Part shown: positions 1 through 51,371 of the stretch, one piece after another | How positions within the stretch are numbered: the stretch's first letter is position 1 | Layout: the number at the start of each line of letters is the position of its first letter | Origin: a virus | IMG/VR virus record: IMGVR_UViG_3300006749_000017 | Span: 1 to 51,371 of that record | Length of the DNA: 51,371 bases | Direction: 5' to 3' (one strand) | Position numbers and translations under genes: made by a program | Notes under the pieces: generated by a model | Databases searched by the model: none | The model's input: only the letters and a program-made list of their open reading frames with translations | Told to the model about the DNA's origin: nothing

Positions 1-105
1 ATTCTTCTTAATGAAGGTATGAGAGCTTGGATGTCATCTGTTGACCAACCACATGAGAACTTCGTGTTCCCAGAAGAAGTATTACCAAGAGGTAATGCAC
101 TCTAA
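1..105 (+). CDS. psbD: Photosystem II D2 protein, C-terminal end (partial)
   Basis: The window opens inside a reading frame whose last 34 residues end in [20 protein letters not shown], the highly conserved C-terminus of the photosystem II reaction-centre protein D2. D2 pairs with D1 in the thylakoid membrane. Cyanophages carry psbD to keep photosynthetic electron flow going during infection. Only the lumenal C-terminal tail is visible; the membrane helices lie upstream of the window. The stop codon TAA is followed by a hairpin terminator at 154-186. Identification is by the direct match of the tail motif and is very secure, although the gene is cut by the window edge. Confidence 0.96.
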
Positions 106-153
106 ATACTTTTGAGACATCGTTCGTGCGGTCTCTACAAAAGTCGGAACTTC

Positions 154-186
154 AAAGACCCTATCTAGTATAGGGTCTTTTTTTAT
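154..186 (+). terminator. Rho-independent terminator after psbD
   Basis: AAAGACCCTAT (154-164) pairs with ATAGGGTCTTT (170-180) around a 5-base loop and is followed by a run of T. This perfect stem with a U-tract closes the psbD transcript. The next gene's ATG lies immediately after the U-tract. Confidence 0.9.
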
Positions 187-408
187 ATGGAACTAGAAGA
201 TCAATTAGAACTTGGACATCTACTTCTCACAGAACGAGTATGTAGAGTGTGTAGAGAGCAAAAAAATCTATTATATTCTTTTTATCGGGTTCGTAAAAAT
301 ATGAAACTAGCATCATCATACTCATATGAGTGTAAAGAATGTACGATAAAAAGGATTACAAAAAACAGAAAAAGAGAAAGTGTAACTGAAATATATCCTG
401 ATTGGTAA
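187..408 (+). CDS. Small zinc-ribbon-like protein, unknown function
   Basis: 73 residues. Two CxxC pairs (VCRVC at about residues 18-22 and ECKEC at about 48-52), separated by about 27 residues, would make a four-cysteine zinc-binding site. The segment between them is basic and aromatic, suggesting nucleic-acid contact. The ATG sits directly after the T-run of the psbD terminator and has no visible ribosome-binding site, so translation may depend on read-through transcripts or the true start may be weak. I do not recognise a named family. The cysteine pattern supports a real gene. The longer ORF on the opposite strand in this region is a shadow. Confidence 0.65.
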   Translation: MELEDQLELGHLLLTERVCRVCREQKNLLYSFYRVRKNMKLASSYSYECKECTIKRITKNRKRESVTEIYPDW

Positions 409-416
409 ATTATTAC

Positions 417-444
417 TTGCAAACATTTGGTAGTATGATACAAT
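417..444 (+). promoter_or_regulatory. Sigma70-type (early) promoter
   Basis: TTGCAA (417-422), 16 bases, then TACAAT (439-444). It lies between two small genes, 22 bases before the ATG of a 30-residue membrane peptide. Its resemblance to the host sigma70 consensus suggests early expression. Confidence 0.5.
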
Positions 445-465
445 ACTTCTATTACTAAATATCCC

Positions 466-558
466 ATGTTAATGTCATTAGCATCTTTTAGTGTTTTCTT
501 GATAGTAGTATCAATATGCACTTTTGCTTTGTATCTAAAATTTTACAATCCACATTAA
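466..558 (+). CDS. Membrane peptide of 30 residues
   Basis: A short frame, ATG at 466 to TAA at 558, encodes 30 residues. Almost all of it is one hydrophobic helix (LASFSVFLIVVSICTFALYL), ending in a short polar tail KFYNPH. This looks like a single-pass membrane peptide. It follows a sigma70-type promoter, and the next gene starts 5 bases after its stop, which fits a real gene in a tight operon. There is no clear Shine-Dalgarno sequence. Small hydrophobic peptides are common in cyanophage early regions. The function is unknown, and it could be a chance frame. Confidence 0.5.
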   Translation: MLMSLASFSVFLIVVSICTFALYLKFYNPH

Positions 559-562
559 ACCT

Positions 563-778
563 ATGCACGGAAATCTAGAACCCGAAGAGAATATATTCTG
601 GTCTAAACCAGATAAGGAAGTTGTCAATGATTTGTGGGAGGACATGGATCGCCTCAATGCTTTATATGAGGAAATGATGTGGCCTAACGATGACGTATTA
701 GAATTTGTTCCTGATCATGCTAACAATAGAATCATTATTAAGAACAAATCAATGGAGGAAAGAAAAAATGAACAATAA
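563..778 (+). CDS. Conserved small acidic phage protein, unknown function
   Basis: 71 residues, rich in Asp, Glu and Trp near the N-terminus (EENIFWSKPDKEVVNDLWED), with a charged C-terminal tail. There is no membrane segment or recognised motif. It overlaps the start of the downstream glutaredoxin gene by 11 bases. Its own C-terminal codons carry the GGAGGAAAG ribosome-binding site for that gene, so the two are translationally linked. Soluble and probably regulatory or accessory; the function is not known. Confidence 0.75.
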   Translation: MHGNLEPEENIFWSKPDKEVVNDLWEDMDRLNALYEEMMWPNDDVLEFVPDHANNRIIIKNKSMEERKNEQ

Positions 779-1010
779 TTTTACAGTTTATTCTAAAGAT
801 GGATGCCCTTATTGCACAAAAGTGGTAAAGATGTTAGGGTTAGCAGGTCTAAATCATGTTGTGTATAAATTAGGAGAGGACTTCGATAAAAAAGGTTTCT
901 ATCACCAGTTTGGTGAGGGATCTACATTTCCACAAGTCTCTGTTGATGGACACACGATTGGTGGTTGCACCGACACAGTACAATATCTAAAGGAGAACAA
1001 TTTAGTGTGA
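768..1010 (+). CDS. nrdC: Glutaredoxin
   Basis: 80 residues with the glutaredoxin active site GCPYC at about residues 11-15, the TFPQV cis-proline loop near residue 52 and the GGCTD glutathione-binding turn near residues 62-66. Glutaredoxins reduce disulfides using glutathione. In T4-like phages they supply electrons to ribonucleotide reductase during deoxynucleotide synthesis. I chose the ATG at 768 rather than the longer frame from 705 because it has a strong GGAGGAAAG site about 8 bases upstream and gives the usual glutaredoxin length. Its stop overlaps the next ATG (TGATG). The nrdC symbol is by analogy with T4. Confidence 0.92.
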   Translation: MNNNFTVYSKDGCPYCTKVVKMLGLAGLNHVVYKLGEDFDKKGFYHQFGEGSTFPQVSVDGHTIGGCTDTVQYLKENNLV

Positions 1011-1375
1011 TGAAAAAAGTTGACGACTTTGAAACTGTATATGAAATGATTGAACATGCCATTGAACTTGCGTTTGATGGCAAAATGCAATTAAAATTTT
1101 ATGAGTTTTTGAAGTATCGTAAAACAAAAAAGAATGAAGTAGATGCTTTCATTGAAAGTTCTACTGCTGCTGAAATATCAGAGCAGGTGTTGGAATTAGA
1201 AGAGTATATTAAGGGTGGTGCTGATAATGATCATAAACAATTGCGTGAAGCATATGGTCATATACCAAAACCTAAAGCAAGAAAGATAAGAAATTACTTG
1301 TACAGTATATTAGAAGATGCATGGAGGTATAGTCGTGACAGAAAACCAGGAAGAAGAAAAAAAGTCTCTAAATAA
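1010..1375 (+). CDS. Conserved phage protein, unknown function
   Basis: 121 residues, starting at the ATG that overlaps the glutaredoxin stop codon. It is helical and charged, with a very basic C-terminus (RDRKPGRRKKVSK) typical of proteins that touch nucleic acid or ribosomes. The stop-start overlap indicates translational coupling with glutaredoxin. There is no family I can name. The longer frame from 965 is an in-frame extension through the glutaredoxin gene and is unlikely. Confidence 0.8.
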   Translation: MKKVDDFETVYEMIEHAIELAFDGKMQLKFYEFLKYRKTKKNEVDAFIESSTAAEISEQVLELEEYIKGGADNDHKQLREAYGHIPKPKARKIRNYLYSILEDAWRYSRDRKPGRRKKVSK

Positions 1376-1541
1376 TGACAAACCCGAAATGAATCGGGGC
1401 GTGGAATTATTACTTAGAAATAGGAGGGAAAGTAAACCAAAACCAAAAACGTTTCAGATAACTTTTGGAAAATTAATTGCTCTATGGAATAGAGAGATTG
1501 TCTTTCATTTTAATTGTTATCTGGATATCAGAAAAAAATAA
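1335..1541 (+). CDS. Small basic protein with GTG start, unknown function
   Basis: 68 residues from GTG at 1335, preceded by GGAGG (1323-1327) at 7-base spacing, which decides the start over the ATG at 1317. The N-terminus is acidic (TENQEEEKKS), the middle is basic (LLLRNRRESKPKPK) and the C-terminus is hydrophobic and aromatic (LWNREIVFHFNCYLDIRKK), possibly a peripheral membrane helix. It overlaps the previous gene by 41 bases. The function is unknown; the strong ribosome-binding site supports translation. Confidence 0.7.
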   Translation: MTENQEEEKKSLNNDKPEMNRGVELLLRNRRESKPKPKTFQITFGKLIALWNREIVFHFNCYLDIRKK

Positions 1542-1557
1542 CTCTGGGAGGAGTGCT

Positions 1558-1800
1558 ATGTCCGAACTATTAGTAGTAACATTGACACTTATGACACTTG
1601 TGTCTATACTTGCACTTGCGGTAGGAGGTATGATAGGATGGATGGCAAGACAGCATTCATACGAAACCACTCCACAAGTAGTTTACTCTCATCCAGAGAT
1701 GTTTGACTCGAATGGGAATGTTCTTCCCGATGAAATTTTAGCTTTAAGAATTGAAAACAATCATGACATCATCAACGACACCGACGACGAAGACGACTAA
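1558..1800 (+). CDS. Small membrane protein with acidic tail
   Basis: 80 residues from the ATG at 1558, which has an excellent GGGAGGAG site just upstream. The first 32 residues form one transmembrane helix (LLVVTLTLMTLVSILALAVG), followed by a soluble tail with SHPEMFDSNGNVLPDEILAL and a very acidic end (DTDDEDD). Topology is probably N-out single pass with the acidic tail inside. It overlaps the next gene by 38 bases. Similar small membrane proteins recur in cyanophages, but I know of no assigned function. Confidence 0.8.
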   Translation: MSELLVVTLTLMTLVSILALAVGGMIGWMARQHSYETTPQVVYSHPEMFDSNGNVLPDEILALRIENNHDIINDTDDEDD

Positions 1801-2416
1801 GAAAAGAGGTAGACCTCGTAAAGCAGATGGTCCTAAATTACCTTCAGCGTCTAAAGCAAAAAAGAGAACTATAAAATCAGCACCTGCTATTGATTCTATT
1901 CCAATAAATCCTTTTGTATTTGAGGTACTAGATCTTGTTTCTCAACAACCATCAGATGCTAAAAAAATAGAAGCATTAAAATTTCATGAGCATGATTGTG
2001 TCAAGATGATCATGATATGGAACTTCGATAAGTCTGTAATTAGTCTCTTACCTCAAGGAGAGGTTCCCTATGGCGAAACACAAGAGCAAACAGTATACAA
2101 AGGTAGTTTGTCAGAAAATCTTGCTAGAGAGGCAGCAGGAGGCGAATCAGCAACTGGTCAAGATTTAGATGGGAGAGGTAGAACTTCTTTAAGACGTGAG
2201 TATCAAAACCTCTATCATTATGTGCAGGGTGGAAACAACACTCTTACCACAACTCGTAGAGAAATGATGTTTATTAATCTTCTACAGGGACTACATCCAA
2301 GAGAGGCAGAAGTATTAGTTCTTACAAAGGATAAGAAACTTGATGAAAAATATGACATTACATTAGATAATGTAAAAGAAGCATTCCCTGATATTCAGTG
2401 GGGAGGTCGTTCATGA
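1763..2416 (+). CDS. DUF6433-like cyanophage protein with AT-hook-like N-terminus
   Basis: 217 residues. The N-terminus carries KKRGRPRK, an AT-hook-like motif that could bind the minor groove of AT-rich DNA, followed by a Lys-rich linker. The body (about residues 45-215) resembles the conserved T4-like cyanophage family I know as DUF6433 (FEVLDLVS and HPREAEVLVL are recognisable). No catalytic motif is visible. The start at ATG 1763 lies inside the previous gene; the next gene overlaps by ATGA at its stop. A DNA-associated role is inferred only from the AT-hook-like stretch. Confidence 0.75.
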   Translation: MTSSTTPTTKTTKKRGRPRKADGPKLPSASKAKKRTIKSAPAIDSIPINPFVFEVLDLVSQQPSDAKKIEALKFHEHDCVKMIMIWNFDKSVISLLPQGEVPYGETQEQTVYKGSLSENLAREAAGGESATGQDLDGRGRTSLRREYQNLYHYVQGGNNTLTTTRREMMFINLLQGLHPREAEVLVLTKDKKLDEKYDITLDNVKEAFPDIQWGGRS

Positions 2417-2763
2417 CATCAGAACTTAAAGAAAAACCATCTCCTCTACAAAAAGAGGAGGAGCAAATTAAATTTGATCCTTCAAAATATTCTTGTGAGT
2501 TTATTTTAGAAAAAACTACAAGTGAAAAGGCAAATGATCCATCCTTTCCTACTGATGCATTCAACGTTACCTACGTTGTAGAGGAACAGAAATTTTTAGA
2601 TGTAGTTAGGTCTGAAAAAATGGTTAATATATTTGACTTATATTATGATAGATATGGTAAAGATGTTTTGCAAAAAATTGAATATGGTAGAGGAACCATA
2701 AGACCTAATTTATGGGGAGTTACTAAATCTCAGACACAAAAGAAACGCAAGAGAAAATCATGA
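2413..2763 (+). CDS. Conserved cyanophage protein, unknown function
   Basis: 116 residues from the ATG at 2413, which overlaps the previous stop (ATGA) and has GGGAGG about 7 bases upstream. The pattern FDPSKYSCEFILEK, then DLYYDRYGKDVLQKI and a basic C-terminus (KKRKRKS), recalls a family common in T4-like cyanophages that lacks a known role. There are no membrane segments or catalytic motifs. It overlaps the next gene by ATGA, so three genes in a row are coupled. Confidence 0.75.
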   Translation: MTSELKEKPSPLQKEEEQIKFDPSKYSCEFILEKTTSEKANDPSFPTDAFNVTYVVEEQKFLDVVRSEKMVNIFDLYYDRYGKDVLQKIEYGRGTIRPNLWGVTKSQTQKKRKRKS

Positions 2764-3068
2764 ACAAAAACGAAATGAGTAATGATGCATTGAGATCTCA
2801 AATCAATGATATTATAGAGGGTGAGATTCAAAATGGGATTAATGATTATCTAGAGGATAAAGAAAAAAAGAAAGAGACTAAAGGATTTGGTGGAGATGTT
2901 CCTCAAGATGAAGGTAACGAATTGAATGTAAGAATATCAAAGAATGAGGTGGATAGAATTATGAAAGAGTATAAGAGAATTAAAAGGCAAGAAAGATCTA
3001 ATCTAGGGCAGGTTCAAAAACTTGGTTTGATTGATAAGAATGGGAGACCTATCGATGTCAAAGATTGA
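2760..3068 (+). CDS. Charged helical protein, unknown function
   Basis: 102 residues, strongly charged and probably coiled-coil (LEDKEKKKETKG and RIMKEYKRIKRQERSN), with a C-terminus NGRPIDVKD. The start overlaps the upstream stop (ATGA); a second in-frame ATG at 2775 is possible. It overlaps the next gene by 14 bases. No family is recognised; accepted as real because of the tight coupling on both sides. Confidence 0.65.
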   Translation: MNKNEMSNDALRSQINDIIEGEIQNGINDYLEDKEKKKETKGFGGDVPQDEGNELNVRISKNEVDRIMKEYKRIKRQERSNLGQVQKLGLIDKNGRPIDVKD

Positions 3069-3291
3069 TACTCAGGGCATGAGTGGTGAGGTAGTGAACG
3101 GATGTAAGGATAACATATATCCTAGAGATGAGAATGGAAACATTATCTACCCACCAGCAAACTTTAAGCAATGGCCAATCTTTAATGAAAAAGAAAGGGC
3201 AGAGTTAAAGGAAATTATGTTAGAAGCATTGGTAGAGTTTCATAAGAAACCTGATTATTCACCTTACAGACTAGACGAACTACAAGAATGA
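3055..3291 (+). CDS. Small conserved phage protein, unknown function
   Basis: 78 residues from the ATG at 3055. The longer frame from 3031 would extend further into the previous gene. It contains YPRDENGNIIYPPANFKQWP, an Asp/Asn-rich turn, and a helical C-terminal half ending DELQE. It overlaps the purN start (ATGA at 3288-3291), so it probably couples to purN translation. There is no known function. Confidence 0.7.
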   Translation: MSKIDTQGMSGEVVNGCKDNIYPRDENGNIIYPPANFKQWPIFNEKERAELKEIMLEALVEFHKKPDYSPYRLDELQE

Positions 3292-3857
3292 AATTAGGAG
3301 TCATGTGTTCTGGTAACGGAACTAATTTTGAAAATATACTACGCACATGCCGTCATGACGAAGTAGTATTGATGATACATAATAAGAAAAAATGTGGTGC
3401 AGTTAAACGAGCTGCTAAGTTTGGTATCAATCATTGCTATATTAATGCAAAGAATGAAGACCAAATCATTAAGTTATTTGAGGCTTATGAAGTAGACCTC
3501 ATAGTCCTTGCAGGATACATGAGGATTATTAAAAATCCATCTGCATTTCCTTGCCCTATAATCAATGTTCATCCATCTCTGTTACCTAAATATAAAGGTC
3601 TGAATGCTATCGAACAAGCAATGGACGCAGGTGAAAAGGTTACTGGATGTACAGTTCATTATGTAAATGAAGAATTAGATGGTGGTGAAACAATACTTCA
3701 AGCAGAGGTTCCTATATTACCTGATGATGATATAATTTCTCTAACTAAAGCAGTTCAGCGACAAGAGTACGTAATTTTACCAAAGGCAATCGAAAATGTT
3801 AAGCACCAAATACAGAAACAAGATAGTAGATATTTGTTGTCGCATAATATCAACTGA
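3288..3857 (+). CDS. purN: Phosphoribosylglycinamide formyltransferase (GAR transformylase)
   Basis: 189 residues. PurN transfers a formyl group from 10-formyl-tetrahydrofolate to glycinamide ribonucleotide, the third step of purine synthesis. Visible signatures are the N-terminal nucleotide-binding loop CSGNGTNFENIL, the catalytic INVHPSLLPKYKG with Asn93 and His95, and LDGGET with Asp131. The spacing matches E. coli Asn106, His108 and Asp144 with a constant offset of 13. Phage purN is a known cyanophage auxiliary metabolic gene that boosts purine supply for replication. Its 3' end overlaps the next small gene by 62 bases. Confidence 0.95.
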   Translation: MKLGVMCSGNGTNFENILRTCRHDEVVLMIHNKKKCGAVKRAAKFGINHCYINAKNEDQIIKLFEAYEVDLIVLAGYMRIIKNPSAFPCPIINVHPSLLPKYKGLNAIEQAMDAGEKVTGCTVHYVNEELDGGETILQAEVPILPDDDIISLTKAVQRQEYVILPKAIENVKHQIQKQDSRYLLSHNIN

Positions 3858-3981
3858 TGGGCAAGTAGATCTTGATGAAAGAATTTGGATGAATAAATTA
3901 TGTGAGCATAATGATAAAGCAAGAGAGTTAGCACATGCTATGTTATGCCCAGATGTGATGGGTGAGGCAATCTATAAGTAA
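3796..3981 (+). CDS. Small conserved cyanophage protein, unknown function
   Basis: 61 residues, overlapping the purN 3' end by 62 bases in another frame. The sequence STKYRNKIVDICCRI, then LDERIWMNKL and MLCPDVMGE, recalls a small helical family I associate with marine cyanophages. It has four cysteines but no paired zinc motif. The long overlap is unusual, but the composition is protein-like, unlike that of shadow frames. The function is unknown. Confidence 0.65.
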   Translation: MLSTKYRNKIVDICCRIISTDGQVDLDERIWMNKLCEHNDKARELAHAMLCPDVMGEAIYK

Positions 3982-3984
3982 AAC

Positions 3985-4013
3985 TTGCATATATAGAATA
4001 CATGTGTTAGTAT
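3985..4013 (+). promoter_or_regulatory. Sigma70-type promoter for the riboswitch/DUF4278 unit
   Basis: TTGCAT (3985-3990), exactly 17 bases, then TAGTAT (4008-4013). The expected start of transcription, about position 4020, coincides with the first base of the first aptamer (4021). The -10 box lies inside the inverted repeat TGTGTTA/TAACACA, so a repressor could block it. Confidence 0.75.
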
Positions 4014-4020
4014 TAACACA
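4003..4020 (+). repeat. Inverted repeat over the -10 box (possible operator)
   Basis: TGTGTTA (4003-4009), 4-base spacer GTAT, TAACACA (4014-4020): a perfect 7-bp inverted repeat that contains the -10 element and ends at the predicted transcription start. It could be an operator for a dimeric regulator. Since it is upstream of the start, it should not be part of the transcript. Confidence 0.5.
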
Positions 4021-4111
4021 ATCGTTCATCCCATAAGGGACGCAAGTAAGCCGACTCGGAACGGAATCGTTCATCCTCTTTGGAGGACGCAAAAGCCGAC
4101 TAAAGGAACGG
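4021..4111 (+). ncRNA. Tandem glutamine riboswitch (glnA RNA motif), two aptamers
   Basis: Two direct copies of a structured element, 4022-4064 and 4067-4111. Each has CGTTC pairing with GAACG (4023-4027 with 4059-4063; 4068-4072 with 4106-4110), then CATCC opening an inner hairpin (TCCC-ATAA-GGGA, and TCCTC with GAGGA), then GACGCAA and AGCCGACT before GGAACGG. This layout (CGUUCAUCC, GGACG-AAG, GGAACG) matches my recollection of the cyanobacterial glnA RNA that binds L-glutamine and is often found in tandem. It lies between a sigma70-type promoter and the ATG of the DUF4278 gene at 4144. Covariance-model confirmation was not possible. Confidence 0.72.
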
Positions 4112-4143
4112 ATTAAAACCCCTACTACTTTGGAGTAAAGCCA

Positions 4144-4287
4144 ATGGCAAAAGTCACTTACCGTGGAGTCGAGTACGACTCTGCAGATTACAACAAAAAA
4201 GTCCTTGCTGAAGCAGCAAGGAATAGGAACTTCGACCTAATGTATCGAGGTATTAAAGTGAAAAGCAAGGCAGTTCCTTGCAGTTAA
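4144..4287 (+). CDS. DUF4278-family small protein under riboswitch control
   Basis: 47 residues from the ATG at 4144, with GGAG (4132-4135) at 8-base spacing. It has two copies of a YRG motif, TYRGVEYD at residues 5-12 and MYRGIKVK at 33-40, the hallmark of DUF4278. It is basic and probably a small beta-rich fold. The gene is the only one in its transcription unit: promoter, tandem glutamine aptamers, this gene, then a strong terminator. Small cyanobacterial proteins of this type include, as far as I recall, PirA, which binds the nitrogen regulator PII; a role in host nitrogen or glutamine control is therefore my inference, not shown by the sequence. Confidence 0.82.
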   Translation: MAKVTYRGVEYDSADYNKKVLAEAARNRNFDLMYRGIKVKSKAVPCS

Positions 4288-4290
4288 TAT

Positions 4291-4319
4291 AAAGAGGGGG
4301 TTTACATACCCCCTTTTTT
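4291..4319 (+). terminator. Rho-independent terminator after DUF4278 gene
   Basis: AAAGAGGGGGT (4291-4301) pairs with ACCCCCTTTTTT (4308-4319) around a short loop, followed by A-T. This is a very strong G/C stem with a U-tract. Its loop holds the -35 box of the next promoter. Confidence 0.93.
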
Positions 4320-4329
4320 AATGTATAAT
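4301..4329 (+). promoter_or_regulatory. Sigma70-type promoter nested in the terminator
   Basis: TTTACA (4301-4306), exactly 17 bases, then the consensus TATAAT (4324-4329). It drives the gene at 4350 and probably thyX and phoH. The -35 box is in the terminator loop, so termination and re-initiation share the same DNA. Confidence 0.8.
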
Positions 4330-4349
4330 TTTAAAAAAGAGTGTAAGTT

Positions 4350-4607
4350 ATGGCACTACATATGCGTGAGCAAATCTTAAGAGCATTGATAGCACATGCT
4401 CAAGGTGATATTGCAAAACACAAAGCAAATGTTGAAGTATATCTAGAAAATCCTGCAGGTGTTGGTGAACACACTGACATCCTAGAATCTATAGAAAAAG
4501 AAATAGATATAATTGCAAAATATCAAGACCAAATAGATATAATTAAGAAGTATTTTATGTCTAGTCAAACTATGACAGACATAGACAGAAGATCTAGTGA
4601 GATTTAA
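4350..4607 (+). CDS. Conserved helical cyanophage protein, unknown function
   Basis: 85 residues: MREQILRALIAHAQGDIAKH, then NVEVYLENPAGVGEH and a long C-terminal helix rich in Ile and Lys. It is predicted all-helical with a coiled-coil (about residues 40-68). I recall closely related sequences as a widely conserved marine T4-like phage protein without assigned function. It is the first gene after the TTTACA/TATAAT promoter, 6 bases before the thyX start region. Confidence 0.82.
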   Translation: MALHMREQILRALIAHAQGDIAKHKANVEVYLENPAGVGEHTDILESIEKEIDIIAKYQDQIDIIKKYFMSSQTMTDIDRRSSEI

Positions 4608-4613
4608 TAAGTG

Positions 4614-5258
4614 ATGGATACTCAGATTAAATTAGTCAGTGCTACACCTGATGCTGAACAACATATGGGATATGTTGCTCGTGTATCTAATCCTAAGAAC
4701 CAAGACAATCCTAATGTATCTGGGTTGTTGAAGTATTGTATTAAGCATGGTCATTGGAGTGTCTTTGAACAAGCATTCATGACTGTAGAAATCAATACTA
4801 CTAGAGGACTTGCGGCACAGATACTACGCCATAGATCATTCACATATCAAGAGTTCTCTCAAAGATATGCTGATAGTAGTATGTTAGGTGATGTAATTCC
4901 TTTACCAGAACTAAGGAGACAAGATGATAAGAATCGTCAGAATAGTATTGATGATGTAGATCCTCTTTTAGTACAGGATTTTAATCAAAAAATACAAAAG
5001 CATTTTGTAGATGGAATGCATTTGTATAAAGAGATGTTGGATGCAGGTATTGCAAAGGAGTGTGCTAGATTTGTATTACCACTTGCAACACCAACACGTT
5101 TGTATATGACTGGTAGTGTACGTTCATGGATACACTATATTGATTTGCGTTCTGCACATGGAACACAGAAAGAACACATGGATGTGGCAGAAGGAGTTCG
5201 CAGGATATTTACCGAACAATTTCCAGTTGTCGCAGAAGCTCTTGAATGGGCTAAATAA
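4614..5258 (+). CDS. thyX: Flavin-dependent thymidylate synthase
   Basis: 214 residues. ThyX makes dTMP from dUMP using methylene-tetrahydrofolate and reduced FAD. The defining motif RHRxxSxxxxSxR is present in close form as [13 protein letters not shown] at residues 72-84. The segment [19 protein letters not shown] followed by [10 protein letters not shown] is the usual C-terminal substrate and FAD-binding part. The length is normal for the family. GTG at 4611 directly precedes the ATG at 4614; I take the ATG. Phages use ThyX to supply thymidine when host nucleotides run short. The stop codon overlaps a late-promoter-like motif. Confidence 0.95.
5251..5257 (+). promoter_or_regulatory. Late promoter motif CTAAATA
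   Basis: CTAAATA followed by ACTA, overlapping the thyX stop codon and ending 21 bases before the ATG at 5279. It matches the extended late motif seen before the structural genes. Confidence 0.5.
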
Positions 5259-5278
5259 CTATCCAATATTGTATTCAT

Positions 5279-5575
5279 ATGGCCACATACCCTGTTATTA
5301 ATAAAGAAACTGGTGAACAAAAAGAAGTGTCAATGAGCGTTCATGATTGGGATCAGTGGAAGACTGACAATCCTAATTGGCAACGATATTTCACTCCTGA
5401 AAATTCTCCAAGTTTAGGTGTTGAGGTTGGTGAGTGGAGAGATAAACTTGTTAATAAAAATCCTGGATGGGGGGAAGTTTTGAAGAAAGCTGAAAAGTCT
5501 GGAGGTATCTCTGGACGCTTAGCTAAAAGAGGTTCTTACGAATCTTCTACTCAATCTGCCTTTGATGTTGATTAA
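5279..5575 (+). CDS. Conserved small cyanophage protein, unknown function
   Basis: 98 residues. The N-terminal half, TYPVINKETGEQKEVSMSVH and DWDQWKTDNPNW, looks like the body of an FmdB-type zinc ribbon protein but has no cysteines. The C-terminal half is basic and Ser/Gly-rich. It is preceded by a CTAAATA motif and followed 2 bases later by phoH. The function is unknown; the FmdB similarity is impressionistic. Confidence 0.75.
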   Translation: MATYPVINKETGEQKEVSMSVHDWDQWKTDNPNWQRYFTPENSPSLGVEVGEWRDKLVNKNPGWGEVLKKAEKSGGISGRLAKRGSYESSTQSAFDVD

Positions 5576-5577
5576 TT

Positions 5578-6336
5578 ATGCCACGTAAAAAGAAAACATC
5601 AGATCCAATTGGGGTGGGTCTAAGTATGTCGGCCAAACAGATGAAGAGAAAGAAACCATTAAATTCTGATTTGATGAGAGAGATAGAACCTCTCACTGAG
5701 AACCAGAGAATATTGTTTGAGTCATATGATGTAGGTAAAAATGTTGTTGCATATGGATGTGCAGGAACAGGTAAAACTTTTATCACATTATATAATGCCC
5801 TTTGTGATGTTTTAGATCAGACAACTCCCTATGAAAAAATCTACATTGTAAGATCACTTGTTGCTACTCGTGAGATTGGTTTCTTACCTGGCGACCATGA
5901 TGATAAATCTTTCTTGTATCAAATACCATACAAACATATGGTAAAGTACATGTTTGAATTGCCTACAGAAGCAGACTTTGAAATGCTCTATGGTAATTTA
6001 AAAGCACAAGGAACCATTGATTTTTGGAGTACATCATTCATTCGTGGAACTACTTTTGATAAGTCTATTATTATAGTAGATGAATTTCAAAACTTGAATT
6101 ATCATGAATTAGATAGTATAATGACAAGGGTTGGTGATAGATCTAAAATTATGTTCTGTGGAGATGCTACTCAAACTGACCTTATCAAGCAGAATGAAAG
6201 AAACGGTATTCATGATTTTATGAGAGTCCTTCGTATGATGTCTTCAGTTGACATTGTAGAATTTGGTGTTGAGGATATTGTTCGTTCTGGTTTAGTCAAA
6301 GAGTATATACTCGCAAAAATGGAACTTAATTTATGA
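5578..6336 (+). CDS. phoH: PhoH-like P-loop ATPase
   Basis: 252 residues. Walker A GCAGTGKT at residues 61-68 and Walker B SIIIVDEFQN at about 163-172 define a PhoH-type NTPase; further signatures are YIVRSLVATREIGFLPG, FWSTSFIRGTTF and MFCGDATQTDL. The N-terminal 35 residues are a basic tail (PRKKKTSD, KQMKRKKP). PhoH-like genes are nearly universal in marine cyanophages; an ATPase or RNA-helicase-like role is proposed but the phage function is unsettled. The stop overlaps the next ATG (ATGA at 6333). Confidence 0.95.
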   Translation: MPRKKKTSDPIGVGLSMSAKQMKRKKPLNSDLMREIEPLTENQRILFESYDVGKNVVAYGCAGTGKTFITLYNALCDVLDQTTPYEKIYIVRSLVATREIGFLPGDHDDKSFLYQIPYKHMVKYMFELPTEADFEMLYGNLKAQGTIDFWSTSFIRGTTFDKSIIIVDEFQNLNYHELDSIMTRVGDRSKIMFCGDATQTDLIKQNERNGIHDFMRVLRMMSSVDIVEFGVEDIVRSGLVKEYILAKMELNL

Positions 6337-7013
6337 CCTTTACTCATCATAATTTCTTAGGTGATCTTGAATTAGAAAAGAAAGAAACTCCTGGCTGCCG
6401 ACTGTATCATCTACCTGATGGTCAGTGGGTTCCTTCTATTACATCAGTGACTTCTTTTTATAATAGACAAATCTTTATTAACTGGCGTAAGCGAGTTGGT
6501 ATTGAGGAGGCAAATCGTATTACTAAAAAGGCAACTACCCGTGGCACAGACTTTCATGAAGCAGTGGAAGTATATATGAGGAACAATGAAATAGATTGGA
6601 GTCAGTTTAAACCTGCAACCCAGTTTATGTTTCATCATGCCAAACCATACTTAGATAAGATTGATAATGTACATGCTATTGAGAGGACACTTTACTCAGA
6701 GTATCTTGGATTAGCAGGTAGAGTTGATTGTATAGCAGAGTATGAAGGGGAACTAGCAGTCATAGACTTTAAGACATCTGAAAAGATTAAACCTGAGAAA
6801 TGGTTAGAAAACTATTTTGTACAGGAGACTTTCTATGCTGCTGCATATTATGAACTAACTGAGATACCTGTCAAAAAACTAATCACTATTATGGTAACAC
6901 CTGGTGGTGAGGTAAAAGTATTTGACAAACGGAACAAAGAAGACTATATTAAACTTCTAGTTCGTTATATTAAAGAATTTGTTACTAACAACACTAATGA
7001 AAAAACAAGTTAA
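6333..7013 (+). CDS. PD-(D/E)XK exonuclease (RecB-like)
   Basis: 226 residues. The active-site pattern of the PD-(D/E)XK superfamily is visible: RGTDFHEAVE, then AGRVD with Asp132, then VIDFKTS with Asp145-x-Lys147, followed by a QETFYAAAY helix (the Q-x-x-x-Y motif of RecB/Cas4-like nucleases). It probably degrades or processes DNA in replication, recombination or host-DNA recycling. It lies between phoH and the replication gene cluster and overlaps both neighbours (ATGA upstream, 17 bases downstream). Confidence 0.88.
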   Translation: MTFTHHNFLGDLELEKKETPGCRLYHLPDGQWVPSITSVTSFYNRQIFINWRKRVGIEEANRITKKATTRGTDFHEAVEVYMRNNEIDWSQFKPATQFMFHHAKPYLDKIDNVHAIERTLYSEYLGLAGRVDCIAEYEGELAVIDFKTSEKIKPEKWLENYFVQETFYAAAYYELTEIPVKKLITIMVTPGGEVKVFDKRNKEDYIKLLVRYIKEFVTNNTNEKTS

Positions 7014-7263
7014 TGAATTAGAAAAAATATTGGAGAGCAAGTTCTTTTGTCCTGCTAGATTTGCACAAGAGATAGAAAGTCTGGTGCAAGTTAATAAGGA
7101 CATGAATTATATTGATGCTATCGTTTACTTCTGTGACCAGAATAGTATTGATGTCGAGTCTGTTCCAAAATTAATATCTAAACCACTTAAGGAAAAACTT
7201 AAGTACGAAGCACAAGAATTGAACTTTCTAAAGAGAAGTTCACGAGCAAAATTACCTTTATGA
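6997..7263 (+). CDS. 33: Late promoter transcription accessory protein gp33
   Basis: 88 residues. The core, NYIDAIVYFCDQNSIDVESV followed by PKLISKPLKEKLKYEAQELN, aligns well with T4 gp33 (MSYLEATTAFLEENSIPETQ...). gp33 binds the host RNA polymerase beta flap and, with sigma-like gp55 and the sliding clamp, directs late transcription. The ATG at 6997 was chosen over the longer frame from 6979, which only extends into the exonuclease gene. The last residues are hydrophobic (KLPL), where T4 gp33 ends in its clamp-binding motif. It lies directly before gp59, as expected for the replication cluster. Confidence 0.85.
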   Translation: MKKQVNELEKILESKFFCPARFAQEIESLVQVNKDMNYIDAIVYFCDQNSIDVESVPKLISKPLKEKLKYEAQELNFLKRSSRAKLPL

Positions 7264-7264
7264 A

Positions 7265-7864
7265 ATGATGGCCTATGATGCCTACCGTTGTTATCTTTCG
7301 TTAAAAAACCACTTTACTAAAGACCATTACGATTACATTAAGTATCGTGGTAAAACAAGAGCAACCAAACAATCTTTCTATAAAAGAAAGGATAGATTTT
7401 GGTTTGAAAAATTTGCAAGATCAAAAAATGATAAAGAAGTAGAAGAGTTTTTTGTATCTAATTTTATCAGTACAACTGATCCTGCTACGATGTGGATTGG
7501 TGATATGATAAAGAATGGAGAAGCAAGATATGTAGATTGGAAAAAGAAAGTGGAATCTCTTTCATATAATTTTAAGGAAGAAACTAGTTCTGTTTTTGCT
7601 GATAATAATTTTGATGCTATGTTTCATGTTGATGGGTCAAGGCATCCAGATATTTTGAAAGAATATTTGGGAGGGAAAATATCACTTGAAACTATGGTAA
7701 TATGTGATATAATATTAGGGTATGTGAAGGAATGGGACAAGAAACTAAACGATCCTGTGTGGGAAACCGTTAGTATGAAAATTAAAAAATATAAACCCTT
7801 CCTAAATATAGATGTACAACGCTACAAAAAAATCTTAAAGGAGATTGTTATTCATGGCTCTTAG
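7265..7864 (+). CDS. 59: DNA helicase loader gp59
   Basis: 199 residues. Aligned by eye with T4 gp59 (217 residues): YRCYLSLKNHFTKDHYDYIK, TKQSFYKRKDRFWFEKFARS and the C-terminal KYKPFLNIDVQRYKKILKE match the T4 pattern. gp59 loads the replicative helicase gp41 onto gp32-coated single-stranded DNA and binds forks. Two consecutive ATGs (7265, 7268) are possible starts. The 3' end overlaps a 56-residue coiled-coil gene by 11 bases. Confidence 0.93.
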   Translation: MMAYDAYRCYLSLKNHFTKDHYDYIKYRGKTRATKQSFYKRKDRFWFEKFARSKNDKEVEEFFVSNFISTTDPATMWIGDMIKNGEARYVDWKKKVESLSYNFKEETSSVFADNNFDAMFHVDGSRHPDILKEYLGGKISLETMVICDIILGYVKEWDKKLNDPVWETVSMKIKKYKPFLNIDVQRYKKILKEIVIHGS

Positions 7865-8024
7865 TAATGCTGATGTTCTTAAAAATTTAAAAGAACAAAA
7901 AACACAACTAGAACAAACCTTAGAAAGTAATCGCACAACATTATTAAAAGTGTTGGGTGCTATTGATGTCCTAGAACAAATTGAAGAACAAAGTGATGAA
8001 GAAACTCCTGCGGAGGAAGAATGA
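7854..8024 (+). CDS. Small coiled-coil protein between gp59 and DUF1825 gene
   Basis: 56 residues, ATG at 7854 to TGA at 8022-8024. The whole chain is a heptad-like helix (LKNLKEQKTQLEQTLESNR) with an acidic tail (SDEETPAEEE). It overlaps gp59 by 11 bases and the next gene by ATGA, so translation is coupled on both sides. The function is unknown; a partner-binding helix is likely. Confidence 0.72.
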   Translation: MALSNADVLKNLKEQKTQLEQTLESNRTTLLKVLGAIDVLEQIEEQSDEETPAEEE

Positions 8025-8365
8025 CTTTCTTTGATTCAGAAGTAGTTCGTGCAGAGATGGCAGAGATTAGTGAACTTCAAGAAGAAGTTTACAATAATGT
8101 CTTCAAATTTCCTGGCATGACTAAAGAGGATCAAATTCATCATATTGAACTTCTTGAAAGGTTGTTAGAGAAACAACGAGTTCTTTATACTCGTTTAAGT
8201 TTATCAAAAGATCCAGAAGCTCAGCAGATGAAAGAGAATATAATTGAGAGTGCCAAACAAATGGGACTTCCAGTTAATGTTGATATGCAAGTTGTTTTTA
8301 AAAATATGAACGACATGGTTGACATTATGAAATCTCAACTTGACAAAGGTAAACATTCTTCATAG
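8021..8365 (+). CDS. DUF1825-family protein
   Basis: 114 residues. TFFDSEVVRAEM at the N-terminus, then EDQIHHIELLERLLEKQRVL and a C-terminal helix ending in MKSQLDKG, match DUF1825, a helical family found in almost all cyanobacteria. Homologues in cyanophages sit, as here, next to gp59 and gp32, which points to host origin and a possible role at the replication fork; the biochemical function is unknown. The 3' end carries the -35 box of the gp32 promoter. Confidence 0.88.
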   Translation: MTFFDSEVVRAEMAEISELQEEVYNNVFKFPGMTKEDQIHHIELLERLLEKQRVLYTRLSLSKDPEAQQMKENIIESAKQMGLPVNVDMQVVFKNMNDMVDIMKSQLDKGKHSS

Positions 8366-8368
8366 AAT
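8340..8368 (+). promoter_or_regulatory. Sigma70-type promoter of gene 32
   Basis: Consensus TTGACA (8340-8345), exactly 17 bases, then TAGAAT (8363-8368). It starts inside the DUF1825 gene and lies 38 bases before the gp32 ATG. With the hairpin at 9362-9396 it makes gp32 a stand-alone transcription unit. Confidence 0.82.
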
Positions 8369-8406
8369 AGTAAAGTACAAACAAGCCAAATCTAAAAACA
8401 AATCTA

Positions 8407-9327
8407 ATGTCATTTAACGACTTAAAAAAACAATCCTCTCTAGGATCTCTGACTCAAAGATTAGTCAAAGAAGTGGAGAAGATGAGTACATCAGGTGGTG
8501 GAGCAGATGAACGTCTCTGGAAACCTGAAGTAGATAAAACAGGTAACGGTTATGCCGTTCTCCGTTTCTTACCAGCACCAGAAGGTGAGGATATTCCGTG
8601 GGCAAAGATTTATTCCCATGCATTCCAAGGACCAGGTGGTTGGTACATTGAAAATTCTTTGACCACAACTGGTGGCAAGGATCCAGTCTCAGAGTATAAT
8701 CGTGAACTCTGGAACAGTGGTAATGAATCAGACAAGGATGTTGTCCGTAGACAGAAGCGTAAGCTTTCATACTATGCTAACGTCTATGTTGTAAAAGATC
8801 CTACCAATCCTCAAAATGAGGGTGGAGTATTTCTCTACAAGTTTGGTAAGAAAATCTTTGATAAGATTATGGAAGCAATGCAACCAGAGTTTGATGATGA
8901 GGAAGCAATCAATCCTTTTGATTTCTGGCAAGGTGCAAACTTCAAGTTGAAGATTGTGAAGAAGGATGGTTACTGGAACTATGATAAGTCAGAGTTCGAT
9001 AAGGTAGCACCTTTACTTGATGATGACGATGCACTCGAAGCATTGTGGAAGAAGCAGTATTCACTTGCTGCTGTAACCGCACCAGACCAGTTCAAGTCAT
9101 ACGATGACCTGAAGAAGCGTTTGGACTATGTTCTAGGACAGAAGCAACCTGCACGTCGCTATGACGAAGAGGTAGCAAACGAAGATAATAGTCGTGGTTC
9201 TTATGCACCAGATTTTAATACTCGTAAGGCAGAGGCAACTGTAGCTGCAGCAACTGCACCAAGTTCATCTTCATCAACTGAAGAAGATGATGCTCTCTCT
9301 TATTTTCAAAAGTTAGCAGAGGAATAA
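8407..9327 (+). CDS. 32: Single-stranded DNA-binding protein gp32
   Basis: 306 residues. gp32 coats single-stranded DNA and organises replication, repair and recombination. The OB-fold core is clear: YAVLRFLPAP, IYSHAFQGPGGWYIEN, RRQKRKLSYYANVYVVKDPT and YKFGKKIFDKI follow T4 gp32. The N-terminal basic stretch (residues 1-30) is the cooperativity domain and the acidic C-terminus (EEDDALSYFQKLAEE) binds partners such as gp59. The T4 zinc ligands are missing: CPVCQY is replaced by DPVSEY, although the first His (His71) remains. It is transcribed from its own promoter and ends exactly where the opposing gp53 gene ends. Confidence 0.96.
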   Translation: MSFNDLKKQSSLGSLTQRLVKEVEKMSTSGGGADERLWKPEVDKTGNGYAVLRFLPAPEGEDIPWAKIYSHAFQGPGGWYIENSLTTTGGKDPVSEYNRELWNSGNESDKDVVRRQKRKLSYYANVYVVKDPTNPQNEGGVFLYKFGKKIFDKIMEAMQPEFDDEEAINPFDFWQGANFKLKIVKKDGYWNYDKSEFDKVAPLLDDDDALEALWKKQYSLAAVTAPDQFKSYDDLKKRLDYVLGQKQPARRYDEEVANEDNSRGSYAPDFNTRKAEATVAAATAPSSSSSTEEDDALSYFQKLAEE

Positions 9328-9993
9328 TTACTGATATAGTTTTATATTTTCTCCTCGAACCAAGGTTTCACTCACATACTGAGTGGAACCTTTTTTATAT
9401 GGCATCAGTTCATCAATATCATCCTTAACTATGTTTAGATATCTTGGTTTTAATAGAAATATTTCTCTCTTTGCATCTTCTATTTTGGATTCATATTCAT
9501 AGTTTGTAACAGGTATTGCTACATTTGTTTTAGTCACATCTTGTGTTATTGATGTATCGAAAAAGGATACGCTAAAATTAGAATCGCATTCCAAACCTTT
9601 TTGTACTATGATAACTCCTGCACCATTTTTTATTTCTGGTGTTTCATGATGATGAATGGCATTTAAGTTTTCATATGTTTTATATTTTTCTATCAGATAT
9701 CTATCAAAATCATTTTGAAGTAATGGCCATTCTGTTTGTACGTTTATCGTATTATTAGATGTTAAAACTAACCAATCTAAATTAGAGTCTCCATAAAAAT
9801 CAAAAGCAACATTGTCAGGTCTATCGTTGCCCTTAATTTGATATTTTGTAAAAAGTGTTACGTCTTGAAAAATATCATCTCTAAGTTTAACTTTTTTGAA
9901 TAAATTTTTTACCGTGGTATAATCTGATATCTTAGCATTTGATAGTCTGCTAACATATTGAAAGTCTGGAACTTTTTGAAAATAATTTGACAT
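9328..9993 (-). CDS. 53: Baseplate wedge subunit gp53
   Basis: 221 residues (T4 gp53: 196). The central FTKYQIKGNDRPDNVAFDFY then GDSNLDWLVLTSNN matches gp53, which joins neighbouring wedges when the baseplate assembles around the hub. It is the last gene of the minus-strand late operon after gp48. Its stop abuts the gp32 stop with no gap, and its last codons contain, on the plus strand, the terminator of gp32. Confidence 0.9.
   Translation of the reverse strand: MSNYFQKVPDFQYVSRLSNAKISDYTTVKNLFKKVKLRDDIFQDVTLFTKYQIKGNDRPDNVAFDFYGDSNLDWLVLTSNNTINVQTEWPLLQNDFDRYLIEKYKTYENLNAIHHHETPEIKNGAGVIIVQKGLECDSNFSVSFFDTSITQDVTKTNVAIPVTNYEYESKIEDAKREIFLLKPRYLNIVKDDIDELMPYKKGSTQYVSETLVRGENIKLYQ
9362..9396 (+). 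terminator. gp32 terminator embedded in gp53 coding sequence
   Basis: AAGGTTTCACTC (9362-9373) pairs with GAGTGGAACCTT (9381-9392) around a 7-base loop, with a single G-U wobble, and is followed by TTTT. It acts on the plus strand, 35 bases after the gp32 stop, while the same DNA encodes part of gp53 on the minus strand. Confidence 0.88.
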
Positions 9994-9994
9994 T

Positions 9995-11332
9995 TTAGAA
10001 TCCTATTTCTCCGTTAGTAAATTCGTTATAATCATTATTAAATATTGGTTCAAGTTCATTAAACCCAAGGGTCATTCTATATGATGTCATAACACCATCC
10101 TCATAAGAAGCATAGTTACCATCTGGAGTATACTCAACACCGCAGTTTACTAAAGCACATTCTTTAAACTTATTTAATCCTCTATGTTCTCTTGCTCTTC
10201 TTTCATAATTTAGTCGGAAAGTATGAGGAGATTTAAGGAATAGATTACCTTGTGTTTTAATGGGTGCCATTCCTTGTTTGAAGAAACGAATAATTTTTAA
10301 GATTGTAGCACCTTCTTCTGGTGTCCTTGCAGACATTTGAAAAGCAAAACTAAATTCTCTTAGTTTTGGTTGACTGAATAATAATTCTACGTTTGGATTT
10401 ATTATCTGACCTGTTGTTCTTTGTAGTAAAGCAGCACTATCACCAGTAGCAGCACCAACTATAGCTCCTGATAATGCAGTTTTTACCTCATCTTTATTTG
10501 TTCCTATATTTTCAACTTGTTTTTTTCCTTCATTTGCGGCCGCTTGAAAACCCTCTGTAACAGCTTTTAATCCTACTTGTGCTAGTATCATCTGACCAGC
10601 ATTCATAGTTCCACTCTGCCATCCTGCCTGATTAGCGTCAGATATACCTGCAGGTATTGGTAAAACTACAGTTCCTATACTCTTTCTATTTCTAATTCTT
10701 TTTTCACCAGCACCAAACTTTCCATTTATTGTATTATTTCCTATTCCTTTTGGTTCATACTTTAACATATCAAATTTTATTATATCATGCTTTTCTTGTC
10801 TTAATGTTTCAGGGTAAACTAATAATGCGTCAAATTTGTTTCTAGTTCCTGTAGCATCTTCTGATGCCCCAAAGAAATTTTTAGTAGAACTTGCTGCAGA
10901 TCCACCACCTTTCTCTCCATCACTTACACTTACTTCATCTATACCATCATTAGTTGCTTTATTTTTATTGTTGGATATATTGTTTAAATTTTCTCTTTCC
11001 TGTGAAGTTGTTGCGAGTTCAGATTGTATAGAATTTATTTGATTTGATGACGCTGCTTCTACTGCTCTTGAGTTTTGACTAGCAAGACTTCCAAGAGAAG
11101 TATTTGTGTCATATGTTACTTTTGATTTATTAACTGAAGTTCCTATGGTTATACCACCGCTTCCACCTGCAGTTTCATATGCTATTATTTTTTTACTATA
11201 TGAAGGTGGAGGTCCAATAGTTTTTGTGACCTCTGTGGCAATATATAATTTTTGATTTTTGAGTTTTACACCGTCGCTGTTTGTAATTGTTACAGGAACT
11301 ACGGAGATAGAACTCGTTGCCGAGACTGACAT
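9995..11332 (-). CDS. 48: Baseplate tail-tube cap gp48
   Basis: 445 residues. The C-terminal half shows the tail-tube-like fold used by gp48 and gp54: ELLFSQPKLREFSFAFQMSA, then FFKQGMAP and the end MTSYRMTLGFNELEPIFNND. gp48 caps the baseplate and, with gp54, starts tail-tube growth. The N-terminal ~150 residues are Ser/Gly/Asn-rich and probably flexible. It sits 1 base upstream of gp53 on the minus strand and has a CTAAATA late motif 20 bases before its ATG. Confidence 0.85.
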   Translation of the reverse strand: MSVSATSSISVVPVTITNSDGVKLKNQKLYIATEVTKTIGPPPSYSKKIIAYETAGGSGGITIGTSVNKSKVTYDTNTSLGSLASQNSRAVEAASSNQINSIQSELATTSQERENLNNISNNKNKATNDGIDEVSVSDGEKGGGSAASSTKNFFGASEDATGTRNKFDALLVYPETLRQEKHDIIKFDMLKYEPKGIGNNTINGKFGAGEKRIRNRKSIGTVVLPIPAGISDANQAGWQSGTMNAGQMILAQVGLKAVTEGFQAAANEGKKQVENIGTNKDEVKTALSGAIVGAATGDSAALLQRTTGQIINPNVELLFSQPKLREFSFAFQMSARTPEEGATILKIIRFFKQGMAPIKTQGNLFLKSPHTFRLNYERRAREHRGLNKFKECALVNCGVEYTPDGNYASYEDGVMTSYRMTLGFNELEPIFNNDYNEFTNGEIGF

Positions 11333-11347
11333 TTATTGGTATCTCTT

Positions 11348-11803
11348 TTAGTTATTTAGTAGGAATTTTCCATACTGTAATGCAAGCAACTCATCCAACT
11401 CTTGATTTTCTACTACATGAAGTTTACCTGCAACCTCTTCCCATGTGTAGTTTCTATATTTTTGCCAGTGAAAGTTCAATCCTCTGAACCCCCATCTAAA
11501 AAGACCCACACAAGCAATCAAAGGATGTTGATCATATTGAATATCAGGTGTCTTAGGATTATATATGAAGGTATAGTAGTTACCTGGTTCAGGATACAAT
11601 GCTTCTATTGTAAAAACTTGCATAATTAAAAGCATTATTTCTTCTGGGTCAGTTGTATTCTCTTCTTCAACTAATTTTTTAAGTTCATCCACTCTTGAAG
11701 TTGGGTTCTCTTCTATCTCTACTTCTTCTTGAAACCCAAAACTATCGGTGTTTTGTTTTGCAAGGTCTCTTTCTTTTCTTTGTTTGATTGTTTTTCTTGG
11801 CAT
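11348..11803 (-). CDS. Virion-cluster protein of unknown function
   Basis: 151 residues. The first ~65 residues are charged (KTIKQRKERDLAK, acidic EEVEIEENP) and probably disordered or helical. The last ~85 form a compact aromatic domain, YTFIYNPKTPDIQYDQHPLI then LFRWGFRGLNFHWQKYRNYT, a pattern I have seen in small proteins next to baseplate genes of many T4-like phages, but I cannot name the function. The stop-start junction with gp4 (11803) overlaps by one base, so the two are co-translated. Confidence 0.8.
   Translation of the reverse strand: MPRKTIKQRKERDLAKQNTDSFGFQEEVEIEENPTSRVDELKKLVEEENTTDPEEIMLLIMQVFTIEALYPEPGNYYTFIYNPKTPDIQYDQHPLIACVGLFRWGFRGLNFHWQKYRNYTWEEVAGKLHVVENQELDELLALQYGKFLLNN
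11353..11359 (-). promoter_or_regulatory. Late promoter motif CTAAATA before gp48
   Basis: Read on the minus strand: CTAAATA followed by ACTAAAAG, ending 20 bases before the gp48 ATG at 11332 and overlapping the last codons of the upstream gene. The extended ACTAAAA part matches motifs before several fibre genes. Confidence 0.6.
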
Positions 11804-12243
11804 TATCTTATACCCAGTTCTCTTTCTGTGATAATCTTAAATTCAATTCGTTTATCTTTACACCACTCATCTGCTGCTTGCCACTTTGCTTGATTAGTTG
11901 CATAGGTTTTGCACTCATAGAGATAAGACTTTGTGACGTTTTTCTTTTTCTTGGGAGGTTTTGTTTGCCTCATAGGTTTAACCTCGATAACATATGTTTT
12001 GACATCACCTGTTCCTTCCTTTACTTTTATAATAAAGTCTGGAAAGTAACGTCTAACCTTACCATCAGGGGCACGATATGGTATGAAGAACTCTTCGCTT
12101 CCCCATTGTATAATGTTTTCGTTTATATCACACCAATGACAGAACCTTGTCTCCCAAGAACTACGACATATAATATTATTCACATCACCTTTATACTTCC
12201 TTGGTTTAGTTGGTTTAAAGATACTCTTTTTACTTTCAGCCAT
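11803..12243 (-). CDS. 4: Head completion protein gp4 (nuclease fold)
   Basis: 146 residues (T4 gp4: 150). It aligns along its length with T4 gp4: KPRKYKGDVNNIICRSSWET, ENIIQWGSEEFFIPY, KVRRYFPDFIIKV and YVIEVKPMRQTKPPKK, then KWQAADEWCKDKRIEFKIIT. The pattern FPDF plus IEVK is the PD-(D/E)XK nuclease core. gp4 acts at the packaged head before tail joining, probably trimming DNA. It is the first gene of the minus-strand late operon. Confidence 0.93.
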   Translation of the reverse strand: MAESKKSIFKPTKPRKYKGDVNNIICRSSWETRFCHWCDINENIIQWGSEEFFIPYRAPDGKVRRYFPDFIIKVKEGTGDVKTYVIEVKPMRQTKPPKKKKNVTKSYLYECKTYATNQAKWQAADEWCKDKRIEFKIITERELGIR

Positions 12244-12273
12244 CTCTTATACATAATATATAAGGTCAAATAG

Positions 12274-12281
12274 TATTTATA
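12274..12281 (-). promoter_or_regulatory. T4-type late promoter TATAAATA before gp4
   Basis: On the minus strand the sequence is the exact T4 late consensus TATAAATA, 30 bases before the gp4 ATG. It lies in the 39-base gap between divergent genes gp4 and gp54. Confidence 0.75.
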
Positions 12282-12282
12282 G

Positions 12283-13014
12283 ATGCCAACTCCAAGGTCA
12301 GTCTCTAAAATAAAATCTGATTTGCTCCGTCCAGCAACTACTTCTCATTTTGAAGTAGAACTTAGCATACCAAGTGGACTCAGGGGTAAGTATAGTGGTG
12401 ATAATAGACAAGGTAAAATGCAATTAATGTGTTCTGAGGCAAGTCTACCTGGCTCATCTTTAGCAACACATCAGATTGATAATAATTTTCATGGCGTAAC
12501 TGAGAGACATGCGTACAGAAGATTGTATGAAGATAGATTAGATTTGAATTTTTATGTTGATGCAAATCAATATCTACCAATTAAGTTTTTTGAGGATTGG
12601 ATATCGTTCATAACAAATGAGGATAAGAGGGATGCACTTGCTAACTCATATACTTATGATGTAAAATATCCAGATACCTATACCGCAGCTGGATTAAAAG
12701 TTATAAAATTTGAAAAGGACTATAAAAGTTCTATGACATATCAGTTTGTAAAAAGTTTCCCGATACAGATAACTTCCATGCCTGTGTCATATGATGGGTC
12801 ATCTTTACTGCAGTGTAATGTTTCACTAACTTACTTGAGATATGTTGTAGGAACTAATATAGTTGATGTGTATAATCCTGTTAGTGCATTGAACCAAGCA
12901 AGATTTAATGCAAGAGGTATAGTTGGTGGATTTGTTGATGCTGCTGTAGACAGACTAACAGGAAATGATTTGCTTGGAGATATTGCTGGAGGTATCGCTG
13001 CAAATCTCCTCTAA
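12283..13014 (+). CDS. 54: Baseplate tail-tube initiator gp54
   Basis: 243 residues. The fold signature is tail-tube-like: FEVELSIPSGL, MCSEASLPGSSLATHQ, then FPIQITSMPVSYDGSSLLQC followed by NVSLTYLRYVV. gp54 binds gp48 on the baseplate and serves as the template for tail-tube polymerisation. The C-terminal ~45 residues are small and hydrophobic (GIVGGFVDAAVDRL). It is divergent from gp4 and followed by gp26. It could alternatively be the tube protein itself, but the position beside the baseplate genes favours gp54. Confidence 0.78.
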   Translation: MPTPRSVSKIKSDLLRPATTSHFEVELSIPSGLRGKYSGDNRQGKMQLMCSEASLPGSSLATHQIDNNFHGVTERHAYRRLYEDRLDLNFYVDANQYLPIKFFEDWISFITNEDKRDALANSYTYDVKYPDTYTAAGLKVIKFEKDYKSSMTYQFVKSFPIQITSMPVSYDGSSLLQCNVSLTYLRYVVGTNIVDVYNPVSALNQARFNARGIVGGFVDAAVDRLTGNDLLGDIAGGIAANLL

Positions 13015-13017
13015 ATA
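13011..13017 (+). promoter_or_regulatory. Late promoter motif CTAAATA before gp26
   Basis: CTAAATA overlapping the gp54 stop codon, ending 27 bases before the gp26 ATG. It probably starts the long tail operon. Confidence 0.55.
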
Positions 13018-13044
13018 AACATACTGAACTTGTCATAGGATATT

Positions 13045-13764
13045 ATGCCTTTACCAAAAATTGCAACCCCAACCTATGAGTTGGAGTTACCCTCGACTGG
13101 AAAATCAATTTCTTACAGACCATTCCTTGTAAAAGAAGAAAAGGTTTTAGTAATTGCATTAGAGAGTGAAGATACAAAACAAATAACAACTGCAATTAAA
13201 GCAGTGTTGAGAAATTGTGTTCTTACAAAAGGAGTTAAAGTAGAATCTTTACCAACCTTTGATATAGAATATTTGTTTCTTAATATTCGTGGTAAATCTG
13301 TTGGTGAGGAACTAGAAGTAAACATTGTCTGTCCTGATGATGAAGAAACTAATGTTCCTGTACTCATTGACCTTGATGACATACAAGTTCAAAAAGATGA
13401 TGGTCATACCAATAAGATTAAATTGGATGATAACTTAATGATGGAAATGAAGTATCCTTCATTGGAGCAATTCATTAAAAATAATTTTGAGTTTGATGAA
13501 AAGAATGCGATGGACCAATCTTTTGATTTGATTGCTACCTGCATCGATAAAATTTATACAGAGGATGAAGTTTGGGCAACTGCAGATTGCACCAAGAAAG
13601 AAGTGAAAGAATTTTTAGAATCTATGAACTCATCTCAGTTCAAGAGTATTGAAAAATTCTTTGAGACAATGCCTAAATTATCTCATACTATAAAGGTAAA
13701 AAATCCTAAGACTAAAGTTGAAAGTGAAGTTGTTTTAGAAGGGTTAGCATCTTTTTTCGCTTAG
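13045..13764 (+). CDS. 26: Baseplate hub subunit gp26 / tail assembly chaperone-like
   Basis: 239 residues of the T4 baseplate gp26 family: LPKIATPTYELELPSTGK, YRPFLVKEEKVLVIALES, LPTFDIEYLFLNIRGKSVGE are its hallmarks. It takes part in hub assembly. The last codons hold T_TTT_TTC (13752-13758) in the reading frame, one codon before the stop, and the -1 frame continues directly into the next ORF. A minor -1 frameshift product would fuse 238 residues of gp26 to the gp51-like ORF (about 301 residues). This is the gene layout of tail assembly chaperones placed before tape-measure genes. Confidence 0.9.
   Translation: MPLPKIATPTYELELPSTGKSISYRPFLVKEEKVLVIALESEDTKQITTAIKAVLRNCVLTKGVKVESLPTFDIEYLFLNIRGKSVGEELEVNIVCPDDEETNVPVLIDLDDIQVQKDDGHTNKIKLDDNLMMEMKYPSLEQFIKNNFEFDEKNAMDQSFDLIATCIDKIYTEDEVWATADCTKKEVKEFLESMNSSQFKSIEKFFETMPKLSHTIKVKNPKTKVESEVVLEGLASFFA
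13752..13758 (+). promoter_or_regulatory. Slippery heptamer T_TTT_TTC, predicted -1 ribosomal frameshift
   Basis: The X_XXY_YYZ heptamer T_TTT_TTC lies in frame with gp26 codons (TCT TTT TTC), followed by GCT and the stop TAG at 13762-13764. A -1 slip reads CGC TTA GGT ATG into the gp51-like ORF with no stop. I see no strong hairpin just downstream. Confidence 0.65.
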
Positions 13765-13766
13765 GT

Positions 13767-13949
13767 ATGGTGCATATGAGTTTGTTTAATTACTTCAAAC
13801 TTAATTTTGCCTTGATGCAGTATCATAAATATAGTTTGACAGAGATTGAAAATATGATGCCTTGGGAACGAGACATCTATGTGGGTCTTCTCCAACAACA
13901 TCTTGAAGAGGAAGAGTTAAAACGCAAGCAGCAAAAAGCGAATGCCTAG
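13767..13949 (+). CDS. 51: gp51-like hub assembly protein / frameshift extension of gp26
   Basis: 60 residues in the -1 frame relative to gp26. SLFNYFKLNFALMQYHKYSL then TEIENMMPWERDIYVGLL recalls the small protein often annotated as hub assembly catalyst gp51 in cyanophages, but is far shorter than T4 gp51. It may be made from the ATGs at 13767 or 13776, neither of which has a good ribosome-binding site, and/or as the C-terminal part of a gp26 frameshift product. It overlaps the next gene by 8 bases. The symbol is tentative. Confidence 0.7.
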   Translation: MVHMSLFNYFKLNFALMQYHKYSLTEIENMMPWERDIYVGLLQQHLEEEELKRKQQKANA

Positions 13950-15816
13950 TTACAATCCTGACGAATTTTCCCAAATACATAATACGATAAGCAAGTCCTT
14001 TGTGATGCAGAGGAAAACTTTGATGCGTGTTCTTGGTCTTGAGGGAAGGGTTAGTGAATTAGAATCGCAACAGGCAGCAGAGGAGCAAGCAAAGGAAGGT
14101 ATAGATGATTTGTTAGGTGATATCCTTGGGGAGAATACTGAAGAATCGGTAGGTGGTACAAAAACAAAAACAAAAGCAAAGAAAAAACCAAGAAAGAAAA
14201 CTCCTGTAGCTAAAAAGGCAACTAAACCTAAGAAAAAACCAAAGATAAAAGCTACAAAGAAAAGAATAAAAGCAGAGAATCTAAAGAAGGGAACTGTACT
14301 AGACGATGCTTTTAAAGCACGAGTGATGGGAACAGATTCATCAGGACAATATTTAACTCCAGAGGAAAGAAAAAGAAGATTTAAGTTTGGTGATACTCAA
14401 CCAGCAGGAGTATTATCTACAGAAACATTACAACCATCTTCAGATACAGAACAGATAGGGCAAGCAGAGGGTGTAAAAAAATCTATTGGAGCATCTCCTG
14501 TCAGTGATGTATTGACAAATTCCCTGAAAGCAATTGCAGGTTCTCTTGACAATATAAAAAGTATTCTAGGTGATCAAAGTAAAACTCAACAAGACGCACA
14601 AGAAGATGCAAGAGTAGAAGGTGAACAGAATAAAGCAAAGAAACAGGAAGGTGCTCTTGAAAAAGTTATGGGTCCAGTTAAAAATGTTGGAGAGAAATTA
14701 CTAAAACCTTTTAAGAGTATACTTGAATCTGCCATAGAGTTTTTAAGTAAAATATTTTTTGGTAGGGTTGCCATCCAGTTGTTTGAATGGTTTTCTAATC
14801 CAGAAAATATAAGTAAAGTTACTAGTATATTTAAGTTTATCAAAGATTTTTGGCCAGCGATAGTGGCAGCCCTTGTAGCATTTTTACCAGGATTATTAGG
14901 TCCAGTTGGTGTCATAGCAGGTATCACTGCATTATTACTTTGGGGAGTTCCTAAGATAGTAAATGCTGTTAAATCTATATTTGGATTTGGTCCGAAAGTT
15001 GATGATGTAATAAAGAATGAATCTAAAGATCTCAATAAGGATATGAAAAACGTCGAGAAGGGCGTTAATGATAAATTAAAACCAGAGGATGATGTAGATC
15101 AAGCAACAACAGAAACTAATGTAGACACTCCTGATGCAGAACTATCGGAGATACAGAATAATAATCAGGAAGTAAGTAAAGAAATTGACAAGGAAACAGT
15201 TCCTGCGATGGCAAAAGGCGGTCCTGTAATGAGTCAGGATGGTGGTAAAGTAGAAGGACAAAAAGGAGTAGATAAAGTTCCTGCAATGCTTACTGAAGGT
15301 GAATTTGTTATGAGTAAAGGAGCAGTGCAAGAATATGGTATGGAAACTCTTGCAAATATGAATGCTGCTGCTGGTGGAACTAATAAACCAAGCATGATGA
15401 GTAGTAATAAATCATCAAAAACAACTAACATTAAAAATAGTAAAAATTATTATGGTGGTGGTTCAGTTGGTGGTGATAGGATGTCATATTTTGGTGGTGG
15501 ATTTGTTGGGAATATGAAAAATAATATTGGTAATTTTACTTCCAATATGAAATCGAGAGCATCATCCGTTACTCAATTTGTTCATCATCATAAAAGAGAT
15601 GGTAAAAATTCAGCACAAATAGCAGCAAGTGAAAGTAATTCTAGAAAAATAAATCCACCAAGCACTCCGTCATCAGCACAAACAATTAAACAAAACGCAC
15701 AAAGAAATAGTGCTACTTATTCTGGTAGTGATATGCCAGCCAAAGGTATACCTAACTTTGATGCTGATTTGATGAGGTCGCAAAGTAAAATTAGAGTATT
15801 AGGATTGTCAGTATAA
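13942..15816 (+). CDS. Tape-measure-like virion protein A
   Basis: 624 residues. Order: helical N-terminus; Lys-rich tail (about residues 70-115, KAKKKPRKKTPVAKKATKPK); helical region; a hydrophobic pair of helices (about 305-336, VAALVAFLPGLLGPVGVIAG); then a Gly/Ser-rich end. The motif GGPVMSQDGGKV with GVDKVPAMLTEGEFVMSKGA (about 426-455) is typical of phage tape-measure and internal tail proteins. Position right after the putative chaperone frameshift and before the hub also fits a tape measure, but length alone cannot prove it. Related to the next gene around ILESAIEFLSKIFFG. Confidence 0.72.
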   Translation: MPSYNPDEFSQIHNTISKSFVMQRKTLMRVLGLEGRVSELESQQAAEEQAKEGIDDLLGDILGENTEESVGGTKTKTKAKKKPRKKTPVAKKATKPKKKPKIKATKKRIKAENLKKGTVLDDAFKARVMGTDSSGQYLTPEERKRRFKFGDTQPAGVLSTETLQPSSDTEQIGQAEGVKKSIGASPVSDVLTNSLKAIAGSLDNIKSILGDQSKTQQDAQEDARVEGEQNKAKKQEGALEKVMGPVKNVGEKLLKPFKSILESAIEFLSKIFFGRVAIQLFEWFSNPENISKVTSIFKFIKDFWPAIVAALVAFLPGLLGPVGVIAGITALLLWGVPKIVNAVKSIFGFGPKVDDVIKNESKDLNKDMKNVEKGVNDKLKPEDDVDQATTETNVDTPDAELSEIQNNNQEVSKEIDKETVPAMAKGGPVMSQDGGKVEGQKGVDKVPAMLTEGEFVMSKGAVQEYGMETLANMNAAAGGTNKPSMMSSNKSSKTTNIKNSKNYYGGGSVGGDRMSYFGGGFVGNMKNNIGNFTSNMKSRASSVTQFVHHHKRDGKNSAQIAASESNSRKINPPSTPSSAQTIKQNAQRNSATYSGSDMPAKGIPNFDADLMRSQSKIRVLGLSV

Positions 15817-17585
15817 TGGCATTAGGATTAGCACTCAAAACAGTAGGTGGAGCACTTAAAGGTGGTGCGAAGAAAATTGCTACTGATAAGTTATTGAATA
15901 GAAAGAAGAAAACTGATGCTCGAAGGCAGAGGGCACAGCAGGTAATGGGTGGTGGTGAGGAGAGTGGTGGAGCATTAGCGATTAGACCAAAGACATCTAT
16001 GGTTCCCTCTCCTGCAGGTGCAATTCAAAAGTATAGTGGTGGTTCTGATGATAAAGCAAAATCAAATGACTCTGCGGAAACTTTAGCATTAAAAATAAAG
16101 ACATCTATAATATCTGTAGAAACTCTTCTAGGAAATTCTGTTGCTTTTCAAAAGAAAAAATTGGATGAAGAAAGAGAAGCAAGAGATCAAAAGAAATTAG
16201 CAGAGCAAGAAAAAGAATTAGAAAAGAAGGAACCAAAACAATCTAAAGGAAAAGGATTAAAACTCAAATTACCTGGTGGTGGTATACTTAATTCTATTAT
16301 AAAGTTTGTATCTAATATTCTTTTTGGATATGTAATGGTAAGATTGGTAGATTTTTTACCAAAGTTGCAAACAGCATTGCCTAAAATAGGAGCGTTTGTT
16401 GATGGATTTTTAGATTTTTCAGGAAAGGTTCTCAATATTTTTGCAACACTGATTGATTTTGGGTACAAGTTAGTTGAGATGGGTCAGAATTTAGTTAAAA
16501 ATCTTTTCGGTGAAGAGGGATTGGCGAAATTCAATATCTTCATGGATAATTTGAAGAATTTGATTAACGGATTTATAGCATGGAAATTAATAGGAGAAAA
16601 AATATTTAAAGCAATTGTATCAAATATAAAGGGTGCTTTTAATCTTGCTAAAAATATTATTAAAGGTGCAGTAGGTATCATAAACAAATTAACAGGAGGT
16701 TTACTTAGCAAAACTGCAAGCAAGTTGGGTGGACTGGCATCAAGTGTTGGAAGAAGAATTGGTGTTGGTGCTAAGAGAATTGCAGGAAGAGGTGTTAGAC
16801 AGGGTATAAAGGCTGCTACAAAGACTGGAAGCAGTTTAATGAAAAAGGGTGTAGGAGGACTAGCAAAGAGAGGAGCATTAAAATTATTTGGTAAAGGTGC
16901 CGTTAAAGCTGCGTCTGGGTTTGCTAAAAAAATACCAATTCTAGGTCCATTAATAGTTGGTATTATTTCCATAATGTCTGGGGAACCAGCAAGTCAAGCA
17001 TTATTTAAAACTTTTGGTGCTGCTGCTGGTGGTTTTCTAGGATCATTCATACCTATTCCTATTCTCGGAACTTTGATCGGTGAAACGATTGGTGTGTATA
17101 TTGGTGATTTACTCTATGAATTAATATTAGGAAAGGGTGCAGCAGCAGTTGGAAACAGAATGAAGGAAGATTTTACTAAGTTGTTATCAGGTGGTAAGGT
17201 AGTTTTCAATTGGTTAAAGGATGGTGTTGGTAGATTTTTAGAGGGATTACCTAAAGGTTTTGGTTTAGCTCGTTTTATGCTTAACCCTAATCCATTACCT
17301 AAAGTTAAACTCATGGGTAAAGCTTTCTTTTCTAGAGAACCTATGAAAGAGGTGAAGGATGATGATAAGTCAGCAAAATTATCAAACAAACAAAAGAAAG
17401 ATAGTAATAAAGTTGCAGATGATGTAAGTAAAAAAGCAACCTATGAAGAACCAGAGGTTGAATTAATCCCAATAGAGATACCACCACCACCTTCAAATAC
17501 AACTCAAAGTTCTGATAGTATAAATGTGTCGTCAACAAATTCATCTAAAGAGGACTTTGCTGAGTCCTTGTACATGACAGGTTAA
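15816..17585 (+). CDS. Tape-measure-like virion protein B
   Basis: 589 residues, starting in a TAATG overlap with the previous gene. There is a charged coiled-coil (about residues 105-150, KKLDEEREARDQKKLAEQEK), then ILNSIIKFVSNILFGYVMVR, matching protein A. Further on lie basic amphipathic repeats (GLASSVGRRIGVGAKRIAGR) and a long hydrophobic segment (about 374-439). This looks like a membrane-interacting tail-lumen protein ejected with DNA. One of the two is probably the gp29 equivalent; the other may be a duplicated partner. It is 22 bases from the hub gene, with a TTAAATA motif at its end. Confidence 0.7.
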   Translation: MALGLALKTVGGALKGGAKKIATDKLLNRKKKTDARRQRAQQVMGGGEESGGALAIRPKTSMVPSPAGAIQKYSGGSDDKAKSNDSAETLALKIKTSIISVETLLGNSVAFQKKKLDEEREARDQKKLAEQEKELEKKEPKQSKGKGLKLKLPGGGILNSIIKFVSNILFGYVMVRLVDFLPKLQTALPKIGAFVDGFLDFSGKVLNIFATLIDFGYKLVEMGQNLVKNLFGEEGLAKFNIFMDNLKNLINGFIAWKLIGEKIFKAIVSNIKGAFNLAKNIIKGAVGIINKLTGGLLSKTASKLGGLASSVGRRIGVGAKRIAGRGVRQGIKAATKTGSSLMKKGVGGLAKRGALKLFGKGAVKAASGFAKKIPILGPLIVGIISIMSGEPASQALFKTFGAAAGGFLGSFIPIPILGTLIGETIGVYIGDLLYELILGKGAAAVGNRMKEDFTKLLSGGKVVFNWLKDGVGRFLEGLPKGFGLARFMLNPNPLPKVKLMGKAFFSREPMKEVKDDDKSAKLSNKQKKDSNKVADDVSKKATYEEPEVELIPIEIPPPPSNTTQSSDSINVSSTNSSKEDFAESLYMTG

Positions 17586-17588
17586 ATA
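17582..17588 (+). promoter_or_regulatory. Late promoter-like motif TTAAATA
   Basis: TTAAATA overlapping the stop codon of tape-measure-like protein B, ending 19 bases before the hub gene ATG. It is one base off the consensus, so weaker than the others. Confidence 0.4.
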
Positions 17589-17607
17589 GTAATATGAGGA
17601 AATATAA

Positions 17608-18963
17608 ATGACACAAAAAATACCAACACGTAATGCCACTCCTGCTTTTGTAGAGGGTATAAAAATTGTATCCAATCAGGATGAAAGTAGAACAGTTGAT
17701 GTTGCTACTGGATTAGTTCGATTGCAATATTATGAAAGCATTCTGCAAGATTCTGTGAGAGCAGTAGTTATATATGGTGATAGTGGAAGTTCTATTGATG
17801 ATAAGACTGTAATAGATGGACTTCCTATGGTTGGACAGGAAAAAGTTAGAGTAAAATTTACCGATAACAATGAAAACACAATTGATATTGAGTTATTTGT
17901 AAATAAAATAACACCTTTCTTTGACGATACTACACGTTCTGGTGTTGCAATTGACTTGGCATCAAAAGAATTTATAATGAATGAGAAAGTAAGAGTTGCT
18001 AGAAGATTTGATGGTAAAATATCTGAACATGTTAAAAAAATACTAGAAGAAGTTCTTAAGACAGAAAAGGATTTGGATATTGAAGAAACACAAAACAATT
18101 ATAATTTTCTTGGATTGAATAAAAAACCATATTACATGTTGAACTATCTCTCAAAGGCATCTGTTCCATCTACTCAAAATTCAGATGGTAACACCGCAGG
18201 ATTTTTTCTCTATGAAACATCAGAAGGATTTAAATTCAAATCAATCGATTCATTACTAAGTCAAGAAAAGAAAAAATCTATTATCTATAATGAAACTCCT
18301 GATGGTGATGGTGAAAACATACCAGAGGGATATGATATGAAAGCATTATCATATGAAAAGGATAATGCAGTAAATGTACAAAACAAATTGCGAATGGGTG
18401 CATACTCAACTCGTACAGTCGTTTTTAATCCTTTTGATTGTGTTTACGAAGTGTTGACTAATGATGCAACAGACATAGAAAAGAAAGAGGGTATAAAGAC
18501 TGCTGGAAAAAATTTACCAGTTCTTAATAAAGAGTTTAATCAAGAGGGTCTTTCAAAAGAATTCTCAAGAACTATGTTCATGATGTTAGATACTGGAACT
18601 TTACCCACGGGTTCTAAAGGAGATAATAAACCAGTTGACACCACGAAAGACCAATTGTCTGAATGTGATAAGCAAAATTATGATGCTAAAAAAATTCTTG
18701 CACAGTCTGTGATGAGATATAATCAGTTATTTGCTGCAATCAACACAATAGTCATAGCAGGGGACTTCTCATTACACGCAGGAGATGCTATATTTGTGGA
18801 TGCACCAGAGTTACAGACTGAAACTAAAAATGATGATGTGAACAAGGAAAGTGGGGGTCTATATATTATAGCAGATTTATGTCACTTCATAACCCCAAAC
18901 GAAACTTACACAAAATTAAATTTAGTGCGAGATACTTTTGGTCGAAAAGGTAAACCTACTTAA
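17608..18963 (+). CDS. 27: Baseplate hub protein, gp27-like
   Basis: 451 residues. YYESILQDSVRAVVIYGDSG, DGLPMVGQEKVRVKF, ELFVNKITPFFDD, SGVAIDLASKEFIMNEKVRV and GKISEHVKKILEEVL are the pattern of gp27/gpD-type hub proteins, whose tube-like domains dock the tail spike. The C-terminal part has INTIVIAGDFSLHAGDAIFV, a beta domain typical of the second hub domain. It stands directly before the small CP12-motif gene and the gp5-like gene, as expected for a hub. The gp27 assignment is by fold pattern and position. Confidence 0.75.
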   Translation: MTQKIPTRNATPAFVEGIKIVSNQDESRTVDVATGLVRLQYYESILQDSVRAVVIYGDSGSSIDDKTVIDGLPMVGQEKVRVKFTDNNENTIDIELFVNKITPFFDDTTRSGVAIDLASKEFIMNEKVRVARRFDGKISEHVKKILEEVLKTEKDLDIEETQNNYNFLGLNKKPYYMLNYLSKASVPSTQNSDGNTAGFFLYETSEGFKFKSIDSLLSQEKKKSIIYNETPDGDGENIPEGYDMKALSYEKDNAVNVQNKLRMGAYSTRTVVFNPFDCVYEVLTNDATDIEKKEGIKTAGKNLPVLNKEFNQEGLSKEFSRTMFMMLDTGTLPTGSKGDNKPVDTTKDQLSECDKQNYDAKKILAQSVMRYNQLFAAINTIVIAGDFSLHAGDAIFVDAPELQTETKNDDVNKESGGLYIIADLCHFITPNETYTKLNLVRDTFGRKGKPT

Positions 18964-18973
18964 ATAGATACCC

Positions 18974-19216
18974 ATGACGAACAACGCATACATTGATCCA
19001 AAGGATCACAAAGAGCATATCAATCATGGTATGTTAGAATACTCAGAAGAAGATTTAAAACTTCATAACGATGCATTTCATGCACACACAGAAGATGAAG
19101 TAGATAAGAATGATGCAAAAATAAATGACTGGCATGAAAGGCATGAAGATCAGCATTTAGAACTTTTTTGTGACAACCATCCAGATGCATTAGAGTGTAG
19201 AGTATACGATGATTAA
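18974..19216 (+). CDS. Small His-rich protein with CP12-like C-terminal motif
   Basis: 80 residues, 10 of them His. The body is acidic and helical (HNDAFHAHTEDEVDKND, DWHERHEDQHLELF). The C-terminus is CDNHPDALECRVYDD, which matches the CxxxPxxxECRxYxD end of CP12, the cyanobacterial protein that binds GAPDH and shuts down the Calvin cycle. CP12's central PRK-binding motif is absent. It sits between hub genes in the late operon, where a structural or chaperone role would be expected. Both readings are open; the motif match is direct, the function is inferred. Confidence 0.75.
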   Translation: MTNNAYIDPKDHKEHINHGMLEYSEEDLKLHNDAFHAHTEDEVDKNDAKINDWHERHEDQHLELFCDNHPDALECRVYDD

Positions 19217-19219
19217 TAG

Positions 19220-21928
19220 ATGATGGAAGGAGGTTCATTATTTAACACAGGTTTCTTTGGAAGCAGTTTCTATTGGTGGATGGGTCAGATTGCTGACGAT
19301 TCTACTTGGAGAGATAATGAGCTTTCTAGTAAATATCCTGATAGAGATACTCCTTTAGGTTGGGGAAAAAGATATAGAGTAAGAATTATTGGAGTACATG
19401 ATAAAGAAGAAGAAACAATTCCTTCTGATCAATTGCCTTGGGCAAATATCATGTACCCCGTTACTGCTGGTGGTGGACAAGCAGGTTCGCATCAATCTGC
19501 AAACCTCCGTCAAGGAATGTTTGTGTTTGGATTTTACATGGATGGACAGGACATGCAGGTTCCTGTCATCATGGGAGTGTTGGGTAATAATTCCAAAACT
19601 CCACTAAACACAAAAATTGGTAATGATGAGAGTAATTTTTCAGGAACTAGTGGAGTTGCTCAGGGTCAAGAGGATAAACAAGGAACAGAAAAAGAACCTA
19701 TTCCAGACAATGAGAAGGTTATAAAAAAACCAAAATCAAAAAGTGATGCAAAAGAAGAATCTATACTAGATTCTGGTGTTGATTTAAATAAATTTGGATT
19801 GCCCTTTAATTTACCATCAAATCCTAATCAACTAGCAGATCTTAATGATGCTAAATCAGAAATTGAACGTATTAAAAGTGCTCCTGAATTAACGAAAAAA
19901 TTTTTTAATGTTGAGAATGTAGATGAGATAACTCAATCAATGGAAGATAACTTTATACAAAATAAAGTTGTCACTTCTATGAGAAGGAGAGTAGCAGGAG
20001 CAAACAAACCAGGTTCTCCCTCTCAAGCAGGTGCTACTATTGAGTCTGTAGATTGTTTGCAGATGCAAACAGCAGAAACTCAGAAGAGAGAAGACAAGTA
20101 TCAAGAGAAAACTGTTTTAGTAGTTCCAGATGATACAGTTGGATCTGCGGTAAAGGCTATGCAAACTATTTCAGAAAATCTTGCTAAGAAAACTGAAAAA
20201 TACTTATCTTCTTTTAGTGATTATGCAGATGCTGTTTCGGGAGGACCAAATATTAATACACTTACTAAATTAAAAAAAGATTCTGCATGTGCAATGTCAA
20301 AGTATATGAAAATAATACTTGATAAGATGATGGAATATACTAGTAAGACATTGAATGAAGAGATAAGTGAAGCTATTTCAGACATGCCTTCCTGTATGAG
20401 ATATCAAATGGGGGACATGATGGATATTGGAAATGAAAAATTACTCGAAAAATATAATGAGATAACAAATGGAATGTGTGGATTATTAGAAAGTATTTTA
20501 GAAGAACAGATTGATGTAAATTCTCTTCAAAAACAAGCTGAGGAAAACGCTGCAAAAGTTGGCATAACTACAGAACAAACTGTGGTTGATCCAGAAACTG
20601 GAAGATTGATACAGAGATCAATTTTAATAGAGGAGGATGTATCTCATCCAAATGTTCCAATTTGTTCTGCAGAAAGTATAATAGGGCAAGCTATATCTAA
20701 TGTTAAGGTTGGTATTACAAGTATTAATAGTCAAATTTTGGACGGAACAAATGTTTATTTAAAAGACATTAAAAGTGAATTAGAAAGATTAGATGGCGAT
20801 CTTGTTGAAAGGGTTCAAACAAATACTGATGCTGGTAAAGTTTTAGAAATAACTGATGAGGAAGTATTGGATGAGGTTAGGGGTGGAACATTATATAAAA
20901 CTACATCAAGAGTTGGAACTATATTTAAGAATAGTACAGATCCTAGTAGATCACCTAACCCACCAGTTGGATTTACAACGGCAGAAACAACAGGACAAGG
21001 ACTTACTGTTGACATAACAGTATCTCTTGGTGGTCTCGCTGGTTTTGGAAATGCAGGAGGTGCAACTGACTTTGAATTTTTAAGTCAGGGAACAGGATAT
21101 ACAAATCAAAATGCTGTTAATTGTAATGGTGGATCTGGAACAGGTATGAAAGTTAATTTAGTAACATCTGCTGGTGAGATTACTACAATGTTCGTTCATA
21201 CTACAGGAACAGGATATAAAAAAGATGAAGAACTTACAGTGCAAGCAGGAAACTTTGATGCAAAATTTACTTTAACTGCTGTTGAAGGAAAGATAGATGA
21301 TGGTGCTATTAAAATTAATGAGGGTGGTAATGGATATGTTGTAGGAGACGTTTATACAGTTCTTGGTGGTAGTGATGATGGTACTTTCATGATTATTTCT
21401 ATCAGTGATATTGGTGATAAAGTTGCTACTAATACTTCATCTCCTAAAAAATTATCTAATTCTGGATTCAATTTGAGTAATTTAGTTGGTAATGTAACTT
21501 CTGCTCTTAACTTTGAAAATATAACTGCAAACGTGTTCCCATTTGAGTTGCCACCAAACCCTGCTGTTTCTGATTTCTATACACTTGCAAATGGTGGAGA
21601 GGGTCAACCAGATTTTGAACTACCTAATTTTGCTCAGTTACCAAAACAAATAAATGAAGGAGCTAAAATAGCAGCAAAAGAAGTTATTCCTTTCGCAGAA
21701 CCTACTTTAAAGAAAACTATAGATTTGGTTAACAGAACAACAAATATTGCTTCAAGTTCTGTTCCTACAGAGGCAGGACAAACATCTATTACAAATAATG
21801 TGGCAACTGGTGCGGTTAGTTTTGATGCATCTTCATCAGAAACAGCAGCAGATACTTCTTCATCTACTCCCACTAGTGGTTCATCAGGTGGTTCATCTGG
21901 TGGTGGAGGAGGCGGTGGAGGTTATTAA
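19220..21928 (+). CDS. 5: gp5-like baseplate hub protein with OB fold, no lysozyme domain
   Basis: 902 residues. The N-terminal ~130 residues match the OB fold of T4 gp5: WMGQIADD, GKRYRVRIIGVHDKEEETI, DQLPWANIMYPVTAGGG, GMFVFGFYMDGQDMQVPVIM. After it come helical regions (about 270-500) and beta repeats with a GxGY motif (FLSQGTGYTNQNAV, HTTGTGYKKDEEL, EGGNGYVVGDVYTV, about 615-720). The chain ends in a Ser/Gly tail. The lysozyme domain and gp5 C-terminal needle of T4 are not visible; a separate spike gene lies at 26560. It should form the hub core with the gp27-like protein. Confidence 0.82.
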   Translation: MMEGGSLFNTGFFGSSFYWWMGQIADDSTWRDNELSSKYPDRDTPLGWGKRYRVRIIGVHDKEEETIPSDQLPWANIMYPVTAGGGQAGSHQSANLRQGMFVFGFYMDGQDMQVPVIMGVLGNNSKTPLNTKIGNDESNFSGTSGVAQGQEDKQGTEKEPIPDNEKVIKKPKSKSDAKEESILDSGVDLNKFGLPFNLPSNPNQLADLNDAKSEIERIKSAPELTKKFFNVENVDEITQSMEDNFIQNKVVTSMRRRVAGANKPGSPSQAGATIESVDCLQMQTAETQKREDKYQEKTVLVVPDDTVGSAVKAMQTISENLAKKTEKYLSSFSDYADAVSGGPNINTLTKLKKDSACAMSKYMKIILDKMMEYTSKTLNEEISEAISDMPSCMRYQMGDMMDIGNEKLLEKYNEITNGMCGLLESILEEQIDVNSLQKQAEENAAKVGITTEQTVVDPETGRLIQRSILIEEDVSHPNVPICSAESIIGQAISNVKVGITSINSQILDGTNVYLKDIKSELERLDGDLVERVQTNTDAGKVLEITDEEVLDEVRGGTLYKTTSRVGTIFKNSTDPSRSPNPPVGFTTAETTGQGLTVDITVSLGGLAGFGNAGGATDFEFLSQGTGYTNQNAVNCNGGSGTGMKVNLVTSAGEITTMFVHTTGTGYKKDEELTVQAGNFDAKFTLTAVEGKIDDGAIKINEGGNGYVVGDVYTVLGGSDDGTFMIISISDIGDKVATNTSSPKKLSNSGFNLSNLVGNVTSALNFENITANVFPFELPPNPAVSDFYTLANGGEGQPDFELPNFAQLPKQINEGAKIAAKEVIPFAEPTLKKTIDLVNRTTNIASSSVPTEAGQTSITNNVATGAVSFDASSSETAADTSSSTPTSGSSGGSSGGGGGGGGY

Positions 21929-21940
21929 TAAATATTGAAT

Positions 21941-24900
21941 ATGACAGTTACTAATTCCTCATTTGATATATTTGGAGATCCTCAGAAAGATGATATCCGA
22001 GTTGGATATATTTCTCCTGATAGAGGATTAGTTTCTGATGTCACGATATGTGAGGCAAATGATTATGCTAAGTTAAATCCTGGTACAGTTTTTATTTTTA
22101 GAGATAGAGAAAAGATACAATATTTGGGAATAAATGAAGTAAATAAATTAACAACAAATGATTTGCTTACAACTGTCGAAACATGTGGTGGTGTATCAGT
22201 AGCAAAAACATGTAGCGGTTCGGAAACTCCTAAAGTTATATTTGGTGGAGGTGGTGGTTTAGGTGCGAAAGCAAATCCAGTTATCGTTGGTGGATCTGTC
22301 ATAGCAGTAGATTTAATCGAAGGTGGTTTTGGATATCAATATGAACCTATAGTTGATGTAAAAGATCCCTGTGGCGTTGGTGCTGGTGTGGTGGCAAAGG
22401 CAATAATGGATGAACAGTTTACTAAGTTTGTTGTGTATGATGATGAAGACGATTTTGAAGACTATAAAATATGTCCTCAAGTTCCTATCACATATGGTAC
22501 TAAATTTTCTCCATCAGGAAAAGTAATTGGTAAGTGGAACCCTGAAGAATATTTAAACTCTGGACAGACACCTTTCCAAAAACAAATTCAAGATTATATA
22601 GAATTTTTAAACGCACCAAAAAATCCTTTCTGGACCAGTAGAACGGAAAATCCTAAGAAAGTTACATCTAAAGGAAATATAACCAGTGCTAAGTATGATG
22701 TAAGTCACTGGGCATGGGGTGCGAATGTAGATCCACAAGGAGAATATGATGAAGCAGCCGACTCTGATAAAGGTAATATTGTTAATGATAGATTGTGGAA
22801 GTTTGGAGTATTATGGAGAACTGATTTAAATAATTTCATGAATGCTCATGCCATATCACCCATTCCAATGTCGAATGTAAAGGATGAGGCAAATACAGAA
22901 TATTATTTTGAATGGGATGTAGAATTTCCTTATCCTGGAGATTATATTTTTAAAATACAATGTGATAATGAAGGGTCTTTATATGTTGATAATAAAAAGA
23001 AAGCTAATTATAAATTAGGAACAGGTGGTGCAGCAGGTAATATATTATCACCACCAGAAGAAACAAAAGTAACGATAGATAAACGTGGATTTAAGAAAGT
23101 ACGAGTTGACCTTACCAATTATCCTAGAACACAAAAAGTTGCTAAAGCACAAGAGTTAAGTGATTTTCCTACTAGCAACAATATAGAATTTTCAATATCA
23201 ACTGCTACTCTTTTTGGAGCATCTATAGTCATTGAAGGTTTGGATATTAATTTAGAAAAAACTTATGGTGCTGATAATAATGTAAAAGAAACCTTCGAGA
23301 GAGAAGTTGAGTTTGGAAAAGTTTATGACATCAAAATAATTAGTAATAGTAAAAAAGGTCAAAACAATAAAGCACAACTAAGAGTCAAAGGTGATAAGGT
23401 TCTTGAAATGGAAGACATACCAAACACCACTGAAGGAGGAGGTGGTGTAGGAGTATTTTTTGATGACTTGATTGTATCTGTCAGTCAGGGTAGATTTTTT
23501 GATATTGATGGATTGAACTGTAAATTTACTTTGGGAGAACCTAAAGCCACGACAGGAACATCATCTCAGGTAGAGGGAGAGACAAGGAGAGTATTTAATA
23601 CTATGGAGTTTATTGATAAAGCAAACAGAGAATTATGGAGAACTAATACACTTAGAGAATCTCAAAGAGAAAATAGTGCAGAAGGATTTTTAAATCGTTA
23701 TGGCGTTTCTCCTTTTGATACTACAATTGAACATGAAACAAGTTATCCTGGTACGCATACCATTAAATGGCACAATGTAAACTTCCCGATATCTGGTGAG
23801 TATGATATTGGTGTTGCTGTTGATGATAATGTAACTTTGAAGATTGGTGATGATGTAAACATCTTTAAACAGGGATTTTTTGAAGGAACATCAAATTCAA
23901 CAGGTTCCAGTTTGTATAGGAGATTTATAAAGGCAGGTAATTATACGATTGTAGCAGAATTAAATCAAATTCCTGGTGGTAAATTTGGATTAGGACCAGA
24001 TGATAATCCTATGGCTCTTGCCATAAACATATCAACTTCTTTTACTGAAGTAGATGAGAAAATTTCTCAGTCATGGAATCAAAATCCATTAGGTGTAGCA
24101 GTTACAATTGAAGCACCAGAACCTCCAATACCACAAGAACCTGTGCCTATACAGGAAGGTAGATGTCCCTCTAATCCTTTCTGGTCAACTAGATTTTCTA
24201 GTGCCGATGGTAATAAATGGCATCCAGTAGCATTTGATAGTTGGTCTAAGTTTAAAAATCGTTATGGTATGTCTCCTATTCCACCATATTCACTAGAAAA
24301 TACTTCTGGTGGTGGAAAAAAATATACTACTCAATGGGAAATTGATATTCCATATGAGGGATTCTATAAACTTAAAGCAGAGGCAGATGATAAAGCAAAA
24401 TTTTGGATAGTGCCAAAAGGAACATCCGTAAACGAACCTACTTTAGAGGTTGGTATTCCTGAAAATGGAATTGTTCCAAGTAAAATGGTTGGACTATCAC
24501 CTGGTAAACATGATGTTTTCGTAGAGGTTGAGAATTTTTTCCAAGGCACAACCGAAACAATCAGTCAAAGAGTTTTTAGTACTCTTGGATGGGGAGCACA
24601 AGGAACAAAGAAACAAATTCCTGATGGTGGTAATTTTAAAGATATAACATTTAATGTTTCCTCTGCTACCTTATATGGATCGCAATTTACTTTATTTAAT
24701 GGTAGTCTTCTCAATGGTCCCTTGATTAATGAAACAAAAGAATTTGGAGGTGCAAATTTTAACTCCACTCATAATCTCAATATTGAAAAAGGTAAAGTAT
24801 ATGATGTGGTTTTTACTAGTCAGAGTTCTGGTAATAATAGAGGAATAGAATTTACTGGTCTTCATCCTGTAAATAATCCAATCAATGTTACAAATAATGG

Positions 24901-26557
24901 AAAGAGATTAGCGTTACGTGATGGTGATGGTACAGATACTAATGCTTCTTTCACTATTGATAGTGGTAGTATAACTTTTGCTCCAGATGGTAGAAGTTTA
25001 GTTGGGAGTGGTGATGCTACTCTGACACTGACATGGAATGATAGGAGACAAGCTGGTCGTGCAATTGATAGAATTAAAATAGGTTCTGTTGAATGGTTAA
25101 GAAGTGGTAGTGGTGGTACAATTACTCGTCAAATTACTGTCGGTGCAACATCCAATAATTCAAGTGTTCAGTTGAAAAATAAGGATGGTGCAGATAATAT
25201 CGTTCAGATGGAAGATTTCACTGATGAGTCTTGGGATGATATTACATGTTCTGCAACAGATGGAAGATTTTATGACTTCAATGGTAGAAGATGTAAGTTT
25301 ACTTGGGGTGGCGACTTTAAGGAAATATTAGTAGGAACTTCAAGCGGCACTGCAAAAGATGGTGTTACTTACAGTGGTCCTGATTTATTTCACTTACCTT
25401 TTACAGGGTGGGGTTCGTTTATGAATAAGTTTTCGGTTTCACCTAATAAACTAGAACCAGACTCACCTGTTGTTAATTACACTTGGAGTAATGTTTCTTT
25501 CCCAGAAGATGGTGAGTATGAGATAAAGTTTCAAAATGATGCACATGCTTCTTTATTCATTGATAATGAAGAGGTTATCATTGGTGATTTTGATACGTTA
25601 CCAGGTGTGTCTGATAGAGATAAAGCTAATTTTACAGGTGAAGGTAAAATTAAAATAGTTCAAGTTAATGCTGGTGCTCGTACCATATCAGTAAGACCAA
25701 CTGGTATTGGTACTGGTTTTCATGCGGGAAGAGTTGATACTTTATTCCAACAACCACCAAATTATGTTTGGCAAAATAATCCAAGCGGATTTGCAATAGA
25801 AATTAGAAAAAACGTAGAAGTAAGGGGCAAAACAGAAACTGGTGAAGATAAAACTAAATCTTGGATGAATAATCCAATTTCTGTTGCTGGCATTCTTATA
25901 CCACCTCCATGTCCTAGAGAAGTAAAGGGAAAGGGTATAGTGAAAGATGTTGATATAATAGAACCTGGTAATGGATTTCCTGAACCTCCTACTAATCCTG
26001 TTGGTTTATCAACTTATCCAGTTTCATTAGAAGTTCCTGTTATAATAACAACAGATCCTGGTATTAACTATGATCCCAAAGATGTTGTCGTGGTTGGTGT
26101 AAATACTTTCTCAATGCCACCATTAGAACCATTTGGTAAATTACCACCACAAATACCTATTCCAACAGGAATTGGAGTAACAGAATTTCCTGATATTGAT
26201 ATAATTACTGATACGGGTATTGGTTTTAAAGGTACTCCTAAGATTGTTGTGAGGAGAGATCCACTTGATGTTTCAGATGATCAGTTGATACAAGTGACAG
26301 ATCTTGTTGGGTTGAAACAAACTGGATACTATCAAGGAAGACCCTACTATGGTGCAGTATTCTTTAAAGATGGTCTTGCATATGCAGGATATTACGAGAC
26401 AGCTGGACAATTAATTCGTGTTTATGATACACTACAAGAAAGTATTGATGGTGAGGTTACAACAGCTCCATCTGCAATCCAGAGACAGGGTACAGATGTA
26501 AATAGTAACAATCCAAGACTTAATATTCCTGGTACTCCACAAAATCTTACTGAATAG
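21941..26557 (+). CDS. Giant virion protein with repeated PA14-like modules
   Basis: 1538 residues from the ATG at 21941; the TTG at 21935 is less likely. The module W..F.NRYGxSP....W.V.FP..GEY....D....LYVD occurs four times, near residues 228-350, 564-634, 746-824 and 1150-1204, the first and third opening with NPFWTSR/NPFWSTR. Linking segments (SATLFGAS/SATLYGS; GLNCKFTLG/GRRCKFTWG) are also duplicated. The protein is thus two super-repeats of about 520-590 residues. The module resembles PA14/GLEYA-type carbohydrate-binding domains. Probably a baseplate-attached adhesin or side fibre. Confidence 0.8.
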   Translation: MTVTNSSFDIFGDPQKDDIRVGYISPDRGLVSDVTICEANDYAKLNPGTVFIFRDREKIQYLGINEVNKLTTNDLLTTVETCGGVSVAKTCSGSETPKVIFGGGGGLGAKANPVIVGGSVIAVDLIEGGFGYQYEPIVDVKDPCGVGAGVVAKAIMDEQFTKFVVYDDEDDFEDYKICPQVPITYGTKFSPSGKVIGKWNPEEYLNSGQTPFQKQIQDYIEFLNAPKNPFWTSRTENPKKVTSKGNITSAKYDVSHWAWGANVDPQGEYDEAADSDKGNIVNDRLWKFGVLWRTDLNNFMNAHAISPIPMSNVKDEANTEYYFEWDVEFPYPGDYIFKIQCDNEGSLYVDNKKKANYKLGTGGAAGNILSPPEETKVTIDKRGFKKVRVDLTNYPRTQKVAKAQELSDFPTSNNIEFSISTATLFGASIVIEGLDINLEKTYGADNNVKETFEREVEFGKVYDIKIISNSKKGQNNKAQLRVKGDKVLEMEDIPNTTEGGGGVGVFFDDLIVSVSQGRFFDIDGLNCKFTLGEPKATTGTSSQVEGETRRVFNTMEFIDKANRELWRTNTLRESQRENSAEGFLNRYGVSPFDTTIEHETSYPGTHTIKWHNVNFPISGEYDIGVAVDDNVTLKIGDDVNIFKQGFFEGTSNSTGSSLYRRFIKAGNYTIVAELNQIPGGKFGLGPDDNPMALAINISTSFTEVDEKISQSWNQNPLGVAVTIEAPEPPIPQEPVPIQEGRCPSNPFWSTRFSSADGNKWHPVAFDSWSKFKNRYGMSPIPPYSLENTSGGGKKYTTQWEIDIPYEGFYKLKAEADDKAKFWIVPKGTSVNEPTLEVGIPENGIVPSKMVGLSPGKHDVFVEVENFFQGTTETISQRVFSTLGWGAQGTKKQIPDGGNFKDITFNVSSATLYGSQFTLFNGSLLNGPLINETKEFGGANFNSTHNLNIEKGKVYDVVFTSQSSGNNRGIEFTGLHPVNNPINVTNNGKRLALRDGDGTDTNASFTIDSGSITFAPDGRSLVGSGDATLTLTWNDRRQAGRAIDRIKIGSVEWLRSGSGGTITRQITVGATSNNSSVQLKNKDGADNIVQMEDFTDESWDDITCSATDGRFYDFNGRRCKFTWGGDFKEILVGTSSGTAKDGVTYSGPDLFHLPFTGWGSFMNKFSVSPNKLEPDSPVVNYTWSNVSFPEDGEYEIKFQNDAHASLFIDNEEVIIGDFDTLPGVSDRDKANFTGEGKIKIVQVNAGARTISVRPTGIGTGFHAGRVDTLFQQPPNYVWQNNPSGFAIEIRKNVEVRGKTETGEDKTKSWMNNPISVAGILIPPPCPREVKGKGIVKDVDIIEPGNGFPEPPTNPVGLSTYPVSLEVPVIITTDPGINYDPKDVVVVGVNTFSMPPLEPFGKLPPQIPIPTGIGVTEFPDIDIITDTGIGFKGTPKIVVRRDPLDVSDDQLIQVTDLVGLKQTGYYQGRPYYGAVFFKDGLAYAGYYETAGQLIRVYDTLQESIDGEVTTAPSAIQRQGTDVNSNNPRLNIPGTPQNLTE

Positions 26558-26559
26558 AT

Positions 26560-27234
26560 ATGGCAAGAACTGAAAATTTAAAATTAGATAGGAGTGGTAA
26601 AGGTGCCAAGAAAAATTATAATGCAATCAGTTATGGAACGGCACAAGGTCGTGTCCAAATGGGTCAAATTGCCAAGAAAGGTGATGTTACAACAGGAATT
26701 GGGTTGCATACACCAGATGCAGAGCATCAATTAACATTAGATATTGACGGTCAAAGAAAAGGATGGACTACATCAATAGGACCAGGTAATTTTCAAGTTG
26801 AGTGTGGAAGTGCCAATCAAGAAGCAGAGAACAGCATGATATTAACTGCTGTAAATGGTGACATTGCAATTACAGCAACTAATGGTAAAATAAGATTACA
26901 GGGTACTGATATTGAATTAGTTGCTGTTGGTGAGGGTAGTTCAAAAGGTAATATAAAATTAACAGCAACAGAATCTGTCATAAGTAATTCTAAAAAATTT
27001 TTGGTTAATTCAAAAACAATGTATAAGATTGTAAGTTCTCAACAAGGACAAGTCATAGCTAATGGAACTCTACAAATGTATGGGAACGTAATTAGAGGAG
27101 TTACTGCTGCAGTTAAACACAAAGATTCAAAAGTTGGAGGACAAAAATTCTATGATAAGCAAAATCCAAATGAAGCAGCAAAGAGAGCACAGCGACAGGA
27201 TCAACAAAACTTCGCTAATTTTGAGGGGGGTTAA
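26560..27234 (+). CDS. Tail spike protein with beta-helix needle (gp5 C-terminus/VgrG-like)
   Basis: 224 residues. The N-terminal part has YGTAQGRVQMGQIAKKGD and HQLTLDIDGQRKGWTTSIGP. Residues about 85-175 are short alternating beta strands with Gly turns, ILTAVNGDIAITATNGKIRL, then KGNIKLTATESV, the hallmark of trimeric beta-helix needles in T4 gp5 and VgrG. It probably forms the membrane-piercing needle under the OB-fold hub. The C-terminal ~40 residues are charged (KRAQRQDQQNFAN). It begins 2 bases after the giant virion gene. Confidence 0.82.
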   Translation: MARTENLKLDRSGKGAKKNYNAISYGTAQGRVQMGQIAKKGDVTTGIGLHTPDAEHQLTLDIDGQRKGWTTSIGPGNFQVECGSANQEAENSMILTAVNGDIAITATNGKIRLQGTDIELVAVGEGSSKGNIKLTATESVISNSKKFLVNSKTMYKIVSSQQGQVIANGTLQMYGNVIRGVTAAVKHKDSKVGGQKFYDKQNPNEAAKRAQRQDQQNFANFEGG

Positions 27235-27238
27235 TTAA

Positions 27239-28009
27239 ATGTCTTTTAATTTCGATGATGTTCAAATTGGTGGTCAATTGCACGTTGGCACTGGTGCTTA
27301 TGCTGCAATAAAATCTGGAAAATTTAATAAAATAAATGGTTCTGCTGCTGTTGAAGGACCAATGGTTGTGGGTGATCCAGAAGACTTTAATAATAATGAT
27401 GCAACTTTGATGGTCGGCAAAACTAGTAACAATGACCCCACATGCTCGATGCCAGAGAGTTCTCTAGGTGTGTCGGGTAGAAAACCAACTGCATTAAAAA
27501 CAAAGGGTAATATGTATGTTACTGGTGATTTATATGTCACTGGGTCAGTTGACTGCCAATCTACAGGTAGACTAGAAGCAAGACACAAGCAAGCAGATGC
27601 CTCTCCTAAGAAGTTTGATATAAAACACCCCTCTGAGGATGGAATGCGTCTTGCACACGCCTGTATAGAGGGTGCAGAGGTTGCTGTATATCATAGAGGT
27701 AGAGTTAGGAATAAGACGGAGATTATATTACCAGAGTATTGGAAAGATTTGGTTCATATGAATAGTATTAGTGTTCAGTTGCAAGCAATCGGTGCTCATC
27801 AAGATATTATTGTGAAGAGATGGGATACTGAAAAGATATATCTTCAGTCAAGAAGTGGCATTCCAATTGATTGCTTTTTTCATGTGTACGCAGAGAGAAA
27901 GGATATTAATCCATTGGTTGTAGAGTATGAGGGTGAAACATGGGAGGATTATCCAGATCCTGATTCAAATGATCCTAAATACGAAGGTCAGAATACACGC
28001 ACACTTTGA
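27239..28009 (+). CDS. Fibre-like virion protein with C-terminal beta domain
   Basis: 256 residues. The middle has YVTGDLYVTGSVDC, a fibre-type repeat. The C-terminal ~130 residues (KKFDIKHPSEDGMRLAHACI, EGAEVAVYHRGRV, EIILPEYWKDL) follow the HP...R..H.C.EGxE..VY.RG pattern of C-terminal domains of many phage fibres. It probably forms a short fibre or spike at the baseplate. It ends 8 bases before an early-type promoter for the next small gene; the stop overlaps a TTGACA-like sequence. Confidence 0.78.
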   Translation: MSFNFDDVQIGGQLHVGTGAYAAIKSGKFNKINGSAAVEGPMVVGDPEDFNNNDATLMVGKTSNNDPTCSMPESSLGVSGRKPTALKTKGNMYVTGDLYVTGSVDCQSTGRLEARHKQADASPKKFDIKHPSEDGMRLAHACIEGAEVAVYHRGRVRNKTEIILPEYWKDLVHMNSISVQLQAIGAHQDIIVKRWDTEKIYLQSRSGIPIDCFFHVYAERKDINPLVVEYEGETWEDYPDPDSNDPKYEGQNTRTL

Positions 28010-28016
28010 CAAACTG

Positions 28017-28044
28017 TTGACTTCATGCTAAGGTATGATAGTAT
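28017..28044 (+). promoter_or_regulatory. Sigma70-type early promoter in the late region
   Basis: TTGACT (28017-28022), 16 bases, then TAGTAT (28039-28044), 13 bases before the ATG of a 60-residue gene. No late motif lies in this gap, so the gene probably has a different timing from its neighbours. Confidence 0.6.
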
Positions 28045-28057
28045 TCCTTAAAATTGT

Positions 28058-28240
28058 ATGGAAGACGAATATGTAACACGATGTGTGGTGGATACCGCAC
28101 AGAGAAAATTCTATCTTTACTCTAGTGAAGGAGAAAAAAGAGTTGTTGATTGTGATACTGTTGAACAATTCATGAGTGTGTTAAATCTTGTAAGAGATTC
28201 ATGTCCTGAAGATGTGTTATCGTATGCGGATCCCCTCTGA
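28058..28240 (+). CDS. Small cyanophage protein with its own early promoter
   Basis: 60 residues: EDEYVTRCVVDTAQRKFYLY, then SSEGEKRVVDCDTVEQFMSV. It has a beta-rich N-half and a helical C-half. I recall similar proteins in other cyanophages without function. It stands alone between structural genes, with a sigma70-type promoter in front and a hairpin (28249-28275) behind, so it is expressed independently of the late operon. It is a candidate early host-takeover factor, by context only. Confidence 0.72.
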   Translation: MEDEYVTRCVVDTAQRKFYLYSSEGEKRVVDCDTVEQFMSVLNLVRDSCPEDVLSYADPL

Positions 28241-28248
28241 GGGAAAAT

Positions 28249-28275
28249 CGACTTTTAGTTTCAAAAAAGTCGGAA
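28249..28275 (+). repeat. Hairpin downstream of the 60-residue gene
   Basis: CGACTTTT (about 28249-28256) pairs with AAAAGTCG, flanked by GGGA and TCCC that could extend the stem. The following sequence is A-rich, not T-rich, so it is not a typical plus-strand terminator; it may stabilise the mRNA end or be a weak bidirectional signal. Confidence 0.4.
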
Positions 28276-28328
28276 AAAAATCCCGCCAATTTTTTACGCA
28301 CGAAGGGTTTTGCATGGATTTGTTCAAT

Positions 28329-28336
28329 GATAAATA
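28329..28336 (+). promoter_or_regulatory. Late promoter motif GATAAATA
   Basis: GATAAATA, ending 30 bases before the ATG of the 1978-residue fibre gene at 28367. It restarts late transcription after the early-type insert. Confidence 0.6.
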
Positions 28337-28366
28337 ATCCATAACAAGAACTATAGTGCTAATAAG

Positions 28367-31300
28367 ATGGGTCTTTCCAGATTAGATAATTTTCTTAAGT
28401 CGGCACGAGGAACAATCCTCTATGTCAACCCTAATGATTTGGATGCTACTGATGGCATTGAAAATCGTGGTAATTCACTGACTCGTCCATTTAAGACAAT
28501 TCAACGTGCATTAATTGAATCAGCAAGATTTTCATATCAGAAAGGTTTAGATAATGATAGATTTGGTAAAACAACAATTTTATTATATCCTGGTGAACAC
28601 ATTGTAGATAATAGACCTGGTTATATTCCTGATGGTGCAAATAATTTTATACTTAGAAATGGTCAGACAACTGATGACTTATCTGCATTTGATTTAACTA
28701 CAAATTTTGATTTAGAATCATCTGCAAACGCACTTTTCAAGTTAAACAGTATACATGGTGGAATTATAATTCCGAGAGGAACTTCTATTGTTGGTCTTGA
28801 CTTAAGAAAGACGAAAATAAGACCAAAATATGTTCCAAATCCTGAAAACGATAATATTGAAAGAACTGCACTTTTCCGTGTAACTGGTGGATGCTATTTC
28901 TGGCAATTCTCTATATTTGACGCAAATCCTAATGGGAAGTGTTATATTGATTATACCATTAATGAATTTGTTCCTAATTTTTCTCATCACAAATTAACTT
29001 GCTTTGAGTATGCAGATGGTGTAAATGATGTCAAAATAAATGACACATTTTTAAATTATTCAACAGATCGAACTGATTTGGAGATGTATTATGAGAAAGT
29101 TAGTCTTGTATATGGTCAATCATCTGGTCGTGCAATTGAACCAGACTATCCAAGCACTGGATTAGACATACAACCTAAAATTGATGAATTTAGAATTGTT
29201 GGTTCGACAGGAAAATCTGTTGGAATTAGTAGTATTAGATCAGGTGATGGCACAACCTCAACAACTCAAATTACAGCATTTCTTAATGATAGCACATTTA
29301 CAGGATTAGACGTAGATACTCCTTTTCGTGTAGCAGGAGTTACGGTTGATGAATATAATGGAAAATTTGTTGTAGCAGAAAGACCAACAAGTGATTCTGT
29401 TGTTTATTCAGTTCAAAATGCTCCACCATCAGCAAGTCCAAATGCGACTGGTGCAACTATAACTCTATCTTCTGATACTGTAACATCAGCATCTCCATAT
29501 ATTTTCAACGTATCACTTAGATCTGTATTTGGTATGTGTGGATGTCTTACTGATGGTAAGAAAGCCACTGGATTTAGATCTATGGTTATTGCTCAGTTTA
29601 CTGGTATTGGATTACAGAAGGATGATAACGCATTTGTACTTTATAACTCAAGCAATCCTCCTACAGGACAATATGATGATAATACAACACCAGGAAATGA
29701 AAACTTAAGCACTAATTCAAAAGCAGTATACAAACCAGAATACAGAAATTTCCATCTTAAGGTTACTAATAATTCTGTTGTTCAGGCAGTATCTGTATTC
29801 GCTATTGGTTATGCAGAGCACTTTGTTGTGGAGAATGGTGGAGATATATCTCTCACAAACTCCAACTCTAACTTTGGTGCTGTTGCACTATCTGCAGATG
29901 GATTTAAGAATGATTCATTCAAGCAAGATGATAAAGGATATATCACTCACATTATACCTCCAAAAGAGGTTGCACTTTCCGAGAGTTCTGTAGAATTTGA
30001 GTCTATTGATGTTAATGTAACAGGAACTGCTGTTGGTATTGGATCAACCTCTCATTTATATCTCTTCGATAAGAAAAATGAAGATGTTCCACCTGAAAAT
30101 GTTATTGAAGGATATCGAGTTGGTGCAAAATCAAATGATACTTTAAAGGTTCTTCTACCAACTGATGGAGTAACAACTGAATATAGTGCCAGAATAGTGA
30201 TGCCTGGTTCTACCTCTAGTTTTAAAAAGTCATTTGATGTTGATAGAAGCAATACAGGTATAAACAGTATAGGACAATTTAGTGCGGGGGGTTCACAAAA
30301 TGTGATTACCTTAACTGCTGCTCATAGTTTCCTATCGGGTGAATCGATTAGAATTATTAGTGATAATGGTCAATTACCTGATGGAGTTGATGCAAATACT
30401 CTTTATTTTGCGATTACTGATAAAACTCAAGGTTCTGGAATTACAACTAATACTAACATTAAGTTAGCAAAAACTGTAAATGATGCTATAGATGCAACTC
30501 CATTAACAATTAATGATAAAGGTGGTTCCTTAAAAATTGAAAGTAGAGTATCTGATAAAACTTCTGGTGATATCGGACATCCAATACAATATGACCCAAC
30601 AAATACTCAGTGGTTTATAAAAGTTGCTGATGATAACACTATCTTTACCAGAATAGTTGGTGTTGGTTCAACTGGATTGGGAAGTGCAACTCCAAGAACC
30701 TTCTTGACAAGAAGAACTGATGATAGAAACGCATTAGATACAATTTATCGTGCAAGATATGTAATTCCATCTTCATTAGGAGGAGATGTTGCTAAACCAC
30801 CGAGTGATGGATTTATCATTCAAGAGTCTAATACTTCAATAGGATCAACTGATGGTGAAATACAAACCTATTTTGGAACAGGTTCTCTTACTAATGAAAA
30901 TCAACAAAGAAATTTCCGATTTATTGCTAATGCGGAACACAGTGGTAGTGAAGCAACAATTACTACAGAACTTCCTCATGATTTGTCAGTAGGTTCTTCT
31001 GTAGAACTTTTGAATATTAAGAGTTCTAATAATCAAACAGGAATTAGTAATTCTGGATTTAATAATAATTACATTGTTACTGATGTTGGAAGTTCTAAGC
31101 AGTTTACCGTTGGGTTAACTACAAGTCCTGGTACTTTTATTGATAATACCTCTACCAGAACTACTTCGTTACCACATTTCAAGAGAAAAACTTTTGATGA
31201 TACTTATTTTATATACCGACATGAAGAGTCTCAGGAATATGTGGCAGGAGAACAAGATGGTGTTTACTACCTAACACTATTAAATGCTTCTAATAATCCT

Positions 31301-34300
31301 ACCGTAGCACCATTTACTCAAGAAGATTATTCTCAACCAATTAAGGATTTATATCCACAAACAAATAGAGATAATCCTGATTCTGACCCTAAAGCAACAA
31401 GTTCTTTTGCCAGAGGAAAAATAATTGGTGACGTTGTTGTTGATGACGTACAAAATAGCGTAACAAAAGAAACTTTAAATAAGTATCTTAAAGATGGTGG
31501 TGTTGGTGTAGGTGTAACTAATATTACATCAAATTCTTCTACTTCACATCAAATTTTCACTGGTGTTGAACATGGTTTGAATAGAATTACCAAAGTAAGC
31601 ATTGCAAGTAGTGGTGCAAATTATGGTGATGGTAGTGGATCAGGTGGTTCTTTCTATAATGCAAAACTTGTTTCAATAGGTTCTTCTGTAACTGGTGAAG
31701 GTGCTACTGCTAAAGTAACCATCGATGCTGGTGGTGGTGTGACATCACTTAAGATAATGGATGGTGGTAGTGCATATGGTATTGGTAATACATTGGCTAT
31801 TACAGGTATTGCATTTACAGCAGGAAATGTTCAAGCAGTAGTAAAAGTTGATCAAGTTTATAGTAATGTTGGTGATGTAGTTAGAGTTGCTGGTGTTTCA
31901 TCTGATTCTTACTCTGGATATAACAATCTATATCGAATTGGTAATGTGAATGTTGGATTTGCTAAGAGTGTAGATGTTATTTCGTCAAATTCTATAACTG
32001 GTTTTACTACAACTGGGACAGGAAGTGTAAGAACACAAGATGCTTATGTTTATCAAACAGGTGAGGCACTTTCCGTTGCTTCATTTACTTACAATAAGAC
32101 AACTGGTATTGGTATAGTTACCACAACTACTAATCATGGTTTAAAAGTTGATAATAAAATTAGACTTGCTGACTTTACATTAGATTCTCGTGGATATAAT
32201 GGTAGTTTTGTAGTTACAGAAAATAGAAGTTTAACTTCATTCTCGATTAATTTAGGTGTAGGTACATCTGAACCTGCTACTCAAGGTTCTCCTTTTGTAT
32301 ACCGAGAAGGATATGCATCTAATCAAGGTATTATCACTCCAGAAAATGAAAGTTTAAATGGAAGAATGGTTCCTACTTATAATGGAACTACAACTACATT
32401 GTCTGCAGATGTTGTAAATGCAACTATAGATGAAGTCGCATTGACTAACATCGCTAATTTGGATATTCAAATTGGAGATTATCTAACCGTTAATAACGAA
32501 ATTGTTAGAGTTAAAACAACGACAGACTGTGCATCTGCTCCTGCTACACAAACTGCTCCACTAAAAGTATTCCGTGGTGTTTTAGGAACAAAACCAAAGT
32601 CTCATGACATTGGATCAGTTGTTAGGAAAATTCATGTAAGTCCTATTGAACTTAGAAGACACTCAATTATTCGTGCTTCTGGACATACCTTTGAGTATGT
32701 TGGATTTGGTCCAGGTAACTATTCTACTGCTTTCCCTGATAGGCAGGACAGAGACATATCACCAAAAGAAGAACTACTTACTCAATCTAAGAGAAGAAAG
32801 GGTGGTGTAAACTTCTACACTGGTATGAATGATCAAGGTGTATCATATACTGGTAATAAGAAATTAAGTAGTGTTACTGGACAAGAAGAGATCTTTGACA
32901 CTCCAATTCAAACCATAACAGGTGATGATATTGGTAATCGTTCGGACCTTAACATTGTAAATGCTACTGAGGGTGCATTTAGCAGATCGATTAAAGTTGA
33001 GGGTGGTAGTGACAATAAGGCATCATCTGAATTTAGTGGTCCAATCATCTTTAACAATAAGGTAACTTCATTCTCTGAAAAGGGTATCGAAGCACAGGCA
33101 TTCTATATTCAAGGTGATCAGACAATATCAAGAAAGCACACGCTGTCTGCAACTCAACCAACATTAGCAGGTAATCCTGGTGATATTGTTTATGCTTCAG
33201 ATCCTACTGATGGTGGATATCTTGGATGGGTATACACTCAAGATAATGCTTGGAGAAGATTTGGAAACGTAAGTCTTACGATTGATAGTGATAGTTACAC
33301 CTTTGATAAAGTAGCAATAGGATCAACAACCGCAGGTGATAATACACTTCAAGTGGGTGCAGGTACAACTAGACTAAGTGTTAGTGGTATCGGAGTTACT
33401 GTTGGTTCTGCTTTGACCGTAAGCATAGGTGGTGATGCAGCATTCTATGGAAAAATTCAGGTAGGTGGAAGTAATGGAACTGCTGGTCAGTTACTAAAAT
33501 CAACAGGAACTGGTGTAGCATGGGTTGATCCTAGTGTAGCAGAATCATGGCAAAGAACTGCTGCTGATAACGGAATATACAATACTGCATTAGACTTTGT
33601 AGGTATTGGCACATCAACGCCAACTGCAAAGTGTGAAATTGGAGCAGTTGGTGAAGGTGGAGTTTCTTTGATAGTTAACAATACTGCTGCTTTTGGTGGT
33701 CAGATATTAGCTAACAATGTTAATGTTTCTGGAATATTAACAGCATCAGGACTTAATTTGAATAGTTCTACTGGTAATATTGTAACTGGTTCTGTTGATA
33801 CAACTAGTCTAGATGTTGGTGTGGGAACTATCACTGCATTGAAAACTAATGGTGATAACATTGGTATCGGAATAACGGCTCCTAGAGCAAAATTGGACAT
33901 TGAAGGACACGCAAGATTTAAATCTTATTCTGAGAACGTAGGAACACTTGTAGTTAACACTGGAGATGTTTTTGTAGACTTGAGCGTAGCACAATCATTT
34001 ACTTTGTCACCTAACCAAACAGTAAATGCTTTTAGATTGCAGAATATACCTGATGATGCTACATCATTCACAATAAAAATAGAACAACCCTCTTCTGCCC
34101 AAACTGTCAATTTGGATCAATTCCATGTTGGTTCGGGAAGTACTTGTTTAGTCAAATGGCCAGGTGGAGTTATACCCGTAGTCACTCAATCTGGAAATAA
34201 AACTGACATATATTCCTTCAAGATATTTGATGGTGCTGGATTAAAGTCTGATGCTGCTACGGGAATTGTTTACGGTATCGTAGGAGGTCAGAACTTCGTA

Positions 34301-34303
34301 TAA
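28367..34303 (+). CDS. Giant tail fibre / virion protein (1978 residues)
   Basis: 1978 residues. The N-terminal ~500 (ILYVNPNDLDATDGIENRGN, PFKTIQRALIESARFSYQKG, TTILLYPGEHIVDNRPGYIP) look like a right-handed beta-helix (pectin-lyase-like) domain. The middle has many Ser/Thr/Gly beta repeats, including GxGY-type repeats. Further on, PIELRRHSIIRASGHTFEYV, GFGPGNYSTAFPDRQDRDIS and GVNFYTGMNDQG are a conserved domain of cyanophage fibres. The C-terminal ~350 residues are fibre-like (VGIGTSTPTAKCEIG, GIGITAPRAKLDIEG). It probably forms the long tail fibre or a large baseplate spike. The stop overlaps the next ATG (TAATG). Confidence 0.8.
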   Translation: MGLSRLDNFLKSARGTILYVNPNDLDATDGIENRGNSLTRPFKTIQRALIESARFSYQKGLDNDRFGKTTILLYPGEHIVDNRPGYIPDGANNFILRNGQTTDDLSAFDLTTNFDLESSANALFKLNSIHGGIIIPRGTSIVGLDLRKTKIRPKYVPNPENDNIERTALFRVTGGCYFWQFSIFDANPNGKCYIDYTINEFVPNFSHHKLTCFEYADGVNDVKINDTFLNYSTDRTDLEMYYEKVSLVYGQSSGRAIEPDYPSTGLDIQPKIDEFRIVGSTGKSVGISSIRSGDGTTSTTQITAFLNDSTFTGLDVDTPFRVAGVTVDEYNGKFVVAERPTSDSVVYSVQNAPPSASPNATGATITLSSDTVTSASPYIFNVSLRSVFGMCGCLTDGKKATGFRSMVIAQFTGIGLQKDDNAFVLYNSSNPPTGQYDDNTTPGNENLSTNSKAVYKPEYRNFHLKVTNNSVVQAVSVFAIGYAEHFVVENGGDISLTNSNSNFGAVALSADGFKNDSFKQDDKGYITHIIPPKEVALSESSVEFESIDVNVTGTAVGIGSTSHLYLFDKKNEDVPPENVIEGYRVGAKSNDTLKVLLPTDGVTTEYSARIVMPGSTSSFKKSFDVDRSNTGINSIGQFSAGGSQNVITLTAAHSFLSGESIRIISDNGQLPDGVDANTLYFAITDKTQGSGITTNTNIKLAKTVNDAIDATPLTINDKGGSLKIESRVSDKTSGDIGHPIQYDPTNTQWFIKVADDNTIFTRIVGVGSTGLGSATPRTFLTRRTDDRNALDTIYRARYVIPSSLGGDVAKPPSDGFIIQESNTSIGSTDGEIQTYFGTGSLTNENQQRNFRFIANAEHSGSEATITTELPHDLSVGSSVELLNIKSSNNQTGISNSGFNNNYIVTDVGSSKQFTVGLTTSPGTFIDNTSTRTTSLPHFKRKTFDDTYFIYRHEESQEYVAGEQDGVYYLTLLNASNNPTVAPFTQEDYSQPIKDLYPQTNRDNPDSDPKATSSFARGKIIGDVVVDDVQNSVTKETLNKYLKDGGVGVGVTNITSNSSTSHQIFTGVEHGLNRITKVSIASSGANYGDGSGSGGSFYNAKLVSIGSSVTGEGATAKVTIDAGGGVTSLKIMDGGSAYGIGNTLAITGIAFTAGNVQAVVKVDQVYSNVGDVVRVAGVSSDSYSGYNNLYRIGNVNVGFAKSVDVISSNSITGFTTTGTGSVRTQDAYVYQTGEALSVASFTYNKTTGIGIVTTTTNHGLKVDNKIRLADFTLDSRGYNGSFVVTENRSLTSFSINLGVGTSEPATQGSPFVYREGYASNQGIITPENESLNGRMVPTYNGTTTTLSADVVNATIDEVALTNIANLDIQIGDYLTVNNEIVRVKTTTDCASAPATQTAPLKVFRGVLGTKPKSHDIGSVVRKIHVSPIELRRHSIIRASGHTFEYVGFGPGNYSTAFPDRQDRDISPKEELLTQSKRRKGGVNFYTGMNDQGVSYTGNKKLSSVTGQEEIFDTPIQTITGDDIGNRSDLNIVNATEGAFSRSIKVEGGSDNKASSEFSGPIIFNNKVTSFSEKGIEAQAFYIQGDQTISRKHTLSATQPTLAGNPGDIVYASDPTDGGYLGWVYTQDNAWRRFGNVSLTIDSDSYTFDKVAIGSTTAGDNTLQVGAGTTRLSVSGIGVTVGSALTVSIGGDAAFYGKIQVGGSNGTAGQLLKSTGTGVAWVDPSVAESWQRTAADNGIYNTALDFVGIGTSTPTAKCEIGAVGEGGVSLIVNNTAAFGGQILANNVNVSGILTASGLNLNSSTGNIVTGSVDTTSLDVGVGTITALKTNGDNIGIGITAPRAKLDIEGHARFKSYSENVGTLVVNTGDVFVDLSVAQSFTLSPNQTVNAFRLQNIPDDATSFTIKIEQPSSAQTVNLDQFHVGSGSTCLVKWPGGVIPVVTQSGNKTDIYSFKIFDGAGLKSDAATGIVYGIVGGQNFV

Positions 34304-36432
34304 TGAAAAATAGTTTTTCAAATAAACAGACAAATTTGGATCTCAATGGTCCTTATTTGTCTTTTGATACTCAACCACAGAGTGTCACTGGTATAGGAAC
34401 TAGGATTGGAGGAACAACTGGTGCTACTGTTTCATTAGTTGGAATATCAACTGTTGGATTTAGCACAGAAAGTAATATTTTTAATCCACCATGTGTTGCA
34501 GTCATAGACGAAAATGATAATGGTAATGTTGATAATCAATGGATAGGATTTACTTCATCACATCCTAATCGACAGTTTAATCTAATGAAAGTTCCTAGTT
34601 CTTCAGGTCTTGGAACTCCATCTTCAAATTTACCTGGAGTCGCTGAATACTTCAGAATGTATGATGTGAATAGAGATAGTGGTTTGACCATCCAAAGAAG
34701 TGATTGGTTTGAATTAGCAGGATTTGAAAATCTTCCTTCAGGATCAATTATATCATTATGGATTGATACGTCGGGTAGTATGACTATGAGTGATGTCAGT
34801 GCATCATATAACTTGTTTATAGAAAGATGTAATAGTGCTGGTATATCTGTAGAAACTACGACAGGATATGGTGAAAATTATATTGGAGCATTCATAACAG
34901 AATTGTCTGGATTAACTCCACCAGCAAATAAAGGATCAATTAAATTTCAATGGTACGAAGAAGGTGTAGGTAAATTATCTGATGATAGTCGTACAACAGG
35001 AACGGCGACTACAACTCTTACAATATCAAACTTGGTGACACCAACTGATAATGGTAGAAGATTTTTCTTAGAAGCAGATTATGATCCTCAAACTGAGGTG
35101 AGTATAGGTTCTACTACTATTACAGGTAATGCTCCAAATGAACCATTTAATTCTGGAATAGCAACAGTTACTGTAACACCACTAATTGAGATCACATCTC
35201 AACCTGGCATTACATCAACATTTCCTAATGTCCCTGCAGTTATTTCAATTGGTGCGACATTAAGTGACTCATCTTTTATTAATGATTTGACTTTTCAATG
35301 GCAATTGGATGGCGATAATGTATCAGATGGAACAAAAACAAAAACATCATCATCAGGAATAGCAGTTACTACAACCATATCTGGTGCGACAACTTCTGCT
35401 TTAACTCTGACCAGTGATAATTCTGGTATTGGATATACTGCTAATTGTATTATATCATCTGCCAGTGCTTCCAATTCTCCAATTAAATCTAATGAGGTTG
35501 AATATGATGTTAACTCTCTTGCAGAAGTTAACAATCTGAGAATAGAAGCAATATCACCTGATTCAACCACGGCAGATGTGTCTGAGGTGGGATTAAGCAC
35601 TGATGTTGGATATGCATTTAATGCAACAACAACTTCCGTTGTTGGAGTTAATACTTTTGCTTATAGCATATATTCTCCAGATAAAGATATGACTGTTGAA
35701 ATAGATTTATTTGGAGGAAAGGGTGATAGTTTTGGATCTAATAGTGGTGGAGAAGGTGGTTTTTCTACTATTCAGTTTACAATGAATCAAAATGAAGAAT
35801 ATGTTATAACAGGATTAACCGCACCAATCAATACTCCCTTTATCTTCAGAAAGGCACAACTAATTGCATGTGTTGGTCAAGGTGGTGCTGCTGGAGAATT
35901 TGCTGATGGTGGAGACGGTGGTGGTATCAACGTTGGTGGGCAGGATGGGTTTGGTAATGGAGGAACTGCTGGTGGATTTGTTTCAGCAGGAACCTTATCA
36001 TCGAATGGAACCTTTGGTAGTTTGTATCAATCACCAATACTATATCCAGGCGATAGTCAAAATACAGGTGCTTCTGGCGGTAAAACGGTTTCTTGTCCAG
36101 CAGGAACTTATTGGAGACAGCAAGGAGTTAGTGCGTGTTCTGATGTTGGGTCTAGTGTTAAATTTAGATTATCGGATGGTAACGAAGTAACTAATACAGC
36201 AACCATTGAGAGAGGATATAAGGCAGGTTACAGTATAATACAAACTGCTGGTGAAAGAGGTAATGTAAAAGGAGGAAATGGTGGAAATGGATGTGAAGGT
36301 GGAGATGGTGGTGGGTTCCGAGGAGGAGGCGGTGGAGGTAGTGGATATACTGATGGATCTGTAACACTTGTTAGTACTAGGTTGGGTGGAAGCACAACTG
36401 ATGCTAAAGTTATTATCAGAGTTGTAAATTAG
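34303..36432 (+). CDS. Adhesin-like protein: MIDAS-like motif, Ig-like and gly-rich domains
   Basis: 709 residues. Order: N-terminal fibre-type segment; ISLWIDTSGSMTMSDV (about 155-170), a DxSxS metal-site motif of von Willebrand A domains; two Ig-like beta domains (about 195-300 and 300-405, with FQWYEEGVGK and FQWQLDGDNV); then a gly-rich sandwich domain (about 440-709) with VGQGGAAG, GGDGGG and GGFRGGGGGGSGY. The C-terminus resembles gly-rich adhesins such as T-even gp38 in style. Probably a receptor-binding adhesin coupled to the 1978-residue fibre by a stop-start overlap. Confidence 0.75.
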   Translation: MKNSFSNKQTNLDLNGPYLSFDTQPQSVTGIGTRIGGTTGATVSLVGISTVGFSTESNIFNPPCVAVIDENDNGNVDNQWIGFTSSHPNRQFNLMKVPSSSGLGTPSSNLPGVAEYFRMYDVNRDSGLTIQRSDWFELAGFENLPSGSIISLWIDTSGSMTMSDVSASYNLFIERCNSAGISVETTTGYGENYIGAFITELSGLTPPANKGSIKFQWYEEGVGKLSDDSRTTGTATTTLTISNLVTPTDNGRRFFLEADYDPQTEVSIGSTTITGNAPNEPFNSGIATVTVTPLIEITSQPGITSTFPNVPAVISIGATLSDSSFINDLTFQWQLDGDNVSDGTKTKTSSSGIAVTTTISGATTSALTLTSDNSGIGYTANCIISSASASNSPIKSNEVEYDVNSLAEVNNLRIEAISPDSTTADVSEVGLSTDVGYAFNATTTSVVGVNTFAYSIYSPDKDMTVEIDLFGGKGDSFGSNSGGEGGFSTIQFTMNQNEEYVITGLTAPINTPFIFRKAQLIACVGQGGAAGEFADGGDGGGINVGGQDGFGNGGTAGGFVSAGTLSSNGTFGSLYQSPILYPGDSQNTGASGGKTVSCPAGTYWRQQGVSACSDVGSSVKFRLSDGNEVTNTATIERGYKAGYSIIQTAGERGNVKGGNGGNGCEGGDGGGFRGGGGGGSGYTDGSVTLVSTRLGGSTTDAKVIIRVVN

Positions 36433-36439
36433 CTAAATA
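36433..36439 (+). promoter_or_regulatory. Late promoter motif CTAAATA
   Basis: CTAAATAACTAAAAC just after the adhesin stop; the motif ends 34 bases before the ATG at 36474. It carries the full extended ACTAAAA part. Confidence 0.65.
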
Positions 36440-36473
36440 ACTAAAACTATGCACGGGGGAGAGTGAACCCGAA

Positions 36474-37025
36474 ATGGCAGTAAATAAGAATTTTGTTGTC
36501 AAGAATGGACTAGAGGTTAACGATAACCTTTTAGTCGCAGACGTAAACAATCAAAGAGTAGGCATTGGAACTTCGGTTGCAAGCTACACCCTCCATGTAT
36601 TAGGTGGAATAGGAGTAACAGAGGCACAAGTCACTGGTATTGCTACTTTTCTTAGTGACGTTAATATCTTAGGCAACTTAAACGTTACTGGAGATATAAG
36701 TTACGATGAGGTTACAGGTAGAAACCTTAACATATCGGGTATTTCTACACTTAATAATTTAATTGTTACTGGAGTAGCAACAGTCGGTGTTGTCACTGGT
36801 GCAAGTGCTGCATATTTTGGAGATGGTTCTGGATTAACAGGATTAGCACCAGGATTAACAGCAGCAATTGGTATTCAGTCTGGTGGCACTGTAATTGGAA
36901 GTGGTATTACTTCTTTAAATCTGGTTGGAATAGGATTAACCTCTGATGTTGATGGCAATCAGGGGAATTTTTATCTTCCTCCACCAGGTGTATCGCTTGG
37001 TCTTGCAATCGCTCTTGGCGGTTAA
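36474..37025 (+). CDS. Short tail-fibre-like protein
   Basis: 183 residues. Fibre repeats: KNFVVKNGLEVNDNLLVAD, QRVGIGTSVASYTLHV, then NLNVTGDISYDEVTGRNLNI and a GSGLTGL turn; the end has LPPPGVSLGLAIALGG. GDISYDEVTG is a diverged version of the IGGTLTYEDVTN block found in four later genes. The ATG is preceded by a GGGGGAGAG site. A trimeric fibre segment is likely. Confidence 0.75.
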   Translation: MAVNKNFVVKNGLEVNDNLLVADVNNQRVGIGTSVASYTLHVLGGIGVTEAQVTGIATFLSDVNILGNLNVTGDISYDEVTGRNLNISGISTLNNLIVTGVATVGVVTGASAAYFGDGSGLTGLAPGLTAAIGIQSGGTVIGSGITSLNLVGIGLTSDVDGNQGNFYLPPPGVSLGLAIALGG

Positions 37026-37031
37026 TAAATA
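37025..37031 (+). promoter_or_regulatory. Late promoter motif ATAAATA
   Basis: AATAAATAAAA overlapping the upstream stop; ends 19 bases before the ATG at 37051. Confidence 0.55.
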
Positions 37032-37050
37032 AAATTAACACAGAAAAACA

Positions 37051-37590
37051 ATGGCAGAACAGTTTTCAAATAAATTAGCAAGAGCAGTCGGAGTTGTGAC
37101 CACAAGTTCCGCAGGTTCTATTGGTGCATTAGCCAACACAATTACTGGTATCTCAACAGGAGGTGTTGCTGTAGGTGATTTGGTTGACAATACCAACCAC
37201 ATTGCTGGAACTAAAGTAACTGTTGTTGGTGTTGGACAGGTTACTGTTGATCGTGCTTCAACTAATACAGCATCAGCAACAAGTCAAACAGTTAAATTTT
37301 TAACCCCAACTAATGTTTATAGTTCTCCTTCTGCTACGAAGAGTATTTTGATTGGTGGAACTTTTGCTAACACTACTAATAACCAAGTTAATTTAACAGT
37401 TGTTGTTAATGATAACAGTGCTTCAGTTGATGCATTATTAGCAAGCAAAATTCCTGTTCCCGCAGGTAGTTCTTTTGTTATTAGTGATGCTGGTAAAACA
37501 GTATTAGAAGGTGATGATAAAATTAAAGTATTTTGTGATACTAATGGTGGTATTGACGTAAACCTAAGCATTCTGACAGGAGTTAACTAA
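37051..37590 (+). CDS. Virion protein, fibre cluster
   Basis: 179 residues, Ser/Thr/Val-rich beta protein. The second half, LLASKIPVPAGSSFVISDAG then KTVLEGDDKIKVF, recalls a domain of small tail-associated proteins in marine phages. No catalytic motif. It overlaps the next gene by one base (TAATG), so both are made together. Confidence 0.7.
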   Translation: MAEQFSNKLARAVGVVTTSSAGSIGALANTITGISTGGVAVGDLVDNTNHIAGTKVTVVGVGQVTVDRASTNTASATSQTVKFLTPTNVYSSPSATKSILIGGTFANTTNNQVNLTVVVNDNSASVDALLASKIPVPAGSSFVISDAGKTVLEGDDKIKVFCDTNGGIDVNLSILTGVN

Positions 37591-38327
37591 TGGCAGACAG
37601 AAGCGGTTATATTGGAAGAGCACCTGGTGATTCGTCGGTAACGATTGCTAGGCAGCATTATAATCCTACAGGGGTTCAAACGAATTTTACGTTTAAATCT
37701 GGTTATACTGTTGGACTTATTGATGCTTATCTGAACGGTGTCAAGTTAATTGAAGGTAATGATTATACTGCTTCTGATGGTTCAACAGTTGGTCTTACAA
37801 CTGCTGCTATTTCATTAGATACTCTTGAGTTAGTTGCATATAAAGCATTTAATTTAGGATTTGTTAATTCTTCAGTTGCAGATTTTACCGTTGGAACTGA
37901 CTTAACGGTTAATGGTAATGCCACTATTACTGGCAATACTACCTTCAATGGAACTGTTACTGGTGCTACTGTAGGAGTTAGTTCTGCAGGAACAAGTATA
38001 GGAAATGCAAAGACACTAAACTTTGTAGGAACTGGTAATACCTTTGCAGTAGACGGAGATAGTGTTAATATTAGTATTGCTGGTGGTGGAGGAGGTGGAC
38101 TTGGAACTGCTCTTAGTGAAGTTAAGACAGAACCTGGTGCTCAGGTATTTACTACACCAAGAAATACTACTATATCAGCAGGAAGTTCACTCTTTATTGA
38201 TGTGAGTGCTGGTGATGGGGGCATTGCCTTCACAAAATTAGGTAGAATTCATGTTGCTGTTGGTGCCACCTTACATGTAGGGTCAGGAAGCACTTTGGCA
38301 ATGGATGTATTGAACTTATTCATCTAA
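37590..38327 (+). CDS. Tail-fibre protein with GGY-NG-DGS adapter domain (copy A)
   Basis: 245 residues. The N-terminal ~90 form a conserved phage fibre domain: NFTFKSGYTVGLIDAYLNGV, KLIEGNDYTASDGSTV. The middle has VGVSSAGTSIGNAKTLNFVG, GTGNTFAVDGDSVNISIAGG and a Gly run. It is paralogous to the gene at 45372, with the same domain order and near-identical central blocks; the C-termini differ, as expected for host-contact tips. Confidence 0.78.
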   Translation: MADRSGYIGRAPGDSSVTIARQHYNPTGVQTNFTFKSGYTVGLIDAYLNGVKLIEGNDYTASDGSTVGLTTAAISLDTLELVAYKAFNLGFVNSSVADFTVGTDLTVNGNATITGNTTFNGTVTGATVGVSSAGTSIGNAKTLNFVGTGNTFAVDGDSVNISIAGGGGGGLGTALSEVKTEPGAQVFTTPRNTTISAGSSLFIDVSAGDGGIAFTKLGRIHVAVGATLHVGSGSTLAMDVLNLFI

Positions 38328-38330
38328 ATA
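38324..38330 (+). promoter_or_regulatory. Late promoter motif CTAAATA
   Basis: CTAAATA overlapping the upstream stop codon, ending 22 bases before the ATG at 38353. Confidence 0.6.
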
Positions 38331-38352
38331 TAACACGGAGACTTAGAAGCAA

Positions 38353-39375
38353 ATGTCTGAACTTTGGGTAACAAACGTATACAACCAAGAAGGAGATGGT
38401 GCTCCTAATCTACCTAAAGGTGCTATTGTCACTGGTGTTGTAACTGCTACAAGTTTTACTGGTAGTGGTGCAAACCTTACGGGGGTGACTGCAACTGATG
38501 TAGGAACTCTGGGAAATCTTAACGTAACTGGAGTTGGAACTTTTGGTGGCAATGTAACGATTGGTGGGACATTAACATATGAAGACGTAACTAATATAGA
38601 CTCTGTTGGATTAATTACAGCAAGAAGTGGTATTAATATAACATCTGGTAGTATTAAAGGATATAATCAATTAGTTGCTCCCTATAGTGGGACAACCACA
38701 ACACTTACAGTTACAGTTGCATCTAAAGTTAATGGAGAGCACAGATATTTTGGAACAGGAAGTGCTTTAGGATATGTTGTAGATGGAACGCAATCACCTT
38801 ATATTACTTTAACACCAGGTAGAACTTACAAGTTTGATCAGGCAGATGGTAGTAATGCAAACCATCCAATAAAATTTTATCTAAATGCAGATAAAACAGG
38901 ACTATATGAGGGTGGTGTAACTTACAACGGAACTGCAGGTAATTCTGGAGCATATACCCAGATAGTTGTTAATGATTATACTCCTACGGTGCTGCACTAC
39001 CAATGCGTCAATCACGGCTATATGGGTAATGCGGTCAATACAAGTTCTAACAGTTCGATGTCTGCAGAGTCATCAACTGTCACAGCAATGGGTGCAAACT
39101 CTGTTGATTGTCGAATAGGAAATTACTTTACAAAGACTATATCAGGAGCAACAACATTTACATTCGATAATGTTCCAGCATCAGGAGTTGCTTTTGGATT
39201 TGTAATGGAATTGACATTGAATGGTTCCAATGCAGTAACATGGCCAGCAAGTGTTAAATGGCCAAAAGACACTGCACCAACAATTACAGATGGTAAGACT
39301 CAAATGTTTGTATTTGTGACAGATAATGGTGGAACACGATGGAGAGGTAGTTCACTTGTAGATTATACTAATTAA
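38353..39375 (+). CDS. Tail-fibre protein with inserted cupredoxin-like domain
   Basis: 340 residues. N-terminal fibre block (ATSFTGSGANLTGV, IGGTLTYEDVTNIDSVGLI). Residues about 110-235 form a cupredoxin-like domain: LTPGRTYKFDQADGSN, NHPIKF with His171, then LHYQCVNHGYMGN with Cys218, His221 and Met224, the four ligands of a type 1 copper site. The C-terminal ~100 (TKTISGATTFTFDNVP to SSLVDYTN) is the shared fibre tip, also in the gene at 42013, which lacks the cupredoxin. It is first of a duplicated fibre + LamG pair. Confidence 0.82.
   Translation: MSELWVTNVYNQEGDGAPNLPKGAIVTGVVTATSFTGSGANLTGVTATDVGTLGNLNVTGVGTFGGNVTIGGTLTYEDVTNIDSVGLITARSGINITSGSIKGYNQLVAPYSGTTTTLTVTVASKVNGEHRYFGTGSALGYVVDGTQSPYITLTPGRTYKFDQADGSNANHPIKFYLNADKTGLYEGGVTYNGTAGNSGAYTQIVVNDYTPTVLHYQCVNHGYMGNAVNTSSNSSMSAESSTVTAMGANSVDCRIGNYFTKTISGATTFTFDNVPASGVAFGFVMELTLNGSNAVTWPASVKWPKDTAPTITDGKTQMFVFVTDNGGTRWRGSSLVDYTN
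38560..38625 (+). repeat. 66-bp fibre module repeat, copy 1
   Basis: DNA encoding IGGTLTYEDVTNIDSVGLI plus TAR. It is nearly identical to 42268-42333, 46338-46403 and 51062-51127, in four different genes. Confidence 0.8.
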
Positions 39376-39380
39376 ATATT

Positions 39381-41981
39381 ATGTCTATAGCAAGAAAATT
39401 ATTAATGTCTTCTGGTGGAAAGAAAGATTCTACATTTGTTGACGACGTATTTTCAACTTATCTTTATAAGGGAACAAACGGTGCGAATACAGTAAATACT
39501 GGTCTTGATATGTCTGGGGAAGGTGGATTGCTTTGGCTTAAGGCTCGTAGCAATAGAAGTCATCAATGGTTTGATACTGAAAGGGGTGTTAATACACGTA
39601 TGCAATCAGACGGTGTAGGAGCATCAGTTGCTGATTCTGGTATGAATCAAACTTTTACTTCGACAGGTTTTACTTTTAATAATACTTACACAGATTTAAA
39701 CGACCATAACGTAAATTATACCTCTTGGAATTTCCGCAAGGCACCTGGATTTTTTGATATTGTTAAGTGGAATGGAGACGGTTCATCATCAAATAGACAA
39801 ATAGCTCATAATTTGGGCAGTATTCCTGGCATGATCATAATGAAAGCTTACACGCATCCAAGTGGCGTTGGAAATACTGATTGGCAAATTTATCATCGAG
39901 GACTAAATGGCGGTGTAAATCCAGAACAATATGCACTCATGTTCTCTACTGGTGCAGAAGGGAATCGGGATTGGTTTGGTGATACTGCCCCTACGGCTAC
40001 ACATTTCACGATAGGAAGTGGACAAGATCGTAACGGTACAGGTGGTCAATATGTAGCCTACGTATTTGCAGGAGGTGAAAGTACTGCTGCAACGGCAAAG
40101 AGTGTAAAATTTGATGGTAATGGTGATGATTTAACTATTAACAACAATACAGATATTCAACTCGGATCAACATCAGCGTGGACTGTTGAATTTTGGTTTA
40201 AAAGGACTGGATCATATCAAGATTATGATGTTATACTTGGTAAAGGTGATGGTACTGGTAGTTATGAATGGTTTGTTGAAGGATTTTCGGATGGATCTGT
40301 AGATTTCTTATGGAGTAGTAGTGGTGGGAATCTTCAGTCTGGTCGGTATGAAATGATTGACTATCAAACAACAGACATCTGGTATCATGTTGCAATTGTT
40401 AGAAATGGTACTAGTTTTAAAGTTTATATAAATGGTACTGAGACTTACTCAACAACAGCATTTAATATTTTTGCTGGAAATGGAAAGTTAAATATTGGTG
40501 GATATGCTGGTGCTAGTGGCCAAGATCCCGCAGTAGTTATAAGTAATTTAAGAATAGTAAAAGGAACAGCACTTTATACATCATCATTTAAACCACCAAC
40601 TGAACCATTAACGAACATAACGAATACTAAACTTTTATGTTGCAATAACTCATCAACTACAGGTTCAACCGTAACTACTGGAACGATTACTGCTAATGGT
40701 AATCCAACAGCAAGCACAGATAGTCCCTTCGATGACCCAGAGGGTTTCAAGTTTGGTGAAGGAGGAGACCAAAATATTATCAAGACTGGTAGTTATGTTG
40801 GATCAGGCTCCGCAGGTTTGGAAGTAAATGTCGGGTTTGAGCCGCAATGGATAATTTTTAAAAACGCTTCTGCTGCTTATAACTGGTATGTTTTGGATGT
40901 TATGAGGGGCATTGTTTCAAATGGTGATGAAGCAATATTAAGTGCTAACACAAATAGTGCAGAGTTTGACAGTAGTTATATTGATGTAACACCTACTGGA
41001 TTTAAGTTACAGACTAATCACGCTTTAGGAAATGGGAGTGGTAATACTTACGTCTACATGGCACTGAGAACACCTGATGGTTATGTAGGAAAACCAGCAG
41101 AGGCAGGTACGGATGTATTCGCTATGGATGTTGGTAGTAATAATTTCCCTGCATTTGATAGTAATTTCCCTGTTGATTTTGTTTTACAGAAAGCTCCAGA
41201 TGCTGCTGCAAATTGGTTAGTACCAAGTCGATTAACAGGATCAGCAAAATATCTTAAAACTAATACTACCGACGCTGAAGCAAGCTGGGATGTGTTTGAT
41301 TTTGATTCAAATGTAGGTTGGGGAAAAGCAAGTACTTGGGCTTCGGCTACGAATAATGCATGGATGTGGAAACGCCACGCTGGTTTTGATGTGGTGACTT
41401 ATAAAGGAACGCAAACGGTTCAGAATATAAGTCATTCAATGAATAAAGCTCCAGAAATGATGTGGATAAAAAATAGAGATAGTGGTGTTTACAACTGGAG
41501 TGTATTTCACTCAGGATTAGGAGATAACCGTTTCAAGCTGTACTTAAATACCACTCAAGATTATACAAATGATCAAGCTGCTTGGAACAATACAGCACCT
41601 ACTTCTACACATTTTACACTAGGAATAGACGCAACAGCTAATAAATCTGGTGACGATTACATAGCCATGCTCTTCGCCAGCGTTGACGGCATCAGTAAGG
41701 TTGGTAGTTATGACGGCACAGGTTCGACTCAAACTATAACAACAGGATTTAGTCCAAGATTTATAATTATAAAAAGGTCTAATTCTTCTGAAAACTGGTT
41801 AGTATTTGATACTACAAGAGGATGGGGATCAGGTAATGATGCATCTCTAAAATTAAATGCTAGTGATGCACAAGGTTCGTTCGATGTAGGTGCGCCTACT
41901 TCAACAGGATTTACACTAGTAAGTAATTACAACACTACAAACGCTTCGGGTGGTAAATACATATATTATGCTCATGCTTAA
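39381..41981 (+). CDS. LamG-lectin tail protein, copy 1
   Basis: 866 residues. The N-terminal VDDVFSTYLYKG and following region hold the first of about four units of the type FDIVKWNGDGS...IAHNLGSIPGMIIMKAY...W.IYHR (DUF7483-like). Residues about 239-430 are a LamG/concanavalin-like lectin domain (SVKFDGNGDDLTI, WTVEFWFKRTG, WYHVAIVRNGTSFKVYING, SNLRIVKGTALYTSSF). It is a paralogue of the gene at 42726 in full length and order. Such lectin domains bind sugars, so this is probably a host-surface-recognition protein. Confidence 0.8.
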   Translation: MSIARKLLMSSGGKKDSTFVDDVFSTYLYKGTNGANTVNTGLDMSGEGGLLWLKARSNRSHQWFDTERGVNTRMQSDGVGASVADSGMNQTFTSTGFTFNNTYTDLNDHNVNYTSWNFRKAPGFFDIVKWNGDGSSSNRQIAHNLGSIPGMIIMKAYTHPSGVGNTDWQIYHRGLNGGVNPEQYALMFSTGAEGNRDWFGDTAPTATHFTIGSGQDRNGTGGQYVAYVFAGGESTAATAKSVKFDGNGDDLTINNNTDIQLGSTSAWTVEFWFKRTGSYQDYDVILGKGDGTGSYEWFVEGFSDGSVDFLWSSSGGNLQSGRYEMIDYQTTDIWYHVAIVRNGTSFKVYINGTETYSTTAFNIFAGNGKLNIGGYAGASGQDPAVVISNLRIVKGTALYTSSFKPPTEPLTNITNTKLLCCNNSSTTGSTVTTGTITANGNPTASTDSPFDDPEGFKFGEGGDQNIIKTGSYVGSGSAGLEVNVGFEPQWIIFKNASAAYNWYVLDVMRGIVSNGDEAILSANTNSAEFDSSYIDVTPTGFKLQTNHALGNGSGNTYVYMALRTPDGYVGKPAEAGTDVFAMDVGSNNFPAFDSNFPVDFVLQKAPDAAANWLVPSRLTGSAKYLKTNTTDAEASWDVFDFDSNVGWGKASTWASATNNAWMWKRHAGFDVVTYKGTQTVQNISHSMNKAPEMMWIKNRDSGVYNWSVFHSGLGDNRFKLYLNTTQDYTNDQAAWNNTAPTSTHFTLGIDATANKSGDDYIAMLFASVDGISKVGSYDGTGSTQTITTGFSPRFIIIKRSNSSENWLVFDTTRGWGSGNDASLKLNASDAQGSFDVGAPTSTGFTLVSNYNTTNASGGKYIYYAHA
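40698..40784 (+). repeat. 87-bp near-identical repeat, copy 1 (LamG genes)
   Basis: Almost identical at DNA level to 44016-44102 in the paralogous gene, encoding GNPTASTDSPFDDPEGFKFG and the start of the next unit. It stands out from diverged flanks. Confidence 0.8.
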
Positions 41982-41985
41982 CCTA

Positions 41986-41992
41986 CTAAATA
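41986..41992 (+). promoter_or_regulatory. Late promoter motif CTAAATA
   Basis: ACTAAATAAATAAAAAG; CTAAATA ends 20 bases before the ATG at 42013. Confidence 0.6.
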
Positions 41993-42012
41993 AATAAAAA
42001 GATTCTAGAATA

Positions 42013-42720
42013 ATGTCAAGAATTAGAGCTGACAAATTAGTTAACAAAAATGCGTCTGGTGGTCCTGATTTTCCTCTAGGTGCTACCGTAACTGGTATTA
42101 TGACTGCCTCTGGTGGTTTTGCTGGTTCTGGTGCTAATCTTACTAATGTTCCAGCAACTAGTTTAACGGGAACTCCGAATATTACTGTAGGAACAGTTGG
42201 TGCAGGAAACGTTACATCTTCGGGAACAGTTAGTGCTGTTACTGGTAGTTTTAGTGGTAATGTAAGTATTGGTGGGACATTAACATATGATGACGTAACA
42301 AACATAGATTCAGTTGGACTTATAACTGCAAGAAAAGGTATAAACGTAACTGCTGGAGTATCGACATTTGCTGCAGCAACTCATCAAAATGCAGGAACAA
42401 AAGTATCTGGTCCTTATTCTGCTAATATAACAGCAATGGGTGCAAATGATGTTGATTGTTCTGCAGGTAATTACTTTACCAAAACAATATCAGGAGCAAC
42501 AACCTTTACATTCTCTAATGTTCCTACTGGTGTGGTTTATGCATTCAGTATGGAAGTAACATTGAATGGATCAAATGCAATCACATGGCCATCAAGTGTT
42601 AAATGGAATGCGGATACAGCACCAGCGTTAACTGATGGTAAGACTCAATTGTTTATGTTTTTAACTGATGATGGTGGAACTCGTTTTAGAGGTTCAGCAC
42701 TTGTAGATTACGTTAATTAA
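42013..42720 (+). CDS. Tail-fibre protein, paralogue without cupredoxin domain
   Basis: 235 residues. It has the same N-terminal block (GSGANLTNV, IGGTLTYDDVTNIDSVGLI) and C-terminal tip (TKTISGATTFTFSNVP to SALVDYVN) as the gene at 38353 but lacks the ~110-residue cupredoxin-like insert. It is followed 5 bases later by a LamG paralogue, repeating the gene pair. Probably a trimeric fibre subunit. Confidence 0.8.
   Translation: MSRIRADKLVNKNASGGPDFPLGATVTGIMTASGGFAGSGANLTNVPATSLTGTPNITVGTVGAGNVTSSGTVSAVTGSFSGNVSIGGTLTYDDVTNIDSVGLITARKGINVTAGVSTFAAATHQNAGTKVSGPYSANITAMGANDVDCSAGNYFTKTISGATTFTFSNVPTGVVYAFSMEVTLNGSNAITWPSSVKWNADTAPALTDGKTQLFMFLTDDGGTRFRGSALVDYVN
42268..42333 (+). repeat. 66-bp fibre module repeat, copy 2
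   Basis: Second copy of the 66-bp block, with a few base changes (GATGACGTAAC in place of GAAGACGTAAC). Confidence 0.8.
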
Positions 42721-42725
42721 AGATC

Positions 42726-45344
42726 ATGGATCCTATTACACAGTTTATGATGCAGGGTGCTGCTGGTGCAGCAGGTGATGCGACTTATGTTGACGATGTT
42801 TTTTCGACGTATCTTTACACAGGACAATCAACTACTAAAACTATTACCAATGGAATTGATAATTTAGGTGAAGGTGGAATGTTATGGGTTAAGAATAGGG
42901 ATAATGCAAGAGGTCATCAATTATATGACACAGAAAGATTAGCAAGTGGTTCAAATACAACTTCAGATTATTCTTTAAGCAGTGACTCTAATGGTGCTGC
43001 AAGGGATATGAGTCCTAATGGGATTGTTACTTGGAAAAACGATGGATGGTCTGTTCCTGGTGGTGATGGTGATATAAACCAAAATGGTTTTGGGGATTAT
43101 GCAAGTTGGAACTTCCGTAAGCAAAAAGGATTCTTTGATGTTGTTACCTACACAGGGAATGGTACGGCTGGTAGGACTGTAAGTCATTCGTTGGGTTGTG
43201 AACCTGGAATGATTATTATAAAGAATTTAGATAGTACTGAAGATTGGCGTGTATATCATCGTTCATTAGGTGGAACACACAATTTAGTATTAAACTCATC
43301 TGCTGCTAGTGCTGCTACTAGTTCAGTATTTAACCAGACTGATCCGACTGCAAGTGTCTTTACTGTAGGGACTTCCGACGCTACTAATAAAAATGGTGAT
43401 AATTTTGTAGCTTATGTTTTTGCAGGAGGTGCTTCAACTGCTGCGAATGCAAGGTCTGTTGAATTTGATGGATCGGGTGATTATTTAACTACAAATACAT
43501 CCAGTGATTACACATTGGGTACAGGTGATTTTACTTTAGAGTATTGGTATAAACCAGACACAGTTAATTATTCCACTTTCTTAGTTGATGCAAATACTGG
43601 AAGTGAAGTTTGGGCTACTTATTGTAATGTTAATGGGCAACATAAATACCGTGTTAATGGTACTGACGAAATAATTAGTACTACTCCATTAAGATATAAT
43701 CAATGGCATCACATCGCTATTGTTAGATCTTCTGGTACAACTAAGATGTATGTCAATGGTACTCAGGAAGGTGCTAGTATGTCTGACAGTACTAATTATA
43801 CCTTTACTTCAGTAGTTATTGGCAGGCGAGTTTCTGCTGGGGATCTTCAGTATGATGGAGAAATATCTAATCTTAGACTTGTAAAAGGAACAGCAGTTTA
43901 TACCTCATCATTTAGACCAACTTACGAACCATTAACGTCTATAAGTGGTACATCTCTTTTATGTTGTAATAATTCTTCCGTAACAGGAACAACAACAGGA
44001 ACAGTTACCTCAAGTGGTAATCCAACAGCAAGCACAGATAGTCCTTTCGATGACCCAGAGGGTTTCAAGTTTGGTGAGGAAGGAGACCAAAATATAATCA
44101 AGTGCGGTAGTCATAGTCATTCATCAACTAATCCAATTCGCATTTATACAGGATTTGAACCCCAATGGATAATGCTTAAGAACGCAACACAATCCAGCAA
44201 CTGGGCAATGTATGATGTTATGCGAGGTATTTTTGTAGGGTCTGATGGTCCTTCTTTAACTGCTGATACTAATACCGCAGAAAATGGAGTTCTAGGTCAA
44301 GGTCAACCCCTTACACCTCATGGAGATGGTTTTACTCTTAATTATGGACTCACTGCTGTAAATCCTGGTAATGGAAACACCGTAATTTATATTGCAATCC
44401 GAAAATCTGATGGTTATGTAGGAAAACCAGCAGAGGCAGGAACTAATGCATTCGCTATGGATACGGGTAATGGTAGTAGTTCTGGACCTTGTTTTGATAG
44501 TACTTTTGCTGTTGATTTTGCACTAAGAAAAATATACGGCAGTACTGATGATTGGTGGGCTGTAAATAGACTTACAGGTAAAAAATACTTAAAGACTAAT
44601 ACAACTAGTGCCGAATCTAATCATAATGATAACCCTATGGATTTTACTGATGGATGGGCTGCAGGATCTATAGGATCTGGAATGCAATCATGGATGTGGA
44701 AACGAGGTGCTGGTTTTGATGCGGTGGCATTCCAAGGGACTGCAACTGATCCTGGTCGAGATTATGCTCATTCATTAGGGAAAACACCAGAATTAAAATT
44801 TATAAAAAGAAGAAATTCCTCTACAGATTGGATGGGTACAGGAACGGTTGTTTCACAAGCAATGGCTGGAAATAATAATTCAATGGATTATTTCGTAAAA
44901 CTTAATTCAACAGATGCAGCAACAAATTCTAGTAATTATTGGACTGGTGGTAATGATAGTTCAACACATTTCACTGTTCGTCATGGTAACAGTGCTTTAG
45001 GTGGTAGTAATGATCCTTATTTGTGTTTACTGTTCGCCAGCGTTGAAGGCATCAGCAAGGTTGGTAGCTATAACGGTACAGGATCTGTTGGTCTTCAAAT
45101 AACGACTGGGTTTTCTCCTAGATTTCTTATATTAAAAAGAGCAAACGCTAGTGGTCCTTGGTATGTTCTGGACACAACAAGAGGATGGGCTGGAGGTAAT
45201 GATCAATATCTACTGTTGAACACTAGTGATGCACAATCTCCTTATGAATTTGGTGTTCCAAATGCCACTGGGTTCCAATTAGATATTACTGCTAGTCAAG
45301 TAAACGAATCAGGTGGAAAATACATATATTATGCTCATGCCTAA
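42726..45344 (+). CDS. LamG-lectin tail protein, copy 2
   Basis: 872 residues, paralogue of the gene at 39381. VDDVFSTYLYTG opens it, then FFDVVTYTGNG with HSLGCEPGMIIIKN, a LamG domain (about 241-425: SVEFDGSGDYLT, FTLEYWYKPD, WHHIAIVRSSGTTKMYVNG, SNLRLVKGTAVYTSSF) and three further DUF7483-like units (GFEPQWIMLK, HSLGKTPELKFIK, GFSPRFLILK). The LamG part is more diverged from copy 1 than the flanks, suggesting selection for different sugars. Confidence 0.8.
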   Translation: MDPITQFMMQGAAGAAGDATYVDDVFSTYLYTGQSTTKTITNGIDNLGEGGMLWVKNRDNARGHQLYDTERLASGSNTTSDYSLSSDSNGAARDMSPNGIVTWKNDGWSVPGGDGDINQNGFGDYASWNFRKQKGFFDVVTYTGNGTAGRTVSHSLGCEPGMIIIKNLDSTEDWRVYHRSLGGTHNLVLNSSAASAATSSVFNQTDPTASVFTVGTSDATNKNGDNFVAYVFAGGASTAANARSVEFDGSGDYLTTNTSSDYTLGTGDFTLEYWYKPDTVNYSTFLVDANTGSEVWATYCNVNGQHKYRVNGTDEIISTTPLRYNQWHHIAIVRSSGTTKMYVNGTQEGASMSDSTNYTFTSVVIGRRVSAGDLQYDGEISNLRLVKGTAVYTSSFRPTYEPLTSISGTSLLCCNNSSVTGTTTGTVTSSGNPTASTDSPFDDPEGFKFGEEGDQNIIKCGSHSHSSTNPIRIYTGFEPQWIMLKNATQSSNWAMYDVMRGIFVGSDGPSLTADTNTAENGVLGQGQPLTPHGDGFTLNYGLTAVNPGNGNTVIYIAIRKSDGYVGKPAEAGTNAFAMDTGNGSSSGPCFDSTFAVDFALRKIYGSTDDWWAVNRLTGKKYLKTNTTSAESNHNDNPMDFTDGWAAGSIGSGMQSWMWKRGAGFDAVAFQGTATDPGRDYAHSLGKTPELKFIKRRNSSTDWMGTGTVVSQAMAGNNNSMDYFVKLNSTDAATNSSNYWTGGNDSSTHFTVRHGNSALGGSNDPYLCLLFASVEGISKVGSYNGTGSVGLQITTGFSPRFLILKRANASGPWYVLDTTRGWAGGNDQYLLLNTSDAQSPYEFGVPNATGFQLDITASQVNESGGKYIYYAHA
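44016..44102 (+). repeat. 87-bp near-identical repeat, copy 2 (LamG genes)
   Basis: Matches 40698-40784 with only a few substitutions; located just after the LamG domain. Confidence 0.8.
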
Positions 45345-45348
45345 CCTA

Positions 45349-45355
45349 ATAAATA
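45349..45355 (+). promoter_or_regulatory. Late promoter motif ATAAATA
   Basis: AATAAATAACTAAAAAG; ATAAATA ends 16 bases before the ATG at 45372. Full extended form. Confidence 0.65.
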
Positions 45356-45371
45356 ACTAAAAAGTAACAAG

Positions 45372-46085
45372 ATGGGAATAGGAAATCCGATACGACTGAC
45401 AGGTAATGTTGCCTCAAAGGATATAACCGTAACTGCCACTGAAGGGCAGACCCAGTTTACTGTTACTGGTGGTTATGATATAAATCAACTTGCTGTATTT
45501 CGTAATGGTATAAGGTTAGTTGATGGGCAAGACTTTACTGCAAGAGATGGTTCACTCGTAACTTTATTATCTCCTGCTACTGCTGGTGATGCAGTTGCAT
45601 TTAGAATATTTGCTGACTTTAAAGTTGCTGATGCAATTCAGGGAGCAAAAACAAATCAAACTATTAACGGTAATTTAGTTGTTACTGGTAGTTTAGACGT
45701 TCAAACTGGTGATACAAAAACTGCATTTATTGGTGTTAGTTCTGCTGGCACAAATATAGGTGTTGCAAAGACATTAAACTTTATTGGTGCTGGTAATACA
45801 TTTGCTGTTACTGGTGATACTATTGAAGTTAGTATTGCTGGTGGAGGAGGCGGTGGAATAGGCACAGCAGTTAAAGATGCTAATGATAATGATACACCGT
45901 TTACCTATATTGATAGGTTTACTAGTGTGACATCTGACCTTGTTCTTGATACAACTACTGCAGGTCTTTCAACTTCATATGTGGTTTCTGTTGTTCCTAA
46001 TATAACCATTACTAATGGTATTGGAGTTACCGTTGGAACTGGTAAGACTTTGGTTATCGATGTACTTAAGATTGGAGATCTTTAA
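45372..46085 (+). CDS. Tail-fibre protein with GGY-NG-DGS adapter domain (copy B)
   Basis: 237 residues, paralogue of the gene at 37590: TQFTVTGGYDINQLAVFRNG, RLVDGQDFTARDGSLVTLL, then VSSAGTNIGVAKTLNFIG, GAGNTFAVTGDTIEVSIAGG and a Gly run. The C-terminal ~80 residues differ from copy A. The next gene starts directly after the stop. Confidence 0.78.
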   Translation: MGIGNPIRLTGNVASKDITVTATEGQTQFTVTGGYDINQLAVFRNGIRLVDGQDFTARDGSLVTLLSPATAGDAVAFRIFADFKVADAIQGAKTNQTINGNLVVTGSLDVQTGDTKTAFIGVSSAGTNIGVAKTLNFIGAGNTFAVTGDTIEVSIAGGGGGGIGTAVKDANDNDTPFTYIDRFTSVTSDLVLDTTTAGLSTSYVVSVVPNITITNGIGVTVGTGKTLVIDVLKIGDL

Positions 46086-47993
46086 ATGTCAACTTTAAGA
46101 GTAACTAATTTAAAAGGTGGCAGTGCTGGAAGTGCTCCCAATCTACCTGATGGTGCTGTTATAACAGGTGTAGCAACTGTTGGTGTTTTAAGTGCTACAA
46201 CATTTTATGGTTCTGGTGCAAACCTGACAGGAATTGATGCAACTGCACTAAAAGATTCTGGTGGCACTGTAAAAATACAAGCAAATTCAACTGGTGCTGT
46301 AGTAACTGGCATACTGACTGTTAGTGGTAATGTAAGTATTGGTGGAACATTAACATATGAAGACGTAACTAATATAGATTCGGTTGGTATTATTACTGCA
46401 AGAGATGGTCTTAAAGTAACTGGTGGTAATTTAAATGTAGGAACTGCGATTACTGCATATGGTTCTACTGGAATTGTAAGTGCTACTTCATATAGAGGCG
46501 ATGGTTCGCAATTAAGTGGTATAGAAGCTGCTCCTACTATTCAACTTGTAACATCAGAAAATTTAGTAGCAGGTGATACTGTTGTTGTAAAAACTAATGG
46601 TCAAGTTGAAAAGGTTGTAAAAAATGTAACACAAATAACTCCTGTAAATGGACAATCTGTTCAAATTAGTGGTAGTGCTAATGGAGATGAAGCTCAAGTT
46701 GCTTTAGATCCTGCTAATCCAACTAGAATTTATGAAACCTATTGTCACCAAAACGGTAATATTTATTCCAGAATAGGAACAATTACAGGAACTGAGGATC
46801 CTGATGCAAATGTAGGTTGGGTTATTATAAGCACAAATTTGTCTCCTATTTCATCTAACTCATATGAGAAATCAAAACTTTGTAATATAGGTTCTGGTAA
46901 ATTTCTTATTGCTTGTGGTGACCATCACGTTCGTGTTCGTGTAGTAACTGTTAATTATTCTGCAAACACTGTAGCAACTGGAACTGTTGTATCATTAAAT
47001 GGTGGTAATGATTGTCGTAATTATGATGTAGAATCTTACGGAACTGATAAAGCAGTTATATCTTATAGAAGTAATTATGATAGTAAAGTTTATGTTGTTG
47101 GAGTGAGTGTTAGTGGCACTACTGTCACATTAGGTACACCAGTTGAATTTGATGCTAGTACTAGTGTAGGTGATGTAAACATAAGAAGGGCAACTGGTAC
47201 TTCTAAATTTTTAACAACTTGGTATAAGGATGCTTCAGATGGTCTTTTGTGTAGAATGGGTGATTTTAATACTGGTACTAATGCAGTAAGTATAGTTGGA
47301 AATGAATTGACAATTGATTCTTCATTTGGAACAGCAATAGGTGTTATTAATGCATTAACTTATACTAAAGATAATAAGTGGATATCTGCATTCAAAGCAG
47401 TTAGTGGATATCATAAGGGTGCAGTTATTAGTTATGATGGAAGCAGCACCATTACAAGAGGTGCAATTCTTCAAATATCAGGCAACGATACATCACATAC
47501 GTGTTTAGTATATGATATTGATGGTGATAGAACTATAGATATGTTTGAAGATAGGGATACTGGTAGTGGTTCTTTATGGGCTACAGCATTAAGTGTTAGT
47601 GGTACTACTCTAACTGCATCTGCACTTGATGAAGTACAGTCAACTAATAGTTGTTTTATTGATAGAAGAGGTGCTGCTTATTCATCGTATTGGGGAGCAA
47701 CATATGGCGTATCAGAAATGGGAAGTTCTAATAATCAATATACGATCTTGGTTACATCATCAACTGTTACTACAAATAGTGATACTTTTGTAGGTTTTGT
47801 TGGTTCGTCTTTCTCTGCTTCTTCTACAGCAACAATTCAAGTTGTAGGTAACATAAATGCAAATCAATCTGGATTAACTCCTGGTTCAAAATATTATGTT
47901 CAGAAAGATGGAAGCATAGCGGATACTGCAGGAAATCCAAGCGTATATGCAGGAAGATCCCTCTCTGCAACCAGTCTATTAATTAAAGGTTAA
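46086..47993 (+). CDS. Tail-fibre protein with propeller-like repeats (635 residues)
   Basis: 635 residues. N-terminal fibre block (ATTFYGSGANLTGI, IGGTLTYEDVTNIDSVGII, SYRGDGSQLSGI). Residues about 185-560 are beta repeats of 45-60 residues with strands ending in VSVSGTTVTLGTPV and ISYDGSSTITRGAIL, like blades of a propeller. The C-terminal ~60 (TIQVVGNINANQSGLTPGSK, YYVQKDGSIADT, AGRSLSATSLLIKG) is shared with the 712-residue gene at 48571. It starts right after the previous gene and shares its transcript. Confidence 0.75.
   Translation: MSTLRVTNLKGGSAGSAPNLPDGAVITGVATVGVLSATTFYGSGANLTGIDATALKDSGGTVKIQANSTGAVVTGILTVSGNVSIGGTLTYEDVTNIDSVGIITARDGLKVTGGNLNVGTAITAYGSTGIVSATSYRGDGSQLSGIEAAPTIQLVTSENLVAGDTVVVKTNGQVEKVVKNVTQITPVNGQSVQISGSANGDEAQVALDPANPTRIYETYCHQNGNIYSRIGTITGTEDPDANVGWVIISTNLSPISSNSYEKSKLCNIGSGKFLIACGDHHVRVRVVTVNYSANTVATGTVVSLNGGNDCRNYDVESYGTDKAVISYRSNYDSKVYVVGVSVSGTTVTLGTPVEFDASTSVGDVNIRRATGTSKFLTTWYKDASDGLLCRMGDFNTGTNAVSIVGNELTIDSSFGTAIGVINALTYTKDNKWISAFKAVSGYHKGAVISYDGSSTITRGAILQISGNDTSHTCLVYDIDGDRTIDMFEDRDTGSGSLWATALSVSGTTLTASALDEVQSTNSCFIDRRGAAYSSYWGATYGVSEMGSSNNQYTILVTSSTVTTNSDTFVGFVGSSFSASSTATIQVVGNINANQSGLTPGSKYYVQKDGSIADTAGNPSVYAGRSLSATSLLIKG
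46338..46403 (+). repeat. 66-bp fibre module repeat, copy 3
   Basis: Third copy; differs from copy 4 at only a few positions. Confidence 0.8.
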
Positions 47994-48011
47994 TCTCCAA
48001 TCATCTACTTC

Positions 48012-48018
48012 ATAAATA
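48012..48018 (+). promoter_or_regulatory. Late promoter motif ATAAATA
   Basis: CATAAATA, ending 21 bases before the ATG at 48040. Confidence 0.55.
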
Positions 48019-48039
48019 TCCTTATCTGATTAAATTATT

Positions 48040-48504
48040 ATGTCTGACTTTAGAATACGAGAGACTGGAGAGGTTATAAGTGATAGTGAGTTTCGTTTGA
48101 GAAACAAGCACACATCTTTTCCACGAATTATTGATGAACCACTTCAAGAGGAGTTTGGAATTGATATGATTTTTGAAGGACCACAGAAACAAGGTCCACC
48201 ACCATATTCACATACTTATAGAGATGGTATAGAAGAAATAAATGGTAAGTGGTATACAAAATATAGTATTAGGCAACAAGATAAAGAAGAGATTGATGAA
48301 CAATACGCAGAAAATGTAAGAAATAGAAGAGATAATTTAATAAAAGAAAGTGATTGGAGAGCAGTATCAGACAGAAAGTTAGAACCAGAATGGAAGAAAT
48401 ATAGAAAGCAACTTCGTGATATAACAAAACAAAAGGGATTTCCTCATGATGTGGAGTGGCCAGTAGACCCTGATGGTAATGGTGGTGACTCTATTCATGG
48501 CTAA
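48040..48504 (+). CDS. Tail fibre assembly chaperone-like protein (Phage_tail_APC type)
   Basis: 154 residues. The C-terminal ~60, RDNLIKESDWRAVSDRKLEP then EWKKYRKQLRDITKQKGFPH and DVEWP, follow the pattern of the phage tail assembly chaperone family found next to fibre genes (D-W...YR..LRDI..Q.GFP..V.WP). The N-terminus (SDFRIRETGEVISDSEFR) is typical of these proteins. It has its own late motif in front. By context it should help a neighbouring fibre fold or attach. Confidence 0.78.
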   Translation: MSDFRIRETGEVISDSEFRLRNKHTSFPRIIDEPLQEEFGIDMIFEGPQKQGPPPYSHTYRDGIEEINGKWYTKYSIRQQDKEEIDEQYAENVRNRRDNLIKESDWRAVSDRKLEPEWKKYRKQLRDITKQKGFPHDVEWPVDPDGNGGDSIHG

Positions 48505-48507
48505 ATA
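48501..48507 (+). promoter_or_regulatory. Late promoter motif CTAAATA (distal)
   Basis: CTAAATAACTTG overlapping the stop codon at 48504. It is 63 bases before the ATG at 48571, with a second, closer motif at 48547. Confidence 0.45.
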
Positions 48508-48546
48508 ACTTGAGGAGTTTCCATATTGATTATCTTATATTATCCA

Positions 48547-48553
48547 ATAAATA
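48547..48553 (+). promoter_or_regulatory. Late promoter motif ATAAATA (proximal)
   Basis: AATAAATATCTAAAAG; ends 17 bases before the ATG at 48571. Confidence 0.6.
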
Positions 48554-48570
48554 TCTAAAAGTAGGCGAAG

Positions 48571-50709
48571 ATGTCACAGTTAAATGTCGATAACATAAGA
48601 AACCGAACTGGTTCTAACGGAGGACCAAACTTTCCGAGTGGCATTACGGTTGCTGTAGGACAGACTGCTTATATACATGGTAATTTACAAGTTGATGGAA
48701 CAGAAACAATTATTAATACAGAGACATTAAATGTTTCTGATAAAACTGTAGGTATTGGATCTACAACCAATGCTTCTAATACGACTGCTGATGGTGCAGG
48801 TATTGAAGTATTTGCAAGTTCTAGTCAGGTAGGTAATAATAAAACTTTAACATGGGGTAATACAGCAAATAGTTGGGAATTTGGTCCTAATGATGTTGGT
48901 CTTAAAGTAGGAACAGGTGTAACAATTAATTCATCTGGTGTTACTATAACTGGTGTTTTAACCGCTACAAGTTTTAAGGGAGATGGTTCACAATTAAGCG
49001 GTATTGATGCAACAGCAATTCAGACAGGTAATACAAGTGTTCAGACGGTAGATACTGGTTCTGATGGTCATGTCAAAATGACTACAGAAGGTGGAGAAAG
49101 AGTTCGTATAGGTCCAGCAGGTCAAATTGGTCTTGGTGGTGCTAATTATGGAACCGAAGGTCAGGTATTAACTTCTGCAGGATCTGGTGGTGCTCCTAGT
49201 TGGGCTGCTATTCCTGCAGGTGGAAACGTAATTAGTGGTATTGCATCTGGGGCAATTGCGTTTGATAAGTGTATGGCACTTGCTCATGATGGAAAAATAT
49301 TACAGGTTGGTCTTCTTGCTACACCAAAGGATCCAGCTGCCAATATAGGTAATGAAAAGCAATTTCAGAATAGTAATTCATATAATATGGAAGTATTATA
49401 TGAACCAGATGCTGATAGATTTTTAAACGTATTTTCTGCAAACAATCAATTAAGATATAATGTTTGTGGTTTCCAAGGTAATAATCCTGTAAATAGTAAT
49501 TCTGCAGTAGTAAGTAGTAGTTTTGGTAATCCAAATAGCAATGTCGGTACGGATAACATATCAGCATGTTATGATACTACTAACAATAAATGTTTCGTTG
49601 TTTTCCATGATAATACTTATAGTGATAGAGCAAGGTGTATTGTAGGAACAATGACTCCTGATGAGAGTAATCAGGAGGGTAGTATGGCATGGGGATCCCC
49701 AGTAGATATTACTACAGGTGGTGGAGATTATGTTTATTGTTGTTTTGATAGCACAAATAATAAAATTATAGTTACTTATCGTAATAGAAGCAATAATTAT
49801 CTTCAGGCTAGAGTAGGAGCGATTAGTGGTAATTCTATAACATTTGGTTCAGAACTTACAATTACCACTGACAATAGTAGAAATACTGCTTGTGTTCATG
49901 ATGTTAGTGTAAATAAAATTTTAATTACTTGGGAAAATGTGACACAATCTCAAAAAATGTATGGTGTAGTGGGAACAATTAGTGGCAATAGCATGACATT
50001 TGGCACAATACAAGACTTAAATGATGGTTCAACAGGACAGGATTTATATACCAGCATGGTTTATGATCCTGATGGTCAGCAAACACTTGCACTTTATAAA
50101 GGAAGTTCGTCATACCCACAAGCTAGGGTTTTTAAAATTAGTGGAACTACTATTACTGGATATACAAAAGCACAAGTTTATGGTGGAGCAAGCAGTCACT
50201 ATAATATAACTTATGATACGCAGGATAATAGAGCTATTGTATTTTACGAGGCACAATCAAACTCTAATGCTCCAAGAGTAGTTCCTATTACTATTAGCGG
50301 AACATCTCTTTCTGTTGGAACTTTTTTTGAACCAAGAACTGGTGATGGTCAATCTACTAATGGTGCTGTTGATAATAAAGGAAATGCTTTAGTATGTTAT
50401 CGAGCAAATGCAGGTCATATGCGTAGGGTATTGGTTTCTACCATAAGTGGTAACATAGCAAATGCTTATCAATACGTTGGTTTTGCTGATACTTCCTACA
50501 CAAATGGTCAAACTGTAACAATTAGAACTGTTGGTAATACATCAGATAATTTTAGTGGATTAACAACATCATCAGTATACTACGTGCAGGGTAATGGAAC
50601 AATAAACACGTCATGGGATAGCACATACTTTGCTTCTTTTGCAAGTAATACTCCAATAGCAGGTAGAGCAATAAATTCTACCACTTTACAAATCTTTGAA
50701 CCAAGGTGA
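48571..50709 (+). CDS. Tail-fibre protein with propeller-like repeats (712 residues)
   Basis: 712 residues. The N-terminal fibre part has YIHGNLQVDGTETIINTETL, NVSDKTVGIGST and SFKGDGSQLSGI. Residues about 270-640 hold about six 45-55-residue repeats of the form ACYDTTNNKCFVVFHDN...RCIVGTM, CCFDSTNNKIIVTYRNRSNN, VHDVSVNKILITWENV, with strands GTISGNSMTFGT between them: a probable beta-propeller. The C-terminal ~60 matches the gene at 46086. Two late motifs precede it. Probably a receptor-binding fibre. Confidence 0.78.
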   Translation: MSQLNVDNIRNRTGSNGGPNFPSGITVAVGQTAYIHGNLQVDGTETIINTETLNVSDKTVGIGSTTNASNTTADGAGIEVFASSSQVGNNKTLTWGNTANSWEFGPNDVGLKVGTGVTINSSGVTITGVLTATSFKGDGSQLSGIDATAIQTGNTSVQTVDTGSDGHVKMTTEGGERVRIGPAGQIGLGGANYGTEGQVLTSAGSGGAPSWAAIPAGGNVISGIASGAIAFDKCMALAHDGKILQVGLLATPKDPAANIGNEKQFQNSNSYNMEVLYEPDADRFLNVFSANNQLRYNVCGFQGNNPVNSNSAVVSSSFGNPNSNVGTDNISACYDTTNNKCFVVFHDNTYSDRARCIVGTMTPDESNQEGSMAWGSPVDITTGGGDYVYCCFDSTNNKIIVTYRNRSNNYLQARVGAISGNSITFGSELTITTDNSRNTACVHDVSVNKILITWENVTQSQKMYGVVGTISGNSMTFGTIQDLNDGSTGQDLYTSMVYDPDGQQTLALYKGSSSYPQARVFKISGTTITGYTKAQVYGGASSHYNITYDTQDNRAIVFYEAQSNSNAPRVVPITISGTSLSVGTFFEPRTGDGQSTNGAVDNKGNALVCYRANAGHMRRVLVSTISGNIANAYQYVGFADTSYTNGQTVTIRTVGNTSDNFSGLTTSSVYYVQGNGTINTSWDSTYFASFASNTPIAGRAINSTTLQIFEPR

Positions 50710-50715
50710 TAAATA
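50709..50715 (+). promoter_or_regulatory. Late promoter motif ATAAATA (distal)
   Basis: GATAAATAAC overlapping the upstream stop; 70 bases before the ATG at 50786. Confidence 0.45.
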
Positions 50716-50755
50716 ACAACACCTGAATTAAATTATCATGTTCCCACTTAATCCT

Positions 50756-50763
50756 TATAAATA
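50756..50763 (+). promoter_or_regulatory. Late promoter TATAAATA (proximal)
   Basis: Exact T4 late consensus TATAAATA followed by ACTAGAAAAG, ending 22 bases before the ATG at 50786. Confidence 0.72.
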
Positions 50764-50785
50764 ACTAGAAAAGTAACCAAATACC

Positions 50786-51371
50786 ATGTCTGATATTCGA
50801 GTAGACAATATTAAGAACGAAGCAGGGACAGGATCTCCAGGTTTCCCCTTTGGTGCGAATATCACGGGTGTTGCCACTGCTACGTCATTTAAAGGAAATA
50901 TAGTTGGTAATGTAACAGGTAATGTAACAGGTAATACATCAGGTTCCTCTGGATCATGTACTGGTAACGCAGCAACAGCAACAGTTGCAACAAATGCTCA
51001 AGGGTTAACAGGTAGTCCAAATATTACAGTAGGAACCATAACTGCTTCAGGTAGTGTAAGTATTGGTGGAACATTAACATATGAAGACGTAACTAATATA
51101 GATTCAGTTGGTATTATAACTGCTAGATCTGGAGTAGATTTTAAGGGAATACTTCGAGAGAAAGTAAAAGTGACTGCAGGAAAGTTAAGTGATAATACTA
51201 ATATTAACTTAGATGATGGAATGGTTCATTTCTTTACCACTCAAGAAACAGCAACTTCTGAACCTAATATTACATCAAGTGTAGGAATTAACACAGCAAT
51301 GGCAGTTGGTGATACAATAACTGTAAGTGTTATAACAACTGCTGCTGCTGGTGCATACTCTGCAAACTGGA
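50786..51371 (+). CDS. Tail-fibre protein, N-terminal part (cut by window end)
   Basis: 195 residues visible with no stop before the window ends. SDIRVDNIKNEAGTGSPGFP, then ATSFKGNIVGNVTGNVTGN, a fibre repeat, and IGGTLTYEDVTNIDSVGII, the shared module. The last ~60 residues (LSDNTNINLDDGMVHFFTTQ) start a new domain whose nature cannot be seen. It continues the fibre gene array to the right. Confidence 0.85.
   Translation, partial: MSDIRVDNIKNEAGTGSPGFPFGANITGVATATSFKGNIVGNVTGNVTGNTSGSSGSCTGNAATATVATNAQGLTGSPNITVGTITASGSVSIGGTLTYEDVTNIDSVGIITARSGVDFKGILREKVKVTAGKLSDNTNINLDDGMVHFFTTQETATSEPNITSSVGINTAMAVGDTITVSVITTAAAGAYSANW
51062..51127 (+). repeat. 66-bp fibre module repeat, copy 4
   Basis: Fourth copy of the 66-bp block, in the truncated gene at the window end. 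Confidence 0.8.

Follow-up and report, generated by a model that had tools for sequence, protein, structure and literature searches.

Conserved slippery heptamer at the gp26-gp51 junction of T4-like phages suggests a programmed −1 frameshift that makes the long form of a putative tail assembly chaperone

The slippery heptamer of the lambda gpG/gpGT tail assembly chaperones is G GGA AAG, and the frameshift signal of Escherichia coli dnaX is laid out as a Shine-Dalgarno (SD)-like AGGG, a heptamer and a downstream hairpin. Frameshifting is reportedly conserved in several groups of T4-like phages, with T4 itself said to use genes 26 and 51. Both gpG and gpGT are absent from the virion, and among long-tailed phages T4 is named as the exception to conserved G-T-type frameshifting (Atkins et al. 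2016, PMC5009743). In T4, gp26 and gp51 have been classed as hub assembly chaperones, gp51 being required and absent from the particle (Leiman et al. 2010, PMC3004832), and cyanophage gp51 has been noted to be without the first ∼200 residues of T4 gp51 (Sullivan et al. 2010, PMC3037559). The tail assembly chaperone (TAC) genes of T4-like phages were identified as 26/51 by Vladimirov, Gautam and Davidson (Virology 2022, 566:9-15), going by the later papers that refer to this work: the PRFect paper (PMC10885494) cites it for T4-like phages with separate short and long genes, and the Adele paper (PMC12846349) for poly-T frameshift signals in T4-like TAC genes. As far as these citing passages extend, the short (TAC-N) and long (TAC-NC) forms described there resemble the locus reported here in the genes concerned, in the chaperone role and in the poly-T site that ends TAC-N. 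The mechanism is thus not new, and the novelty suggested for it in an earlier note on this DNA is unsupported. We found no cyanophage-specific report of a gp26/gp51 frameshift in the open-access literature, and what may be new is the conservation as quantified below, together with the AGGG element and the hairpins.

The window analysed here, DNA of a marine T4-like cyanophage, is the entire 51,371-nucleotide stretch of a viral record (IMG/VR IMGVR_UViG_3300006749_000017), and all features given below lie on its plus strand unless stated otherwise. The gp26 ORF (13045-13764), which would be the short form TAC-N, encodes 239 aa that match PF12322 (T4_baseplate; E = 2e-77, with a profile-search score of 260 bits against a cut-off of 24.5) and phrog_150 (E = 1.7e-82). 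A terminator-like stem with a T-rich tail lies on the minus strand at the gp26 start (13063-13090), one of 4 such sites in the scanned region versus 0.9 expected. The final codons of gp26 are GGG TTA GCA TCT TTT TTC GCT TAG, in which the heptamer T TTT TTC (13752-13758) is exactly in frame and precedes the TAG stop (13762-13764) by one codon. An open −1 frame runs from 13728 to 13949, the in-frame heptamer sitting within the overlap, and from 13758 to 13949 it encodes a gp51-like extension (TAC-C) that starts RLGMVHM and matches phrog_634 (E = 1.4e-31), a family annotated as baseplate hub assembly catalyst. The earlier note had described this placement of the heptamer and a −1 frame open into the gp51-like ORF with a product of about 301 residues, and both are confirmed: the computed gp26-gp51 fusion is 301 aa long, with the junction ...GLASFF-RLGMVHMSLF.... 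The tryptic peptides predicted for this fusion are VESEVVLEGLASFFR and LGMVHMSLFNYFK, and the product of normal termination ends ...GLASFFA. As T_TTT_TTN is rare in frame (5 per 15,161 codons in the larger window ORFs, or ∼0.004 expected by chance in the 11-codon overlap), its chance occurrence in so short an overlap is unlikely. The phrog_150 profile spans 282 positions, of which the first 232 correspond to gp26 and 228-281 to the gp51 extension, which hints that gp26 and gp51 may be fused in some members of this family.

From this arrangement, and from the conservation presented below, we infer that a programmed −1 ribosomal frameshift very probably makes the long form of the chaperone. Most ribosomes would terminate at the TAG at 13762 and release gp26 of 239 aa, whereas in a minority the P- and A-site tRNA-Phe on T TTT TTC would slip by −1 and re-pair on TTT TTT. 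The slipped ribosomes would then enter the gp51 frame and synthesize the 301-aa fusion (TAC-NC). In comparison with lambda gpG/gpGT the heptamer differs (T TTT TTC in place of G GGA AAG), and the cyanophage signal has in addition the upstream AGGG and the downstream pairing.

All 80 close relatives in IMG/VR have the identical heptamer, the same one-codon spacing to the stop and gp51 in the −1 register, the contig of one of them (L076) ending within gp51. The wider set comprised 283 loci drawn from these relatives, from further scans and from isolate genomes, in which the gp51 extension was located with an HMM of the extension. All 270 loci that carry the extension have it in the −1 register relative to gp26, with none in other frames, and the 13 loci without it downstream are 12 Tevenvirinae and one contig end. 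A +1 or in-frame joining of gp26 and gp51 was rejected, since the extension is always −1 in these 270 loci. The heptamer T_TTT_TTN is present in 248 of the 270, and the other 22 (Salmonella Kuttervirus-type phages, other Ackermannviridae such as Vibrio YC, and Vibrio K475 and D504) keep the tetramer T_TTC/T_TTT. The hosts represented are Synechococcus, Prochlorococcus, Sinorhizobium, Methylophilales, Ochrobactrum, Delftia, Stenotrophomonas, Cronobacter, Aeromonas, Vibrio and Salmonella. The comparison of gp26-gp51 junctions that had been proposed as a check on the frameshift therefore leaves it unrefuted. In E. coli, U_UUU_UUC ranks among the efficient −1 motifs and the U_UU.C/U_UU.U tetramer class is reported to be active (PMC4066793). 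In the Kuttervirus-type loci (L090, L259-L276) an unannotated gp51-like extension follows gp26 in the −1 frame. The junction has no more than the tetramer T_TTC, and a tetramer-type frameshift is possible there; in L090 the usual start codons are all absent near the beginning of the extension.

Homopolymer runs are themselves prone to slippage, and transcriptional slippage on A7/U7 runs is mentioned in the literature (PMC4066793), by which route the long form would come from mRNA with an insertion or deletion in the six-T run. The run in the window is only six long, however, conservation is confined to the in-frame register T_TTT_TTN, and the tetramer of the 22 loci is too short for polymerase slippage. 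Moreover, ribosomal but not transcriptional slippage would be expected to come with an AGGG upstream and pairing downstream, and the transcriptional route is hardly credible.

Codon usage at the site is consistent with selection for ribosomal slippage. In the non-redundant set of 140 loci, a Phe-Phe or Phe-Leu site lies near the end of gp26 in 133, and every one of these 133 is encoded by slippery codons (T_TTT_TT), compared with the 44.7 that the codon usage of the individual genes would predict. Across the 64 loci of the window clade, TTT TTC undergoes 0 changes on the gp26 tree, whereas the flanking codons undergo 17-32, and the codon immediately 5′ varies (TCT, AGT, GGT, AAT, GAT) with T as its third base throughout. 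The gp26 of Tevenvirinae is followed by gene 25, not by gp51, and T_TTT_TTN is retained in none; most retain the EFF protein motif, encoded GAG TTC TTT. At the level of sequence, these gp26 genes without gp51 downstream are a natural negative control for the heptamer.

The principal rival to the frameshift is a separate gp51 made by reinitiation or independent initiation, with the T-run incidental. Two start codons come into question, and the earlier note had held that such starts lack ribosome-binding sites. This stands for the first ATG of the stand-alone ORF (13767-13769), which has no usable ribosome-binding site and lacks conservation, with an ATG in 36 of the 64 near relatives, but not for the possible alternative start at the second ATG (13776-13778), which has a weak AGGT (13763-13766) 9 nt upstream. 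The second ATG is kept in 61 of the 64 near relatives and is missing in many other lineages. Its conservation, the near contiguity of the gp26 and gp51-like ORFs and the separate gp51 CDS annotated in many records speak for such initiation. Against this, 22 of the 140 non-redundant loci contain no ATG, GTG or TTG among codons 1-16 of the −1 frame (41 are without ATG), such that frameshifting is the only ordinary route to gp51 there. Residues 5′ of the ATG are also conserved as protein: of the 24 near relatives that have no start codon before position +11, 23 retain a His at +11, its codon alternating between CAT and CAC, and the residue preceding it is mostly hydrophobic. Conserved residues upstream of the ATG would be made solely by read-through from gp26. 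The fixation of the heptamer at the codon level and the T4 homologue, a covalent gp26-type plus gp51 protein, argue in the same direction, and separate initiation as the sole source of gp51 is very unlikely. As the ATG at 13776 is conserved in the window clade, some separate gp51 could be made there through reinitiation or extra initiation.

Elements resembling known stimulators of −1 frameshifting flank the heptamer. An SD-like AGGG (13740-13743) lies 8 nt before it, and in 63 of the 64 near-relative loci an AGGG ends 8-9 nt 5′ of the heptamer, versus 24.5 expected from own codon usage. The gp26 tree shows 12 changes at the Glu codon and 26 at the Gly codon, yet the AGGG is kept, and 16 of the 17 GAA codons at this site occur together with GGG, which is otherwise rare. 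The predicted anti-SD pairing of the site is −7.0 kcal/mol, compared with −5.7 ± 0.2 kcal/mol in synonymous resamples. Downstream, local folding of the window gives a candidate hairpin (13777-13803) with an 8-bp stem (13777-13784 with 13796-13803) and an 11-nt loop that begins 18 nt after the heptamer. The usual spacing between heptamer and stimulator is 5-9 nt, and 18 nt is thus far for a classical stimulator. RNAalifold found no common structure for the whole near-relative set, which is attributed to the use of different overlapping hairpins by subgroups, and the helices were tested separately in place of one consensus structure. Helix I (+7..+11 with +16..+20) is fully paired in 56% of loci versus 36% with permuted arms, and helix II (+16..+22 with +34..+40), to which the window hairpin belongs, has at least 6 pairs in 25% versus 13%. 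The mean number of pairs in both helices exceeds that of all 1000 permutations (0/1000 reach it), permutations that ignore shared ancestry. The two helices share one strand and are nearly mutually exclusive, and 11 of the 64 near relatives match none of three hairpin classes. An outer helix (0..5 with 27..32) had also been proposed and was dropped for want of any pairing excess. In the window clade the predicted folding energy of the 48 nt that follow the heptamer is −10.0 kcal/mol versus −5.3 kcal/mol in control windows, and in other clades the excess is smaller (−7.5 versus −5.8, p = 0.002).

The signal near the window clade looks tripartite, with an SD-like AGGG, the heptamer and covarying downstream hairpins. 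A stimulatory role of the AGGG and the hairpins is plausible on this evidence, and the slip rate would probably be raised by the purine-rich, SD-like AGGG 8-9 nt upstream together with the downstream hairpin. E. coli dnaX has the same three elements in the same order. It differs in that its heptamer is A-rich, whereas that of the phages is U-rich, in the gene concerned, and in that the position and pairing of the phage hairpin vary among relatives.

In T4, the two forms are distributed differently. T4 gp51 (249 aa; L081, 5480-6229) is the long form as a gene of its own: residues 1-201 match the gp26 family PF12322 (E = 3.9e-52), and the gp51 extension forms the C-terminus. T4 gp51 matches the gp26 plus gp51 PHROG across nearly its whole length, whereas the match of T4 gp26 is confined to the gp26 part. 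When the gp26 alignment was compared by hhalign with the T4 gp51 sequence alone, the result was E = 3.9e-5 at a probability of 70%, the Pfam and PHROG matches being stronger. T4 is thus like the present locus in that the gp26 family occurs in both and the C-terminal extension of gp51 is homologous, and unlike it in having two divergent genes, gp26 as the short form and gp51 as a gp26-type domain with the extension, and no frameshift. With gp26 and gp51 as divergent genes, T4 needs no frameshift to encode the two forms, and the heptamer is lost from its gp26. Queries of viral contigs with T4 gp51 found Tevenvirinae alone.

The window locus would encode one protein in a short and a C-terminally extended form, gp26 and the predicted frameshift product gp26-gp51, the latter being a separate paralogue in T4. 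Upstream of gp26 lies a tail tube-family ORF (12283-13014; PF23849, E = 1.8e-12, and phrog_45), and directly after the gp26/gp51 pair come two putative tape-measure ORFs, their identity resting on weak matches. The first (13942-15816, 624 aa) overlaps the end of gp51 and is assigned by position and composition, its match being to phrog_35029 of unknown function; the second (15816-17585, 589 aa) weakly matches the tape-measure family phrog_1535 (E = 3.7e-4). These two ORFs (13942-17585) share one base, and S-RSM4 has a single 1000-aa ORF at the equivalent place (L082, 6514-9516), which implies that the tape measure may be split in the window phage. AlphaFold models of gp26 (pLDDT 87.7) and a T4-type gp51 (pLDDT 94.4) have equal helix/strand order, gp51 having three extra C-terminal helices, and the Foldseek matches of both in BFVD are T4-type gp26 and hub proteins. 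Neither model gave a Foldseek match in the PDB below E 0.001, and the gp26 profile found nothing among PDB sequences; the best PDB Foldseek probability is that of the HK97 tail assembly chaperone 2ob9 (0.60 for gp26, at E = 0.95, and 0.44), a weak match at E 0.5-0.95 overall.

That gp26 and gp51 are tail assembly chaperones, as the earlier note had suggested, is likely, and is supported by the T4 hub-chaperone listing, the gene position and the domain make-up of T4 gp51. By analogy with lambda gpG/gpGT, coating of the tape-measure protein would fall to the short form, and recruitment of tube or hub subunits to the long form, the less abundant of the two. It is rather improbable that the frameshift is real and the pair serves as a baseplate-hub assembly factor only. 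Genetic work in T4 assigns gp26 and gp51 to hub assembly (PMC3004832), and solved chaperones give no significant Foldseek match. The T4 hub, however, includes the tape measure gp29, by which the hub and tape-measure roles overlap, and the short/long architecture, the gene order and the absence of gp51 from virions are TAC-like; the pair has also been identified as TACs in print, as the citing passages have it (PMC10885494, PMC12846349).

Three annotation puzzles would be cleared by a tail assembly chaperone made through frameshifting. Cyanophage gp51 looked truncated because gp26 would supply the first ∼200 residues through the frameshift, and T4 has long been cited as the frameshift exception because its two forms are encoded by separate genes. 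The third is the missing or mis-started gp51, which is unannotated or started inside the conserved domain in S-CAM1, ACG-2014b, S-H9-1, S-SSM4, S-RSM4, Cronobacter S13 and Aeromonas CC2 (L288-L290, L292, L082, L282 and L283), and likewise in the Salmonella Guerrero record; a ribosomal slippage mark is absent from all of the S-CAM1 to Aeromonas CC2 records viewed. To the published picture the present analysis adds breadth (marine phages included), codon-level statistics, start-less loci, candidate stimulators and specific junction peptides. We lean, by a modest measure, towards a dnaX-type tripartite signal in marine T4-like phages, with a selected AGGG, an invariant T_TTT_TTC and hairpins that interchange between relatives, and towards gene duplication having replaced the frameshift in T4. 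If so, the ratio of the short to the long form would be higher, or adjustable, relative to that of lambda.

Follow-up and report, generated by a model that had tools for sequence, protein, structure and literature searches.

The window, that is, the whole stretch of DNA analysed here, is a linear IMG/VR record of 51,371 bases and represents a fragment of a T4-like phage. Its content points to the tail/baseplate region of a marine phage of this type, with genes for PhoH, a baseplate hub/lysozyme, a tube cap, and large virion proteins, and its nearest DNA relatives are cyanophages and single-cell marine viruses (66-70%). An earlier note on this DNA had proposed that a tail fibre encoded here carries an inserted cupredoxin-like domain with a type 1 copper site. 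The tail-fibre location is borne out by homology of the 340-aa product to PHROG tail fiber families (Table 1) and by the neighbouring genes, which encode baseplate hub, fibre, and LamG proteins and thus place the gene in a tail/baseplate block. The ligand residues were likewise found where they had been read, with His171 in NHPIKF and Cys218, His221, and Met224 in CVNHGYM, whereby C-x2-H-x2-M occurs only once in the six frames of the whole window.

Table 1. Fibre locus of the window: coordinates of genes, protein parts, and predicted ligands
Feature	Position	Strand	Basis
Tail-fibre protein with predicted cupredoxin domain, 340 aa	38353..39375	+	ORF; PHROG tail fiber families, phrog_30742 2e-60
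Fibre N-terminal part, residues 1-104, common to paralogue	38353..38664	+	55% identity to 42013 protein, residues 1-99
Predicted cupredoxin domain, residues 106-232	38668..39048	+	AlphaFold2, Foldseek/VIA, PDB profile search, homologues
His171, predicted N-terminal copper ligand, before strand 4	38863..38865	+	Invariant in alignment A1; strand positions
Cys218, predicted thiolate ligand, end of strand 7	39004..39006	+	Invariant in alignment A1; strand positions
His221, predicted ligand, loop 7-8	39013..39015	+	Invariant in alignment A1; strand positions
Met224, predicted axial ligand, loop 7-8	39022..39024	+	Invariant in alignment A1; strand positions
Fibre C-terminal domain, residues 240-340, common to paralogue	39070..39372	+	73% identity to 42013 protein; phrog_9017 tail fiber
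Partner gene, 866-aa LamG (Laminin_G_3) + DUF7483 protein, putative adhesin	39381..41981	+	Pfam; also 3' of fibre gene in L001
Paralogous 235-aa fibre without cupredoxin domain	42013..42720	+	Comparison of both fibres
Paralogue of the 866-aa LamG/DUF7483 protein, 872 aa, second of the pair	42726..45344	+	ORF; both match the same relatives, 45-48% identity

The region 38353-45344 consists of a fibre plus LamG/DUF7483 cassette in tandem duplicate, with the domain in one fibre and absent from the other. Comparison of the two fibres confirmed that residues ~108-238 are missing from the paralogue, while the flanks on both sides are collinear. No second copy of the domain was found elsewhere in the record, which is a phage fragment. 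In the related stretch L001 (1923-6402) the window is matched at 94-96% identity by the fibre gene and the gene upstream of it, whereas the adjacent LamG/DUF7483 protein shares only 48%; the adhesin beside the constant fibre has apparently been swapped between the two.

Fold and ligand placement of the inserted domain

The domain was aligned with 43 homologues, down to 26% identity (alignment A1, in which the A1 number plus 104 gives the protein residue). The AlphaFold2 model based on these homologues has eight strands and a pLDDT of 90.8. In A1 numbering the ligands are H67, C114, H117, and M120, and the strands next to them are E69-72, E109-114, and E122-125, so that His171 precedes strand 4 by two residues, strand 7 closes with Cys218, and His221 and Met224 are located in the loop before strand 8. 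The domain is thus modelled with the build of those blue copper proteins that act as electron carriers in photosynthesis; a His before strand 4, a Cys at the end of strand 7, and His/Met in loop 7-8 make up the layout of plastocyanin and amicyanin. In the predicted model, the ligand placement along the strands is therefore that of the type 1 copper topology, and the model shows the eight-stranded Greek-key beta barrel and the ligand positions (strand 4, strand 7, and loop 7-8) that define the cupredoxin superfamily.

A Foldseek search of the PDB with the domain model returned rusticyanin as the top match (E 6e-4, TM 0.44), followed mostly by two-domain laccases. The TM-scores were moderate (0.44-0.48), and the top 50 consisted of cupredoxins and laccase domains, with the small acid-peptidase SO1698 as the lone other fold. 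In VIA-align the domain was superimposed on the N-terminal cupredoxin domain of the Hyphomicrobium three-domain CuNiR with Z 8.6 and an rmsd of 3.0 over 101 residues. Since this Z is only just above the level that the tool calls 'common', the relation was tested further. When the A1 profile was compared with 177,635 PDB sequences, nine of the ten matches at E<=10 were copper or multicopper-oxidase-fold proteins (best 0.004), among them copper nitrite reductases, pseudoazurin, and multicopper oxidases. Searches of Pfam, NCBIfam, and, with the single sequence, the PDB yielded nothing useful, and the relation became visible only by family profile and fold search. None of the Pfam copper families passed for the domain; neither PF00127 (plastocyanin/azurin) nor PF25489 (At5g54830-like) reached its gathering threshold or gave any match in the window.

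Further evidence came from a short type of the domain, first met as a second copy in L032. By hhalign it is related to the type found in the window (hereafter 38353-type) with 99.7% probability and E 2e-25, whereby the His and the Cys/His/Met columns align. Its model (pLDDT 92.5) gave 92 PDB fold matches at E<=1e-3, and the 50 listed were all of cupredoxin fold, with CuNiR, rusticyanin, AcoP, amicyanin, plastocyanin, pseudoazurin, and laccases represented; the best structural alignment reached Z 10.9 and an rmsd of 2.2 over 94 residues. In the profile search against the PDB, 22 of the 27 matches were copper proteins, including nitrite reductase, amicyanin, plastocyanin, and auracyanin. PF00127 was touched by 17 of the 67 short-type members, yet below the cut-off (16.7 bits or less vs 21.2 where shown).

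Rusticyanin and the N-terminal cupredoxin domain of three-domain CuNiR (2dv6, 6tfo) are the best fold matches for both types of the domain, but they are respiratory proteins and share only ~14-24% identity with it. Amicyanin and plastocyanin (PF00127) have in common with it the Greek-key fold, the strand placement, and the motif His...Cys-x2-His-x2-Met with amicyanin spacing. They differ in that the 38353-type domain is an internal phage-fibre module with no signal peptide and no PF00127 match, and in that the first ligand, which is surrounded by Pro-His-Asn in amicyanin and plastocyanin, is found in His-Pro here.

Conservation and joint loss of the ligands

The four ligands are invariant in A1, and 253 of 256 unique complete copies retain all of them (HCHM). 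Because the retrieval patterns had included ligand motifs, the count was repeated for copies holding a non-ligand search pattern only, where 187 of 190 keep the complete set. Across 257 unique copies, the ligands occupy four of the five most conserved columns, and they are thus conserved as a set. A profile search of 11 whole phage genomes gave 15 copies with four ligands and 12 with none or one, whereas copies with two or three were not observed (0). In 200,000 independent shuffles of the columns the number of mixed copies never fell below eight, a result that is not to be read as a probability since the copies are related and the ligand alignment in the most divergent ones is uncertain. The all-or-none pattern may reflect a few old events in a subfamily and not many independent losses.

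Two copies illustrate the loss. In L127 the His, Cys, and His are replaced by Asp, Ser, and Asn, with the Met and the rest of the domain kept, and in PSS2 gp080 they are replaced by Asp, Ala, and Thr, again with the Met and the surrounding sequence kept. A scan with the degenerate L127 copy revealed no degenerate relative besides L127 itself; L181 retains the ligands. PSS2 gp080 (L346, 1992-2330) is a stand-alone copy of 112 aa from the Prochlorococcus phage PSS2 and is encoded directly behind the tape-measure gene.

The joint gain or loss of the ligands is what a metal site predicts. It could also be that the domain descends from cupredoxins but now serves adhesion as a metal-free Ig-like or beta-sandwich module, in which the residues are kept for the sake of the fold. 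Site-less copies do persist in PSS2, S-SM1, and S-CREM1, so the fold can serve phages without a metal. However, the ligands are more conserved than the core hydrophobics, and in L127 and PSS2 three of them were lost at once with the remainder still in place, which makes a vestigial fold very improbable. Concerning the kind of metal, the joint conservation and the joint loss would fit any. Cupredoxins made in the bacterial cytoplasm take up Zn, and it is conceivable that the site is a purely structural zinc (or Cu(I)) site, with the fibre folding where zinc is available and the virions leaving the cell with Zn. This seems unlikely to us, as the neighbours by fold and by profile are copper proteins and as the domain strictly keeps the weak axial Met together with the amicyanin spacing C-x2-H-x2-M, both of them a requirement of copper sites but not of zinc sites.

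As judged from substitution rates, the domain is under purifying selection. Against L001, the nearest relative, its dN/dS is 0.06 and the lowest of the three protein parts, a rough value that rests on six differences only, and against L002 it is 0.17, again the lowest of the protein's parts. Between the window and L001 the domain is 99% identical, compared with the 48% of the neighbouring LamG protein. With regard to the type 1 copper site suggested in the earlier note, the cupredoxin fold, the ligand set, its placement along the strands, and the purifying selection are thus supported by model and alignment, whereas the binding of copper itself can only be called likely.

Distribution among marine phages and cellular relatives

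The domain is not confined to one phage but recurs as a module in structural proteins of marine phages. The 38353-type was detected in 208 IMG/VR stretches and in 50 phage records, all of them marine (Synechococcus, Prochlorococcus, Pelagibacter, and Methylophilales phages), an intermediate type in 228 records, and the short type in 319 phage records, where the matches listed are mostly gp9, 'baseplate wedge tail fiber connector'. BFVD matches comprise fibres, gp9, gp7, and a long-tail-fibre proximal subunit. Myoviruses possess the domain, as do podoviruses of Prochlorococcus and Pelagibacter, and P-SSM2 has at least four intact copies. S-SCSM1 gp141, which also has an intact copy, is annotated '(virion protein)', and a virion proteome is reported in PMC9602691; by analogy, the fibre of the window might be present in the virion as well.

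Since cyanophages do carry petE, it was considered whether the domain is a copy of this auxiliary plastocyanin gene and not a virion part. This explanation was rejected: in P-SSM2, Syn9, and S-SCSM1, petE is a separate small gene of the same phages (PF00127, 1e-19 to 1e-20). The domains, in contrast, sit inside fibre and baseplate proteins, and the window is free of PF00127 matches, so that a petE origin appears extremely improbable.

In the genome collection the relatives were mostly phage contigs within single-cell assemblies. Cellular relatives, all of them predicted secreted proteins, were found in Gallionellaceae and in two gammaproteobacterial MAGs (L176, L177, L178, and L179). In both gammaproteobacterial MAGs they adjoin cytochrome c7-type multihaem genes and a beta-barrel-like ORF (L176 and L179), surroundings that possibly constitute an unstudied electron-transfer cluster. 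The relatives from L177 and L179 pass Pfam PF25489, and L177 contains two near-identical relatives in tandem. Altogether, the PF25489-like proteins (L176, L177, and L179) resemble the phage domain in keeping Cys-x2-His-x2-Met, and they pass or approach the family cut-off. They differ from it in being predicted secreted proteins beside multihaem cytochromes, whereas the phage domain of the window gives no match to this family. The nearest described cellular relatives would thus seem to sit in electron-transfer surroundings.

Probable copper occupancy, possible roles, and relation to known systems

The best explanation of these data is that residues ~106-232 form a cupredoxin domain which most likely binds one copper ion via His171, Cys218, His221, and Met224, and that it is a portable module, repeatedly incorporated by marine phages into adhesion proteins such as tail fibres and gp9-type baseplate/fibre connectors. 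We assign this reading as a whole a probability of about three in four. With the four ligands so rarely lost among hundreds of relatives in ocean phages, copper is probably present on the parts by which these virions attach to their hosts. Copper occupancy and the role of the copper (stability, sensing, redox, or receptor bait) are points that we infer. Any of the roles suggested in the earlier note, namely stabilisation of the tip, sensing of the surface, or binding to a host copper/electron-transfer protein, may apply.

The four-ligand site would hold copper, rather than zinc or nothing. Fibres acquire their fold in the cytoplasm of the host, which keeps its free copper very low. Owing to this scarcity, loading would probably take place after lysis, from cell debris or sea water; alternatively, zinc might fill the site first. 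The bound metal would lock that end of the domain at which loop 7-8 and strand 4 lie and give the fibre an exposed knob that is rigid and resists proteases, which is the simplest role that can be suggested. A host-specific receptor role of the domain is argued against by its near constancy next to a variable LamG adhesin.

At the cell surface, the domain may possibly serve in sensing or redox. Electron transfer is the function of type 1 sites, and the nearest cellular relatives adjoin multihaem cytochromes and match PF25489, so it might be that the copper centre, by a change of state or by electron exchange with redox proteins on the surface or in the periplasm of the host, triggers or times injection. 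We judge such a device rather unlikely, because no partner was seen within the 51,371 bases of the window, because the conservation of the domain next to a diverging LamG adhesin (99% vs 48%) speaks against tuning to a variable partner, and because some phages retain site-less copies. The broader idea that fibres and gp9 connectors of many dominant marine phages carry a redox-active type 1 copper, which senses the redox state of the surface or exchanges electrons during adsorption, is a tentative one that we regard as doubtful.

Metals in phage fibres have a precedent in the HxH tail fibres (T4 gp37; alterophage R22Y, PMC11705849), with which the fibre of the window shares, by prediction, a metal borne by a phage fibre. 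In these fibres the iron lies between three chains, whereas here a separate domain with the fold of a copper protein is present, with one predicted site per chain. For iron in tail fibres the 'Ferrojan horse' idea was proposed, and the iron in T4 gp37 and the predicted iron motifs in marine phage fibres (PMC11705849) would lend some support to a copper form of it, in which a copper or metal uptake receptor of the host recognises the fibre-bound copper; that the domain has so far been found in phages of marine hosts would fit as well. However, the type 1 copper of cupredoxins lies buried and is not easily released, and the hosts of the domain-bearing phages (cyanobacteria, Pelagibacter, and Methylophilales) are unrelated. 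To our knowledge, there is also no known receptor for a copper-bearing fibre, and a function as metal bait is hence improbable.

Fibres and gp9 connectors of P-SSM2, P-TIM68, Melnitz, and S-SSM5 possess the same domain and ligands as the fibre of the window, but in their records they are labelled fibre, connector, or hypothetical, with no copper site noted there. The literature search brought up no account of a phage virion that contains a cupredoxin, whereby subscription papers, preprints, and InterPro labels were outside the scope and automatic 'cupredoxin' labels may exist. Cupredoxins as such and iron in fibres (PMC11705849) are known already; for a cupredoxin module that belongs to the standard equipment of phage attachment proteins, no earlier description was met in the papers searched, and it is apparently new. 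If the copper reading is true, cyanophages, pelagiphages, and methylophages would have a new kind of virion cofactor in their attachment apparatus, phage particles would act as a copper ligand in the ocean, and there would be a testable handle on phage attachment. As several of the hundreds of sequenced marine phages with the domain are in culture, phage-host pairs from the laboratory could be used.

Some further arrangements of the domain were recorded. One phage protein (L283, 1435-2142) has two cupredoxin domains in tandem, and L279 likewise begins directly after another HSGMG motif. In L343/L385 (Syn9, S-SM1 1387-aa baseplate wedge protein) each protein combines one site-less with one intact copy. 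Outside of the phages, 'Beta-sandwich proteins' of Pithovirus- and Marseillevirus-like giant viruses (BFVD A0A481Z6J5 and A0A481YY19) match the domain by predicted fold.

Follow-up and report, generated by a model that had tools for sequence, protein, structure and literature searches.

A 66-bp block conserved as protein in paralogous cyanophage fibre genes is one of several seams for mixing fibre parts

A 66-bp block repeated in four tail fibre genes of a viral contig is one seam among several for the mixing of fibre parts, since relatives with different fibre ends are joined at it. At the DNA level the block shows no special conservation. In the explanation that we regard as probable, a segment constrained as protein incidentally supplies the homology for in-frame exchange of fibre tips by ordinary phage recombination. 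The DNA analyzed, referred to in its full length of 51,371 bp as the window, is an IMG/VR virus record with T4-type structural genes followed by tail fibre genes. Its T4-type matches comprised a gp32-like single-strand binding protein, tail tube, tail tube cap, baseplate hub, and tail lysozyme; the closest named DNA relatives were cyanophages and marine single-cell viruses (74–77% identity for the longer matches, over short parts of the structural region).

All four copies of the block were in frame, in four separate ORFs on the plus strand (Table 1). The first-pass annotation had described four blocks of equal length that are nearly identical amid diverged DNA, and this was borne out: pairwise identity was 57–63 of 66 positions (86–95%) versus an ungapped flank identity of 0.37–0.51 in the 90 bp upstream and 0.31–0.48 downstream. 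The four copies agree in 54 of the 66 columns; the 12 variable columns were third codon positions in all but one case. A 32-base pattern of the block, allowing up to three mismatches, matched the window exactly four times, at the four copies, and gave no match in 100 shuffles; thus, no chance match to the block core is expected. The block forms the core of a looser island of approximately 134 nucleotides (38524–38657 and its equivalents) that is 63–78% identical to the first copy. The peptide said to be shared by the four genes exists as a common motif, with residues that differ slightly between copies (E/D at position 8, L/I at position 18). As for the placement of the block just before variable parts, the distal parts do differ, but the genes starting at 38353 and 42013 have common 3′ ends (84% identity over 95 nucleotides, 76% over 200 nucleotides), so that in these two genes the region behind the block cannot be called simply variable.

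Table 1. Positions in the window of the block copies, the genes carrying them and associated features
Feature	Positions	Strand	Remarks
Block copy 1 (IGGTLTYEDVTNIDSVGLITAR)	38560–38625	+	Codons 70–91 of fibre ORF 38353–39375
Block copy 2 (IGGTLTYDDVTNIDSVGLITAR)	42268–42333	+	From codon 86 of fibre ORF 42013–42720
Block copy 3 (IGGTLTYEDVTNIDSVGIITAR)	46338–46403	+	From codon 85 of fibre ORF 46086–47993
Block copy 4 (IGGTLTYEDVTNIDSVGIITAR)	51062–51127	+	From codon 93 of fibre ORF starting at 50786 and running off the window
Fibre gene with block	38353–39375	+	PHROG tail fibre families phrog_30742 and phrog_9017; no Pfam match
Fibre gene with block	42013–42720	+	Tip family as in 38353–39375
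Fibre-like gene with block	46086–47993	+	Distinct, long distal part; unmatched in PHROG at E 0.01
Fibre gene with block	50786–51371	+	Tip of another family; cut by window end
Shared tip, 3′ end of first fibre gene	39082–39383	+	Repeated at 42430–42728
Shared tip, 3′ end of second fibre gene	42430–42728	+	Other copy of 39082–39383
Patch divergent from contig L125	38523–38642	+	15 substitutions and a 21-bp indel; middle 41 bp (38569–38609) identical

No Pfam family was assigned to any of the four block-bearing proteins, and the PHROG names obtained for block-bearing genes went no further than 'tail fiber protein' and 'virion structural protein', some being unknown; neither database identified a gp37 or gp38 homologue. 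No PDB sequence match was obtained at E 1; an AlphaFold2 model of the protein encoded at 42013, built from 20 sequences, had a mean pLDDT of 56.6, with values below 50 for residues 93–141 and mostly below 60 around the block, and this low-pLDDT model was not used as evidence. The cluster contains a tandem two-gene unit (38353–41981 and 42013–45344), each consisting of a short fibre gene and a gene for a DUF7483/laminin-G-like protein; the DUF7483 partner genes have common patches at 73–89% identity. A small protein encoded at 48040–48504 matched tail-fibre assembly families (phrog_4912, E 3e-19) and is possibly a fibre chaperone within the cluster. In the translation of the cluster's first gene (36474–37025), a faint relative of the block (GDISYDEVTGRNLNISG) was spotted by eye. 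The four copies could be plain gene duplicates in which selection has kept the block, and their resemblance would then be uninformative on recombination here. The tandem unit, with its fibre genes sharing 3′ ends, agrees with this explanation. Against it, leaders and tips differ in the remaining two copies, and the closest relative among the matches listed differs in a patch at the block (see below), which makes it rather improbable.

A search of 50,697 phage records located the 22-residue motif 78 times, in 38 records that all belonged to Synechococcus, Prochlorococcus, cyanophage or marine single-cell viruses. It was also present in hundreds of IMG/VR fibre genes (viral contigs yielded at least 120 stretches in each of two scans and 30 in a third, narrower one). 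Being confined to fibres of cyanophages and marine viruses, with T4-type genes nearby, the motif places its carriers among the fibre genes of T4-like cyanophages (Kyanoviridae). Neither the peptide string GGTLTYEDVTN nor a publication on this motif was found in the open-access literature searched. In 314 motif copies from 228 of 238 loci, the motif was located between a leader and varied distal parts; for the 199 copies in complete ORFs, the median length was 188 residues for the part preceding it and 254 residues for the part following it. Single linkage grouped 281 pre-block segments into 65 families and 227 tips into 74 families, and 16 of the 29 multi-member pre-block families were joined to more than one tip family, as were 15 of 29 tip families to more than one pre-block family; these counts have to be taken as rough because repeat-driven linkage inflates the largest pre-block family (136 members). 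One tip family of 25 members (c296_L230, with the RN05-S gene at L230:22320, where it is annotated as 'chaperone of endosialidase') was joined to 15 pre-block families. The counts of junctions, families, exact runs, and orthologue divergence exclude the window itself (L001–L004), L106 (same contig as L125), L238 (Sf-CH8, a near copy of Sf-CH5), L244 (S-SSM6a, a near copy of S-SSM7), and all loci from L245 on (core genes and duplicates of other loci).

The level at which the block is conserved was determined in 38 orthologous pairs in which both block flanks were at least 90% identical. Nonsynonymous change per codon was 0.008 in the block, 0.047 upstream, and 0.025 downstream, while synonymous change was 0.096 in the block versus 0.076 upstream and 0.050 downstream; for about 28 independent pairs the synonymous values were 0.087, 0.076, and 0.049, respectively. 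Low nonsynonymous and undiminished synonymous change indicate that the block is constrained as protein and not as DNA. In agreement, codon identity between isolate groups and genera (30 of the 40 listed isolate places plus the four window copies) was 4643/8571 (0.54) in the block, similar to gp32 (0.53) and below gp23 (0.59). The first-pass annotation had proposed a DNA island of unusual conservation, with a synonymous divergence below that of its flanks; in the orthologues this divergence equals or exceeds that of the flanks, an outcome that the annotation itself had named as refuting, and the proposal is not supported. The position-specific codon preferences of 170 copies, once considered as a sign of global DNA conservation, were dropped as evidence because comparison of these isolate groups gave an equal codon identity for gp32 and gp23.

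The four window paralogues were the only set in which synonymous divergence was lower in the block than in its flanks. Codons for the same residue agreed in 56 of 63 cases in block codons 1–11, in 36 of 62 in codons 12–22, in 23 of 32 in the 12 codons before the block, in 6 of 17 in the 10 codons after it, and in 3 of 16 farther upstream, the random expectation being 0.39–0.47. The agreement above random indicates genuine DNA identity among the window paralogues over the first half of the block and the stretch immediately preceding it.

Junctions at the block, which the first-pass annotation had suggested seeking in related genomes and metagenomes, were found in both isolates (RN05-S/RB11-B) and contigs (L016, L195, and L159/L163). 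Four phages of Synechococcus MW02 share a gene from locus position 15872, with the block at 16001–16066. RN05-S and RB11-B were 99.4% identical over 16,064 aligned bp (positions 1–16063), ending 3 bp before the end of the block; past 16063 they were unrelated for approximately 850 bp inside the same gene, and homology was found again from 16919. S-B05 shares leader and block (15836–16083, 95%), followed by a third distal part, and S-B43 shares the distal part of RN05-S up to 16634 at 97.7%. RN05-S and RB11-B also diverge in another fibre gene, at +62, and over 151 bp the segment after the block in this second gene of RB11-B was 90.7% identical to the one after the block in the first gene of RN05-S and S-B43.

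Wrong flanks joined at a repeat during assembly could produce such junctions artificially, and many of the loci are indeed short-read metagenomic contigs, one of which (L150) ends beside the block. The clearest junctions, however, are located in complete isolate genomes, and exact runs common to block copies within one MW02 phage genome did not exceed 23 bp, which makes confusion between block copies in these isolates unlikely. The usual assembly k-mers are longer than 23 bp. We therefore consider an assembly artefact very unlikely. Over all genomes, exact runs between block copies of one genome were 8–25 bp for most pairs, 32 bp in two, and 51 bp in one; such runs are short for efficient recombination, which speaks against the explanation preferred below.

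Further junctions rest on metagenomic assemblies. L016, which was recognized by reading translations, matches L043 in 45–50 of 50 bp upstream and L035 in 44–50 of 50 bp downstream, and the change of parent falls within the block's first 50 bp. L195 was 99.0–99.9% identical to L152 and L081 over 1.4–2 kb downstream of −30 and unrelated to them upstream. The fibre genes of L159 (7466–8509) and L163 (3077–3916) are near-identical except that L163 lacks, in frame, 204 bp present in L159; this segment is bounded by two direct copies of a 22-bp run from the 3′ end of the block. A strict search for three-way recombinants gave three candidates; two of them, L081 and L152 (each with L150), were set aside, the L150 contig ending just after the block. 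A short repeat beside variable gene ends is also what a site-specific system acting at the block, e.g. an invertase or a diversity-generating retroelement, would present. Against such a system, no inverted copy was found on either strand of the window, all four copies being direct repeats, the junctions were scattered from −30 to beyond +83, and the variation consisted of whole segments replaced; judged from this layout of repeats and junctions, it is extremely improbable.

The preference of junctions for the block was evaluated by several counts. Within −400 to +700, 12 of 61 hard right ends were located at +47 to +83, whereas within −700 to +500 only 4 of 63 hard left ends were located at −30 to −8; some apparent clustering of right ends has to be expected because homology running through the block to its end pulls them there. 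Junction rates per base of exposure were determined in random sets of non-overlapping (independent) pairs and compared between the block and the rest of ±800 bp. The rate ratio was 2.2 at identity 90 and length 120 (median p 0.011), 3.4 at identity 95 and length 120 (median p 0.003), 2.4 at identity 95 and length 150 (median p 0.041), and 1.7 (1.68) at identity 90% and length 150, the last value not being significant (median p 0.10). The same test gave 2.6–3.0 for GDGSGLTG-like and 1.8–1.9 for TGVATF-like control motifs, which are partly dependent controls because some of them are close to blocks. Switch counts in fixed windows at 13 offsets revealed switching over a broad zone from −600 to +600 with no spike at 0; at offset 0, 284 copies gave 14 pairs that were the same upstream and unrelated downstream and 4 pairs of the opposite kind. 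The idea of the block as a unique hotspot was dropped, since two other repeated fibre motifs give a comparable junction excess. Of the proposal that the block is a recombination point for swapping fibre tips, the existence of junctions at the block stands, with a rate ratio of 1.7–3.4 whose significance depends on the setting (median p 0.003–0.10); the special status does not, as control motifs reach ratios of 1.8–3.0 and the block is neither DNA-conserved nor unique.

A conversion-like signal was observed in comparison with L125, the closest relative among the matches listed, which is 97.1% identical to window positions 24303–39474. Counted in 60-bp steps, the median number of substitutions between the two was 0; one divergent patch is centred on the first block copy (Table 1). 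Orthologues that differ where paralogues agree show the pattern that a short conversion tract would leave. No donor was found among the loci examined, the best other matches being 88–89% identical over 91–102 bp. Other divergent patches were found at 34443–34922, 33603–33782, 28743–28922, and 37863–37982, the last adjoining another repeat (37974–38125 and 45732–45883). Because larger patches are present in the gene at 34303, the patch at the block has to be regarded as one of several. A synonymous excess at the block (p < 0.01) was obtained for 4 of 38 orthologous pairs versus 4 of 418 control windows; the four pairs represent two independent sets (S-B05 versus RN05-S and RB11-B; L154 versus L086 and L090). 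The window/L125 pair itself reached no more than p 0.047 in this test, because much of its patch is located just outside the 22 codons.

These patches bear on an alternative in which the block is only a structural boundary between shaft and tip: illegitimate exchanges would occur anywhere, selection would keep those at the boundary, and DNA homology would be irrelevant. Conservation at the protein level, with variation almost confined to third positions, fits this alternative, as do the lowest nonsynonymous and unreduced synonymous change in the block, a codon identity between genera that equals that of core genes, and junctions at many other places. It is opposed by synonymous patches in near-identical orthologues, which have no protein consequence for selection to act on, by the 204-bp deletion between two exact 22-bp copies, and by the codon agreement of 56/63 in codons 1–11 of the window copies versus 0.47 at random. 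We consider it unlikely that the block is only such a boundary.

The preferred explanation of incidental homology starts from the 22 residues that the block encodes, close to the N terminus of the fibre protein, with a conserved leader on one side and a variable distal module on the other. Selection at the protein level would keep this segment nearly unchanged in many paralogous fibre genes, which would leave 20–50 bp of near-identical DNA across the genes of one genome and of co-infecting phages. T4-type homologous recombination (UvsX, UvsY, gp32) could then use the block and other repeated fibre motifs as in-frame seams. Crossing over at the block would replace the whole downstream part or delete the segment between two copies, and short conversion tracts would carry synonymous variants between block copies. 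As to the agent, homologues of gp32, UvsX, UvsY, gp46, and gp47 were reported in all cyanomyovirus genomes then known (PMC2984593). A RecA-family match was obtained in 13 of 14 isolates; S-B43 (MN018232.1) was the only one without, possibly owing to a gap or frame error in the record. We infer that UvsX-type recombination is the agent of exchange, and that exchange takes place between paralogues as well as between phages. Judged from position and family annotation, the exchanged distal parts are probably the host- or receptor-binding tips.

In the distal tail-fibre locus of T-even phages, adhesins are reportedly swapped by recombination between conserved motifs, as said to have been described by Tetart, Desplats and Krisch in 1998. 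From sequence comparison, the block system is best read as a variant of this motif-mediated adhesin swapping, which is already known in T-even phages. Both concern T4-superfamily phages with a conserved motif beside a variable host-recognition part, and recombinants that differ beyond the motif; here, too, a conserved motif was found beside a variable distal part, and natural relatives that are identical up to one side of it are unrelated beyond the other. In contrast to the T-even locus, one coding motif is present in several paralogous fibre genes per genome and in hundreds of marine contigs, the block-bearing proteins have no Pfam match, and any change of specificity is putative.

Motif-mediated swapping has also been proposed for E. 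coli phage tailspikes, where conserved DNA motifs around receptor-binding domains were suggested to be recombination hotspots (Pas et al. 2023, PMC10408124). These are conserved stretches beside exchanged receptor-binding domains as well, common to several phage genera; they flank the domain and are conserved as DNA above their surroundings, whereas the cyanophage block is located inside the gene and conserved only as protein, and its junctions could be located within single gene pairs. During laboratory evolution of cyanophage S-TIM4, 15 synonymous mutations arose in 120 bp of a YadA-domain fibre gene, and recombination was proposed since they matched sequence found elsewhere in that genome (Enav et al. 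2018, PMC6224464). With about 15 substitutions per 120 bp of a fibre gene, read as recombination, this patch resembles the one at the block, though in a different gene; by analogy, what is reported of it is the closest experimental support for a recombination mechanism. The tail spikes of Ackermannviridae, whose modules are reportedly swapped (PMC8432352), are alike in having several receptor-binding genes per genome with modules exchanged among paralogues, and unlike in belonging to another phage family and to other proteins.

New in the present case are one motif repeated over paralogous fibre genes of marine cyanophages, junctions located in isolates, and conservation at the protein level; the last is also a caution, since a repeat selected as protein can mimic a DNA recombination site. 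The fibre genes of ocean cyanophages are hypervariable, and the sites and means by which their parts are exchanged have been little resolved. A named seam with junctions located in isolates opens the way to direct measurement of exchange; it also serves to mark fibre modules in metagenomic data and to predict the parts that can be combined in frame. In a wider picture, to which we give rather less than an even chance, several in-phase protein motifs across paralogous fibres, the block included, would form a shuffling grid in marine T4-like cyanophages, with protein-level selection preserving sufficient DNA identity: continuous recombination of shafts and tips within and between genomes may generate combinatorial host-recognition diversity without a dedicated recombinase.
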